Shown one piece after another: positions 1-64,000 of a stretch of DNA of 64,000 bases. Below the pieces are notes generated by a model. It had not been told where the DNA came from. It saw only the letters and a list, made by a program, of their open reading frames with translations, and made no database searches. This DNA is from Ophiura sarsii (Eukaryota; Echinodermata; Ophiuroidea; Amphilepidida; Ophiuridae). How positions within the stretch are numbered: the first letter of the stretch is position 1; each line of letters starts with the position of its first letter. The stretch is from NCBI GenBank assembly GCA_035610835.1, contig CM069457.1:24050658-24114657 (forward strand). The letters run 5' to 3'. Made by a program: the position numbers and the translations under genes.

Positions 1-1087
1 GACAGTGAAATATCATAGAAATCTTCGCCAAAAAGTTCTAAATATCGGAATTTCACCCGATTTTTTGCTTATAAGTGATGGAAATGGTGTTTCTAATATA
101 GGCCTATGCTAAAATATTTCAGGAACATAAAATAAAAATATTTTTCAAAATGGCGATTTAAAAAAAAATTGTATGGTGGCAACCACCCCCCTACAATCGG
201 ACTTTGACGGCTTACCCTACCCCCAGGTAAGGTGGCAGCCTCAATTTGTTTTTCGTCAAAATGAGCGCAGGGAATGTAAAAGCGATCACCTAGACGCCCT
301 AGGTCACTGTTTTTTGCGTTCTAGCGCAATCGGCGACCACCCTCCCTTAAGAGGACGAGGGTTTTAATGCTTATCTTAAGCATTCTTTCCGTAAAAGTGG
401 CACAAATTCGATTTTAGGTAGCTTTAGTTAATTGATCATATCTCAGGATTGACAAAACCAAATTAGATTAAATAAACGGCATATGAAAGCTAAGTGTTTG
501 GTCTATTAATATGTATACGATTGTTACACCAAATTCTAGAAGTTCATGGTCAATAAGTTGGGTAAACACGTGCACGGTTTTTTTTGAGACACCCTGTATT
601 TACCTTTATTGCACATTTTAAGTGAATAACATGTACCAAAGTACATTGTATGTATCCACACGCGCCATAGTTTGATCCAATAAGAAACCGTGTCTGGGAC
701 GGTTTAACACCTGGTACAATGTAACTATAATGTATGGTCAACTACGGACAATCCAATGAACTTGTAGTTCAAATACATCAAACGTTTGAATATATTTACA
801 CTCGTGGAAATAAGACTTCATAGATATGTATTTAGTTCACATAGAAAACATTGTTCACAGTGCGGCCATCGTTAGGTAAAAATAAGAGGCAACGACAAGA
901 GGTAGTGACCATTTAGGAAGAAATAAAGATTATGAAGTAGACAGACAGCCGAACAATGTTTTATTTTGCCATCTGTTGTTGTTTTCACTAGCTATGTACG
1001 TTCCCAAATTGTCGCTCGCACTTTCTACTTCACCTCCAAAATGTCATTTGTTTGTCAGACGAAACAGAGTATGATTCCTGTTTTATT
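1..1087. other. Gene-free AT-rich stretch
   Basis: No reading frame here resembles a known protein; the longest frames are about 60 codons and lack recognisable motifs. One TAGGCCTA octamer lies at 99-106. I see no RNA gene. Confidence 0.5.
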
Positions 1088-1272
1088 AGGCTATTCCAGT
1101 TGAAATCCATACACCCTCTATGGGAAACATAATCTTATTCATCCAAACCGGGAGCGTAGATTTAAATGGAGTCACCGTGCAGGTAAACCCATTTGAAATT
1201 CTCGCTTCCTGTGTGGGAGATCAAAGGTATTGTCGTCCATAGCAGGAGTATGGATTCGAAATGGAATAGCCC
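1088..1272. mobile_element. MITE-like element with ends GGCTATTCC...GGAATAGCC
   Basis: The left end begins GGCTATTCCAGTTGAAATCC and the right end, read in reverse complement, begins GGGCTATTCCATTTCGAATC; both run on into CCATAC and CTATGG. It has no coding capacity. A second, more diverged member lies at 18460-18640. The paired inverted ends and repetition define it as a short non-autonomous DNA element; the superfamily is not determined. Confidence 0.6.
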
Positions 1273-1533
1273 ATTGTAAGTTCGATTTCGTTGAAGTATA
1301 CTACTGGGTTTTTTACAAACACCCACGCGACGGTGCTTACCCCTAACCTGTCTATGATTTTGGAGCTGATATAAAACGTATTGTATGAATATTATTTATC
1401 AAACAAATATTCAAAGACATTACAGCTCATATCACAGAAAAGTTTATAATCAGTATAACACGGTTGGTGTTGGATCTATACCTAAAAGAACAGACTACAT
1501 GACCTAAAGGAAATAGAAAGATACAGCCCGAAT

Positions 1534-1753
1534 CACACAGAAAACACTATGTAAAAAATTATGTAAATATAGAACTCCATAATTATTATGTAAGAGTTTA
1601 CATAAAACATGTAATATATACCCAAGCTTGTGTAAATTCCTATGCAAAAGCTTAACACAACTGTTTTTATAGTATGATGGAGTTCTATTTTTACACAGAT
1701 TATGTATTTTTTACATAATTTGTGTAATTTGTTTACATAGTGTTTTCTTTGTG
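1534..1753. mobile_element. Short foldback MITE (ends CACAnAGAAAACACTATG)
   Basis: Left end CACACAGAAAACACTATG matches the reverse complement of the right end, CACAAAGAAAACACTATG. The inverted similarity continues inward through blocks such as ATAGAACTCCAT. The interior is rich in ATGTAAA/TTTACAT. The right end is followed by TA; the left flank is AAT, so a TA duplication is only partly supported. No coding capacity. Confidence 0.55.
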
Positions 1754-1980
1754 TATAGACTCGTTGGATCAGTAGCTTTAAACCGTCAGGATAAATGATG
1801 TATTGAACTAAGACTAATCATGTCAAGGTACACACTAGCTATTATTAAACAATCGCCTATTGTATTACACAGTAACACACGCCTTTTCTTATATATATAA
1901 ATACCACTGAAATGAGCATGCGCCGTATCCACAAAAGTTAATGACCATTGTGGACAATTGTGTTTCCGTATCTTAGATTC

Positions 1981-2236
1981 GGCCACACTGCAAAACTAAT
2001 ACGCACGGCTCATACGTATAAGTGACTTTGTACGTCTAGGCATCAATGAAATTAAACTGAGATTAATGCAAATATTTCAATCATAACATAGGAATACTAG
2101 CATTTGATCTCAGTTCAAAATCATTGGTGTTTGTACGAATAGTGGTACAACATAATTCTATGGCGCCGATCGTATAAGTCTTACGCAAGAGTAACTTATA
2201 CGTATGAGCCACACGTCCTAGTATTGCAGTACGGCC
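1981..2236. mobile_element. Foldback element with GGCC...GGCC ends
   Basis: The left arm (about 1981-2024, including GGCTCATACGTATAAGT) is repeated in inverted orientation at about 2191-2236 (ACTTATACGTATGAGCC). The arms extend to GGCC at both outer edges. No reading frame of interest is inside. I cannot assign a superfamily. Confidence 0.5.
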
Positions 2237-2970
2237 TTACGTGTTCGTAGTGTTTCCTGGTAGTTTGTTGTTTTCGTTGCGCATCAGATATTCTCTTAGA
2301 CCCAAACAATTGCATTGCAAGATAATGAACACAGAGTATGTAAATCAGGTATGAAGTCGTTAATAATCTAAATCATTATTGTCATATATTATTTCTTGTG
2401 ACTTTTTTCAAAGAAACAATAAACTCTGTTATCCTCACAGCACTACTAGCATTTGATATTGTCATGATATTATGATTTGTGTTATTATAGTTGGTCATGT
2501 GCGACAAGGTGTGGGAGATAGACAAGCGACCATCAGAGCACTGTTCACATTAGAGAACCAAAAAATGGTCCTCCGAATACACGAGTTCTGCTTGAGTGCA
2601 CACCCATGTATGGAGACTCTTATTTGCACAATAGTGCACGTTCACACACGTCCCTGCATCAACACAATACCAAGGTTTTGGCCCTAGCAACAAAGTACAA
2701 TAGGCGCTTCAAGGCTGTTTTGAGCAAATTAGTGCTGTACAATTTCGTCATGATACATCAGGTCTTGAGTCCTACTCTGAAAACAGAGCATCATCAGTGG
2801 TGCGACAATGGTCTATGTTACATATGAAATCTATACATGCTGTAAATCGACCGCTTGCGATCTTATCAAAGACTTTGTAATGTTTACAGTAGCGCTCGTA
2901 ATTCTGGTGCCCGCCTAAACACGGCATCTGTGGTCCAGTGGGTAATCTTGGCCGCGACAACGAGTGGGAT
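2237..2970. other. No gene seen
   Basis: Short overlapping frames at 2472-2827 (plus) and 2772-2960 (minus) show no domain, repeat or splice-site context I recognise. Nothing else was found. Confidence 0.4.
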
Positions 2971-3237
2971 CCATTATGTTCCCATCCCTTAACACTTTTG
3001 GATCAGTGATTTTGACATTTTGCCGGTAATAAATCATCTAATATGTTGTCAACGGCTGACTATGTGGCCCATTTTCAGGGTTATGAAGGTTAGTTTATGC
3101 CCATGGGGCATAACTATGTCCTTTGCAGTCTTTTAATTGGACCATATAGTGGGAAATAGACACATCCTTAGATGATTTATTACCGGCGAAATGTCAAATC
3201 ACCGGTCCAAAAGTGTTAAGGGAGTGGGAACATAATG
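2971..3237. mobile_element. Foldback element, TTAACACTTTTGG ends (piggyBac-like?)
   Basis: About 70 bp at 2971-3041 is repeated inverted at 3168-3237. Inside each arm is TTAACACTTTTGG. TTAA is the target of piggyBac-class transposons, so an element bounded by the two TTAA sites is possible. However, the inverted similarity also extends about 17 bp outside them, so the true boundary is uncertain. Confidence 0.5.
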
Positions 3238-3789
3238 TCGTTTTTTTGTGTTAATTTCATTCACGCCAGTTCATCCAAGAGTCTTATCATTCAAAATAAT
3301 AAATAATACAAAATAAATGCAAATAATAAATGCATCATTAATGCAGCCTCACCGAATATGTTGAATTTGCTAGATTAAAACTTCCGGCATTCGTGAATAT
3401 TATCGATGAACTAAAATGAATGACTGACAAAAATAAGGAGCTGAGCTCCAGTGTAGCGGTGTATAAACACCGCAAACAAAAAAGTCCACATTCATTCGAG
3501 AGGTAATAACTGTGGATCGGATCATCGTTTAATAATACATTTTGATATCTCATTTGCTGACAAAGACAATACATTGCTAATGGTTGATAACGATTAATAA
3601 AAAATATGTAGTGTCAAATGTCACCTTGTTTATTACGCAATATTAAGGAGTATCGATCGAAGCTGTTTTAACTGCAGGCGCGGGACCTTTACGCGGATTA
3701 TTCGATTCGAATCGCGGTATGCTTGCAACAGAGCGTAAGCTTGTAATTCATTAGGTCCTACCTGCCTCTAAGTTTTGAGCCACTTTGGA
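3238..3789. other. No gene seen
   Basis: A 78-codon minus-strand frame at 3338-3574 has no recognisable motif. No repeat structure was recognised. Confidence 0.35.
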
Positions 3790-4251
3790 ATATCGTCAGC
3801 CGGCTTCGATAATTGCCTAACTCATTTTTTCTAGTTCTTAGAAAACAACAAACGTATGAAACCTGTTACCTGTGTACCTGTTACTCATTTTGCATTATTG
3901 ATGGATGAATATTCATTATGTGGAATGTGACTTGTATTGTTGATGCCTCAATTGGCGTGCATGGATGCACTAATCCAAGTCATATAGAAACAGATGAACA
4001 CAGCCATACAATAATTTGATCAATTCCATGGATTTGTCAATGCAAATTCAATAATGCAAAATGAGTAACATGTTGGAGTGGTCTGGTGGCCCTTTTGCAT
4101 CAAAGCTCTTCATTTATCAACACTTTTGATTGGTCAATGACTTGGGTATTATAACAGCATGTGCATAATGTAATGAAGTCATGATTTATGCAAAAAACTC
4201 AATTTTGCTGAAAAGTGAGTTAGGCAATTATCGAAGCAGGCTGACGATATA
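3790..4251. mobile_element. Foldback element with ~41 bp arms
   Basis: The arm at 3790-3830 (including GCTTCGATAATTGCCTAACT) recurs inverted at 4211-4251. A second inner inverted pair, TTACTCATTTTGCATTATTG near 3889-3908 and its complement near 4051-4070, lies between them. This nested symmetry fits a decayed foldback DNA element. No coding capacity. Confidence 0.5.
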
Positions 4252-5018
4252 TTTCTTGACATTATTGACAGGCCAAGATACTAGTAATAGCTCGATGGAC
4301 GCCCCATGTACACATGTCCCGACTTTGTCTAGCCAATACAGTATTGCCACGCTTTACATTTAGCATTTCAAGTAGCCAAGATTGGGCTAATAATTCAAAC
4401 TAAAATCTACTCTAGAAATGCTAGAAATGCGACTTTTCTCAAAACTTTCTATTTTATAAAATCTGAAATACTAAGCACTACTTTTTATAACAAATTGAAG
4501 TTTAAAGCTAGAAATTAATTTGAGTTGAAGTTCAACTTATAATGCAACCACGCTAAAACATGCTAACACTTTTTATTTTAAAAATCTGAAACAGCAGTAG
4601 TTTTTATAACAAATTGAAATTCAAAGAATAATTTTTATAACATAACAAATGATAAACTTAACATTTTGGGCTTGCTGCTCCACCCAACTTATTATCGAAG
4701 GTTTAAGCCATTTATAGACAGCTATGGTCACGGAGTGAATGGAATATGAAATTATTGTGAACATGAAATATTTTCTAATACCATCATAACTTGCTCGTTC
4801 AAAAAACAGACTGTGCTATTTTTATATAATGTATTCATTTTTGTACTTTAAATCACGAATATCAACAAAAACTGCATTGATTAAATTTCACAATGACCCA
4901 ACTAGTGTGACGGCCGGCCTTGCTTCAAAACCTGCGTCCGAAAGGTCCGAACGGCCAGAACAGGTACCCAAAGCGCTGTAGGCACTAACAGCTGGTGCAA
5001 TAACTCAAAAGAGTTGAC

Positions 5019-5020
<2 letters not shown>
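4252..5020. other. Gene-free, A/T-rich with weak local repeats
   Basis: Around 4400-4660 there are two diverged stretches built from CTTTTTATAACAAATTGAA-like words. No gene or RNA was recognised. Confidence 0.35.

Positions 5021-5059
<39 letters not shown>
5021..5059. repeat. Poly-G tract (39 G)
   Basis: An uninterrupted run of 39 guanines. It is one of the longest of about 25 G or C runs of ten or more bases in this window. Run lengths from assembled reads are approximate. Confidence 0.9.
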
Positions 5060-5060
<1 letters not shown>

Positions 5061-5573
5061 GGTCGAGATTTATAACCACGGATACAGCATGGAAGCCGTG
5101 GTTAGGGAAGTTTGTAAACACACAGGGAACGGAACCGTAATGTAGTGGTATTTGAGATTGCATGATTCTTCAGAAAACGTTGGGAATCTTGCACAATTTG
5201 CTATCTTTTCTAACAATTTTGTTAACTACCGTTTTTGATACCTTAAAAGATATCAAAATGTAGCTGACGAACTTATTTAAGGTGTATATCAATATCGTTA
5301 TTGAAGCTATGGTCTCCCTACATAAGTGGACTTTCTTTTTTGCGGTGTTTATTATAAGTAAAGAATCACGTTTGGCAAACTATTGCGAACATCCAATCAT
5401 ACACACACACCAGTGCAACTTTAATATTGTACATGCGTCTACCATAGATCGTGAACCAGTACTGCGACCGGGCCGTAGTGGTATGAAGTCTGTGTGACCT
5501 GCATACATCTGCCTCATCCTTTAACAATTAATTTACGATTATATAACGGAAGAATGTGCAAGAATATGACATC

Positions 5574-5640
5574 ATGGCATTTTGGATGAAGTCAATCTTA
5601 TTTGCTGCAGCCATTTTCATTTCGCATTCACTCGCTTACG
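5574..5640 (+). CDS. Signal-peptide exon of an SRCR-domain gene (exon 1)
   Basis: The ATG at 5574 opens a 22-codon reading frame, MAFWMKSILFAAAIFISHSLAY. It has a basic residue, a hydrophobic core and small or polar residues before the expected cleavage site, so it looks like a classic secretory signal peptide. The frame runs into a consensus splice donor, G|GTAAGAA, at 5640/5641, leaving one base of a codon (phase 1). The SRCR exon at 13657 begins in the complementary phase, so joining the two restores a continuous frame. A TATATAA word at 5540-5546 lies just upstream. The exon is too short for ORF finding. I infer that it starts the same gene as the SRCR exon; transcript evidence is lacking and exons between may exist. 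Confidence 0.6.
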
Positions 5641-6013
5641 GTAAGAACAATGTTATATTTACATTTATAGACTGTATTAACAATAACCATTAGCCAATTT
5701 CAATAACTTACCTTAATTTTTAAGTCTGGCCTGAGCATTTTGCTTGAACATGGTCCCTTCAGGACCCAAGCGTGTGTCCGTATGGACCGACCGTGTAAAC
5801 AAACAAAATGTCATTGTTGGTTTGTTGTTTTTTCTTTTCCTTATTTGCAAGGATAATTTATTAAGCTTGCGAAATAAACTCGTTAAGTGACCAATTGTCG
5901 AAAAACACTTATGCGTCCCTACAGACAGAATCAATTGGAATGAGTATAGATCGTACCGTTTATACGACAGTATAGACTCCAATCGTTTAGTAAGCGAATT
6001 CACCTATTTAGAC

Positions 6014-6069
6014 AAATTCGCATCCTATACAGGATAGCTCACGTGCTATCCTGTATAAGATGCGAATTT
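6014..6069. repeat. Perfect-type hairpin, 25 bp arms
   Basis: Arms 6014-6038 and 6045-6069 are inverted copies with one mismatch, separated by a six-base loop TCACGT. The stem includes CTATACAGGATAGC. There is no T-run or coding context, so it is more likely a recent mini-foldback than a terminator. Confidence 0.75.
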
Positions 6070-6327
6070 GGAGGGGTGGGGCGTTATCAAAACAGGACGA
6101 ATCGGCTCACTAAACCTGTTATTATTTTAATGTAACCATACTTATAATACTTATAATACTTAAAGTCTTGCCGGGTGAATGGACATAAATTAAAACATTT
6201 CAAGTTTAAAACAATCTTCCATTTCTCCTGCGTTATGATGAGAGATTCAAGAAGAACTTTGACATCTTCTCTCTCTGTACGTATTTTCTAACAAACCAGA
6301 TTTTTAACTGTGATCAAATAAGCTTAC

Positions 6328-6406
6328 TTTTCAATATATTATTTTTCCTCATAAAGTATACAATATAGGCCTATGTATATTTTATCAGGAAAATAATATA
6401 TTGAAA
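6328..6406. repeat. A/T-rich palindrome centred on TAGGCCTA
   Basis: TTTCAATATATTATTTTTCC at about 6329 is mirrored by the inverted copy ending at 6406. The self-complementary octamer TAGGCCTA (6366-6373) lies at the middle. See the finding on TAGGCCTA. Confidence 0.6.
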
Positions 6407-6579
6407 GGTATGCCTGTATATTTTTTTTATTTGTGGCCATTCTTGCCCAAGAACCATCTTAATGGGGGTATGCCGTAGTGTTCACACTAATAATGGTCCT
6501 AGCTGCGGTTGCCACTCACCATGCTCACGATAAGGCCAAAAAAAGGGTTATGTTGTTCTCGACAGCTTTCAGAGAGGAG

Positions 6580-6970
6580 GGGCGGGCGGGCGGATTTTTT
6601 TTTATTTTATTGATTTTTTTAATTTTCTTTTACCAGCAGAAGCTCAAAGTTCAGCCAACAAGAAGTTAAAATCACTCTAAGAGCCGCACATATATGTTAT
6701 AAACACTTAATTTAATATTAATGCCATTTAAACTGTTTAAAAAAAATCTGAAAAAAATCTGGAAAAACAAACTGAAAAAAAAAAAAAAAATCTGAAGAAA
6801 AAAAAAAATCTGATTTTTTTAAAAAAAAAAATACGATTTAAAAAAAAAAAAATCTGAAAAAAAATCGGAGTGGCCCTAAAATGACGAGCAGGCGGTCGAG
6901 GACAACATAACAATTTTTTTTTTTTTTGCCTAACACAGGAGACTGGATTACAACAATAATTCAACATTTT
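6580..6970. repeat. Low-complexity A/T and purine tracts
   Basis: Alternating long T-runs and A-runs (A-runs around 6773-6850, T-run around 6916-6927) with words such as AAATCTGAAAAAAA. The Phe/Lys-rich frames across this stretch are compositional artefacts. Confidence 0.6.
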
Positions 6971-7167
6971 GGAATATTATTGCAGTTCTCAATAGCGTTT
7001 GCTTCATTTGATGCACTTTACATTTAAAACGACTTTAGACTTAAATATATCGCAGCCCATGGAAAACTAATGCAAAGCAAAAAAGCCAAGTTATTTTAGC
7101 GTGACATTAGCGTGAAATACTTTCATGTCCATAGTCATGCTCATTCCCGTCAGACACTTTTGCCCAA

Positions 7168-7468
7168 GGGGGGGGGGGGGGGGGGGTGGGGGGGGCGGGG
7201 CGTTTTCACGATTTTTTACCGGAAGCAGTGGCGTTTGCCCCCAATTTTTTCCAAGTCAGTCACCTCGTGAATTTCACGTAAGTGGTGGGGGGGGGGGGGG
7301 GGGGGGGGGGGTGAAGTCAAAATTGTTCGCACGGACACAAAATTTCGCAGTCAAAAAAGCACTGTAGTCAATGTTTTATGAGTAGTTTTACTATCATTGA
7401 TATTTGAAACTAAGAAAAACGCAATTTTTACCTTAAAAAAAAAAGAAAAGAAAAAATAGATTTTCAAA

Positions 7469-7499
<31 letters not shown>

Positions 7500-7530
7500 C
7501 GATCGCCACCGTCGCCCCCCCCCCCCCCCC
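7168..7530. repeat. Cluster of poly-G and poly-C tracts
   Basis: Four G runs of about 19-30 bases (from 7168, 7287 and 7470) and a C run near 7513-7530 occur within 370 bp. The right part reads G-run, GCGATCGCC, C-run, like the stretch at 34020-34050. CCCGTCAGA at 7148 and TCTGACGGG at 7532 are inverted copies and may be the ends of a decayed element. Gly/Pro-rich frames here are artefacts. Confidence 0.55.
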
Positions 7531-8043
7531 CATCTGACGGGCCTGATGCTGGGAAGAAAATTGAAGTACGAATACATATAATACAATAATTCCAAAAATG
7601 TAGTAATCCCTGTTTTGAGAGCGCCGCCTCCTATTCATCTCTGAGTACCCTATTGTTCCGTATCAATCGTACAATGACTTGATAAGTTCCTCGAAAACCC
7701 ATTCACTTCCTTTATTGAATAATGCAAAAAATCAAAATTGTACTCTCTTATAAAGAACTGAAAACTCACTGGTTTTTTAGAAGTCTACGAGGGACGGTTT
7801 GATTTTGAAGTGAAGTTTGCTCTTTTCGGAGTCATTTTCCACTCTTTTTCAGAGTGATTTCCAATGATTTTATACCGAGTGTTACTCTGAAAAAGTGGAA
7901 ATTACTCACACAAAAAAAGAGATGTCCTTCCTCGAGCTCTCAAAGAATGGATTTGAGCACTTTTACATCTATAGTTTAATCAGTTCCAATTTGTGAGGTT
8001 TGTATTTGTCCGTGCGCAAAAAGAATCCATGTTTTTACGCATA

Positions 8044-9154
8044 CACAGTTAAAAAGGGTGGTAATTTTTCGAGCGGTAAAGTGAATGGGGTGAAATATTG
8101 TGCATTTTTTACCCCAAAATGAGTGAATAAACAATTTTTGATTCACAACACACACCGGTAAACTTTTACCGTGCCAGATGAGTGACGGTTTCCCGGCAAC
8201 GGGGTAAAAGCAACCATGATCGATGACACCGCGCGCGGCATTTATTGCCAAAATGATGTGCGAAACTTGACTATACGAACGACACATGCTGCAATGATGG
8301 CGTCGAAGACGGTCACGGTGTTCCTGATGGAAAACGACATGAGCTTTTTATTGCCATTATTTCAAGGTATGTGTTTCTATTGATATCCTAAATATGTCAT
8401 TATCAAATTTAAAGGTGTACGCTGACTCAAAAACATATACAGGCTGGTAAAGCACGGTACATGACGATAACAAATGACCTGCATGCATGCATTGCATGTG
8501 TTTATAAAAGTTTAAGCTTACTTCAATCAAACATATGAACAATGTACTTGGTTGGTATCCTCCGTATAGTACTCAGACCGTTTGGAAGTTTCACATGATG
8601 CAATGCAATGATTTGATAATGACATATTTAGGATATCAATAGAAACACATACCTTGAAATAATGGCAATAAAAGCTCATGTGTAACGTTGAAAGAAACAT
8701 GTTCAGAATAAAGGCTTTGCAAAAATTGAATAAATGTATTCAGTGATGTCATTTCATTGTGATGTGTAATTTATTTCCTGCAGGTTTCATCATGTTTACA
8801 CAAAATTGTGTAAATATCTACAACAAATGTACACAAACAGTTTGTAAAAATATTACACAACTCTATGGGGTAAGAATATTTAACCCCATTTATGTGTAAA
8901 ATAATACACAATTGAGGGGTAAAACTACTACCGCTGTTGAATTTGGTAAAGTTTACCCCATTCAGCGGTTCTGGGGAAACATGCGAGCAATTGTGTAAAC
9001 GTTACCCCATTTTCGGTAAAATGTTACTCCGAACTGGTGTAAATTTGTTACTCCCCTTTGCTGTGTAAAGCTTACTCCAGTGACGACCATGTTTCCCCAG
9101 AACCGCTGAGATGTGTAATACTTACACCATACTGGGTAATTATTTTTTACAGTG
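8044..9154. mobile_element. 1.1 kb TA-flanked MITE (CACAGTTAAAAA / CACTGTAAAAAA ends)
   Basis: The left end is TA|CACAGTTAAAAAGGGTGGTAA and the right end in reverse complement is TA|CACTGTAAAAAATAATTACC, so both imperfect ends abut a TA. A TA duplication is the hallmark of the Tc1/mariner supergroup. The interior right half repeats words such as TTACCCC and TGTGTAAA and has no intact protein. A separate inverted pair (8338-8409 and 8611-8680) is nested inside. Confidence 0.6.
8338..8680. repeat. Nested inverted repeat with 70 bp arms
   Basis: The arm 8338-8409 (includes GGTATGTGTTTCTATTGATA) recurs almost perfectly inverted at 8611-8680, about 200 bp away. Arm identity is higher than that of the surrounding MITE ends, so it may be a younger insertion or a later inverted duplication. 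Confidence 0.7.
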
Positions 9155-9856
9155 TATGTGACGTGATCAAGCGAAATGAGTCACATATCGGCAGTTTTCA
9201 ATTTTGTTATTTGTCCATCATTTAAAAGCAGATGGAAAATGCTACAGTATGGTCCAAACCCCACTAGAATTGAACTTCTAGTTTTTAAGTTACAAACAAT
9301 TTACCAACTGAGAAATAAGGTAAAACATAAGAATTTGTTACTTCTTTTTACCTATAACACAAATTCAATATTCCCGACATCCGATTCATTCCGCTTGATC
9401 GCGTCACATATGTATCGCTAAAACTGTGCGTTTGTACATCATATGCAGGTATTACCAAGCGGTGGGCAAGTAGGTATTCATATGTGCCCATAGATAAATA
9501 TTAGCCTCACAATTTTCGCCACTTTGGAACTGATCAAACTATAGCTTAAGAGTAATAACTTTGAATGTGCACAGATATGACATTTGTACCTTAAAGGAAC
9601 TTCATGTCTACACGTACTTGTGATCGAGGAGTGATCTTTTTGACCACCCTGGACTGGACGTCTTGTACAAACACGCGGGACCTAATATATCCATGGTTGA
9701 AAGATTGTTATATGAAACTGGGCCGGGTATGACATTCAAATAAAGTTGTACTTAATGTATGACATGTGACAGACATGAGACATTGGTACAGTCACATACC
9801 ATATGGTCACGTGAAATATAATCACCGCTTCTTGTCTGGATATTGTTTTAAACATT
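9155..9856. other. No gene seen
   Basis: An 81-codon plus frame at 9176-9421 shows no recognised domain. Nothing else was found. Confidence 0.35.
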
Positions 9857-9860
9857 TTAA

Positions 9861-10100
9861 CACTTTCCACGCGGCAGGCGGCTGCAGACGACATTCAAAA
9901 TGTTCACAAAATGTTTAAAAAATTTCAGAATTATTGAATTTCATTACCATATTTGGAATCACCAGGAGAAATGCATTGAAATAAGTACAAACATGCTGGA
10001 TATTGGTTCAGTAATCCTTGAGATAGACTTTGAAGTTTAGGAAAGGTTTCTGAAAAATCTGTTTTGTATAATGGTAAAACGAATAGCCGCGTGGAAAGTG
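9861..10100. mobile_element. piggyBac-like MITE, TTAA target duplication
   Basis: A 240-bp element has a perfect 15-bp terminal inverted repeat, CACTTTCCACGCGGC, flanked on both sides by TTAA (9857-9860 and 10101-10104). TTAA duplication is characteristic of the piggyBac superfamily. It is too short to encode a transposase and is presumably mobilised in trans. Confidence 0.75.
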
Positions 10101-10104
10101 TTAA

Positions 10105-10966
10105 CAGTTAGGCGACGTCAAAAAAACTGTTCTATGGGCTCGACCGACCCATTTTCCCCTTCAAATGTTCACTTTTTTACAAAATGAAAATATATTGAAA
10201 ATTGTTTTGATTTTTTATATTTAATTTTGATTATTGTTGAAAAATCACCAAACAAATTGTCACGACATTGTTGACAAAACCCACCCCCCCCAAAACCCCC
10301 CCGCCCGACAGACCCTACCTGAGGGTCAGTTAGCCCGTAGAAAAAGGGTTTTTTTTCGTCGTCAAAGGGCGAGATTTTTCTATAATTATAACTCTCAACA
10401 CAAAACATTGCTTGCATTTAAATTTAAGTATTCAAGTTTACGCGCAAAATTAAATAATAAACATATAACAAAACATGCAATATGTTTTAGCTGTTACCAA
10501 TGCCCTTTGACCTTTGTAAACGAAATTCGGTTTTTAAGAAACCTTTCATGTATACATGTAATGGTGTCTTCAAATCAATGAAAATAAAAGAATTGAATTT
10601 GGCAGAAGCCATCTGTGGCATTTAGTAAGCCTTTTGATATTCCAATTTTGCCTGCCTATATTTTTTTCACATTTTGACGAATCTATCCAAGTTCTAGAAA
10701 TACTGCATATTAATAACTGTCTACCAAATTACTAATAGGCCTACAGTATGTGACAATGACCATCGAGTATAAGGACACACCAGCACACACCAGTATGGAG
10801 TACAGAAACTGCATAGAGAGACAGAGTGTGCTGGTAGATACTAGATAGTTGATCTACATTATATAGGTGTTTCTAGAACTTGAATTCATAAGATAAGCAC
10901 AACTAGTATTATTAGGCGGGTAAAATGGGCAAATGGGCAAATCTAGGCACTAGAGCTGGTCATATA
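10105..10966. other. No gene seen; short C/G runs
   Basis: Frames at 10169-10417 (minus) and 10234-10581 (plus) cross a short CCCACCCCCCC stretch and overlap each other. Neither has a domain. A TAGGCCTA octamer lies at 10736-10743. Confidence 0.35.
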
Positions 10967-11689
10967 AACTGCTCACAAAAAGTTAGAAATCAAGTATATT
11001 TTTATTACTTATTACCCTCTTGTATTATGTTGCATATCAATGGAAAGCTGAAGTGTTCTTCTTTAAAATGATACCAAATGTGCAATGATGACATGTTGCT
11101 AGACTTGGCCACATTAATGAGAATGAGACAAAGTCACAAATCAAATGTGCCAAAATTTAGCAATTTTGTGTTACTGTGTGAACAAACAAATTGACACTTT
11201 ATCATGTTAATGAAAACAAGCAAGACAACTTACTGATCTTAATCCACTTTATTGAGAAAAATGTACAAGTTGTAGGCCTAATACTTTCATCACTTACCTT
11301 CATGACCTTCCACCTGTTAACTCAGTCTTGCAAATACCCAAACAATGGTTTTCTAAAGAATTGAAGGTTAACTTGTGTGTGTTGTGCTCACTGGTGCAAT
11401 TCTTTGTGTAAACCATTCATGGTTCTCAAGCATGACCGGTTTGATTATTGATCATTACCCTATTGACTGTTTAGCGCAGATAACGGTAATTTTGGCACAT
11501 TTGATTTGTGACTTTGCCTTATTCTCATTCATGTAGCCAAGCTCAGCAACATGTAATCATTGCAAATGTGGTATAATTTTAAAGAGGAACACTTCAGCTT
11601 TCCATTGATATATAACATATACAAAGAGGGTAATAAATAATAAAAATATACTTGATTAAAAAAAGTTTCCTAACTTTTTGTGAGCAGTT
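10967..11689. mobile_element. TA-flanked element with ~200 bp inverted ends
   Basis: The ends are TA|AACTGCTCACAAAAAGTTAG and its inverted copy, which finishes TTTTTGTGAGCAGTT|TA. The inverted similarity extends about 200 bp on each side (for example GCACATTTGATTTGTGACTT on the right). TA duplication and long terminal repeats fit a non-autonomous Tc1/mariner-group element of 723 bp. The middle contains TAGGCCTA at 11273-11280. Confidence 0.75.
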
Positions 11690-12137
11690 TAGATGAATTT
11701 GATTAATTTTGATTTACATCGAAATTAAACAAAATATCAAATCCAAATCCATGAATTTACTTAAGGCTGCAAATAATTCAGGCAAATTAATGTTCATAAA
11801 ATCCTGTGTAAATATTATGAACGAAGACACCGTCCTCATTAATTTGATACCATAGGGCCGACATTCGAAAGATTACCAGAGATTACCATAGTAAAAGTGG
11901 GGAGCGGTTTTCCCGGGCTTAGTGAAGACTATTTAGTGGTGCGCTACCTTGAAGAGGACAAATCATCAGTGGCGGCACAAGCATCATTTTTTTGGGGGGG
12001 GGGGGGGGGCAGGAGAATTTGTTTTGATTTGGGAGACAAGAAGATAATGGGGGGGGATTCGCGCAAAAACTTTGGCTTTTATTGTAAAGATTGCCTTGAA
12101 ATTAGCTTAATTTGATCTGAATGAGGCATTACAGACC
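11690..12137. other. No gene seen; poly-G near 11993
   Basis: A G-run near 11993-12009 and a frame at 11897-12115 that depends on it. No gene was recognised. Confidence 0.35.
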
Positions 12138-12451
12138 CGGGGGGGGGGGGGGGGGTACTCGGATTTGGTTTGGTCGGGGGTGTGCCGCTGGAGATTCAAA
12201 ACCCATACCCATTTCTAAGGTTATTTTTTCGCGAAAATCGGCCTAATTTTGGCAAATTTTCGCGAAAATAGACCTAATTTTGGCAATTTTTCGCGAAAAT
12301 CGCGAAAACAGCTAAGGACCCATGTCTAAGGATTTTTCACTGAAAAGCCTACCCATGGCTAAGGATGTCTCGTGAAAAAACGACCCACTGGAGCGGCACA
12401 TCCCCGTATACCTGACATACGTGAGTACCCCCCCCCCCCCCCCCCCCCGGG
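12138..12451. mobile_element. G/C-capped element, copy 1 (10-bp target duplication)
   Basis: The element starts CGGGG with a 17-G run followed by TACTCGGATTTGG and ends with a 21-C run and GGG. Identical ATTACAGACC direct repeats flank it (12128-12137 and 12452-12461). Subterminal GTGTGCCGCT and AGCGGCACA are inverted. The interior repeats GGCAAATTTTCGCGAAAATA-like units. Related copies are at 44469-44952 and 62809-63124. No coding capacity. Confidence 0.7.
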
Positions 12452-12490
12452 ATTACAGACCAACTTAAAGCTAATTTTAAGAATTTACAT

Positions 12491-12680
12491 TGTAAGTGCA
12501 CGTCTGAAGGCAGGCAAGGAAACAGATTCCCTCAGATGTACTGGGAGCTCATTCCATAATTTGGCAGCTGCGACCAGGATCGATGAATCACCAGCTCTTG
12601 TCTTTGAGCATGGAACATAGAGCGCCGGGTATAATCCGAGGAAGATCTGAGATGTCGCCTGCATTCAGATCAGTACATGA
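12491..12680 (-). pseudogene. LINE C-terminal fragment (CR1/L2/Jockey type)
   Basis: On the minus strand, 12491-12625 reads without a stop and contains VAAAKLWNELPVHLRES followed by SLPAFRRAL. This is the conserved tail found after the reverse-transcriptase domain in many CR1/L2/Jockey/RTE-like non-LTR elements. Upstream sequence to about 12680 continues the similarity in a shifted frame (HLRSSSDYTR). It is a short dead fragment lacking the RT core. The clade cannot be settled from this piece. Confidence 0.65.
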
Positions 12681-12709
12681 TGCACTTTATGCCGTTTATA
12701 GACTTGAAG

Positions 12710-12923
12710 CAGTGGCGTAGCCAGAGATAGAGAGGAGGGGGGGGGGGGGGGGGGGGTTGCAGTTACGCTTATTTAGTGCCAAAATGAACCACAATCATAG
12801 CAACAATAGGTGTTAAGTCGAACATTTGCGCATTTCTATGGTCATAAATATATTTTCGGTTCACTATAATTTCTTGTTCCCCCCCCCCCCCCCCCCAATA
12901 TGAAAAACCTAGCTACGCCACTG
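12710..12923. mobile_element. hAT-like MITE with internal poly-G/poly-C (copy 1)
   Basis: Ends are CAGTGGCGTAGC and its inverted copy GCTACGCCACTG. Flanks ACTTGAAG (12702-12709) and ACTTGTAA (12924-12931) look like a diverged 8-bp target duplication, as expected of the hAT superfamily. A G run follows the left end and a C run precedes the right end. The right 90 bp is shared with the element ending at 32539. Confidence 0.65.
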
Positions 12924-13087
12924 ACTTGTAAGTATGACAGAGACCCTAACGGTCACTATTTTAAAAGGGTAGCATCAAATAACGTAAAACATTACTGCCT
13001 TATCGTAATTATCCAACAAAATAACTGTTTCCCTAAAAATAAGTTACATCAAATACAAGTCATAATTATATAAACCTTCCGGAAACG

Positions 13088-13452
13088 CAGTGGCGTAACT
13101 AGACTTTTTCATTTGGGGGGACAAGAAGGGGCAGTGACTTGAAATGGGGGAGGGGGGGGGGGGGGGGGGGGGGGGGCTCTTAATAATTTTTGAGTCATGA
13201 GATGCGCATATGTGTACTTTTGACATCATAATTCCATGATTCCTTTCTTCAAATGAACCGACAGTGCCAATCTCAACCGACACGATGTCATTATTGGGGG
13301 ATTTAGTGTGTACTTGTTTGTAAATTTCATTTACAGCCGTACTTGAATTCATTTGGGGGGGGGGGGGGGCAAGCGGGGGGGGGGGGGGGGGAGGTTCCAA
13401 GTGGGGGGGGGGGGGCTCCCGCCCCCCCCCCCCCCCGCTGGTTACGCCACTG
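13088..13452. mobile_element. hAT-like MITE, perfect 8-bp target duplication (copy 2)
   Basis: Ends CAGTGGCGTAAC and GTTACGCCACTG are exact inverted copies, flanked by identical CGGAAACG (13080-13087 and 13453-13460). The interior contains four G runs and one C run. About 100 bp, including GCCAATCTCAACCGACACG, matches the element at 32259-32539 in opposite orientation. It sits 200 bp upstream of the SRCR exon, in the putative intron. Non-coding; Pro/Gly-rich frames over it are artefacts. Confidence 0.8.
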
Positions 13453-13656
13453 CGGAAACGACATGTCGTCTGACGATTTACCTTATCGGCATGAATCTCA
13501 GCGTAACGACTCCATTACTGGAAAGTCTATACTTTGAATTTGTACAAGCGCTGCCGTTTTAGCATTTAAAGTAGTCTATTCAAAAGATAATCTAACCATG
13601 AAAATATTGTCGATATTCATGAATTGATGTTGCTTTATCAAATAAATGTATTGCAG

Positions 13657-13986
13657 AAAATGGTGCGTTTCGATTGGTTAACGGCACTACAAAATATGAA
13701 GGTCGTGTAGAGGTTTACTACAACGGCGCATGGGGTACCGTTTGCGATGACAAATGGGACGCCACCAATGGCGATGTCGTCTGCTCTCAGCTTGGATTCA
13801 GCCTGGCGTCGGAAGTCTACAACGAGGCTCATTTCGGTGAAGGCGCTGGTGACATACTATTAGATGATGTGCAATGCAAAGGGGGTGAGACAAATTTAAC
13901 GGAGTGTTCTCACGCTGGATGGGGAGTTCATAACTGTGCGCATTCGGAAGACGCTGGTGTGACCTGTGACCCCGATTCGAAAGCAG
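13657..13986 (+). CDS. SRCR-domain exon (scavenger receptor cysteine-rich)
   Basis: This 330-bp exon encodes about 110 residues, bounded by acceptor TTGCAG and donor CAG|GTAAG, with phase 1 at both ends. The domain starts at [20 protein letters not shown]. It contains [16 protein letters not shown], the acidic LDDVQC motif, GWGVHNC and HSEDAGVTC. Six cysteines are present, in the positions of group A SRCR domains; the extra pair of group B is absent. SRCR domains are extracellular ligand-binding modules of innate immune and adhesion receptors, strongly expanded in echinoderms. The phase fits the signal-peptide exon at 5574-5640. No further SRCR exon or membrane segment is seen downstream, so the gene model is partial. 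The domain call is secure; the gene's role is unknown. Confidence 0.9.
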
Positions 13987-15340
13987 GTAAGATGTATGTA
14001 TACGTGATATTAGTATGACTTATAGCACGAGGCAGCGTAGCTGCCGAGTGCTATAAGGAATTAATAGCACTCATCGACAGTGACTATTTTAGTGATGATT
14101 TATATGGCAGAGCTCTACCCTACACACCAGATACACACCACTTTCACAGTAGGACACCTCTCACTCACCCAGACTTAGACAATCATCTACTATTAAACAC
14201 ACACACACCAAGTTGGGTAATAATTACAGAGCCTGTAATTAATCAGGTTATTTACGATGTCAAATTTACAGCATTCTGAAGCTGTACAATAAGTGAAATT
14301 TGTGGAATTCTGGATTGGCTGTGTATGTGATATTATAATCAGAAGAACTATGACCAATAGCAGTAAAAATGGCAGCCAAATTAATGCAACTTTCCCAGTA
14401 TAATTCATTCTGGGACACCCTGTATATCCATCTATGGTATAGCAGTGTACAACATAATCTCATATGATTTCGCTAAAATTGTTAAGAAAGATTACTTCCT
14501 TTCTGGACCACTCTATATGTGACAATTTATTATTCAAACGTATAAAATATAGACGGGGTGACAGGTGACGTCATACAAAGCATTTGATCGGCAGGTTGCC
14601 ATTGTTCTTTGCCCGGCAGTTTGCGCGCGCATCCTGTTTTGTTTTAGGACCCGTGTTTTTAAAACTCGCGCCAAAGCATTATATAGAGGCAGGAGTTAAT
14701 AATTATGGGAGATGTCACTCCTCAGACAAAATTTCGCCTACTAAAACCAAATTCACGGGTGAAGGTTTTGTAGGGGGCGCACTATCGTGGCCGTAGCTAA
14801 CCAGACGACTAAGACATGGTTGGTTTTATCGGCTCAAAACATGATTCGTGGCACAATATTATAGTACATCAATGGTAAAAAAAGCTGATTGTGATTTAGA
14901 GTAGAACTGATTTGCTTTGATGATGGCAGAATTTAGTTCTTATATGACACGAAACATTCAGAATTGGTTATTTGAAATTATTTTAAGTAGAACAAAATAC
15001 GAATTTTAAATTGTGGATGGCTTAGTCATGACTGAATATTAATTTACAACGAACTATGATTGACAGTTTACGCTGTAACTTCCGGGTGAAGGATTTACAG
15101 ATTTAGATCAACTCCTTTTGCCCATTCAAACACTAATCGCACCGACTTTGGGTCATATGTTGACCAAAATGTACTAATTGTCCAAGGATTTTAAATAATG
15201 ACTAAATAAATACATACATTAACTTATTATTGTTTTTATTAATTAAAAACTGATAAAGCCAAAGTTTCAACATTATTGTGAGTGGAAGGGTAGAACTAGA
15301 AGAACAACAAAAAAATGAAAGCATATCGAACCGTCTGTGG
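13987..15340. other. No gene seen
   Basis: Short frames at 14193-14463 and 14584-14796 show no recognised domain. A short CA repeat occurs near 14200. Any further exons of the SRCR gene are not recognisable here. Confidence 0.35.
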
Positions 15341-15393
15341 GGATCGAACCGGGGTTCTGCGGTATACAAGCGAAGGACACGGTATCCACGCCA
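15341..15393 (-). repeat. tRNA-derived SINE-like fragment
   Basis: On the minus strand, a B-box-like GGTTCGATCC (15341-15350) lies about 45 bases after an A-box-like TGGCGTGGAT (15384-15393). This is normal spacing for an internal RNA polymerase III promoter. The flanks do not pair into acceptor and T stems, so it is not a tRNA gene; a SINE head is more likely. Confidence 0.4.
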
Positions 15394-18300
15394 CTGAAGT
15401 ATTTGTGTTAAGAGATGTGTTATAATTGTATATTACCATTAAACTACTTAAATTGTGCTTTTTGGTGCAATATTTGTATGTGCCCCTCGCCAAAATATGA
15501 TTGTAATGTCATGATGTCATGATAGTCCTTATTTTTGAAAAAGCGATAAACAACTTCAAAATATTTTTGCACAAAAAAAAAGCGTCATTTTTTGTCCGTA
15601 ACGCAGGCCGATTCAACGTGATTCTTTATGTACCGGTACACTCACCTATGACCTAGCGAGTGACGACACATTTTTAATATTACGGAGGACCATTCACGTC
15701 AGTAAACTATAGGTAACACTTGGCATATCCGCCAATTAATTTTGTAAGGGGACGATGCTGATTAATGTGGATATTTACCTCGCTAGTTACTATTCTAGTG
15801 TTACTCGCCAGTTATGCTCTAAGAATTACATCGTTAGTAAGTTACGCTACAGTAATAGCAATAGCATAACAACTAGGGAGGTAGCTTACCTCCCTATTAA
15901 GTTACGCTAGTTTGGTGCACTCGGCCAGTCGGCCGTGCATGTACTAACTATTCGAGATAGACTAGCCCAGTCAATAGTTAGGTCACCCAAGCCCTATATG
16001 AAAGCTCATGAAGATTGTTAAACGGGGTCAGTCGTCACAAACATGAACAAACACAATAGTTAAACAACTTTGCTATTGTCAACACTCCCTAAACAGAGGA
16101 CTGCAGTGCAAATCTGTACGATGTTCGCCATGTTATGTCTATGGCGGATTTCATTCCCTGGTATGAAGCTATGAAGTTTCCGTGGTCTTCGCTATCTCCA
16201 AGCAGATAGAGCAATACGTACATGGACTTTGGGTTCATTTCATGATTTGATGAGGTTTATAATGAGTTAGGATTCCTGTAATTTCGAAGACCACAGATTT
16301 TCAAAACGTGAATTTTCCAACATTTTACGGCATAAATTTGGTCACAAACGTGTTTAATACTATACATTTTTACCGTTCTGCGGATGTTATCGACCCTCCT
16401 CTAAAATTCTACATGATTTTAAACACGTTTCTCAGTTTTTGAGATGCCCAAATAGACCATTTCCCGAAGCTATTTTAGCAAATATTGAAGTCACTAAGAC
16501 TCCATTGTTTTCTTGTGTTCAACAAAATCTGACATGCAGCGTGACCTCTCTGCTGACTGAGCCATGTGAACACCTTTACACAATAACGTATTTCGTGATT
16601 GATTGCAAAACTACATCAAGGGTTTGGATCCACAAGGCCTTATGTACAATAGCTGCCATGTGTAAGGTTGTATTTTTACAATGGTGCACCTTGTAGCACC
16701 AGAAGTGTATAACATATGTCAGCTATTACAGATAGCGACTCTTCACGTCACCAGGTATCTGAACAAAAAGACCATATCTGCAATAGCTGCTCTGAGTAAC
16801 ATTTAGTTTATACCAATTACCCGGCATATTGGCCTAAACAACTCTATATACATTTAGTAGGAACTCCAGGCCTCAAATTTAGGAGTTGACCCCTGACCAG
16901 ACATCTCAACTTGTGAAGCAGTTCTTCCCCATGATTATATGATGTATAGCTAGTTAGTTATACATACTTTAACATTTATTTCAACTTTTATGGCGATAAT
17001 ACTACCCCTACCCCTAACACGAGTTGTTTATGTCATTTTGTCTATGGGAATATATATCAATATAGGGGAATACAGGTATTGCAAATAACATGAATTCGCA
17101 AGAGAATCATAAGAGCAGGATTCTTGTAGACAATATATGATTCTATCATAAAGTATTCCTTTTGGAGTATGTTCGGAGGTCAGGGGTCAAACCATTTTAA
17201 AGCCGAATTTAGAGCTCTGGGGCAGCTCTTACTAATATAACACCTGGCGGCTATAATAGATGGGCCATGTGGCACCAAGCCTCCACATCCAGATGTCTGA
17301 CGTTCGCGATTAGTCGTAATGCTGCTAACGGATTCAACACGTACATGTACGCGTAATACACGCGCATACAGCGTCCAAAACTTTCAGAACTTATAACTTA
17401 AAACATGGAAAACATAGATACTTCATGTTTAGGAATATAAAAGTACATATATCTGATATTATTGGTAAAATTATAAGACCAATCGGATGTAAGGTTTTAA
17501 ATATACAAAGCTTTGCATACAGCTTGGTCAGAACCCGTTTTTTCCAATTTAGCCCATGAACCGTCCATGCGTTGCATTTGCGCATCGTACTGACGTCATC
17601 AAAGTTTTGCCTTTGACTTGATAACAATGACTTACTCAGGGAAATCTTCGTCATAAGGGGAATAAAAAGTGTAAATACCTATGATTTTTGTTAGAAAAAA
17701 ATCAATAAATAACCTTCTGAGACGCCCGCCATGCCATCTTTGAAGCAGTTCAAAAAAACATTTCTTGAAATTGGAAACCAGCCGTTAAGTCAGTCATCTC
17801 ATCAAAGGAATAAGAGGTAGGCTGGAACTTCCTTTTTTTCAACCAGCCAGTCGGGATCGGGCAGGTAACTCTCAAAAAATACCTGCCGGACAGAAGTTCC
17901 ACCAGCCAGTGTAACTCTCACACTTGCACCGTGATTTTGAAATTGTTTACCCTTCAGTCGGTTGCCGGGGTACTGTTTCCCCAAAACAACGGGTGCTATT
18001 TCCAGGCATGGTATCGGGGTAACAGTTACTCTGTTTTTGTATATATTCAACGACAAGGTTACTGCAATGTGTATTTATAATGCTGAATATTGATCCAAAA
18101 TACCTATAATTTAACACTTTTCTACCAAACATAAGATATTTCGGAGAATAAACACCATGCACATGATGTAGGGAAAACTTGCACACAACGCAAATGCAAG
18201 GCATTAGGTGGTTTATTGCTAAATTGGAAAAAATGGGTTCTAACCACGGTCTGTTGAAAGCTTTGTATTTCAAAAAGTTGCTATTTGATTGGTCTCACAT

Positions 18301-18459
18301 TTTAACCAATTAAGGTCAGATATATGTACCTTAATATCCTCACATATGAAGCAGCTACGTTTTCAACTTTTTACGTTACAAGCTCTGCAGATTTTGGACC
18401 CAGTTTTTTGGGACACGCTGTATCTTACGGTCGTGTTGACTGGGCTATTATTTGTAATT
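15394..18459. other. Gene-free stretch with weak repeats
   Basis: Nothing coding was recognised. TTAGTAAGTTACGCTA-type sequence at 15780-15940 resembles 28430-28620 and is probably a dispersed repeat. A diverged inverted pair with TTGACCCCTGACC/GGTCAGGGGTCAA lies near 16890 and 17180. Confidence 0.35.
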
Positions 18460-18640
18460 GGGCTATTCCATTTGAATCCATACACCGTATGGAAGACGTG
18501 ACTGATCTTCCACACGGGAGTGTTAATTTTAAATTGAATTGCCTGTTTAGGTACCTCGTTTTGAAAAAAGCTACACTCGGCTGTGTGGAATATTGGTCAT
18601 GATGTCCATAGGGGTTGTATTGAATTTACCTGGAAAGCCC
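18460..18640. mobile_element. MITE-like element, second copy of the 1088-1272 family
   Basis: It starts GGGCTATTCCATTTGAATCC and ends with GGAAAGCCC, whose inverted form resembles the left end. Internal CCATACACCGTATGGAAGA matches the family pattern. The right arm is more diverged than the left. Confidence 0.55.
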
Positions 18641-19034
18641 ATTGAGAGGGAAATACAGGCCTAACAAAGTACAAGTCTGTAATATTAAAAACAGACCAAA
18701 AACACAAACACATCAGGAGGGTGTACCGTGTACAGTAGTAGGTTTGTAATGTCAAAAGCCACTTTTTATGTCATTCAACCACGGTCACATCCAAAGACAC
18801 CTACATGTATTATTTGGAACATGAAAATAAAATGGAATACAAAATAAAAATGTATTAAATTTGTCGAAAGGCATCGGACAAATCACATCAGTCTATCAGA
18901 TTTTGCACGTTCTACTGGTGCCAGATGACGAAGTGCTCGTTAACTTATGTTTTGTCGGCATAACGTTTCTCGAAACCAATCACATTGATACACTTTCTTA
19001 TTAGTGTATGTTGTCTCTTTATAAGGAAGGACCG

Positions 19035-19335
19035 TTTCTTCGCTCCGCTGAGAAATTTTCTTATGTGCGTGACTGTCAATATCTTTTCAAATCATCAATG
19101 TTTGCGAAGCATTTTTGACAATCACACTCATCACGGTTTTTCTTTGTTGCATCTCTGTTTATGTTTTGACAATTTAGATTTCTCACGCTGTTTACGTTGG
19201 GATGTCTTTGCATTCTTAACACTTATCTCCTTCGTGTGAGTTTCAACGTGTCTTGTCAAATCGCCAATAACTGCGAACCATATCTGACATTAATCACATT
19301 GACAGGGGAGGTATGCCGGAATATTTGTTGACAAT
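19035..19335 (-). pseudogene. Decayed zinc fingers downstream of gene A
   Basis: Past the stop of gene A the minus strand still encodes finger pieces. A CD-x-CQIWFAVIGDLTRHVETH-like segment is followed by a CDCQKCFANIDDLKRY segment broken by stops. They show that the ancestral reading frame was longer at its 3' end. No functional product is expected. Confidence 0.6.
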
Positions 19336-21075
19336 TCAAGTCTTTCCATCCATTCTGATAAGTTTGCTCTTTTGTGGGAGTTTCAATGTCTTTGCATTCT
19401 CATTGGTTTTCTCCTTCGTCGTGTGAGTTTCAACGTGTCTTGTCAAATCACTAATATCTGCGAAGCATTTCTGACAGTAATCACATTGATATGGATTGCA
19501 TGCCGTTGACAATTCATGTCTTTGCATTCTGACAGGTTTGCTCTTTTGTGGTTGTTTCAATGTCTTTGCCTTCTGATAGGTTCTCTCGTTTGTGTGAGTT
19601 TGAACGTGTCTTGTCAAATCACAAATGTCTGCGAAACATATCTGACAATAATCACACTGATACGGATTGTCTTTGATGCTGATAAGTTTGCTCTTTTGTG
19701 GGAGTATCAATGTCTTTGCATTCTCATAGGTTTTCTTTTGGGTGTGAGTTTCAACGTGTCTTTTCAAATCACCAATATCAGCGAAGCATTTCTGACAGTA
19801 ATCACATTGATATGGATTGCATGCCGTTGACAATTCAAGTCTTTGCATTCTGGCAGGTTTGCTCTTTTGTAGGTGTTTCAATGTCTTTGCCTTCTGATAG
19901 GTTCTCTCGTTTGTGTGAGTCTGAACGTGTCTTGTCAAATCACAAATGTCTGTGAAACATTTCTGACAATAATCACACTGATACGGCTTGTCTTTGATGC
20001 ATTTCTGTTTATGTTTGGGCAATTCATTCTTTACAAAGTATTCATGACAATATCCACACTTCTCGTTCTGGATTGGAGCCTCATTTGAAATCTTGTGCAT
20101 CCATTGAAGGTGTTTTGTAAGGTTGTCACTCTGTGTGAAGCTTATCTGGCAAAACTGACACTGTTGGAGCTGCTCTTTAGAGTGTGTGATTTCTATGTGT
20201 CTTGTCAAACTACTTTTCTCTGTGAAGCATTTCAGACAGCAATCACACGGATAAAGTCTTTGATTTGAATGTGAACGGCGTATGTGTAGCCCCACGGCCT
20301 TCTCATGTGTAAAGTACTTATCACAATAAACACATTTACACGAATCCTGTTCATTCCTATTGTGAGTCTCAACGTGCTTGGCAATGTCCACTGTGCTCAC
20401 GAAGCGTTTCTGACAATATTCACACTGGTAGGGTAAAATATTTCCTCTAGTGCATTTCCGAATGTGTTTTTTCATATTATAAGATACAATGAAGCTTAGA
20501 CAATGTTCGCATTGCTTACGCTGTCGTTCACTTTGGCTTTCACTGTGGAAAATTCGTGTGTGTCGAACATGGTCACCTCGCCGCGCGAAGACTTTCTGGC
20601 AAACGTTACATTGAAACCGTTTCTCTTTTGTGTGTTTACGTAAATGTATCATCAGCTTACTCTTAGAGCAAGAAAAATGCTGGCAATATTCACATTCATA
20701 CATTGTACCGCTCCAATGCGTCGTAACATGTTTTTCCAGCTGCGCAGTTTTTGCATAACGTTTCTGACAACAACCACACTCGTATGGTTTATCTCTGAAA
20801 ATACACTTGTGACCTTTTAGTTGAACATGTCGTGTGAAGTATTTCTGACAAAAATCACATCGATACGGTCTTTCCTTCATGGGGGTTGAAGGTGGGGCCA
20901 GGTGACCCTTCTCTGCCGTCGATCGTACCTGGTTATTGCATGTTTTATCGTTATGCCTCACAAGCCTAAGGTATCTTCTTGCATAATTGTGTCTTTCAGC
21001 ATGGTGTCTGTGTTGATCAAAACAGTGGTAGAACCTACGACAGCACGAGCAATGAAATGGCTTCAATGGTGCCAT
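19336..21075 (-). CDS. C2H2 zinc-finger protein A (~15 fingers)
   Basis: A single uninterrupted frame of 579 residues starts at the ATG at 21075, whose MAPLKPFHCSCCRRF matches the starts of paralogues B-E. A variant finger occupies residues 7-29. About 14 more run from residue 70 to about 555. Most are C2H2 (for example PYQCEYCQKRFVSTVDIAKH); at least three are C2HC, ending H-x3-C. No KRAB, BTB or SCAN domain is visible. The last four fingers are near-identical, each followed by a 30-residue linker ending in KSK and an R/K-rich stretch rather than the TGEKP linker, evidence of recent internal duplication. Likely a nuclear nucleic-acid-binding protein; its target is unknown. It is head-to-head with B, and degenerate fingers continue past its stop. 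Confidence 0.85.
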   Translation of the reverse strand: MAPLKPFHCSCCRRFYHCFDQHRHHAERHNYARRYLRLVRHNDKTCNNQVRSTAEKGHLAPPSTPMKERPYRCDFCQKYFTRHVQLKGHKCIFRDKPYECGCCQKRYAKTAQLEKHVTTHWSGTMYECEYCQHFSCSKSKLMIHLRKHTKEKRFQCNVCQKVFARRGDHVRHTRIFHSESQSERQRKQCEHCLSFIVSYNMKKHIRKCTRGNILPYQCEYCQKRFVSTVDIAKHVETHNRNEQDSCKCVYCDKYFTHEKAVGLHIRRSHSNQRLYPCDCCLKCFTEKSSLTRHIEITHSKEQLQQCQFCQISFTQSDNLTKHLQWMHKISNEAPIQNEKCGYCHEYFVKNELPKHKQKCIKDKPYQCDYCQKCFTDICDLTRHVQTHTNERTYQKAKTLKHLQKSKPARMQRLELSTACNPYQCDYCQKCFADIGDLKRHVETHTQKKTYENAKTLILPQKSKLISIKDNPYQCDYCQICFADICDLTRHVQTHTNERTYQKAKTLKQPQKSKPVRMQRHELSTACNPYQCDYCQKCFADISDLTRHVETHTTKEKTNENAKTLKLPQKSKLIRMDGKT

Positions 21076-21411
21076 AATGATAATAACATTTGAGATGCTG
21101 TTTGGTAAACAAAGTTTAGCTTCCCCGTTGAATATAGACAGTGAGCGTGTAAAGAAATGCTAAATTACACAATTGCCGGCACAATATTGTACAGTAAGCT
21201 TAAGTTATAGCGTTGACTCCGTTGAGTAATTGCCTGATGCCTGTTTGTAAACTCAACTTTAATATTGTAGACGACGGCTATAGCCGCATGTAAATTATCA
21301 GAATTACCTATGTGTTTACGCTTTGTTATAATCTGACCATGAATAACTCAGTGAAAAGCGTTAATAATATCTCTTCTTGGTCCCGGCGCTTGGCACGCGG
21401 TGTTTGTGTCT

Positions 21412-21428
21412 TGGTATCGTAGGCGTCG
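21412..21428 (-). promoter_or_regulatory. Conserved upstream element of gene A
   Basis: TGGTATCGTAGGCGTCG lies 337 bp before the ATG of gene A, next to GCCCTTTAGGTTACTG. The same pair of blocks, in the same order and orientation relative to the coding region, lies upstream of B, C and D, with a weaker match at E. Conservation could reflect promoter function or simply recent duplication. Confidence 0.5.
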
Positions 21429-23679
21429 TAAGTGAAATAGCCCTTTAGGTTACTGAAACTTTTAACGGCACTAGCTATTATCAAGATGGCGCACTGCTGG
21501 TAATTATTCGATATTAAATCAGACGATGCCGGACACGTGAACGGTCGTAAATTTGATTATGAACCATAACATTCATCTCAAGTTTGAATAAAAACCGCTG
21601 GAGTTGGATAACCAACTCCAGTGTCAGTATCATTTTTTAAATTTAATCCGTTGTTAAGCGTTTGTCCCATCCATTCACTTGATCCCGCATGCGGAGCCAG
21701 AAGGCTTGTTACTGTTACCCGGTGGGGTGGGGGTGGGGGGGGGGGGGGGGGGGGGGGGCACTGACCAAATCGGCGTGGGGTACCGGGGCTCCAGGGGCAA
21801 AGCCCGGGGGGCAACCCCCTTAGAGCTGAAGGTTTTCTGCCGTTTCAAGGCCATGGGAGGGCTCCTGCCACATATTTCTGTCATTAAAGACATTTTCTTT
21901 TGGTAAATCTTTCTTCTTTTTTGTACGTTTTATTAATATCAAAATCTTAATTTAAAAGAAAACTTAAGCTGCAAATCAAAAATCATATAATTTTGAAATT
22001 ATTATTAATCAGATACCGAAAAATTAATAATGGGGAAAATAGTAAAGCGACCTGATACCTTAACAGGCGCGCGTAGCGCGTGAAAAATGTGCTATTTTAC
22101 AGTTTGCTATGATTGAGGCTCGCCTTCATAAAAGCTAATACAGCTAAAAGTTAATGTTTGAAGTCACATGCGCGTAGCTCACTAAATTTGATACTGATTT
22201 TTTGAATGAAGCTAAAGTTAATGTTTAAAAGCACATGCTAGCTTAGCGCTCAAAATTGGATACTTTACACTAATTTTGTCATTGAATTGAGCGACTTTTT
22301 TTGCTGATAACAAGTTTCTAAAAAGTAGTGTAAATATTTTAAGGCACATTTAATGAGCGTGTGCGGCGCAAAATTGGGCACTTACACAGTGAGATACATT
22401 TTGGGTTAAAACAAGGTTCTAAAACGTAAGTTAATTGATTGGGGTAATCTTTTTGGCCATTTTAAATATTTTGCCAATTTTCGCTGGTAACAAGCTTATA
22501 AAACTAAATTAAATCTTTGGAGGTACATGAGCGAAACGCGCGAAATATTGGCTTCTTAATTTGTTCATGATCGAGATTTATTTTGGCTTAAAACTAGGTT
22601 CCAAAATTTAAGTTGAAATACACACCACGCAAAATGGACTTCTTTACATTAATTTTGCCAAGATTGAGATACATTTTCGCTTCCATTAAAATGTTTTTTT
22701 TAATTGTTTTTTTTAACGATAACCCCACGGATTCTTTGCCACACTTGAGATATATTTTGGCCTTGTGACACTCCTTTTATTGCACTTAGCGCGCAAATGT
22801 TTTGTATTTTACCCGATTTTGCTAGGATTGAGCTCAGGTACATTTTGGCTTCAAACGATCTTCTTAATTTGGAATGAATTTATTTTTTAGGGAAGGGGCT
22901 CATACAGCGAAAAATTCTATCTTTGTATTTGAACGTTATAATTTTACTATGATTACTCTTATCAAAATATAATTGAGGCGACAATGGCAAAATTGGGGGA
23001 CAGGGGAGGAGGAGTGGTCGGCCCCTTCTTAACCCTCTGGCTACGCCATTATTTTTAAGGCGCGCACAGTAATTATTTAGTGAATTGTATTAGAAATAGT
23101 AAAGAACCAAGTGTTATCTTTGGTACTTGCACATGAAACAACTAGTGCTAGGCCTAACTCACAATATTCGCCAGGTTATAAATACTTCCCGCCCGGTTCA
23201 TTTTTTCAATAATGTACGTCCCGGCTAGCGGGCGGGGGCAGGCTTTGCACGTCCACGTACTCCCCCCGTATACCCGGGCAATGTTTTGTGTACGTCCGCG
23301 TGAAGTCCCCGCATGCCCCCCCCCCCCCCCCCCCCCCCCCGCAATGTCCCCCGCCCGGGGCCGGGGTTGCAATTGAGTGAATAAATCAATCGAGGCGTCG
23401 CCGGTTAAGTTATGCGTACAGAGGTGACGTGACAATTGCTAACGGATAAATTCAAAAAATGATACTGACACCTAGAGCTGGTTATCGAACTCCAACTGTT
23501 TTAGGATGAAATAGTTTAGTTCCAACGTGTGATTAATTTTATGGGGTCATATAATCAGAAACCCGTAGGCCGTTCGTGTCCGGCATCGTCTGTTATCGAA
23601 TATTCACCGCAGTACGCCACCATGCTTAATCGAAAGTAATGCGTTAATTTCCAGTAACGTAGGAGGGCTAAACCACTCG

Positions 23680-23694
23680 CGACGCCTACGATAC
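23680..23694 (+). promoter_or_regulatory. Conserved upstream element of gene B
   Basis: CGACGCCTACGATAC lies about 420 bp before the ATG of B, preceded by CCAGTAACGTAGGAGGGC. Similarity to the C/D upstream region extends over several hundred bases on either side, including a shared GTTGACTCAGAAA word and AACGGGGAAG nearer the start. Confidence 0.5.
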
Positions 23695-24100
23695 GATACC
23701 GACACACAAACACAACGCGATACTCAATGGTGCTCTCTGTATTACTTTATGCAGGGACGTTTATGTCATAATATCTCTCTGCTTAATATGGTCGGGCTTA
23801 TTTAATAGCGTCTGACGCATCACACGTAATCGGTAATTCGTATTAAATAACGTAATACATGTATGGCCGTCATCTACAAATAGATTTTACGGAAACCCTG
23901 GCAGCAGACTAGCTTTATGAATGACTATAATGTTAAGCTTACTGTACACTTGCAGCAAATGTATATTATTATGGCTGACAACGTTGACTCAGAAATGTTG
24001 CACGATTGAGTATATTTCTTCGCACAATATATGTTTTAGAAATTTCTTTCATTTGAACGGGGAAGTTTAGTGTATACCCATTTCAAACAGAGCGGCGCGG

Positions 24101-24107
24101 TATAAAA
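24101..24107 (+). promoter_or_regulatory. TATAAAA word before gene B
   Basis: TATAAAA ends 8 bases before the ATG at 24115. The same word, preceded by the same GCGCGG-like context, occurs before C (minus strand, 38344-38350) and D (50468-50474). A true TATA box would place the transcript start inside the coding region, so either this is not the working TATA box or the annotated ATG is not used. Confidence 0.35.
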
Positions 24108-24114
24108 CAATAAT

Positions 24115-26154
24115 ATGGCTACATTTACATGTAAGCCTTTTCAATGCTCGTACTGTCGGAGATTCTACCACTCTTTTGATAAACACAGACACCATGCTGA
24201 AAGACACAAGCATTCAAGAAGACACCGTGTAAGGCACAGTTTAATTCACAATCACACAAGACCATCAACTCAGTGTGGATATTGTCAGAAACGTTTTGCA
24301 CAAACTGTACGTCTAAACAAACATATCAATAGGCATCGGAGAGGTACACCGTATGAATGTGAATATTGCCAGGAATATTTCGCCAATAAAAGTAGGTTGA
24401 TAATTCACGTACGTAAACACACAGAAGTAGACGATGACGTCGAAGACGAGAACACGTCTCGATGTTTTACTGACATTGAGTCTTTGAAACGACACGTTGA
24501 AACTCACACGGCGAAAGAGAAAACGTATGACGATACAAAGACATTGAAACTCGCACATAAGAGAAAACATATCAGAATGCTAACATCAGAATTGTCAAAT
24601 CAAATACCGGAAGCATGCAACCCCTATCAGTGTTATTATTGCCAAACATACTTCGCAGACATTGGTGACTTGAAAAAACACGTTGACAATCATATAATAG
24701 TGAACACCCGTCAGAGTGATGAAGAGACACCCGATCCAAATGCAAAAGAAATCTCGAGCCATCTTGAAAAGTGTGGATATTGCCTCCTATTCTTCGCAAA
24801 AGATGAGTTGTTGCAACACGCACAGACATGCACCAGCAATCAGTCCCGCAATCAGTCTGGTTATTGTCAACAAATATTAGCATGCATAAGTGCTATGCAA
24901 AAGTAACGTTGAAACTCACGCGGTAGAGAAAAGTTATGACAATGCAAATCGGAACGTGGCAAAGACACCCCAACCCAAATATAAACGAAAGCTTAAACCA
25001 CCGTGAGAAGTGTGAATATCTGCTACAAGTTCTTCGCAAAAGATGAGTTATCAGAACACATTAAGACATGCCACCGAGGCCCCTATCAATGTAATTACTG
25101 TCAGACACGTTTCGCAAACATTGTTGATTTGGAAAGACACGTTGACACTCACAGGAAAAATGCGATATCCCAACCCAAATGCAAAGAAGTGTGAATATTG
25201 CTACAAGTTCTTCGCAAAAGATAAGTTGTCAGAACACATTAAGACATGCCGCCTCGGCCCCGGCCCCTATCAATGGTTACTTGTCAAGACACGTTTCGCA
25301 GACATTGGTGATTTGCAAAAACACGTTAACACTCACAGGAAGAATGCGATATCCAACCCAAATGCAAAGAAGTGTGAATATTGCTACAAGTTCTTCGCAA
25401 AAGATAAGTTGTCAGAACACATTAAGACATGCCGCCCCGGCCCCTATCGATGTGATTACTGTCAGACCACGTTTCGCAGACATTGGTGATTTGGAAAGAC
25501 ACGTTGACACTCACAGGAAGAATGCAAAGACACCCGACCCACATGTAAACGAGACCTTAAACCACCGTGAGAAATGTGTATATTGCTACAAGTTCTTCGC
25601 AAAAGATGAGTTGTCAGAACACATTAAGACATGCCGCCTCGGCCCCGGCCCATATCAATGTGATTACTGTCCGACACGTTTCGCAGACATTGGTGATGTG
25701 CAAAAACACGTTAACACTCACAGGAAGAATGCGAAGACATCCAGTCAGAGTATCAAAGAAATCTCAAACCAGCGTGAGAAGTGGGTCGTGGAGCGTGGAT
25801 TGTCAATAAATATTCAGTCACGCTACCCCTATCAGTGTGATTATTGTCAGATATGTTTTGCAAACATTAGTGATTTAGGAAGACACGTTGAGGGCGCTAA
25901 CCCAAGCAGCATGACATATCAATGCGAGTATTGTCCGGAATGTTTTGAGCAACACTGTGCCCTTACAAAAACACAAACGAGAGAACCACACTGATTCCAA
26001 TTACTTTTCAAAAGATGAATTATTAAAGCGCATTCAGAGATGCAACAAAGAAAAACCACATCAGTGCGAGTACTGCTATAAACGTTTCGCTAATATTGGT
26101 GATTTGAAATTCCACATTGACAGTCACATAGATAAGACTTCTCAGGGCGAATAG
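24115..26154 (+). pseudogene. C2H2 zinc-finger gene B, frameshifted
   Basis: The ATG at 24115 opens 263 codons similar to the start of C/D (variant finger, then CGYCQKRFAQ and CEYCQEYFAN fingers). It then jumps after HTEVDDDVEDE to fingers found late in C/D, so the middle fingers are deleted. The frame stops at 24904. Finger sequence continues to 26154 in changing frames. It includes about four tandem modules of 175-200 bp (starts near 25013, 25189, 25373, 25575), each a C2HC finger (YKFFAKDELSEHIKTC) plus a C2H2 finger. Extra single bases near 25020 and 25465, visible against sister modules, explain some shifts. A short 263-residue product could still be made, but the whole locus looks like a pseudogene. 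Confidence 0.75.
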
Positions 26155-26289
26155 ACATTCATTCAGACATCAATGTCAATACTATTTGAAATCGATTTGA
26201 ACATAGAGTTCGTTAATCGTTGGGACCAATGCTAGACACTTGGCCTCTCCCGTAAATTCCGCCTCCTGTAAATCTCGACTCTCGTTAAT

Positions 26290-26820
26290 TTTTGCCCATG
26301 TGCAATCCCGCCTCCCAGTTCGGACGATCTTTTCTATCACCAATTTACCGGATATTTCGTAATGTATACTATTCATATTGTGCGTCCTCTCTATCCAAAG
26401 CGGATGTGGTCCTCTTACCATTTACCAATGATACCTCATTTGTAGCAATCACATATTCAGTGCCAAGCAACCTTCTTGAGAACATGGGGAGGTCACAATC
26501 TGAACATCATCACTATTTTATGCTTAAACGTCAATAGAACATCACTCTACATCGTAGTTGTCAATGTAAACACTTGTGATCAGACAACACAGTTGTTTTT
26601 TTGAGCACAAAATAGTGGCAATGTTGTCACATTCAGATTGTGACCTCTCATGTCTCAAGCAATTTGATGAGCACTGAAAGAAGTGATTGCTATAAATGAG
26701 GTATCGTTGGAAAAAGGAATACAGCGGCTTTTCATAGAGAGGAAGCACAAAGTAAATATCCGGAAAATACGTGATTGAAAACAAAAGATTCCGAGCTTTT
26801 ATTGACATGATTGAGGAGTT
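26290..26820. mobile_element. Diverged foldback element, ~180 bp arms
   Basis: The segment about 26340-26520 is repeated inverted at about 26610-26800. Matching words include GATACCTCATTT, AGCAATCAC, TCAGTGC, GAGGTCACAATCTGAA and CCGGATATTT. Arms are about 75-80% similar by eye. No coding capacity; superfamily unknown. Confidence 0.6.
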
Positions 26821-27267
26821 TTATTTAAAACAAAATCAACTTTGCGATTTAAACAGCTATTGCTCCCGGCAGTGGTTGGGAGTGTAATATCCTGATATTG
26901 TATGCAGAATAATAAAACGACGGGAGACAAGATGTGCCATTTAATGCATCTTTATTGGACTGACTGTAAGTTAGTAGAGAGAGTGCTAACATTTATATAC
27001 CAAGTTTAACAATGTAGGCGAGTCATAGAAGTATGACTGGGATCTAAATTTTATGCCAATAAGTTATCACAATAATGATTGGATGAAAGTCACTGATGGG
27101 AGTGACTAATAACTATTCCTAACATATGTGGCTCAACGTGTGGAGTGCTAGCACCCAACGCTGACATCCAATCACATATCAGGAGACTTACTGGTTTTGC
27201 TAATATATCCCTACACTGCTGTAGCTACAGCTGTAACATAAAATGCAGGCATGCATACATGTAGACA
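26821..27267. other. No gene seen
   Basis: No reading frame or structured RNA was recognised. Confidence 0.35.
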
Positions 27268-27794
27268 TACGAGGGGGTATCAAAAAGTTCTTGACATCAC
27301 CCAGAAGTGAAGGAGTCAGAAACTTTTTGTTGTTGTGTGAACCTTCAGACATCTTTAAAAAGTCCCTGTGCAAAGTCACACATTTCTGCCATTATTTATT
27401 ACCTGTCCACAGACCGCCATTGTAAAGATCCTCAGATTGACCGCCATTGATTGATCCTCAGATTGCATTATTCCCAAAACAGCAATAAATAGTTTAAAGT
27501 GTTAATAGAAAGGGGTCAAAGGTAATTACAAACAAGCTTGGTGACAATAATCTTGTGGGTAACATGGGGTGTACACAGATTGACCTCTAATGACCCCTAC
27601 ATGACCTTTGACCCCTTTTTGTCAACACTTTAAACTATTTATTCTTATTCTGCGGACAGGTAATGAATAATGGGAGAAATGTATGACTTAGCACAGGGAC
27701 TTTTAAAGATGTCTGAAGGGTCACATAACACAAAAAAAGTGTCTGACTCCTTCACTTCTGGGTGATGTCAATAACTTTTTGATACCCCCTCGTA
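27268..27794. mobile_element. 527-bp MITE, ends TACGAGGGGGTATCAAAAAG
   Basis: The left end TACGAGGGGGTATCAAAAAG and right end CTTTTTGATACCCCCTCGTA are inverted copies, and the inverted similarity extends about 150 bp each side (for example AGTGAAGGAGTCAGA). Ends of this type with a TA target fit the Tc1/mariner group, as does the element ending CCCTCGTA at 60624. No transposase remains. Confidence 0.75.
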
Positions 27795-29042
27795 TGGCTT
27801 AGGCGAATAACTTGTATATATCAATACCTCTTTGCTCAAATAGTTCGCCCATTGTAAAGTTGATACATGCGTGGAATGTGGGTCATCTCAAATTGGTAAC
27901 ACACTTGACCCTAGAGACGAAAATTTGGTCTAACCAAAATGAGAGTACACCAATGATGATGATGGACAGGTTTATCCTATTCCTAAACACTGAAAAGTAG
28001 TAGGAACATAACAAAGAGTTACAGATATTGGGAGTTTATTTTAAAGGGTGTTAATCAAAGGTTGATGAAATTGAAATAAAACATTTTTGCTTTTTGAAAT
28101 TGGTTGTCTATGTCACTGGCAATCGGTTCGATCCCCGTCTATTCCTTATTATTTTTTGAACATTTATTTTTTTAAACTTGATGGTGGATTATTGTAACAT
28201 AATTTTTATGTCAATTGTTTATCCATACTAAAGGTCCACACGTTTATATTTTATTTATTTGTCTTTGATTTATCTCTTGATTACTATAATTATGTATTGA
28301 TTGATAGATATTTGATTTGACTTGAGTGTTCAGTTAATCCAAGCAAAATGTTTTGATTAAAGTCACCTATTTCCTCGACATAACTATGTCAGCGTACACC
28401 TTACAAACCTTTTAGCATCGATTGTTGCAGTAGCATAAAGTTTTGCTCCAACTTACTCTTGGGTCCGGTCAGGTATAAGATTTAAGTGTAAATTACTCGC
28501 AAGGCACTAGCCTCGTAGCTTACTCCGGTTTGGTAATCTCTATTTGTTTGGTTACGCCTAAGTTACTAGCGAGGTAGCACTATTCTTCAGCTACTCGCCA
28601 TTGGTGCACTAGGCCGAATATGTTACAGTGAGCCTGATGCTATTCAAGCCTTTGTAAGCTAAGGAACGCACCATTTGGGTATGGAAGTTTTGTGAAGAAA
28701 AAACACAAACTTGACCCACTGATTAGTAAAAATCGAAAAAGAAAACATTAAAATGGAGAAAAAAATTGGCCGCCTTTGGCTGCCGATTTGGTTTTTTTCT
28801 GCCCGACCCAAACTTCCAGGCTACCCCAGATATCAAATGGTGTGTCCCTAAAATGTATGTAATTATTCAACAATTTTGTATTCCCTGTGGCATATACCGC
28901 GTGCAATTAATCATCATGAGGACTGTTAAAGGAAGGGTCCCGCAAGTACAACATTGTGCATCGTATGTTAGAAAAATAATTATCGTGCCCAAATTGCGTA
29001 ATTATATAGAACAACACTTCATCATACTTATGACAAAAACTG
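27795..29042. other. No gene seen
   Basis: A 111-codon plus frame at 28766-29101 has no domain. GGTTCGATCC near 28126-28135 resembles a polymerase III B-box, but no paired A-box or tRNA fold is visible. Confidence 0.35.
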
Positions 29043-29198
29043 CCATCTCTCAACATGTAATTTTAAGATTTCGCAGCGATCGAAAGTCCCGGTGTCTATG
29101 AAGTAATACAATTCACTTGCGCAAATGTGAGCACCAATAATCATGACGTCATCGACACAGAGACTTTCGATTGCATGTTGAGAGACAGTCGAGTTGCA
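29043..29198. repeat. Diverged inverted repeat
   Basis: TCTCTCAACATG and CGATCGAAAGTC on the left are mirrored by GACTTTCGATTG and CATGTTGAGAGA on the right, across a loop of about 50 bases. Probably a decayed foldback element. Confidence 0.5.
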
Positions 29199-29269
29199 GG
29201 CGACCTTAACCGTGACATTCCTTACATCTGCGATTTTATTGCATTATATGTTAGTTTTGAGGGTGTAGA

Positions 29270-30345
29270 TCACAAATCCGTCGGGTGCCAAAATTCTACC
29301 TTCGGGCGAAAAAAAATATGACCTCATTTGACCTTTTTGATTTTTCCAATAGTTTGAAATGTAAGTGTTTATCACTATTATGCCTAAACATTTCATGTAT
29401 GGTATCAAAATAAAGCTTATAATCCATACAATACATTGGTAAGGATTTCATGCCAAATATACATAGCTGTAAAAAAAAAAAGTATAGGACATTTAAGGTC
29501 ATTTTAGGTACCTTTGTACAACTAATTTAAATAGCGTGAATGGTGTAGTTCCAATCTAAAATATGCTCCCAATTTATGGTTTCTATAACATTATAACGTC
29601 TAGATTACAAAACCATCGGGTGCCTAAATTCTCTATTTGCATAAATTTAGGTACGCCCTTATTTGTCTCGGCTTATTTTTCAATTCAAGAAATGTACGTG
29701 TAAGTAAGTTTTCTTGATGAATATGTACAAACATATCATATGGTTTCAAATTAAATCTGTTAAATAACACTCATAATCAGTTGGTATGGATTTCATGCCA
29801 AGTATACAGAACTGTAATCAGTTAAAGGTCATTTAAGGTCATATCAAGTATTTGACTAGGTATACGTTTATACAACCAATTGAAATAGCGTAAATGATGC
29901 AGTTCCAATCTGAAATATTCTCCCATTTTATGCTTTCCAATACTTTATAATGTCTAGATTAATAAACAATCGGTGCCTAAATTCATTATTTGCATAATCT
30001 CCGGTACGCCCTTTTTTGTCTCGGCTAATTTTCAAATTCGTGAAATGTATGTGTAATTAAGTTTTCTTTGTCGATTACGTACGTACAAACATATCATGTA
30101 TGGTATCAAATTAAACCATATAACCCCTCGTGATTCACTGATGAAGGTCAAAATAATACAGATTTGTAATCGATTAAAGATGATTCAAGGTCATATCAAA
30201 TATTTGACCAGGTACCTTAATACAACCAATTGAAATAGCGTGAATGATAAAGTTCCAATCTAACATATGCTTTCATCTTATGGCCCCTAATTACTTTATA
30301 GACCTATATGTCTAGATAACAGGACCATCGGGTGCCATTTTTGAG
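29270..30345 (+). repeat. Tandem array of ~350-bp units (about 3.5 units)
   Basis: The landmark (T)CGGGTGCC recurs at about 29281, 29616, 29970 and 30329, giving spacings of 335-358 bp. It is preceded each time by GTCTAGAT and followed by an AATTCT...GCATAA stretch. A second landmark, AGTTCCAATCTAA, recurs in register. Related single units lie inverted at about 35260-35400 and 47400-47545, and part of one is in the foldback element near 32165. No coding content. Confidence 0.75.
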
Positions 30346-30569
30346 AAACTATTGTATGATTAATGTCAAATTGTTGGTAGATGGGATCTTACATAAAACA
30401 TACACATGATATATAACATTAAACAGATGCCCATTATAACTTAAGCTAATTTACGTTGCTTTTACTAATTTACGTTAAATATTGGCTATTGTCAAAAGAA
30501 AGGTTTAACCGGGAGTTTAACAAACCGTTCCTGAAACCATATTGTTATAAATTAAAGTTTGACTTATAA

Positions 30570-31742
30570 TATGAAACTAATTTGCGCGTAGCGCGCCAAA
30601 AATGTCTATTTTAACACTAAAAGGTCCAGAAAACGTTTCTAAAGCCATCTTGTTCCAATTGAATAACAAAGTAGTATGAAAATAATTGGCGCGAAATGCG
30701 CAAAAATTTGCTATATGTAAAAATAAAGGTTTAGAAAAACGTTCTTGAAGCCATCTCGTTAAGCTTGAATAATAAATAATCAGTGAAACTAATACGCGCA
30801 TAGCGCGCAAAGAAATGTCTATTTTAACACTAACAAGTTTCAGAAAACGTTTATGAAGCCATCTTGTTGAAATTGAATAACACAAAATAAAAAAGAATTC
30901 CCGCGGAGCGCGAAAAAATTGGCTATTGTAAAAATAAAGGTTTAGAAAAACTTTTCTGAAGCTATCTTGTTAAGAACATTATGAATTTTTCGTAGAAAAA
31001 TTCCAGAATGGAAACTTACTATTTTTCCATACGGGTTTCAACAACTTTTCTGTTGTCTTCCTCAGTGGATTGTGTTTGATCCAGAGCTAGTGTTTCTAGT
31101 CTGAGGAAGACAACAGACAAGTTGTTGAAACCCGTATGGAAAAATAGTAAAATGTCTATTTTAACACTAAAAAGGTCCAGAAAACGTTTCTAAAGCCATC
31201 TTGTTCCAATTGAATAACAAAGTAGTATGAAAATAGTTGGCGCGTAACGCGCAAAAATTTGCTATACAGTATGGAAAAATAAAGGTTTAGAAAAACGTTC
31301 TTGAAGCCATCTCGTTAAGCTTGAATAATAAATAATCAGTGAAACTAATACGCGCGTAACATTAAAATGGTCCTGGAAAACGTTCATAAAGCCATTTTGT
31401 TTAAGCTTGAATAATAAAAAAAAATGAAACCAATTGGCTCGAAACGCGCAAAAATGTCTAGTTTACTAACTAAAATGGGCCAGAAAACGTTCTTGAAACA
31501 TGTTGCAAAGTTGTTCTAAAGCATGGAATAAACATTGAAAGCAATTCGCGCGAAGCGCGAAAAAAAATGTTTTTTTACCACTAAAAAGCTCCAGAAAAAC
31601 GTTCCTGAGCGTACAAACTGTCACTTTTTAAAAACTAAAATGGTCTAAATAAACGTTCCTTTAAGCCATCTTTTTATAACTTGAATAAAGAAACATTGAA
31701 TCTAACTCGCGCGAAGCGCGCCAAAATTTCTATTTTTCCCCC
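30570..31742 (+). repeat. Degenerate tandem array with GCGCGnAGCGCG spacers
   Basis: Units built from GTCCAGAAAACGTTTCTAAA, GCCATCTTGTT, TTGAATAA and a palindromic GCGCG(T/A)AGCGCG spacer repeat roughly every 110-130 bp. The pattern is interrupted at 31751 by a nested hAT-like insertion and resumes at about 34066 (TTGAATAGTTAAATATTGAA). Frames across it are not genes. Confidence 0.65.
31016..31150. mobile_element. Compact foldback (50 bp arms) inside the array
   Basis: Arms 31016-31065 and 31101-31150 are near-perfect inverted copies, including CCATACGGGTTTCAACAACT, separated by 35 bases. The insertion interrupts an array unit, and the sister unit reads through this position. It could fold into a long hairpin transcript. 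Confidence 0.75.
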
Positions 31743-31886
31743 TTGAATAGCAATGGCTATTATAGGTAGGTTATTCATATTGGGGGGGGGGGGGGGGGGG
31801 GGGGCGAGAAATGAAATGCGAAGCGCGCGAAATTTTTCGACTTTACACCTATTTTTGGCACGATCGAGGTACATTTTGGCTCTAAA

Positions 31887-33862
31887 CAGGGACAATCGAA
31901 TGAAGGGACAAGAAACTATTGTACTATTACATAAGTATGCGTGCTGCGGGGGTGCAAACATCATCAGTTGAGCAAGCATATACAATACATTCATGAATGG
32001 GCACTGGTACAAATCTCAGCAATCATACTGCACGACTCGCTGTGTGCCTTGTTCGATACTGATGGACTCTTAGTCTCAGCTCTTAGTCGGGTGAAAGCTC
32101 GACATGACGTGAAGTAGGGTACAAATGTGATTTTATTGCTGAAAATCATGGATGAGTAAGTCTAGATTCAGACCACCGGGTGCCAAAATGGCACTATTGG
32201 GCAACTTTTTTTTATTGACGTGTTAAGCCACACCCCCTTCATCAATTATGTTATAATGCAGTGGCGACCACCCCCACCCCCAATAGTGACTGTCGTGTCG
32301 GTTGAGATTGGCACTGTCGCTTCATTTGACAAGAGGAATCATGGAATAATGATGGTCAAAAGTACACAGATGGCAATTTTTTTCCCGCGTCCCCATATGC
32401 AACGAGCTTAATTAGAGCAAAAATAAGTGTTAAGTCGAAAATGTTCGCGCGCTACGCGCGAAATTCTTTACTAGTCAATCTTGTCGGTTAACTTTCATTT
32501 CTTGTCCCCCCCCCTATGAAAAACTTAGCTACGCCACTGTTATAATGACAAATATATTTGCAACACAAACATATCGTGTTTGGTATAAAAATTAAAGCAC
32601 AGCCTATATATTCAAATTTAGGCAGATGAGTAATGACGCAATCGTTTTTATCTGAGTATTTTTTAGTGTCTAAGCTGTTCTCAATGTTGTTAATTTCAAA
32701 ATATAAGTCTTTGCTTGTTTGTTTCAAAATAAATGTAGGCCTAATGTAGATTTACATGCATGTACGCAATTATTCACATGTCCTTAAGAAAATCAGTGGA
32801 GATGCAGTATAATGAGAATACTGGTAACTGCAGTATAGGGGTTTCTTATGTTCTGAGGGTGGAATTGTTATGTTTGATAAAGTATTATACTGTAGCCCTT
32901 CAACAAGGCACGGTTTTAATTAATCAAAATAATCACAAATAATGAAGACCAGAGTCTCAATCTACTTGTATTAAATATTTGAACGTTTTCAAAACAAATA
33001 ATTATCAGCTTGCTGATGCCTCTAACTCCAAATCTATTACTAACAAACAGTTGACAGTTTTATTTGTACCATGGATGAAGTGTATCACATGTTCAAATTG
33101 ACAGGCAGGATATGGCGTTGTATAGTACGTGACATTACAGGTGACATAAAATTACTATCATTTTATATGTATTCTAGGAGTCAACAGCTTTAATTTGATA
33201 CCAAACATGATATTATGTTTATAAGACAAACTATATTTGTCATAATTATAACATTATCGAAAAGGACGTGGCTTGACGTCAATAAAACAAAATCTGAATC
33301 TAGACATCCTGCCTCATGTATCATTTTCAGCAATAAAATTGCATTTATACCCTACTTCACGGCCATTTCATAATTGTGAAGATATCCACTTGACTACATA
33401 CCTGTGCAATTCCTACTGAACTACTATACTTAAGCTTAACTATACTCTAGAAATGCAAATATATATCATCAAAGAACATCATTTTCCGATTAATTTGGAT
33501 ATTGGAATCAATAGGAACAAAATGTCTATAGTTTAAACTTCCCAGGAAAAATATTAATTACTTTGTTCTAGCATGTTTTCACATTTTTTATAAATCTAAA
33601 ATTATCACATTTTTCTCAAATATACCGATTATTATTAACACTAGCACGTTATTTTTTGAACAAATCACGTATTAATTGTATTCAGTTTGACCTAGGCCTA
33701 AGTTTTTTGGAAAAATATGTTTTGATCATTTTTCGAAAGATTATAGGGCAACCTTTGAGTTCCTTGAATAAAAACACACCCGCAACTCGCATGTTTTGCA
33801 ATTGAATATGATGATGTAATGATACAATAGGCCGTTTCTTGTCCCTTCATTCGATTGTCCCT
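31887..33862. mobile_element. Middle hAT-like foldback element (~2 kb)
   Basis: Ends CAGGGACAATCGAATGAAGG and its inverted copy are perfect for about 29 bp. Weaker inverted similarity continues for several hundred bases (for example TTATTGCTGAAAATCAT near 32140 and its complement near 33325). GCTCTAAA flanks it at 31879-31886 and 33863-33870. The 8-bp duplication and CAGGG end suggest the hAT superfamily. There is no transposase frame. The left arm is interrupted by the element at 32259-32539. Confidence 0.75.
32259..32539. mobile_element. Inner hAT-like MITE (copy 3 of the CAGTGGCG family)
   Basis: It starts CAGTGGCGACC and ends GCTACGCCACTG, flanked by perfect TTATAATG repeats (32251-32258 and 32540-32547). 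The inverted arms of the surrounding 2 kb element become collinear when this 281 bp is removed. It shares TCTTGTCCCCC and TATGAAAAACTTAGCTACG with the 12710 element. Non-coding. Confidence 0.8.
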
Positions 33863-34073
33863 GCTCTAAACAAGCTTGTAGCAAAGAATGTTGCACTTTG
33901 GGGACACATTATGCGAGCGTAGCGCGCGAAATTTTTTCATCTGTGTACTTTCGACCATCATAATTCCATGAATCCTGTGGTCAAATGAACCGACGTCAAT
34001 ATTGGGGGGGAGGGGGGGGGGGGGGGGCGATCGCCCCCCCCCCCCCCCCCCTCACGACGCCACTGTTGAATAG

Positions 34074-34402
34074 TTAAATATTGAAACTAATTTGCGCAAC
34101 AAAATGGCTTTTTCGGGGGGGGGGGGGCATCGTCCCCACCGTGACAATGATGGGAGCATCATAAAAAATGGCTTTTTTTTGGGGGGGGGGGCATCGTCCC
34201 CACCGTGACAATGATAGGGGGAGCACTCCCTGCTTGCACTGTCTATGCTCATTACCCTTCCTCCTCCTCTTCTTTTTTATTTTTTACTCTTTTGCAAATG
34301 TGGGGGGGGGGGGGGGGGGGGGGGGGGGGGGCGGCTGTCTCCCTGGTTACGCCACTAGTGATTCAGAGGACCGAGTTGTTGGGTTTTAACTTGCCTGGAT
34401 GA
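34074..34402. repeat. 65-bp tandem duplication and poly-G tracts
   Basis: AATGGCTTTTT, a G run, then CATCGTCCCCACCGTGACAA is present twice (about 34101-34160 and 34166-34217). A long G run occupies about 34302-34331. GGTTACGCCACT near 34347 resembles a right end of the CAGTGGCG family, with no left partner found. Confidence 0.6.
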
Positions 34403-34874
34403 CCTAAAACTCTCCTTGCTATCAATATTTACTTTCGTTATAAAACACTCACATGGTTCAAAAGCTCCCGGCCTCTCCTTTTCCCTCCCCTCCTCCTCCC
34501 GGGCACTCAACTTTTTTTTGGGTAGGGGTATGCCACCCAGGGTCTCAGGGGGCTAAAGAACTGAACTGAGTGGATTTTATGACAAGGAACTTAGGAACTG
34601 ATTTTTTTCTTCAAAAAAGTAGGTCTTGAGAACTGGCCTATGGTTCAATTTTGATTAGCAAGAACGCAAATTTGCGATTTTTTGTGCTTAAGAACGCAAA
34701 ATGTTCGAAGAATTGGGGTTTGGAATGCAAAATTTCGCGTTTTTTGAATTTTCAATCAAATTGGAGTCTTAAAAGAACTGATGCAGGGTGTCATAAGAAC
34801 TAGCAGCAGAGGTGAAAAGGGGGTCTTCAGCGCGGCACATACCTTATTATATCTATACCCTTTTTACAATGTCA

Positions 34875-34985
34875 TTGCCCCCGGCTCCTCCTCCCCGCTC
34901 CTCCTCCCCTCCCTTCCTCCTCTCCTCACTTGTCCTCTCCTCCCCTTCCCTCCCTTTTCCCCCTCTTTTTTTTTTTTCCCCCTCT
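34875..34985 (+). repeat. Polypyrimidine tract
   Basis: About 110 bases of nearly pure C/T with CTCCTCCC words, also present in block copy 2 at about 47030-47125. Such mirror-like tracts can form triplex DNA; the length differs between copies, consistent with slippage. Confidence 0.6.
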
Positions 34986-35689
34986 GGGGACCCGGGGGGC
35001 TTGAGCCCCTAAAGCCCCCCCCCCCCCCCCCCCCCCCTGGGCACGCGCCTGCTCCCCGTCATTACTCTCCCCATCCCTGTCATCCCGGATCCGCGAGAGT
35101 ACTGTCATGACTGTTGTCACTACATTTGTAACGTGGTTTGACACAAACTGCCCTTTGATTATATTGGATAGTGGCTGATCTGGTGGTAATGGGATTGATG
35201 TACTTTTTCAGTTCTTCTATTATAAATTTCTTGAATTGAAAAATTATTAAGGGCGTACTGCTATGTAAGCAAATAGAGAATTTAGGCACCCGATGGTTTT
35301 GTAATCTAGACATTATAATGCAATAGAAATCATAATATGGGAGCATATTTTAGATTGGAACTACCACCATTCACGCCATTTCAATTGGTTGTATACAGGT
35401 ACCTAGTCAAATACTTTATATGACCTTAAATGACCTTTACTTTTTACAGCTATGTATATTTTGCATGAAATCATTGCCAATGGATTGTATGGGTTATGAG
35501 CTTTAATTTGATACCATGCATGATATATTTAGGCTTAATAATGATAAAGACATAAATGTTAAACAATTGTTAAATGGAGAAAGGTCAAAGCAGTATGCTG
35601 GAACATTTAGTGCATGATCATTGAATGAGTATGTACCCATTATAGTATGCAAAACTCTTTCTATATCAATCACGCTGTACGTGAATGCG

Positions 35690-36270
35690 GGCATGTCTGT
35701 TCATAAAAAAAAAACATCTCTCATAATGTGTGCATTTCGTGACAGCTGCGTCTGAGAGTCTTGACATGTCTTGTGAGATAGCAATTAAATGAACAGTATT
35801 TCTGACAATGTCCGTAATATTCATGGTGAATTTGTTTGAAGCATATTTCAGTGTGTTATGATAAAACGACCGTGGCAAAGAATGTTCACATTGTTCAATG
35901 CAACCAGGCCAAATAATTCACTTACTGCTATCACGTTCCTCCATGATAGTATGGATTTACATGTGTGTGTGGTCAGTTGGCCTTCATGGGCAAAGTCCTA
36001 CGGACAATATTTACATTCAAATGGTTTAGTGTGAGTACGTACATGATTTGTCCAACGACCCCTATGTTCAAAGCGTTTCAAACAATATTTACATTGATAA
36101 TAATGTCCGAAGGAATGTCTCTTCGCCCTGCTGATGAGAAGTCTTCTTATTTGTGTGACTGCCAATGCGATTATGTTTTAACAATTCCTCTTTTGGGTAT
36201 TTGGAAACATTGTGTTTCACTTGTTTGTGTTCTGTAAGGGTACTGTGTGCTCAGTCGTATTCATATAACG
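35690..36270 (-). pseudogene. Decayed zinc fingers downstream of gene C
   Basis: Minus-strand finger remnants continue for about 580 bp past the stop of gene C in shifting frames. Examples are CKYCLKRFEHRGRWTNHVRTH near 36060-36120 and CQKYCSFNCYLTRHVKT near 35750-35810. The same remnants lie downstream of gene D (47840-48409), so the decay predates the block duplication. Confidence 0.65.
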
Positions 36271-38325
36271 TCATATTGAGTGAGTGACAACATGTCGTTC
36301 TAAATCACTAATGCTTGCGAAACATATCTGACAATAATCACACTGAAAGGGGTAGCGTGACCGATTATGTTTTGACAATTCACACTTCTGGTTTAAGATT
36401 TCTTTGATATTTGAGATGGGTGTCTTTGCATTCTTCTTGTGATCGTTTACGTGTCTTCGCAAATCACCAATGTCTGCGAATTGTGTCTGACAGTAATCAC
36501 ATTGATAAGGGCGGCATGTCTTAATGTGTTCTGATAACTCATCATTTGCGAAGAACTTGTAGCAATATACACATTTCCCACGATGGTTCAAGCTTTCGTT
36601 TCCATTTGTGTTGGGTGTCTCTGCATTGTTATAACTTTTCTCTACCGTGTGAGTTTCAACGTTAATATTTTGCAAAGCACTACTGTGTGCTAATATTTGT
36701 TGACAAGAACCAGACTGATTGCTGTTGCATGTCTGTACGTGTTTCGACAACTCATTTTTTGCGAAGAATAGGCGGCAGTACCCACACCTTTCAAGATGGC
36801 TCGTGATTTCTTTTATATTTGGGTTGGGTGTCTCTTCATCAGTATGACGGCTGCATGCTTCCGGTATGTGTTTTGACAATTCAAGTCTTTGCTTTCTGAT
36901 ATGTTTTCTCTTATGTGCGTGTTTTAATGTCTTTGTATTGTCATACGCTTTCTTTTTCGCTATGTGAGATTCAACATGTCGTTTCAAAGACTCAATGCCA
37001 GCAAAAAATATCTCACAAATATGACACTGGTACGGATTTTTCTTGGTGCATCTCCGTTTGTGCTTTGGTAAATAATCCCTGGCAAAATATGTACGACAAT
37101 ATTCGCACTGGTTTGGATGCGCTTTTGTACCCATATGTATCTCTTGCAGGTGTTTCGCAAGGTTACCTCTCTTTGTGAAGCTTATCTGGCAATACTGACA
37201 CTGGTGGAGCTGCTCCGTAACGTGTGTTATTTGTATGTGTCTTGTCAAACTACTTTTCTGTGTAAAGTATTTCTGACAGCAATCACACGTATACAGCCCA
37301 GTATATAGTTTATTGTTATCTGAACGAGTCTCTTTTGTAACTTTATGCATCCTAAAGTGTTTTGTAAGGTTATGGCTCTTTGTGAAGCTCATCTGGCAAT
37401 CCTGACACTGGTGAAGCTGCTCATTAACGTGTGTTATCTGAATGTGTATCGTCAAATTATTCATCTCTATAAAATATTTCGGACAGCAATCACACGGATA
37501 CAGTTTTTCATCTCCATGTGAACGCCTTATGTGAATTCCAACGGCCGCCCTATCTGTAAAGGACTTATCGCAATAAACACACGTACATGGATCATGTTCA
37601 TTCATATTATGAGTCTCAGCGTGCCTGGTCATAACCAACTTGTCCACGAAGCTTTTCTTACAATGGTCACATTGGTAGGATTTATTAGTCCCTCTGCATC
37701 TCCGAATGTGTTTCGCAATGCATTTTAAACACTGTTCGCATTGGTGACGTCGGCGCATACCTTGGCCTTCATCGTGGTAAATCTGTGTGTGTCGAGTCAG
37801 GTCGCCTTCCTGCGCAAAGAACATCTGGCAAACGTCACATCGACACAGGTTCTCTTCTGTGTGTTTACGTACGTGAATCATCAGCCCATTCTTATTGGCG
37901 AAATGTTTCTGGCAATATTCACATTCAAACGGAGGTGTACGTTTTATACTTCTCCGGTGTATTTCGATATGTTTGGTAAGACGTTCAGTTTGTGCAAAAT
38001 ATTTCTGACAATGTCCACACTGGTACGGCTTAGTGTGATTGTCATGGTGAATATACCTGTGCCTTATTAGAGCAACATGTCGCGTGAAATATTCCTTGCA
38101 GAGGGAACATCGATACGGTCTATTCTCCTTGTGGGTCGAAGCTGGGGACAGGGGATTATTCTTCCCTGTTGAGCGTACCTGGTTAGTCCATGTGGTAATG
38201 TTATGCCTCATACGGTAACTTCTTGAATACTTGTGTCTTTCAGCATGGTGTCTGTGTCTATCAAACGAGTGGTAGAATCTATGACAGTACGAGCAACGAA
38301 AAGGCTTACATGTAAATGTAGCCAT
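36271..38325 (-). CDS. C2H2 zinc-finger protein C (~18 fingers)
   Basis: An intact single-exon frame of 684 residues runs from the ATG at 38325. It has the family's variant N-terminal finger (PFRCSYCHRFYHSFDRHRHH, residues 8-31), then 17 fingers to residue 682. They include standard C2H2 types (PYQCGHCQKYFAQTERLTKH) and C2HC types ending H-x3-C (CEYCRTYFARDYLPKHKRRC, CVYCYKFFANDELSEHIKTC). Linkers are mostly not TGEKP; several are long and charged. There is no KRAB, BTB, SCAN or obvious activation domain. By family it should bind DNA or RNA in the nucleus; the target is unknown. It is nearly identical to D but has five extra residues after IEIHR. Its distal upstream element is displaced by a 2.05 kb segment. 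Confidence 0.88.
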   Translation of the reverse strand: MATFTCKPFRCSYCHRFYHSFDRHRHHAERHKYSRSYRMRHNITTWTNQVRSTGKNNPLSPASTHKENRPYRCSLCKEYFTRHVALIRHRYIHHDNHTKPYQCGHCQKYFAQTERLTKHIEIHRRSIKRTPPFECEYCQKHFANKNGLMIHVRKHTEENLCRCDVCQMFFAQEGDLTRHTQIYHDEGQGMRRRHQCEQCLKCIAKHIRRCRGTNKSYQCDHCKKSFVDKLVMTRHAETHNMNEHDPCTCVYCDKSFTDRAAVGIHIRRSHGDEKLYPCDCCPKYFIEMNNLTIHIQITHVNEQLHQCQDCQMSFTKSHNLTKHFRMHKVTKETRSDNNKLYTGLYTCDCCQKYFTQKSSLTRHIQITHVTEQLHQCQYCQISFTKRGNLAKHLQEIHMGTKAHPNQCEYCRTYFARDYLPKHKRRCTKKNPYQCHICEIFFAGIESLKRHVESHIAKKKAYDNTKTLKHAHKRKHIRKQRLELSKHIPEACSRHTDEETPNPNIKEITSHLERCGYCRLFFAKNELSKHVQTCNSNQSGSCQQILAHSSALQNINVETHTVEKSYNNAETPNTNGNESLNHRGKCVYCYKFFANDELSEHIKTCRPYQCDYCQTQFADIGDLRRHVNDHKKNAKTPISNIKEILNQKCELSKHNRSRYPFQCDYCQICFASISDLERHVVTHSI

Positions 38326-38343
38326 ACTACTAATTGATTTTTA

Positions 38344-38350
38344 TTTTATA
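38344..38350 (-). promoter_or_regulatory. TATAAAA word before gene C
   Basis: TATAAAA on the minus strand ends 18 bases before the ATG, in the same context as before B and D. The distance is too short for a classical TATA box serving this ATG. Confidence 0.35.
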
Positions 38351-39135
38351 CCGCGACTCCGTTTTAAATTGGTATAGGCCTACTCTCTACAGAGTTTAGC
38401 TTCCCGTTCAAATGAAAGACACTTCTAAACAATGTTGTCCGAAGAAATAATTATACTCAACCATGCTTACTTTCTGAGTCAACGTTGCCAGCCAGCCAAT
38501 TGTTATATCCATTTGCTGTAATTATTGCTTACAGTTAAAGCTTAAACAATATTGATTAATCTACATATATGTAGTCTCCTGTCAGGGTTTCCGTAAAATT
38601 CATTTATAGTAGATGACGGCCATTCATAAACGGTATATCCTAATTACCTGATGTGATGTGTTAGACGCGAATACACCCGACCATAATACCATAGAGAAAT
38701 TAACTAAGGAGGGGTCACTCTTTTTGAAAGTCAAACTGATATGGGCTGGGACGCCCTCAAAAACCGCCAGGTCAATCCAGTTAAATTAGACTACGTTGCA
38801 GTGGCCCGCTTGAAACTTAGTGTATAAAGTGTATGACTGTTTCTGTGCGTAATCCAATAGAGGTAATTAGTCTTACTCTTTTAATAGTTCGGTACAATAC
38901 AGTTATAACAGACTTACATCAGTCTAATGAAATCAGCGCGAAAACGAAGTCACGTAATTGTACACGGTGTCCTAATGAACAATTTTATTTGTCATTGTTT
39001 AAAATGCTAATCGATTCATTGTTTTAATTTTGAAATAAGTATGGGGATCATCAACGCGTACGAAATGTAAAGCTTGAATCACTCCATACTTAATATATCT
39101 TTATCAACGACTATGCCAAAACAGTTAGTCTAGTG

Positions 39136-39205
39136 TGGCGTAGTGGCCACGCTCTAGCGCTTCCACGCAGGAATCCCGGGTTCAATTCCTCATCCAACCA
39201 TATCA
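39136..39205 (+). repeat. tRNA-derived SINE-like head
   Basis: A-box TGGCGTAGTGG (39136-39146) and B-box-like GGTTCAATTCC (39179-39189) have polymerase III promoter spacing. The T-arm does not form a five-pair stem, so a functional tRNA is unlikely. Confidence 0.5.
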
Positions 39206-39690
39206 TTATTATATGGCTGTTTTTTTGTAACATACACGTTCATAGTTAACTCACCGGATCTGAACAAAAGAAAAGCCCCTATAAATTATATATTTTGTAG
39301 TATGGGATAAACGCTGAGGGCTGCTATGCGGTGCAGTGATGATAAACAATTTGATGATTTGATGATGTTATTATATTATGCCACGTTATGCCTTGGTCTA
39401 AATACTCAAAATTAAAAGAAATGCTTATCCTGGGTGCAAGTGTGTTTAGCTCAATTGAAAATTGAAGAAGGCACAAGCCCGGGTGCAAGTTGAATTTACA
39501 AAGCAGAATTTGAACTTTACAAAGCAGACAACTTTGGGCTCTACCTAAGGGTTATGTCATATTACTATGTATGTAATAGGCCTACTCTTCTATTCTCGAG
39601 GTACTGATGGTGTTTTTCAGACTTTTTGAAGTCATATCTTGCAAGGCAAAACGGTTAGAGCAATCAAAGAATGGCAAACCAAGCCTATAC

Positions 39691-39739
39691 AACTGTAAAT
39701 TCTTACAACTTGTAAAGTAAGTTGTAAGAATTTACAGTT
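39691..39739. repeat. Perfect hairpin, 21-bp arms
   Basis: Arms 39691-39711 and 39719-39739 are exact inverted copies with a 7-base loop GTAAAGT. A second hairpin (AAACTGTCTTC, 39852-39862 with 39869-39879) lies 110 bp on. Confidence 0.8.
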
Positions 39740-40780
39740 CTTCATAACACAAGGCTATATGCAATAATGCAAGATGTCCCGCGATGAAATATCACCACGA
39801 AGACACGTAATATAACACGCATATGTACGACCAAACTTAGTTGGTGTCATTAAACTGTCTTCTGTATTGAAGACAGTTTTTATTCTGAGTATGTGTCTTC
39901 TGGCAAATGTGTGCTTCCTGAAGCCGTCGGGGAAGTGTAGTGGCCCGTGTCTTCTAAGCATGATAAGTGGTACTGTTACCGTTCCACACTTGCAAGACAA
40001 GACTTCAAAAACTCGCCAAAAACCGCTCATTTTTACCCAGCGCGACAAGCCCCAAAACCACCTCATTCGCAGCAGGTGCTGCACGTTAAACACACATGAT
40101 TCAATGTATAACATCAAAACTATCAGTATATGAAACAGAGATATGAAGCTATCGAAATAGAGCTGTCGTCTGAGGCTAACCTCTATAGACTTATGCAAGT
40201 CTTTATTTACGCTATATTGTTATTGTTTACGCTAGTTGTTCAACGTGTATTCATTCATGTGTGTGTGGGTGCTTGTTGCATTTCCCCCTCACATAGAATA
40301 TATTATTTCATTACAACTACTGCATGTAGTGTGGTGATGCGTTGGCTTGCGAATTAAAAACTACAATGCAAGAGCTTGTTGAGAGGCTAAGCTCGGACGA
40401 AACTGTGTCCAAGCTCTGTGTAGCCCCACTTGGATTGTCTAGGTTTTTGCCGGACAAACCTTAACTGGATTGGACTGGCGAATTTAGAGGGCGGTATACA
40501 CGGTGTTTTCAACATACTGCGTGGAACCCGATAGTTTATTTTGAATGTATAAATCGTATTCAAAATGGGAACCAAGACAATACAGGGTAATTCTTAAACT
40601 GCCGAAAGTCAATGGCTTTCTCCACGTTGTTCTCAGCATTTAGCCGGTCCCGTCTTTGTTAAGAATTGTTTCTATCAGATTTGCACGTTGTATCGGAGTC
40701 GCAGCCGCCGAGAATCTCAGTAGCAGGGGCCTGATAATACTTACAGGGGCAGCATCACATCGCTTTGTGTTTGTATAATT

Positions 40781-40798
40781 GGTATCGTAGGCGTCGCG
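40781..40798 (-). promoter_or_regulatory. Conserved upstream element of gene C (displaced)
   Basis: GGTATCGTAGGCGTCGCG followed by GCCCTCCTAGGTTACTGG is identical to the element of D. It lies 2,456 bp from the ATG of C, against 405 bp in D, because of the intervening 2.04 kb segment. Confidence 0.5.
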
Positions 40799-41189
40799 AA
40801 CATTTTGCCCTCCTAGGTTACTGGAAATTGCCCATCACTTTTTCGATTATGCATGGCGTACTGTGGTGAATTAATATTCGATGCAGACGATGGCAGACCC
40901 GTGGCGGACACGGCCGGGCGTGTTTTCGAATATTCAACCCGTACTCACCAACCCGTAAAATCTTCTAGCGGGTGCCTGCTAGTATTTATTTAATATCGAC
41001 CCCTACAAATACAAACATGTACACCATATTTGTACTTGTTACTACGGACGGGTATTAAAGGGGCACAGAGAAATCGGTATGGGGTTGCGCCCTCAATTTT
41101 CCAGGAAATTGTGTGTTTTTTGCACCAAAGTAATCAGGCTCGTAAGCAGGATTTTTTAGGGGGGGGGGGGGCGCATTTTCTGGAAAAGG

Positions 41190-41197
41190 TAGGCCTA
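41190..41197. other. TAGGCCTA where copy 2 has TA
   Basis: Copy 1 reads AAAAGGTAGGCCTACATGGG; copy 2 (51661-51673) reads AAAAGGTACATGGG. The difference is exactly a six-base TAGGCC at a TA dinucleotide. See findings. Confidence 0.9.
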
Positions 41198-41410
41198 CAT
41201 GGGTACCCAAAATATCGAAAATGTTGCCCCAATTGTTGTTTTAGTCATCTCAGAAAAATTGGAGTGCGTCTTATAGTTGATGATGTACAGATAGGGTGAA
41301 CAGTGACAGGGGAACTTGCGGCTGCAGACAATTACCCGCGTATTTTAGATAAAGATGTGTTGTTATTCAGATAGCCAGAAGTACATAAAGTAACGTAACA
41401 TCATATTCCG

Positions 41411-41470
41411 TATCGTGGTTATTATAACTGTTTCTTTATATGTCACGGGTTCGATTCCCGCACCGGCTCA
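41411..41470 (+). repeat. tRNA-derived SINE-like head (also in copy 2 near 51930)
   Basis: The B-box GGTTCGATTCC (41448-41458) sits in a fair T-arm (CGGG/CCCG stem) and TATCGTGGTTA upstream is A-box-like. The acceptor stem does not pair. The copy 2 version has a one-base loss within the arm. Confidence 0.45.
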
Positions 41471-42360
41471 CGTCCTTGCTTTTTAAATTGGGATACGAGT
41501 CGAGGCTTGTTTAATGTTCGTTTGAGTTGTGGAACTTGCGGTAGGGATTAAGAGTTATCTGCCTCGCTGTTAAATTATTTAAATTGTTCAAGTTCCCTAT
41601 TGAATCGCCTATGCGATCCTCTATATGTTGGTATGTGATGCGTAACCCTTAGTCTCATCTTCGGATGTGGTGTTTGTATGTGTTTCTTTATTGTTAGGAC
41701 AAATGGTTTTGTATTACTAGGTTTATACAAAATGAATGATGATTGCATTATTTCATTTTTTCTCTCAAATAACGTAGAACGGATATTTTGTATTTTAAAT
41801 TGTGTCTCCTTTATTCCACGTTCATAATGAGAATGGAATATAATAACTAGTATCCACTAAATTTTGAATAGGTGAAATGACAAATAAAATATTTTTCTTT
41901 CTAAAACGGGATACGGTCAATTTGTTTTTATTGTGGTGACCGCATCCAAAAGGGATAACATAACATATTTCAAGCTGATGGATTAATTATTTGGTTGTCG
42001 TGATTATAAAGCTACATGATCAGCTCCATTCATAAGCCACGCCGTCATGATTAGCATTTATGGAGCGCAAATAATAACATACATTAAGGCCGTGTGTTTT
42101 GAACTCGCCACCCTTACCGTTGCATGTCCAGATTATTAAATTGTACACCATCTGAGATTCGAATTAGCATATCGCAATAATTATTGTTCTACCCCATACA
42201 AAGTATATATTTTCTGAACGAGGAACAAGGAATCCAAATATGCTATTAGAATTTAGATAAGACGTAATGGTAACATTTTTTGTGATATTAAGAATGTTAA
42301 ACAAATATCGATATTTTTTTCTTCATGTTTTGATTTAAGCTCAATAATATTTTTTATACC

Positions 42361-42368
42361 TAGGCCTA
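42361..42368. other. Second TAGGCCTA where copy 2 has TA
   Basis: Copy 1 reads TATACCTAGGCCTATTCC; copy 2 (52826-52837) reads TATACCTATTCC. Again the difference is one TAGGCC at TA. Confidence 0.9.
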
Positions 42369-43649
42369 TTCCAATCATAATTTTACTGTGCATATTTAAA
42401 TTCCTCAGCAATTACCCATCAGAACATAATAGTTGTCAATGGTAAACATGTTGAAATATACTATATCGAGAAGTAAATGAGCACAAACGTTAACATTTCA
42501 TATTTATTAGAGTTTACAAGTATATATTTTTTGGTATGCACCCTATCCTGATTTAAACGGCATTTTTGAATTCCCCTATTTGAGAGCTTCCCAAAAATGT
42601 ACAATTTTGCTATCATCGGTTTTTTTAAATTTTTATAGTCATGCTTGTAAAACCGATGAATTAGGGCAAGTTCACTGTGTAGCGAATAGGGAAAAAGTCA
42701 AGGGCAATGCAATCGATGCATGATTACATTGTTACACAATAGTTGTCACATTTGATGAAACAGAATCTTACAAAATACAAAATAATCTATAAAATGAGAG
42801 CAAAATCATGTTTGTACCATTGGATGAGGAGTTATAGTAAATTGAACGTAGAATTGGGAACATTTTCTATATTCCACAGTAGATATTATCCACAGCGCCG
42901 CCAACACCGCCCCTGACTTTCACAACATAATCAATCATATCTCAGCCAAACATTTGTAGAAATACCTGATTCATTCACACAATGCAGCTAGGTAAATAGG
43001 CTTTCACATGATACCTCAACCATAGCTCTACCACATTTAGTTGTTGAGTTAATATAGAGAGAGATGGATGATTCGTCACCAAAAATGCAACGCCACCACC
43101 CTTTTTGGGTGGCGAGTTCAAAACACATGGCCATAAATGTACCGCTGTTTCATCATTGGTCAACATTGGTTTCTCTAACGCCCAATGGACATGGTCAAGA
43201 CTCGAAACCGATCGGCCAGAGTTTATGAATCTACAGCTATCTATAGCTATAACCGAAATTTTATTTCATTCAAATTGGCTATTCGAAACGGGAGATATGT
43301 GCATTTTTCCAAATTCTGTAAAATAAAAATTAATCTGTTCCATCTTATTTAAAGGATCCCTATGGATGTTAAAGTTTAACGCGCGCCTTTTGCGTAAGTC
43401 AATCAAAGGCGTATTGGTATTCACAATACTTACACTAGGAAAAGAGATTCTATTGTCTTTGCGGTTATGTTTTTAATAGTTTTCGTGCAATCAGAGATAG
43501 CCTATTTATAACAAACATTAGTAAGTGTTAACAAAATGTTGACCAACTAAGTATTTGAAACTTGCTATTTTAATCGAACTGATATGAGAGAAGTCTGACA
43601 TGACTGAGAGAAAAACAGATAATATATTTATTTTGGATTATCATTACGC

Positions 43650-45440
43650 TCCAGTTTCTTCTGTTGAGCACTTTGGAAATCACCATGGATGGGCTTGAGT
43701 GTACCAACTTGGGATACTCTACCAAGAATATACCAGCACCAGACAAGAAAGACTACCTGAAACGTTTTATTGCTAAAACAGAAACCTTCATGAGAAATGT
43801 CAGATGGCGAACTTTTTTCTTTCTAAATCCTGACATCACTACTGAAAAGAAGAAAACATATGGATTCAAATCTACTAAAAACCCACCTTATATTCCGGAA
43901 CTTAAACAATTTGAAGATGGTATGCTTGATTTGGTGCAAAACGTCGAATTTACAAATCCTGGGAACACCAAAGCTTTTCAAAAACAGCTGTCGCAGCGAT
44001 GTCAACGATATAAAAAAGACGACAAAATATAAAGTATATATAAAGTCAAACCAGATCAATATAATAAACTACTGGATAAGAACATCACTAAGGACTATTA
44101 ACATGATTAAAGAGAACCACCGCTTCATCTGAGAAACAACACACTTGAAGACAAGATCATTGCATCTAAACTAGACCTCGATGACCGAATAGACACTACT
44201 ACTATACAGCTAAAAGCCAGACATTCATCACCCTTAAAGATCATAAATAGAGCTTCAATAACAATCCATCGTGTCGACTTATTAACCCTTGCAAATCTGA
44301 AATCGGAAAATTAGTAAACAAATACTGGAAATAATCAACGAGAAAATTGTCAAATCAACAAAACTCAACCAATGGGAAGAACACCGATGATGTAATATGC
44401 TGGTACAACAGTGTACATAATAAACATAAGAGCTCATTTATTTGCTTTTACGTCCGTGAATTTTACCCGGGGGGGGGGGGTACTCGGATTTGGTTTGGTC
44501 GGGGGTGTGCCGCTGGAGATTCAAAACCCATACCCATTTTTAGGGGTAATTTTGGAAAAATCGGGTACCCATTTTTAGGGGTTTTGCTTCATTTTAGACC
44601 AATTTTTCGCAAATTATCGGAAAATAGACCTATTTTTTGCAAATTTTCGCGAAAATATACCTAATTTTTGCAAATTTTCGCGAAAATATACCTAATTTTT
44701 GCAAATTTTCGCGAAAATATACCTAATTTTTGCAAATTTTCGCGAAAATATACCTAATTTTTGCAAATTTTCGCGAAAATAGACCCATTTGTAAAAAGTG
44801 ACCCCATTATTAGGGCTTCTAGCACAAAATCATACCCCAGTGTTTAGGGATTTTGTGCCCAAAAAGCTACCCATTAGAGCGGCACACCCCCCGGTATACC
44901 GTCTTGGGTGAGTACCCCCCCCCCCCCTCCCCCCCCCCCCCCCCCCCCCGGGGACTTTTATCCTTCAATCACTGATGAATTACTAAACAAAGCTCTGGAG
45001 TTCGCATCCCAATATGCTGACATCTCGGACAATGAGAAAGATATCATTCTTAATGCCAAAAAGTCTATGTTATACAACAACGAAACTCCATGGTGTAAAC
45101 GCCAAAATCCCGACTTCGATGTTACCAATGGGAAGCTTTGATGGCGCCGAGACATGTGAATTAATCGGACTCTATCTTCTGTCTCAGTTACAACACCTTG
45201 GCGTAAACGTGGGGCTTATACAGAGATGACGGTCTTGCGATCTGCCACAAAACACCCAGACAAGCTTGAGCTCATCAAGAAAAAGATATATGCCATATTT
45301 GCCAAAAACAATCTGCAAATTACAATCGAGGCCAACAAGAAAACATTGGACTTCCTTGATATCACATTGAACTTAACAACTGGCACGTATAAACCATATA
45401 TGAAGCCGAACAACCCCGGCGAACAACTCGCCGTTGTATG
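43650..45440 (+). pseudogene. Reverse-transcriptase-like mobile-element gene, broken
   Basis: The frame from about 43664 includes YGFKSTKNPPYIPELKQFED. After shifts it continues through TFITLKDHK (then a stop), SCRLINPCKSEIGKLVNK, and FYP, where the G/C-capped element 44469-44952 interrupts. It resumes with DFYPSITDELLNKALEFA, GSFDGAETCELIGLYLLSQL and, after another shift, ITIEANKKTLDFLDITLNL. FYPSI (motif A-like) and the SFDGAE to GLYLL stretch are typical of a reverse-transcriptase family common in marine invertebrates; I cannot name its clade securely. At least three frame or stop lesions plus the insertion make it dead. It begins directly at the right border of block copy 1. Confidence 0.65.
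44469..44952. mobile_element. G/C-capped element, copy 2, inside the RT pseudogene
   Basis: It starts with a 12-G run and the same TACTCGGATTTGGTTTGG as copy 1, and ends with a 35-base C tract (one T) plus GGG. The flanks GAATTTTACCC (44458-44468) and GACTTTTATCC (44953-44963) are a diverged 11-bp target duplication; both encode the same FYP of the interrupted gene. The interior carries about five tandem 31-bp units containing GCAAATTTTCGCGAAAATA. Confidence 0.75.
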
Positions 45441-46475
45441 CAGGGATGGAAATAAGACCCGCCCCGCCCGCCCATAGCGGGTAACTTCGTGTCGGGCGGG
45501 TGACGATACAAAGGTACCCGTCCGACTGGCGGGTAACATTTCTGAAGCTCAAAGTGTAAGTAACAGTAAGTTCATAGTGCAGTTATGCTCCGTGGCAAAC
45601 GAGCGACAACCCTTGACACACTTACCAGGTTTAACAAAACTTTAATCATGTTTCACAAATTAGCCCCGATTAGTCAATTGATACTTGAGCTCTCTCAAGC
45701 CAATGAACGAGCTGGTCAACGACCTACGGGTCGACCCGTTCATCTATTGTTTGAGCTGATACTGATAAGGAATAGTCGATATCTAGACAAAATAGGGGTG
45801 TTTGTTAAGAAATAGGCCCCATAGTAGTTGAAGCAAATGGACTTATTATATAGAACAAGTCCATGATTTAAGAGATAGATGGAACCATTATTGTTTAGAA
45901 TTAGTATTATCTAAAATATCTACAATTTAAATGAATAATTCTTATTTGTTTAATATTTCAAATTCTGGTACTTGTTTTATAAATAGATATGTATTTTAAT
46001 TATACCTATTTATACCCATATAACACATAATACTGTAAAACGACTTAATTTTGCTAGCAATTTAATTTCACGATACGGTCCAATTCACCAAATTAATTTG
46101 CTTTCAATTATATTATATTATTTTTATATTATTTATCAATGGTTTTAGCCTACTGAAAGATCATAAGAATTTGTAAAATTAAATTGCCCCCAATATATAT
46201 GTCCCAATTAGTCCCAAGAAGCGCCATCCGTAGGTTTTCAATACAACCATGTCCATGGGTGTGTAAGCCACCATCCCTCACCAAAAATGGTAGGGCCAAT
46301 CGATAAGGTCGATCTCTCTCACACGCACGGTCCGCTGATCGCTAAATTTGACTGGTTAGTTTGTGATGACTAGTGGACATATAGGTTTGTTGAAGAGTCT
46401 ATGGTACTGCTTTCTCAAGGTCCTAGAATATCAAACAAAGGCTTGAGATGTAAAGTGGGCCCGCCCTCTTTATAC
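45441..46475. other. No gene seen; possible hAT-like end
   Basis: CAGGGATGGAAATAAG near 45440 resembles a hAT-type terminus followed by GCCCGCCC-rich sequence, but no partner end was found. The rest to the gap is A/T-rich and non-coding by eye. Confidence 0.35.
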
Positions 46476-46575
46476 NNNNNNNNNNNNNNNNNNNNNNNNN
46501 NNNNNNNNNNNNNNNNNNNNNNNNNNNNNNNNNNNNNNNNNNNNNNNNNNNNNNNNNNNNNNNNNNNNNNNNNNN
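46476..46575. other. Assembly gap (100 N)
   Basis: Exactly 100 Ns, the usual convention for a scaffold gap of unknown size. Block copy 2 begins at its right edge, so the true left border of copy 2 is not known. Confidence 0.98.
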
Positions 46576-47839
46576 CCTAAAACTCTCCTTGCTATCAATA
46601 TTTACTTTCGTTATAAAACACTCACATGGTTCAAAAGCTCCCGGCCTCTCCTTTTCCCTCCCCTCCTCCTCCCGGGCACTCAACTTTTTTTTGGGTAGGG
46701 GTATGCCACCCAGGGTCTCAGGGGCTAAAGAACTGAACTGAGTGGATTTTCTTCAAAAAGTAGGTCTTGAGAACTGGCCTATGGTTCAATTTTGATTAGC
46801 AAGAACGCAAATTTGCGATTTTTTGTGCTTAAGAACGCAAAATGTTCGAAGAATTGGGGTTTGGAATGCAAAATTTCGCGTTTTTTGAATTTTCAATCAA
46901 ATTGGAGTCTTAAAAGAACTGGTGCAGGCTCAATAGGGGTGTCATAAGAACTAGCAGCAGAGGTGAAAAGGGGGTCTTCAGCGCGGCACATACCTTATTA
47001 TATCTATACCCTTGTTACAATGTCATTGCCCCCGGCTCCTCCTCCCCCTCCCTTCCTCCTCTCCTCACTTGTCCTCTCCTCTCCCCTTCCCTTCCCTCCC
47101 TTTTCCCCCTCTTTTTTTTTTTTACCCTCTGGGGACCCGGGGGCTTGAGCCCCCAAAGGCCCCCCCCCCCCCCCCCTTGGCACGCGCCTGCTCCCCGTCA
47201 TTACTCTCTCCCCCTCCATCCCTGTCATCCCGGATCCGCGAGAGTACTGTCATGACTGTTGTCACTACATTTGTAACGTGGTTTGACACAAACTGCCCTT
47301 TGATTATATTGGATAGTGGCTGATCTGGTGGTAATGGGATTGATGTACTTTTTCAGTTCTTCTATTATAAATTTCTTGAATTGAAAAATTATTAAGGGCG
47401 TACTGAAATGTATGCAAATAGAGAATTTAGGCACCCGATGGTTTTGTAATCTAGACATTATAATGCAATAGAAATCATAATATGGGAGCATATTTTAGAT
47501 TGGAACTACCACCATTCACGCTATTTCAATTGGTTGTATACAGGTACCTAGTCAAATACTTTATATGACCTTAAATGACCTTTACTTTTTACAGCTATGT
47601 ATATTTTGCATGAAATCATTGCCAATGGATTGTATGGGTTATGAGCTTTAATTTGATACCATGCATGATATATTTAGGCTTAATAATGATAAAGACATAA
47701 ATTTTAATCAATTGTTAAATGGAGAAAGGTCAAAGCAGTATGCTGGAACATTTAGTGCATGATCGTTGAATGAGTATGTACCCATTATAGTATGCAAAAC
47801 TCTTTCTTATATCAATCACGTTGTACGTGAATGCGGGCA

Positions 47840-48409
47840 TGTCTGTTCATAAAAAAAAACATCTCTCACAATGTGTGCATTTCGTGACAGCTGCGTCTGA
47901 GAGTCTTGACATGTCTTGTGAGATAGCAATTAAATGAACAGTATTTCTGACAATGTCCGTAATATTCATGGTGAATTTGTTTGAAGCATATTTCAGTGTG
48001 TTATGATAAAACGACCGTGGCAAAGAATGTTCACATTGTTCAACCAGGCCAAATAATTCACTTACTGCTATCACGTTCCTCCATGATAGTATGGATTTAC
48101 ATGTGTGTGTGGTCAGTTGGCCTTCATGGGCAAAGTCCTACGGACAATATTCACATTCAAATGGTTTAGTGTGAGTACGTACATGATATTCCAACGACCC
48201 CTATGTTCAAAGCATTTCAAACAATATTTACATTGATAATAATGTCCGAAGGAATGTCTCTTCGCCCTGCTGATGAGAAGTCTTCTTATTTGTGTGACTG
48301 CCAATGCGATTATGTTTTAACAATTCCTCTTTTGGGTATTTGGAAACATTGTGTTTCACTTGTTTGTGTTCTGTAAGGGTACTGTGTGCTCAGTCGTATT
48401 CATATAACG
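47840..48409 (-). pseudogene. Decayed zinc fingers downstream of gene D
   Basis: The counterpart of the remnants after gene C, with the same broken fingers (CKYCLKCFEHRGRW near 48200-48240) and slightly different small indels. Confidence 0.65.
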
Positions 48410-50449
48410 TCATATTGAGTGAGTGACAACATGTCGTTCTAAATCACTAATGCTTGCGAAACATATCTGACAATAATCACACTGAAAGGGGTAGCGTGAC
48501 CGATTATGTTTTGACAATTCACACTTCTGGTTTAAGATTTCTTTAATATTTGGGATGGGTGTCTTTGCATTCTTCTTGTGATCGTTTACGTGTCTTCGCA
48601 AATCACCAATGTCTGCGAATTGTGTCTGACAGTAATCACATTGATAAGGGCGGCATGTCTTAATGTGTTCTGATAACTCATCATTTGCGAAGAACTTGTA
48701 GCAATATACACATTTCCCACGATGGTTCAAGCTTTCGTTTCCATTTGTGTTGGGTGTCTCTGCATTGTTATAACTTTTCTCTACCGTGTGAGTTTCAACG
48801 TTAATATTTTGCAAAGCACTACTGTGTGCTAATATTTGTTGACAAGAACCAGACTGATTGCTGTTGCATGTCTGTACGTGTTTCGACAACTCATTTTTTG
48901 CGAAGAATAGGCGGCAGTACCCACACCTTTCAAGATGGCTCGTGATTTCTTTTATATTTGGGTCGGGTGTCTCTTCATCAGTATGACGGCTGCATGCTTC
49001 CGGTATGTGTTTTGACAATTCAAGTCTTTGCTTTCTGATATGTTTTCTCTTATGTGCGTGTTTTAATGTCTTTGTATTGTCATACGCTTTCTTTTTCGCT
49101 ATGTGAGATTCAACATGTCGTTTCAAAGACTCAATGCCAGCAAAAAATATCTCACAAATATGACACTGGTACGGATTTTTCTTGGTGCATCTCCGTTTGT
49201 GCTTTGGTAAATAATCCCTGGCAAAATATGTACGACAATATTCGCACTGGTTTGGATGCGCTTTTGTACCCATATGTATCTCTTGCAGGTGTTTCGCAAG
49301 GTTACCTCTCTTTGTGAAGCTTATCTGGCAATACTGACACTGGTGGAGCTGCTCCGTAACGTGTGTTATTTGTATGTGTCTTGTCAAACTACTTTTCTGT
49401 GTAAAGTATTTCTGACAGCAATCACACGTATACAGCCCAGTATATAGTTTATTGTTATCTGAACGAGTCTCTTTTGTAACTTTATGCATCCTAAAGTGTT
49501 TTGTAAGGTTATGGCTCTGTGTGAAGCTCATCTGGCAATCCTGACACTGGTGAAGCTGCTCATTAACGTGTGTTATCTGAATGTGTATCGTCAAATTATT
49601 CATCTCTATAAAATATTTCGGACAGCAATCACACGGATACAGTTTTTCATCTCCATGTGAACGCCTTATGTGAATTCCAACGGCCGCCCTATCTGTAAAG
49701 GACTTATCGCAATAAACACACGTACATGGATCATGTTCATTCATATTATGAGTCTCAGCGTGCCTGGTCATAACCAACTTGTCCACGAAGCTTTTCTTAC
49801 AATGGTCACATTGGTAGGATTTATTAGTCCCTCTGCATCTCCGAATGTGTTTCGCAATGCATTTTAAACACTGTTCGCATTGGTGACGTCGGCGCATACC
49901 TTGGCCTTCATCGTGGTAAATCTGTGTGTGTCGAGTCAGGTCGCCTTCCTGCGCAAAGAACATCTGGCAAACGTCACATCGACACAGGTTCTCTTCTGTG
50001 TGTTTACGTACGTGAATCATCAGCCCATTCTTATTGGCGAAATGTTTCTGGCAATATTCACATTCAAACGGAGGTGTACGGTGTATTTCGATATGTTTGG
50101 TAAGACGTTCAGTTTGTGCAAAATATTTCTGACAATGTCCACACTGGTACGGCTTAGTGTGATTGTCATGGTGAATATACCTGTGCCTTATTAGAGCAAC
50201 ATGTCGCGTGAAATATTCCTTGCAGAGGGAACATCGATACGGTCTATTCTCCTTGTGGGTCGAAGCTGGGGACAGGGGATTATTCTTCCCTGTTGAGCGT
50301 ACCTTGTTAGTCCATGTGTTAATGTTATGCCTCATACGGTAACTTCTTGAATACTTGTGTCTTTCAGCATGGTGTCTGTGTCTATCAAACGAGTGGTAGA
50401 ATCTATGACAGTACGAGCAACGAAAAGGCTTACATGTAAATGTAGCCAT
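48410..50449 (-). CDS. C2H2 zinc-finger protein D (~18 fingers)
   Basis: An intact 679-residue frame from the ATG at 50449, almost identical to protein C. It has the same variant first finger and the same 17 following C2H2/C2HC fingers. It lacks five residues between finger 3 and PPFECEYC (an in-frame 15-base loss) and differs by scattered substitutions (for example NINTWTNKVRST for NITTWTNQVRST). Both frames remain open, so both copies, if both are real, appear to have been kept free of stops. Upstream it retains the compact promoter arrangement, with the conserved element 405 bp from the ATG. Function is inferred from the family only: a nuclear zinc-finger protein with unknown target. Confidence 0.88.
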   Translation of the reverse strand: MATFTCKPFRCSYCHRFYHSFDRHRHHAERHKYSRSYRMRHNINTWTNKVRSTGKNNPLSPASTHKENRPYRCSLCKEYFTRHVALIRHRYIHHDNHTKPYQCGHCQKYFAQTERLTKHIEIHRTPPFECEYCQKHFANKNGLMIHVRKHTEENLCRCDVCQMFFAQEGDLTRHTQIYHDEGQGMRRRHQCEQCLKCIAKHIRRCRGTNKSYQCDHCKKSFVDKLVMTRHAETHNMNEHDPCTCVYCDKSFTDRAAVGIHIRRSHGDEKLYPCDCCPKYFIEMNNLTIHIQITHVNEQLHQCQDCQMSFTQSHNLTKHFRMHKVTKETRSDNNKLYTGLYTCDCCQKYFTQKSSLTRHIQITHVTEQLHQCQYCQISFTKRGNLAKHLQEIHMGTKAHPNQCEYCRTYFARDYLPKHKRRCTKKNPYQCHICEIFFAGIESLKRHVESHIAKKKAYDNTKTLKHAHKRKHIRKQRLELSKHIPEACSRHTDEETPDPNIKEITSHLERCGYCRLFFAKNELSKHVQTCNSNQSGSCQQILAHSSALQNINVETHTVEKSYNNAETPNTNGNESLNHRGKCVYCYKFFANDELSEHIKTCRPYQCDYCQTQFADIGDLRRHVNDHKKNAKTPIPNIKEILNQKCELSKHNRSRYPFQCDYCQICFASISDLERHVVTHSI

Positions 50450-50853
50450 ACTACTAATTGATTTTTATTTTATACCGCGACTCCGTTTGAAATTGGTATA
50501 GGCCTACTCTCTACAGAGTTTAGCTTCCCGTTCAAATGAAAGACACTTCTAAACAATGTTGTCCGAAGAAATAATTATACTCAACCATGCATACTTTCTG
50601 AGTCAACGTTGCCAGCCAGCCAATTGTTATATCCATTTGCTGTAATTATTGCTTACAGTTAAAGCTTAAACAATATTTATTAATCTACATATATGTAGTC
50701 TCCTGTCAGGGTTTCCGTAAAATTCATTTATAGTAGATGACGGCCATTCATAAACGGTATATCCTAATTACCTGATGTGATGTGTTAGACGCGAATACAC
50801 CCGACCATAATACTTACAGGGGCAGCATCACATCGCTTTGTGTTTGTATAATT

Positions 50854-50871
50854 GGTATCGTAGGCGTCGCG
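50854..50871 (-). promoter_or_regulatory. Conserved upstream element of gene D
   Basis: GGTATCGTAGGCGTCGCG with adjacent GCCCTCCTAGGTTACTGG lies 405 bp from the ATG of D. This is the least disturbed example of the family arrangement. Confidence 0.5.
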
Positions 50872-51097
50872 AACATTTTGCCCTCCTAGGTTACTGGAAA
50901 TTGCCCATCACTTTTTCGATTATGCATGATGGCGTACTGTGGTGAATTAATATTCGATGCAGACGATGGCAGACCCGTGGCGGACACGGCCGGGCGTGTT
51001 TTCGAATATTCAACCCGTACTCACCAACCCGTAAAATCTTCTAGCGGGTGCCTGCTAGTATTTATTTAATATCGACCCCTACAAATACAAACATGTA

Positions 51098-51495
51098 CAC
51101 TCTAAGAAATTAAAGAACCCCTTTTTGTCCTGCCAGGAGAACCCTTAAAGGTTCTTTAAAGAACCAAAAACAGTTCCCCAAACGTGATACAGAACCATTT
51201 CTGGTTGATACAGAACCATTTTTGGTTCTATGAATAACCTAGTTTGGTTCTTCAATTTTCAAGAACCTTTTTTGAAGGTTCAAGAGAGAGGTTCTTTATA
51301 GAACCGTCATCGAACCTTCAAAAAGGGTTCTTGAAAATTAAAGATCCCCAAAAGGTTCTTCATAGAACCAAAAATGGTTCTGTATCAACCAAAAATGGTT
51401 CTGTATCATGTTTGGGGAACTATTTTTGGTTCTTTAAAGAACCTTTAAGGGTTCTCCTGGCAGGACAACTTTAGAACCATTTTTTTCTGAGAGTG
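51098..51495. mobile_element. TA-flanked MITE rich in GGTTCT/AGAACC
   Basis: The ends are TA|CACTCTAAGAAA and TTTCTGAGAGTG|TA. The empty site in copy 1 reads CATGTACACC (TA at 41020-41021), which proves the 398-bp insertion and the TA duplication. The whole element is a near-palindrome densely packed with AGAACC and GGTTCT hexamers. Tc1/mariner-group MITE by target site; no coding capacity. Confidence 0.85.
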
Positions 51496-53465
51496 TACAC
51501 CATATTTGTACTTGTTACTACGGACGGGTATTAAAGGGGCACAGAGAAATCGGTATGGGGTTGCGCCCTCAATTTTCCAGGAAATTGTGTTTTTTTTGCA
51601 CCAAAGTAATCAGGCTCGTAAGCAGGATTTTTTTAGGGGGGGGGGGGGCGCATTTTCTGGAAAAGGTACATGGGTACCCAAAATATCGAAAATGTTGACC
51701 CAAATTTTGTTTTAGTCATCTCAGAAAAATTGGAGTGCGTCTTATAGTTGATGATGTACAGCTAGGGTGAACAGTGACAGGGGAACTTGCGGCTGCAGAC
51801 AATTACCCGCGTATTTTAGATAAAGATGTGTTGTTATTCAGATTGCCAGTATAGTACATAAAAAATACATAAAGTAACGTAACATCATATTCCGTATCGT
51901 GGTTATTATAACTGTTTCTTTATATGTCACGGGTTCGATTCCGCAACCGGCTCACGTCCTTGCTTTTTAAATTGGGATACGAGTCGAGGCTTGTTTAATG
52001 TTTGTTTGAGTTGTGGAACTTGCGGTAGTTATCTGCATCGCTGTTAAATTATTTAAATTGTTCAAGTTCCCTATTGAATCGCCTATGCGATCCTCTATAT
52101 GTTGGTATGTGATGCGTAACCCTTAGTCTCATCTTCGGATGTGGTGTTTGTATGTGTTTCTTTATTGTTAGGACAAATGGTTTTGTATTACTAGGTTTAT
52201 ACAAAATGAATGATGATTGCATTATTTCATTTTTTCTCTCAAATAACGTAGAACGGATATTTTGTATTTTAAATTGTGTCTCCTTTATTCCACGTTCATA
52301 ATGAGAATGGAATATAATAACTAGTATCCACTAAATTTTGAATAGGTGAAATGACAAATAAAATATTTTTCTTTCTAAAACGGGATACGGTCAATTTGTT
52401 TTTATTGTGGTGACCGCATCCAAAAGGGATAACATAACATATTTCAAGCTGATGGATTAATTATTTGGTTGTCGTGATTATAAAGCTACATGATCAGCTC
52501 CATTCATAAGCCACGCCGTCATGATTAGCATTTATGGAGCGCAAATAATAACATACATTAAGGCCGTGTGTTTTGAACTCGCCACCCTTACCGTTGCATG
52601 TCCAGATTATTAAATTGTACACCATCTGAGATTCGAATTAGCATATCGCAATAACTATTGTTCTACCCCATACAAAGTATATATTTTCTGAACGAGGAAC
52701 AAGGAATCCAAATATGCTATTAGAATTTAGATAAGACGTAATGGTAACATATTGTGATATTAAGAATGTTAAACAAATATCGATATTTTTTTTTCATGTT
52801 TTGATTTAAGCTCAATAATATTTTTTATACCTATTCCAATCATAATTTTACTGTGCATATTTAAATTCCTCATGCAATTACCCATCAGAACATAATAGTT
52901 GTCAATGGTAAACATGTTGAAATATACTATATCGAGAAGTAAATGAGCACAAACGTTAACATTTCATATTTATTAGAGTTTACAAGTATATATATTTTTG
53001 GTATGCACCCTATCCTGATTTAAACGGCATTTTTGAATTCCCCTATTTGAGAGCTTCCTAAAAATGTACAATTTTGCTATCATCGGTTAATTTTTTTAAT
53101 TTTTATAGTCATGCTTGTAAAACCGATGAATTAGGGCAAGTTCACTGTGTAGCGAATAGGGAAAAAGTCAAGGGCAATGCAATCGATGCATGATTACATT
53201 GTTACACAATAGTTGTCACATTTGTTGAAACAGTATCTTATAGAATATAAAATAATCTATAAAATGAGAGCAAAATCATGTTTGTACCATGGGATGAAGA
53301 GTTATAGTAAATTGAACGTAGAATTGGGTACATTTTCTATATTCCACATATTGTGCACAGCGCCGCCGCCACCGCCCCTGACTTTCACAACATAATCAAT
53401 CATATCTCAGCCATTGTAGAAATACCTGATTCATTCACACAATGTAGCTAGATAAATAGGCTTTC

Positions 53466-53882
53466 CAGGGTTGCACAAAGTTGTTTCTTCCCCAGGAGCA
53501 AGGTTTTGAGCTTAACATTTCCCCACCTATACTTACAGGTAAAAAATTGCCTTTTTATGCTAAAATAGTCGATTTTTTTCTAATTTTAACTATTTTTGTT
53601 GTTGTTGAGGGGATGGGGGCACCCAGGGCACAACATATCTTTTGGGGAAATGCCCTCCCCTTGCCCCATGTAGCGTCGCCACTGGGGAAAAGCAATAAAA
53701 CAATAAACACGTTAGTATACCTGCAACCACAGCTTATAACCCAAAGTTTGCATTTTTTTCTCTTCATCTTTTTTCACCTTTTCCCCAATACTTTTTCTTT
53801 TTCCACTTGGCATTATTTCCCCAATTCTGCTCATTATTTCCCGGGAGCGGTGCTCCCTGCTCTCGCACTTTGTGCAACCCTG
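53466..53882. mobile_element. hAT-like MITE (CAGGGTTGCACAAAGT), polymorphic
   Basis: Ends CAGGGTTGCACAAAGT and ACTTTGTGCAACCCTG are exact inverted copies. AGGCTTTC flanks both sides (53458-53465 and 53883-53890) and occurs once at the empty site in copy 1 (42998-43005). A 417-bp non-autonomous hAT-type element. The 180-codon frame running across it has no domain and is not supported. Confidence 0.88.
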
Positions 53883-54501
53883 AGGCTTTCACATGATACC
53901 TCAACCATAACTCTACCACATTTAGTTGTTGAGTTAATATATAGAGAGAGATTGATGATTCGTCACCAAAAATGCAACGCCACCACCCTTTTTGGGTGGC
54001 GAGTTCAAAACACATGGCCATAAATGTACCGCTGTTTCATCATTGGTCAACATTGGTTTCTCTAACGCCCAATGGACATGGTTAAGACTCGAAACCGATC
54101 GGCTCGAGTTTATGAATCTACAGCTATCTATAGCTATAACCGAAACTTTATTTCATTCAAATTGGCTATTCGAAACGGAAGATATGTGCATTTTTCCAAA
54201 TTCTGTAAAATAAAAATTAATCTGTTCCATCTTATTTAAAGGATCCCTATGGATGTTAAAGTTTAACGCGCGCCTTTTGCATAAGTCAATCAAAGGCGTA
54301 TTGGTATTCACAATACTTACACTAGGAAAAGAGATTATTGTCTTTGCGGTTATGTTTTTAATAGTTTTCGTGCAATCAGAGATAGCCTATAACAAACATT
54401 AGTAAGTGTTAACAAAATGTTGACCAACTAAGTATTTGAAACTTGTTATTTTAAGCGAACTGATATGAGAGAAGTCTGACATGACTGAGAGAAAAACAGA
54501 T

Positions 54502-55582
54502 CATATAAGATATGCCTTTAAACAGTTTGTGCTTGGATTTCGTGTCGTAAAATATGTCGTAAATCTGGCGTGGAAGATATTGTCTTGAAAACATCACCGG
54601 GTATGAACAAATATGTCTACTCTCATAATCAATGAAAACATTTAACAATTTTGTACACAAAGTATTTTTTTTAAACTTAAATGTGTCATATACTTTTGTC
54701 ATACTATTTGTTACAAATTTATATTCGATTTCCCCGACTGTCGCCTTGGATACAATAAAGTTCTTACAAACGTTTTAATTCCCACGAATGGGTGTAATTC
54801 CAACAAACGGGTCGGGTGTATATTCCCACGAATGGGTGTAATTCCCACGAATGGGTGTAATTCGCCCAATGACTCAACACAATTTTGCTGGGTTACCTGT
54901 TCCTGAATAACATGCGCGCGTAACGCGGGAAATTGTTGATACATCTATATATATATTTAAGGTATATTTTGGTTTTAAATTGCTTTTGGTTCCCTGGACG
55001 GACGCCTTGGAATTTAACAGAATACATTTTTCAAATGAGCGCGACTCATGTTATTCTGAAAACAATCATTTATACACCTGCCGCCCCGTTGAAGGACGAG
55101 GTTAACTTTGTACGTCACCATTAATATTAAGTAATTCAATCCAAAGACACCTACAATTTGTAACATTAAACTGTTAAACATGCGAGGCTCAAACAATAAA
55201 TGGACACAAAATAAAAATGAAATACAATCACCGAAATGCATGAGACAACTCATATAATCAGTCTTTTTGAACTTCTAGACTAGTGGTGGGTTGGCAAGAT
55301 GGTGCGGGTTCGAAATCGCCAGCGTACATACACAAGCGTACATAATGGTACATAAGTATTTGTGATGCGCATTCAAAGATACAAAAATACAATAAGAACA
55401 ATACATCATTTTAACATAAGTATATGATAAACAATAGAAACAATGAAAGGCAGCAATATAACGGAAGATCATTCTATCCTAGATAAACAAACAGTAAGTT
55501 CTGTCAGCAGTCATATGATACTCGAGTATGACCTTAAAAGAGTCTATTTTAAACATTAGGCCTATATTTTTACACGTATTAA
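54502..55582. other. No gene seen; short minisatellite inside
   Basis: Frames at 54451-54702 and 54711-54944 are not recognised. Around 54775-54865 a CCCACGAATGGGTGTAATT unit is repeated about four times. GCGGGTTCGAAATCGCC near 55306 resembles a B-box without a tRNA fold. Confidence 0.4.
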
Positions 55583-57582
55583 TACGAGGGTCGGTCAGTA
55601 TGTAATGAAAGTGATCATGGTATGGGATGCATGAGTGATTCTAATGAGAGATAGTGTGATCAATACAAAGTATTAGCCTTTGTCTTTCAAACAACACACT
55701 TTTGGATATCTAAGTAGGAACTATGACGTCATAGCATTAGCGTAAAGAAAGAATACTTCGGGACACTGACCTGAAATCTGATGATATTTGGCTGGATATG
55801 TACTAGGTTGAAATATGGGTTGATTGAAACATTTGCGTGTGTCTCGGCAATAGACCATTTCAAATTGAGATCGGAAATCTTCGGAAAAACAGGTCACGTG
55901 GAGTAGGTGCGTTGCGCGTTCTTCGCAACAATTAATCGCATTCACAGCATTGCCCTAGTTGATTGTCCGCCTATGTTTACACACACGCGTGCACACGTGA
56001 GAAGTAAAACGTGGAACGAGACTATTTTTTTTTATCAACAAAGGCGCTGACGGACAAATTCCAAATGTATCGAGCAGACGGTAAAAAGTGAAAATATTAC
56101 CCCAAATCTCTTTCATCTCACTCGTTTTTGTAACTGAAATGCCGCAACATCAACTTAGTGAAGGATACAATCTATCATCAACACCAGCGCAATCTACCAC
56201 ACGGGCAGACGGGTGAAAAACACGTTGTTTTTCTCCGGCACAGGTCATGGAACCGAGTGTCAAACAATCGGCTAATCGGAAACATTCGGATTCGATCGTA
56301 TATTTTCGGATTTGAAATGGTCTATGCAAGCACAGAAACAGATAATACTTGGTGCATAGTTAGAACACACAATAATCTCTGTTTGACACTCTTTTTTAGA
56401 TCTGAATTCCTTAATACAAACAAGAAAGGACGTTTTTTTTTAAAGCAAAATCCGCAATAATATACCTCAGCAAACTACAAAAAAAAAAAAAAAAAATCCT
56501 AAAGGATCGAACAAATTTTACCCAGTATTATTGGTGAAGACCAAACAGCGTTTGTAAAAGGTCGATATATTGGTGAGAACATTCGTTTAGTTGAAGATGT
56601 CATAGAATATTCAAACAAAACAAAACATCCAGGTATGTTATTACTAGCTGACTTGGAGAAAGCATTCGATTCCGTGGAATGGAATTTTATGTGTGCAACT
56701 TTAAAGAAATTCAATTTTGGTCCGAGCCTAATATCTTGGATAAAATGTTTCTATAGTAATCCAACGAGTTGTGTAATTAATAAGGGATTTTTCTCTGGTT
56801 GGTTTAGTTTAACACGAGGTGTACGTCAGGGTTGTCCTTTATCAACAGTATTATTTGTTTGTGTAATAGAAGTTTTAGCCTTAGCAACACGAAAAAGTAA
56901 AGAAATTAAAGGTATTACCTTGCCAAGTGGTAAAGAATTAAAATGTTCCTTTTTTGCGGATGATGCTACTTTTTTTCTGGCCGATGACAAATCTGTAGGT
57001 CACCTAATTGAGCTTATGAAACATTTTGGTAGGCTGTCCGGACTAAATGTAAATATGGAAAAAACTGAGCTTTTGAATTTGTGTAAAAATAAAAATGACA
57101 ACATTCCTATTGCAAATATTAGACCAGCCAGAGGACCAGTTAAAATCCTAGGAATATTTATTGGTCATGATCAGAACGAATGTTATAATTGTAATGTACA
57201 TCCAAGAATGTCAAGACTCAAAGATAAATTGGACATATGGCGTAGTCGGGATTTAACACTCAGGGGGAAAGTATTACTTGTTGAAAGCCTTGGTATTTCT
57301 CAAATGACGTATGTAATGTCAATGCTTTCTGTTAAAAATGAAACCTTATCTGCTTTAAACAAAATTCTATATAACTTTATATGGAGTGGTAAACCAGATA
57401 AAATCAAACGTTCTGTCATGATTGCATCAAAAGATAAAGGTGGAGTTGATATGATAGATGTTTATAATACAGATATAGCTTTAAAAGTAATGTGGTTAAA
57501 GCGTTTCCTCAGCGAAAAAATGCTCCGTGGAAAGATATACCAAATTATTATTTTGATAAGTTGGGAGGTCTTGAATATATAC

Positions 57583-58135
57583 ACAAAGAATTAAGTTAAG
57601 CACCCCCCCCCGTTTTTTTACAACCTCGCACATTACAAGTTTGTTGTCGTCAAAACAGTGTAGTATACCCATGATATTGCTATATTTTCTGGAGAAGTGA
57701 TATTATGGTCACATAAAAACATAACAATCATGCCGTTTTCAATATTTTATTCTGAATAATTTAAGGTGACATTTTTTGGGAATTTTAGGCATATTTTCAC
57801 CTCAATTTAAGTATGGAGCTATAGGTCCATCACGGACAGTGTGGATGACGTTTATGTTTTCTAACGTACAGTCATTGTTCTGAGAAGACCTCTAGCGATC
57901 TTTGCGTCAATAACGTGTGTAGGACCCACGTGATCGAATCACTGACTCAACCCTACGACCTACGACCACGTGGATGATAACACGAGCGATGGGCGTCACA
58001 GATGAGTGCACTCATCTGCATTTCATCAATGGATAATTGCTAATGTCATACCAATCATTATTATTTGATCTCACATACCTTAGAATATATGCCAATGTAT
58101 ACATATATTAGGGGGTGCTTAACTTAATTCTTTGT
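57583..58135. mobile_element. TA-flanked MITE inside the LINE
   Basis: Inverted ends CACAAAGAATTAAGTTAAGC lie next to TATATA on both sides; counting the palindromic flank the inverted match is 34 bp (57574-57607 and 58111-58144). Removing it rejoins the LINE frame (LGGLEYI before, LQTNMKED after), which fixes the insertion point. A 553-bp non-coding Tc1/mariner-type MITE. Confidence 0.85.
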
Positions 58136-59279
58136 GTATATATTGCAAACAAATATGAAGGAAGATTCATTTCCGAAATATTTTCCTAAGTTCTATAAAG
58201 ATATTATTCTAGGTTGGCAGAAGTAAAAAGATTGCGATCAAAAAGATCTACATCTTGATGAGATCTATAACATGCCACTTTGGAATAATGCATTGTTAAC
58301 TAATCCAGTAAATAATGTATTTCATACAACAGCATTTAAAGCTGGTATCGAAAGAGTTAAACACATATTAGACGAGAAAGGTTCTTTCTTATCTTATTCA
58401 AAAGTATGCTGTATGTATGGAAACTGTATTGACTTTGTATCGTATATATTATGGTATCATAAAAAGCTTTCCATATAAATGGAAGATTATATTAGACAAA
58501 GCATCTAAATATGATATAAATAAGGTTAAAGGTAAAGATATTATTACAAAACCAAATATTAGTAAGTTAACAACCCGTGGTATACGAAACATCTTTAATA
58601 TGAAACAAATGACAATACCATCAAGTCAGATATATTACGAGCGTCTACTGAAACTCCCACTTGAGATCAATTGGAGTAATATTTGGTCTCTTCCTTTCAA
58701 AGTAACGATTGAGGAAAAAATGAGATATTTCCAGTTCAAGCTGCTACATCGTATTATTCCGAATAACTCTAACTTTTCTAAAGACTGTAAAAATTATCGA
58801 TGATGAGAATTGCCATTTATGCCTAGAGAAAGAAACTATTGAACATATGTTTTGGCTATGCCCTATAATAAATAGCTTTTGGAAAAATGTTGCATTATGG
58901 ATAAATGATACACTGAAAATCAACATACAAGTTGATTGTAAAGATGTCTTTTTAGGTTTTTCGAACCACTCAAAATATGTAGTGATTAATTATGTGTTAT
59001 ACTGTACTAAGTATCATGTGTTTCAAAAAAGGTCTATCAAAAGTAAACCTGATATTGAGATATCATTGACTCAAAGATCAAAGATGAAAAAAGCTATTTC
59101 TACAAAACAAATCAAGTGAGCAATTTTGAAAACAAATGGAAAGGATTTATTTAATGATGAAATTGTACTTCTAACTATTAATATATAAGATAATATGATT
59201 GTACATTGAAAGTACTCATGTTAAAGTGTATACATGTATCATACTAAACAAGTGATGTAAGAAACTATCTCTGTCCCAT

Positions 59280-59525
59280 TTGTCTTGTCTGTCTTGTCTT
59301 GTATTGTCTTGTCATGTCGTTGTAGGTCATGTTGTGGCGGGTCATGTCGTGGCGTGGCGTGTCATGCCGTGGCGTGTCATGTCGTGGCATGTCGTGTCGT
59401 GTTGTGTCATGTCATGTCAGGTCATGATGTTGCATGTCATGTCATGTAGTGCCATGCCGTGCCATGCCGTGCCATGCCATGTCGTGTTGTGTCGTGTCGG
59501 GTCTTGTCATGTATTGTCTTGTTTT
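59280..59525 (+). repeat. (TGTCR)n-type microsatellite
   Basis: About 240 bp of imperfect five-base units TGTCA, TGTCG, TGCCG and TGTCT. It lies in the LINE's 3' untranslated part, after the coding remnant and before the A-rich end. The His/Cys/Val-rich frame across it is an artefact. Confidence 0.8.
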
Positions 59526-59696
59526 ATCTTGATATTTTTTCAATGGTTAAAATGTAAATGTACATCGTCTTTAGTGTTTAAATAAATTTGTAATATATCA
59601 TTATAGGTATCTTTTAAGTTAGCTTAAAAATGTATTTTGATGTAATATGTTGCAAACCAAAAATTTTAATAAAAAAACTAAATAAAAAACTACAAA

Positions 59697-60500
59697 GGAT
59701 AGAGAACAATGGAGGGATTATAATTGAATAAATTGTAGTGGGATGTAAAGCAATAATAGTGGGGATTTCAAAAGGAGCTGATCATAACATTTCCTTGAAT
59801 CATTGAAATTATGTGACGATTACTTTAACAATAGGCCTACATTTCTAGTAGCTCTAAAGATAACAGTAATAAGAGAGGTTGTGACAGCCATCTTTGATTG
59901 ATACATTCATATCTATCTTTATTTTGACTATCACAATAATTATGCACATTGATTTAAGCATTTTTCAATATTTCTGATTAGAATTTGAAGGTACAGTATA
60001 AAGCTTTTATCTGGTAAATTTCATGATTTTGGCCAGTTCAAAATGATCTGCCGTCTGCACATGCGCATATTTCTGAGGGTTTCATGGGAATACGTCCAGA
60101 TAATTAGTTAACTAGCTTATGGAATCTCCCAAACTGGTTAATTTCTTGGATCTTTCCTAAATTGTTTGGTTGTCTAGTAATTCATTGACTGGGCATTTTT
60201 CGATGAAAATGGGCTATTTGAAATATTGATATTTGTATACTTTTATTCAATCGCCTCTCCTTACTTGTTCTTCTTGTACTACATATTTCAAATAACACAG
60301 GGTATAAGTTATTGTCTTTTGTATCATAATTACGCGGAAAAAAAAATCGGGATATACCTGCTTCTGGTGTCATGATATGCAATCTTCTTACCACGTGTTT
60401 CATACAAACAAATTCAAATTTCCCGCAAAAATAATTGATTTAGCAGTGTCCCAAGTGTACTTACTGATAATGCTATGACGTCAAAGTTCATTCTTAGAAA
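59697..60500. other. No gene seen (right half of mariner-group element)
   Basis: No transposase motif was recognised in either strand. A TAGGCCTA octamer lies at 59832-59839. Confidence 0.4.
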
Positions 60501-60859
60501 TCCAAAACTTTATTGTTTGAAAGACAAAGGTTCATACTTTGTATTGATCACAATATCCTTTAATAGAATCATTCATGCATCCCATACCATGATCACTTTC
60601 ATAACTTACTGAATGACCCTCGTATATATACACAAGATAAGATATTCTCTGTTCTACAGGTAACCAATGAGGTGATTGTAGCAGAGGTGCTGAGCACTGC
60701 TGATACATGTTTTCTACACCAGTAGCATAGCTACCGGGGTGGGGGCGGGCAGGGGAAATGCCCCCGTCATAAAAAAACTCTTTGTGTTCCGCCCCAAGCG
60801 CTTATAATGATGTTTTAACAAGACATCAGTTAAAACTGATGTTAACTGATGTTTGTCTG

Positions 60860-61164
60860 CTGATCGTTTCTCTCACACGAATCATATCACCTTTTCGTCA
60901 TTTGTGTGACTGTCAAATGTCTTTTCAAATCGCCAATGCTTATGAAACGTTTCTGGCAGTGTTCACATTGATGGAATGTTTCTTGGCTGCATCTCTTTTG
61001 GAAGAATTTGGAGACATTGTGTTTCTCCCGTTAGAGTTCAGGGTCCTGTAATGCATAAAGCATTCCTGACAATAGTCACATTCATATAACGTCACTATTG
61101 TGTGAGTGACAACATGTCCTTTCAAATCACCAATATCTGCGAACCATTTCTTACAATAATCACA
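60860..61164 (-). pseudogene. Zinc fingers of gene E beyond the stop
   Basis: Directly after the TAG of gene E the same frame continues with CDYCKKWFADIGDLKGHVVTH and CDYCQECFMHYRTL down to 60940. A further CEHCQKRFISIGDLKRH lies in another frame near 60900-60975. The finger immediately after the stop is intact, so readthrough would add at least one finger. Confidence 0.7.
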
Positions 61165-62043
61165 CTATATAGGGGTGGTATGCCGGAACATTTGTTGACA
61201 ATTCAAGTCCTTCCATTCTGATAAGTCTGAATGTGAACGCCGTATATGTATGGCAATGGATGTCGGATCCGTAAAGTACTCACGACAATATTTACACTTT
61301 AACGGTTCCTGGTTCCTTTTGTGAGTCTCAACGTGCCTGGCCAAGACCGATTTGTCCGCGAAGCGTTTCTGGCAATATTCACACTGGTAGGGTTTAATAT
61401 TTTCTCTAGTGACGCATTTCCGAATGTGTTTTTTCAAATTATAATTCACAATGAATGCTAGACAATGCTCGCATTGTTTACGCTGGCGTTCACTTTGGCT
61501 TTCTGAGTGAAATATCCGTGAGTGACGAACGAGGTCACCTTCTTTCGCAAAGACTGTCTGGCAAACGTCACATTGAAACGGTTTCTCTTTCGTGTGTTTA
61601 CGTACGTGGATTATCAGCCTACTCTTACTGGCGAAGTATTGCTGGCAATATTGACATTCATACGGATTTCTCCAATGCGTCTTAACATGTTTTTGCAGCT
61701 GTAGAATTCGTGCAAAACGTTTCTGACAATAGCCACACTCGTACGGCTTATCTTTGTAAGTACACCTGTGACGCCTTAGATGAACATGTCGTGTGAAGCG
61801 TTTCTGACAACGTTCACATTTATATGGTGTTTCCTCCTTGAGGATTGATGGCGGCGGAGTCAGGAGATCCGTCTCATCTGCTGTCCATCTTCCCTGGTTA
61901 TTGCATGTTTTATCGTTAGGATGCTGATGCCTCACACGGTATCTTCTTGAATAACAATGTCTTTCAGCATGGCGTCTGTGTTGATCAAAAGAGTGGGAGA
62001 ACCTACGACAGTACGAGCAATGAAAAGGCTTCAATGTCGCCAT
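61165..62043 (-). CDS. C2H2 zinc-finger protein E, truncated (8 fingers)
   Basis: The start is taken at 62043 because MATLKPFHCSYCRRFSHSF matches the starts of A-D. An upstream in-frame ATG at 62172 would add 43 unrelated residues. The 292-residue product has the variant first finger and seven more (for example PYECGYCQKRFARILQLQKH and CEHCLAFIVNYNLKKHIRKC), closest to the first half of A. It ends SDLSEWKDLNCQQMFRHTTPI at a TAG (61165-61167). The stop replaces the PYQ that normally precedes the next CDYC finger; compared with CCC TAT CAG the sequence is CCT ATA TAG. Fingers continue in frame afterwards, so E is either a shortened protein or a young pseudogene. Confidence 0.75.
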   Translation of the reverse strand: MATLKPFHCSYCRRFSHSFDQHRRHAERHCYSRRYRVRHQHPNDKTCNNQGRWTADETDLLTPPPSILKEETPYKCERCQKRFTRHVHLRRHRCTYKDKPYECGYCQKRFARILQLQKHVKTHWRNPYECQYCQQYFASKSRLIIHVRKHTKEKPFQCDVCQTVFAKEGDLVRHSRIFHSESQSERQRKQCEHCLAFIVNYNLKKHIRKCVTRENIKPYQCEYCQKRFADKSVLARHVETHKRNQEPLKCKYCREYFTDPTSIAIHIRRSHSDLSEWKDLNCQQMFRHTTPI

Positions 62044-62808
62044 AATGATGATAATTACTAATTTTCTTTTTGCGTTGCGCTTTGGTATACAAAGTTTATT
62101 CCATCCACGCTGAAACGAAAGACACTTCTTAGAAACTGTGGAAACAGATGGTGGTGCAAAGAATATGCTCACAACTTCACTGTTCAGGGGTCAATGGGGA
62201 TCAATAGTATTGTCAGTCCACAATATGTATTCAATTGTTGTATCCAATTGTACTTGTACATTTATATCGGATGTGTTGCCGCTTATATTCTAAAATTTGA
62301 AAGCACAATTTTAGTACATCGCGGGGTGTTTGTTTGGTCTTGTCCTGCTGGGCAGGCGTCGCGAGCGTGTGATTTGGCCCTCAAGTTTTTGATAGCGCAT
62401 CACATAATGACTTCATGTGTAATTTTAGCACGAGGGCGCACTTCTATTCAATAACCAGACGACGCTGGCCACGATAATCGCCTACATATCAAGTTAATTT
62501 AATTTAAATTAAACGGTCCTTAGTATCGCAGAATATACATGGTATGGGGGACACTAAGTACAATCGTCACCACCACGTCCCAGCTACCAATCTGGATCAA
62601 TGGTGGTACTACATGGGATAGAACTGATTAGCACGATATAGTGATCTCGCGTAAATTAGGATATGGCTGTGACCTCCATTAACATAATTAATAATGTCCG
62701 GATATTTATGACACTTGCATTCCAATATGCTTCAAAACGACTCATTTTATCCCCATGATTCTCTATGTTTGAGTTGCATGGACCGTCCTGAACAAGCGGT
62801 GTGGCCAT
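62044..62808. promoter_or_regulatory. Upstream region of gene E
   Basis: GGCAGGCGTCGCGAGC at 62351-62366, about 308 bp from the ATG, is a weaker version of the element upstream of A-D, next to GGCCCTCAAG. Nearer the gene, AAACTTTGTATACCAAA (minus strand) matches the 5' region of A. Nothing else was recognised up to the poly-G element. Confidence 0.4.
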
Positions 62809-63124
62809 CCCGGGGGGGGGGGGGGGGGGGGGGGGGTATTTTCGCCAAAATCGTACGTGGACGTGCCTGCCGGACTTCGAAAATGTGACTTTCTCTATAC
62901 CTACCTATTTTTTGCCAATTTCCCACCCATCGATTATACCAATTTGGTAAGAAAAGCTTTTTACAAAAAATGCCTCAAAATACACCCAATTTATGCCAAT
63001 TGGGCGCTTTGGTCTGTGATGAAAACCACCCATCGCTATACCAATTTTTGCGAAAAGGCACTGGCACCCAAAAGGCAGGCACATACGTATACCATATCAA
63101 TGTGAGAATCCCCCCCCCCCCCCC
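62809..63124. mobile_element. G/C-capped element, copy 3 (11-bp target duplication)
   Basis: It begins CCC plus a 25-G run and ends with a 15-C run. It is flanked by identical GGTGTGGCCAT (62798-62808 and 63125-63135). Subterminal TACGTGGACGTGCCTGCC and GGCAGGCACATACGTA are inverted. The interior has CCAATTTTTGCGAAAA-like words as in copies 1 and 2. Non-coding. Confidence 0.7.
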
Positions 63125-63185
63125 GGTGTGGCCATACACACTGTGGGGAAGCACTCGCGGACGGGGAAGGTGTGTGGTGTGTGTG

Positions 63186-63209
63186 TGGGGGGGGGGGGGG
63201 GGGGGGGTG
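63186..63209. repeat. Poly-G tract
   Basis: A G run of about 21 preceded by GTGTGTGTGT; it borders the minisatellite. Confidence 0.8.
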
Positions 63210-63214
63210 GTAAG

Positions 63215-63700
63215 TCGCCTTATCCGGGGTTTAAGTCACTTCTGGGGTTTAGGATTGTAAACCTCGGATAAGGCCCGCCTTATCTGGGGTTTAGGCGGAA
63301 ATGACACACTTATGCTTCACATACGTGTGCCATTAAGTTCCGTAAAGCGACTTACCCGGGTTTACGATCCTAAACCCTAGATAAGTGACCTAAACCCCCA
63401 AATAAGTCGAATTATCAAACCCCAGATAAGGTGATGTATCCGGGGTTTACGATCCTAAACCCCAGAAGTGACCTAAACTCCAGATAAGTCAACTTATCCG
63501 GGGTTTACGATCCTTAACCCCAGATAAGTGACCTAAACCCGAGATAAGTCGCCTTATCGGGGTTTACGATCCTAAACCCCAGATAAGTGACCTAAACCCC
63601 AGATAAGGCGACTTTTCCTGGGTTTACGATCCTACACCCCAGATAAGTGACCTAAACCCCATATCGCCTTATCTGGGGCTTAAGCCACTTATCTGGCGTT
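63215..63700 (+). repeat. ~60-bp minisatellite with palindromic units
   Basis: The landmark ACGATCCTAAACCCC (or a close variant) recurs near 63363, 63447, 63506, 63566 and 63626, mostly about 60 bp apart. Each unit contains GGGGTTTACGATCCTAAACC, nearly self-complementary, and AGATAAGTGACC. The sequence GCGGAAATGAC(A/T)CACTTATGCTTC occurs both at about 63295 and 63705, bracketing the array. Confidence 0.8.
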
Positions 63701-64000
63701 TAGGCGGAAATGACTCACTTATGCTTCCATATGCGTGGGGTCAAGCGGCGAAGCCCTTGGCGGGGGTTCATGAAGCTGTTTTAGCATGTTTGAATGACCT
63801 AGCAAGTCAAATAGATTAACACCCAGACACCAAAGGCGTGTGCATGATTTTTGTCCATGAAAAATATACAAATTGTTCAGTAATAAGAATACTTGTGCCA
63901 TTAGAATTGTTTGCATCCATTTCGACGCTTCCGTTCAAATTATGGCAAATCTACTCGGCATGTTCAAATTCAGCTTCGGCCACATTTTGTGTGACCCTAA
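63701..64000. other. No gene seen
   Basis: No reading frame with recognisable content and no repeat other than the bracket sequence of the minisatellite. Confidence 0.4.

Follow-up and report, generated by a model that had tools for sequence, protein, structure and literature searches.

The 64,000-nucleotide window of Ophiura sarsii DNA, by which we mean the whole stretch that was analysed, raises the question of why one octamer, TAGGCCTA, recurs in it and why it alternates with a plain TA between two near-identical copies. The original prediction had listed 14 octamers, all of which prove exact, and had expected roughly one from base composition. Dinucleotide-preserving shuffles of the window (n=100) give a mean of 0.57, and 14 or more octamers are reached in 0 of the 100. 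The features are as follows, with a strand given only where one is assigned.

99..106, TAGGCCTA within a repeat family, also in three other C1 copies; one C1 copy has TAGCCCTA
6366..6373, TAGGCCTA, flanks unique within the sample
10736..10743, TAGGCCTA, flanks unique within the sample
11273..11280, TAGGCCTA, flanks unique within the sample
23149..23156, TAGGCCTA, flanks unique within the sample
32736..32743, TAGGCCTA, flanks unique within the sample
33693..33700, TAGGCCTA, flanks unique within the sample
34403..43626, + strand, copy 1 of the near-identical pair
38375..38382, TAGGCCTA, common to copy 1 and copy 2 (50499)
39577..39584, TAGGCCTA in a 2-kb stretch of copy 1 that copy 2 does not have
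41190..41197, TAGGCCTA, TA in copy 2 at 51667-51668
42361..42368, TAGGCCTA, an insertion; TA in copy 2 (52832-52833) and in three diverged C1 family copies
46476..46575, scaffold gap of 100 N
46576..54507, + strand, copy 2 of the near-identical pair, starting directly after the N gap
50499..50506, TAGGCCTA, copy 2 counterpart of 38375; the paralogue near 24073 is without octamer, alignment ambiguous
51667..51668, plain TA, uninserted allele of 41190 (copy 1/copy 2 alignment)
52832..52833, plain TA, uninserted allele of 42361 (copy 1/copy 2 alignment and family copies)
55557..55564, TAGGCCTA, flanks unique within the sample
59832..59839, TAGGCCTA, flanks unique within the sample

Octamer excess across the genome

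The excess extends genome-wide, which favours the original prediction. In the 1.57-Gb genome TAGGCCTA occurs 190,499 times and the reversed word 11,706 times; with flank limits the counts are 126,911 and 6,472. Since the reversed word contains CpG, it is not an entirely fair control. A sample of 295,859 bases holds 33 octamers against a Markov expectation of 1.7-2.5, and among the 16 outer dinucleotides around the GGCC palindrome the TA-flanked form alone stands out strongly there. Both the excess of TAGGCCTA and its alternation with TA are confirmed. Among the titles and abstract openings listed in a literature search, which for the octamer itself covered 40 of 182 papers, there was no published report of the enrichment; this does not prove its absence in print. 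The main text of a paper that probably describes this genome contains the word TAGGCC 0 times.

Other observations concern the distribution of such words. TACATGTA and TAAGCTTA are also in excess in the 295,859-base sample. The octamers on C1 are modestly clustered, with 17 gaps of at most 1 kb against 9.8 expected (p=0.016, for 95 of the 100 C1 sites listed), a weak effect on which we do not build. Viral contigs contain a two-octamer pattern in at least 120 stretches, as by chance, and were left out of the argument.

Insertion of TAGGCC at 42361

Copy 1 and copy 2 differ by 98 substitutions over 7,088 aligned positions (1.4%) and by 28 small indels, of which 3 are six bases long, with three larger insertions falling between the aligned segments. 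Because of this low divergence and the start of copy 2 at the 100-N gap, the pair probably represents two haplotypes or a recent duplication. Two of the 28 small indels, both among the three of six bases, are the TA/TAGGCCTA differences. Alignment bears out both alternations that had been read from the window, the octamer at 41190-41197 facing TA at 51667-51668 and the octamer at 42361-42368 facing TA at 52832-52833. Three octamers of copy 1 are comparable with copy 2; two differ and one, 38375/50499, is common to both.

At 42361 the polarity is visible. The equivalent position is TA in 4 of 5 copies, namely copy 2 and three diverged members of the family (two of the three being tandem duplicates of each other), which shows that TAGGCC was inserted at 42361 and not lost elsewhere. 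At 41190 the comparison is with copy 2 only. The proposal that a process inserts or removes TAGGCC at TA therefore stands as insertion at 42361 and as either gain or loss at 41190; the 42361 site gives clean insertion evidence and the other sites fit insertion. A suggested third case, 50499 against the paralogue at 24073, is ambiguous: the paralogue is indeed without octamer, but a 15-base gap adjoins and MAFFT aligns it across the octamer ungapped.

The process had further been called active. Presence and absence between near-identical copies suggest that it is active or recent, but near-identical C1 copies (0.75-1.1% apart) show no octamer difference, with 6 of 6 and 3 of 3 in common. TAGGCC was compared with other hexamers among indels in about 354 kb, where the AGGCCT class accounts for 2 of 24 distinct six-base insertion places, in independent contexts; the other classes with differing contexts are AATAAT (3) and ACATAT (2), both AT-rich.

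Sharpness and flanks of the unit

TAGGCCTA is a sharp unit without a cloud of decayed or degenerate forms. In the 295,859 bases, core substitutions number 38 (32-36 expected), arm substitutions 30 (24-30 expected) and arm insertions 5 (4-5 expected); arm deletions, 26 against 19-25 expected, are not clearly null. Core-length changes between intact TAs are in excess, chiefly the core deletion TAGGCTA, seen 40 times (37 distinct places) against 17.5-21 expected in the same sample, and core insertions number 22 (18 distinct) against 7.5-9.5 expected. Genome-wide, TAGGCTA occurs 128,059 times against 65,030 for its reversed word. TAGCTA was rejected as a third scar form. Its 78 occurrences are mostly repeat copies, the distinct places number 55 where 46-49 are expected, and a clean series from GGCC through GGC to GC therefore does not emerge.

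The octamers also prefer certain flanks. At 96 sites the base just outside TA is C at 1.89x, T at 1.16x, A at 0.57x and G at 0.45x (p=5.9e-11), and G+C is reduced 6 bases out. The resulting pattern, purine-TA...TA-pyrimidine, differs from ATATATAT, and a bias of this kind would be expected for target choice by an enzyme. For TAGGCTA the outside pyrimidine fraction is 0.649 against a background of 0.53; since the core-insertion words have no flank bias (pyrimidine 0.50) and the control word TACCCTA reaches 0.656, the flanks lend TAGGCTA weak support. Slightly more matches join left and right octamer flanks than after shuffling (161 against 141.5, p=0.028), a weak likeness that simple insertion does not predict and on which we do not build.

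Origin of the octamer

The best fit, tentative and at somewhat less than even confidence, is that the octamers are scars left by cut-and-paste transposition at TA. In this model an element would be inserted at TA by a transposase of the Tc1/mariner kind and later excised by slightly staggered cuts, after which end joining would leave end bases between two TAs; GGCC placed into a TA with doubling of the TA would give TAGGCCTA. An unseen element with 5'-GGC...GCC-3' ends and 3-base overhangs could pair through the GC that ends each overhang and after fill-in yield TA-GGCC-TA, full-register pairing of the overhangs giving TAGGCTA or TAGCCTA as a minor product. Alternatively, two-base GG overhangs could be filled in and joined to GGCC. 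At 41190 and 42361 the octamer does have additional bases enclosed by a pair of TAs, in contrast to the single TA of the empty site. We infer such an origin for most of the 190,499 copies, together with the transposase, the overhang model and the recency. Against scars, exact GGCC far outnumbers the variants, the scars of the cited elements are shorter and more varied, and the near-identical C1 copies keep their octamers.

A search of 354 kb turned up no TA-bounded element ending in GGC or GGCC. The sole TA-bounded GG...CC family found there is the GGGAGC...GCTCCC MITE (C1:951806-952231 and C1:842865-843302), about 430 bases long with TA on both sides and 577 exact ends genome-wide. The earlier remark that no TA-flanked GG...CC element is visible thus holds for the window, with this one family elsewhere in the genome. 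Its ends fit, but its target is AYANTA and G precedes TA at 1 of 68 MITE ends, compared with 69 of 192 flanks at octamer sites (chi-square p=6e-7); this difference in target preference excludes it as the source. Three further candidates were dropped. In the TAGGCCGTCAAATTTC inverted repeat (L152 2263-3037) the repeat extends past TA, in TAGGAAATC (C1:933407-933923) the arms extend outside with a 2-base offset, so that neither is TA-bounded, and the TTAGGCCAACAACAAAA family has about 90 bases in common without a paired end being seen.

The failure to find a source element in 354 kb also suits a minimal insertion process, in which GGCC would be added directly to a TA that some enzyme or repair pathway has opened with a 2-base stagger, the site never having contained a larger element. 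The exact and uniform product, the doubled TA, the flank preference and the empty TA states without a larger insert at the same place agree with it. End joining would explain more naturally why core-length variants, TAGGCTA above all, are in excess, and no enzyme is known to add GGCC directly at TA; we consider this process unlikely. The original prediction had offered both an excision footprint and a minimal insertion unit; the footprint is favoured of the two, and the interpretation overall is partly supported. Rather unlikely in our estimate is the smallest mobile insertion, TA-specific, which would repeatedly add self-complementary GGCC and double the TA, with no resident element and nearly two hundred thousand copies; the excess of TACATGTA and TAAGCTTA would then represent sister products with other tetramers.

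A functional motif under selection, with new sites arising by ordinary mutation, would account for the palindrome, the modest clustering on C1 and the flank preference, and ZFX-type zinc-finger proteins bind AGGCCT-containing sites. We regard it as quite unlikely, as one-step substitution neighbours occur at expectation and the 42361 site was made by insertion of a whole six-base unit. Spread within one or more repeat families finds support in a minority of sites, among them the octamer at 99, which forms one family with C1 sites near 823.8, 834.0, 862.0 and 767.9 kb that carry TAGGCCTA or TAGCCCTA, and repeated flanks occur among the C1 sites listed. As the main cause, such spread is refuted in the sample, where 33 of 33 octamers of the single-copy sample have distinct flanks and other copies of the family around 42361 are without octamer; on the whole it is very unlikely. 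The two-base direct repeats flanking the core, and the difference at 41190, which may be a gain or a loss, would allow a deletion-prone octamer that collapses to TA, its enrichment having another cause. This is most improbable given the TA state at 42361 in 4 of 5 copies and in the diverged family and the retention of the octamer in 9 of 9 C1 comparisons, and it leaves the enrichment unexplained. That copy 1 and copy 2 meet at a scaffold gap makes theirs a comparison between assembled haplotypes or duplicates and might suggest a sequencing, polishing or assembly artefact, which is scarcely credible for 190,499 places with varied flanks and independently assembled C1 copies that agree.

If the octamers are scars, nearly two hundred thousand past transposition events can be counted in the genome, the work of an element now rare or gone, and the relative numbers of GGCC and GGC scars would make the germ-line repair outcome readable. 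If they are not, the addition of a fixed tetramer at TA would be a new way for small insertions to arise. The six-base unit leaves the reading frame intact and lengthens it by two codons, although in one of the three frames it brings a stop, and TAGGCCTA creates StuI/HaeIII-type sites at TA genome-wide.

The scar reading invites comparison with the IS630-Tc1-mariner group. The cited passages describe CAG or CTG between two TAs for SB (PMC3952818), footprints of 0-3 bases for ZB (PMC7913693) and 0-4 bases for Passer (PMC9976928), and, for Tc1 in the soma of worms, a scar that is typically +4 (PMC13148408). Stowaway-type MITEs are described there as mariner-related, leaving a TA duplication and end bases (PMC4561436), and GGCC filler is not reported in the passages on them. 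Unlike these systems, the octamer has no matching element in 354 kb, and its target is R-TA-Y, whereas that of ZB and SB is given as ATATATAT (PMC7913693). Like Tc1/mariner footprints, the octamer sites have a doubled TA with few bases between; their preference around TA and the pattern of mostly one product with a length variant may be further points of likeness. Where the footprints in the cited passages usually have 2-3 varied filler bases, the octamer has 4, palindromic and nearly invariant in 190,499 places.

Abundance and shape of the octamer

The octamer TAGGCCTA, GGCC between two TAs, occurs 14 times in the window and at the positions originally listed (dinucleotide shuffles, n=100: mean 0.57, maximum 4). 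Across the assembly (1,573,662,873 bases, 748 contigs; the window is C17:24050658-24114657, C17 being CM069457.1) we count 190,499 copies against 11,706 for the reversed control word, which contains CpG, so that its count may be low for a separate reason. The density is about one per 8.3 kb genome-wide, and the window lies above average. A stretch on C1, another contig of the assembly, holds six octamers in 600 bases (L150, C1:271596-272174); a 106-base tandem copy contains two of these, and two are separated by just three bases. The window also contains many G or C runs of 25-39 (5021-5059 and others).

In 235,859 unselected single-copy bases we observe 32 octamers versus 1.4-2.1 expected, and its 12 one-substitution classes total 55 versus 46-52 expected. 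Length changes of the GGCC core are listed below beside changes of the TA arms.

Octamer variants in 295,859 bases, octamers masked out for the expectations (observed; expected; distinct places where counted)
Core substitutions: 38; 32-36
Arm substitutions: 30; 24-30
Arm deletion: 26; 19-25
Arm insertions: 5; 4-5
Core deletion TAGGCTA: 40; 17.5-21; 37
Core insertions: 22; 7.5-9.5; 18
TAGGTA/TACCTA: 122; 115-130
TAGCTA: 78; 46-49; only 55, which makes the excess unsafe
Octamer: 33 distinct places

Genome-wide with flank limits, TAGGCTA is found 128,059 times versus 65,030 for its reversed word. A fixed word with core-length changes between intact TAs does not resemble decay, nor a degenerate motif for protein binding.

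Among the 16 TA-XYY'X'-TA words three stand out, plus the simple repeat TATATATA: the octamer (33 versus 1.7-2.5 expected), TACATGTA (42 versus 9-11) and TAAGCTTA (15 versus 3.5-5.9), the latter two noted for L009-L028 (sampled stretches, C1:780001-980000; whole sample). Of the 16 flanked forms of the GGCC palindrome, only the one between TAs is in strong excess; for CATG, CGCATGCG is high too (9 versus 1.1). At 96 octamer sites (82 on C1, the other 14 in the window and on further contigs; 12 flank positions tested), the outer neighbour of each TA is C in 69 cases, T in 75, A in 35 and G in 13, with 36.6, 64.8, 61.4 and 29.2 expected (p=5.9e-11), and G+C is lower at position 6 (p=0.005). TACATGTA lacks this flank preference. 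In a smaller sample the pyrimidine fraction outside TA is 0.697 for the octamer, 0.649 for TAGGCTA (0.656 for the control word TACCCTA), 0.50 for core insertions and 0.447 for core substitutions, against a background of 0.53.

Gain and sharing of the TAGGCC unit

34403..43626 (+), copy 1
46576..54507 (+), copy 2, near-identical to copy 1
38690-40733, about 2 kb in copy 1 only, ATAATAC on each side, including octamer 39577
51099-51495, inverted-repeat element in copy 2, ends CACTCTAAGAAA...TTTCTGAGAGTG, TA on both sides; copy 1 has one TA instead
53466-53882, MITE in copy 2 only, CAGGGTTGCACAAAG ends, 8-base duplication AGGCTTTC; presumably hAT-like

Copy 2 starts immediately after a 100-N gap (46476-46575) and is colinear with copy 1, which suggests a haplotype left unremoved or a recent duplication, the two being indistinguishable here. 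With such copies seemingly side by side across the gap, a zinc-finger gene (C2H2 by Pfam) is duplicated within 46476-54507 and 34403-43626.

Across 7,088 aligned positions the copies differ by 98 substitutions (1.4%), and there are 28 small indels. The TAGGCC-at-TA differences originally described at 41190 and 42361 are both borne out, as two of the three six-base indels; for the third, probable case, the octamer at 50499 against a paralogue with TA near 24073, the alignment is ambiguous. In the sampled sequence a homologous place was found for 17 of 52 distinct octamer sites; of these it is cleanly empty for two, 41190 and 42361. At 42361, TTTTTATACCTA lacking the unit stands in copy 2 and in three C1 family copies, near 810.8, 829.2 and 857.2 kb, of which the latter pair duplicate each other; TAGGCC was therefore gained there. 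C1:275913 carries an octamer that both window copies lack (near 41.6 and 52.1 kb), but a 3-base difference adjoins it; C1:831532 versus C1:972358 (72% identical) is empty by BLAST and not clear by MAFFT.

Octamers are common to tandem C1 copies 0.75% apart in 6 of 6 cases and shared with a third copy 0.8-1.1% away in 3 of 3, which counts against turnover. Some octamers are old, since in one repeat family the octamer or TAGCCCTA is common to copies with no more than about 76-84% identity. C1:825465-839452 and 853438-868615 are nearly identical tandem duplicates, and a third copy is present in part near 766-768 kb.

Possible origin of the octamer

The best reading of the octamer, held tentatively, is a scar left when a cut-and-paste element that targets TA and ends in GG or GGC was excised, the element itself being unseen here. 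Excision would leave GGC 3' overhangs whose last two bases pair before fill-in, giving TAGGCCTA as main product and TAGGCTA/TAGCCTA as minor ones. The chief rival, a process inserting GGCC directly, we consider rather unlikely. A search of about 354 kb for TA-bounded inverted-repeat elements gave 91 candidates, many of which read one repeat in several overlapping ways; three start with GG, and a direct search of 13,388 TAGG...CCTA pairs gave no further TA-bounded GGC element. The GGGAGC family, a TA-bounded MITE with GGGAGCTTTCG ends (C1:951806-952231, C1:842865-843302; 577 exact ends genome-wide), was rejected as source because its target is AYANTA and G precedes TA at 1 of 68 ends versus 69 of 192 octamer flanks. 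A partial reverse transcriptase ORF lies at 56635-57594 (Pfam RVT_1, E=1.8e-21).

Passages of PMC3952818, PMC7913693, PMC9976928, PMC13148408 and PMC2170065 describe known excision footprints, and for the brittle star Amphiura filiformis (1.57-Gb assembly) a passage of PMC11310086 gives a DNA transposon burst at about 2% divergence.
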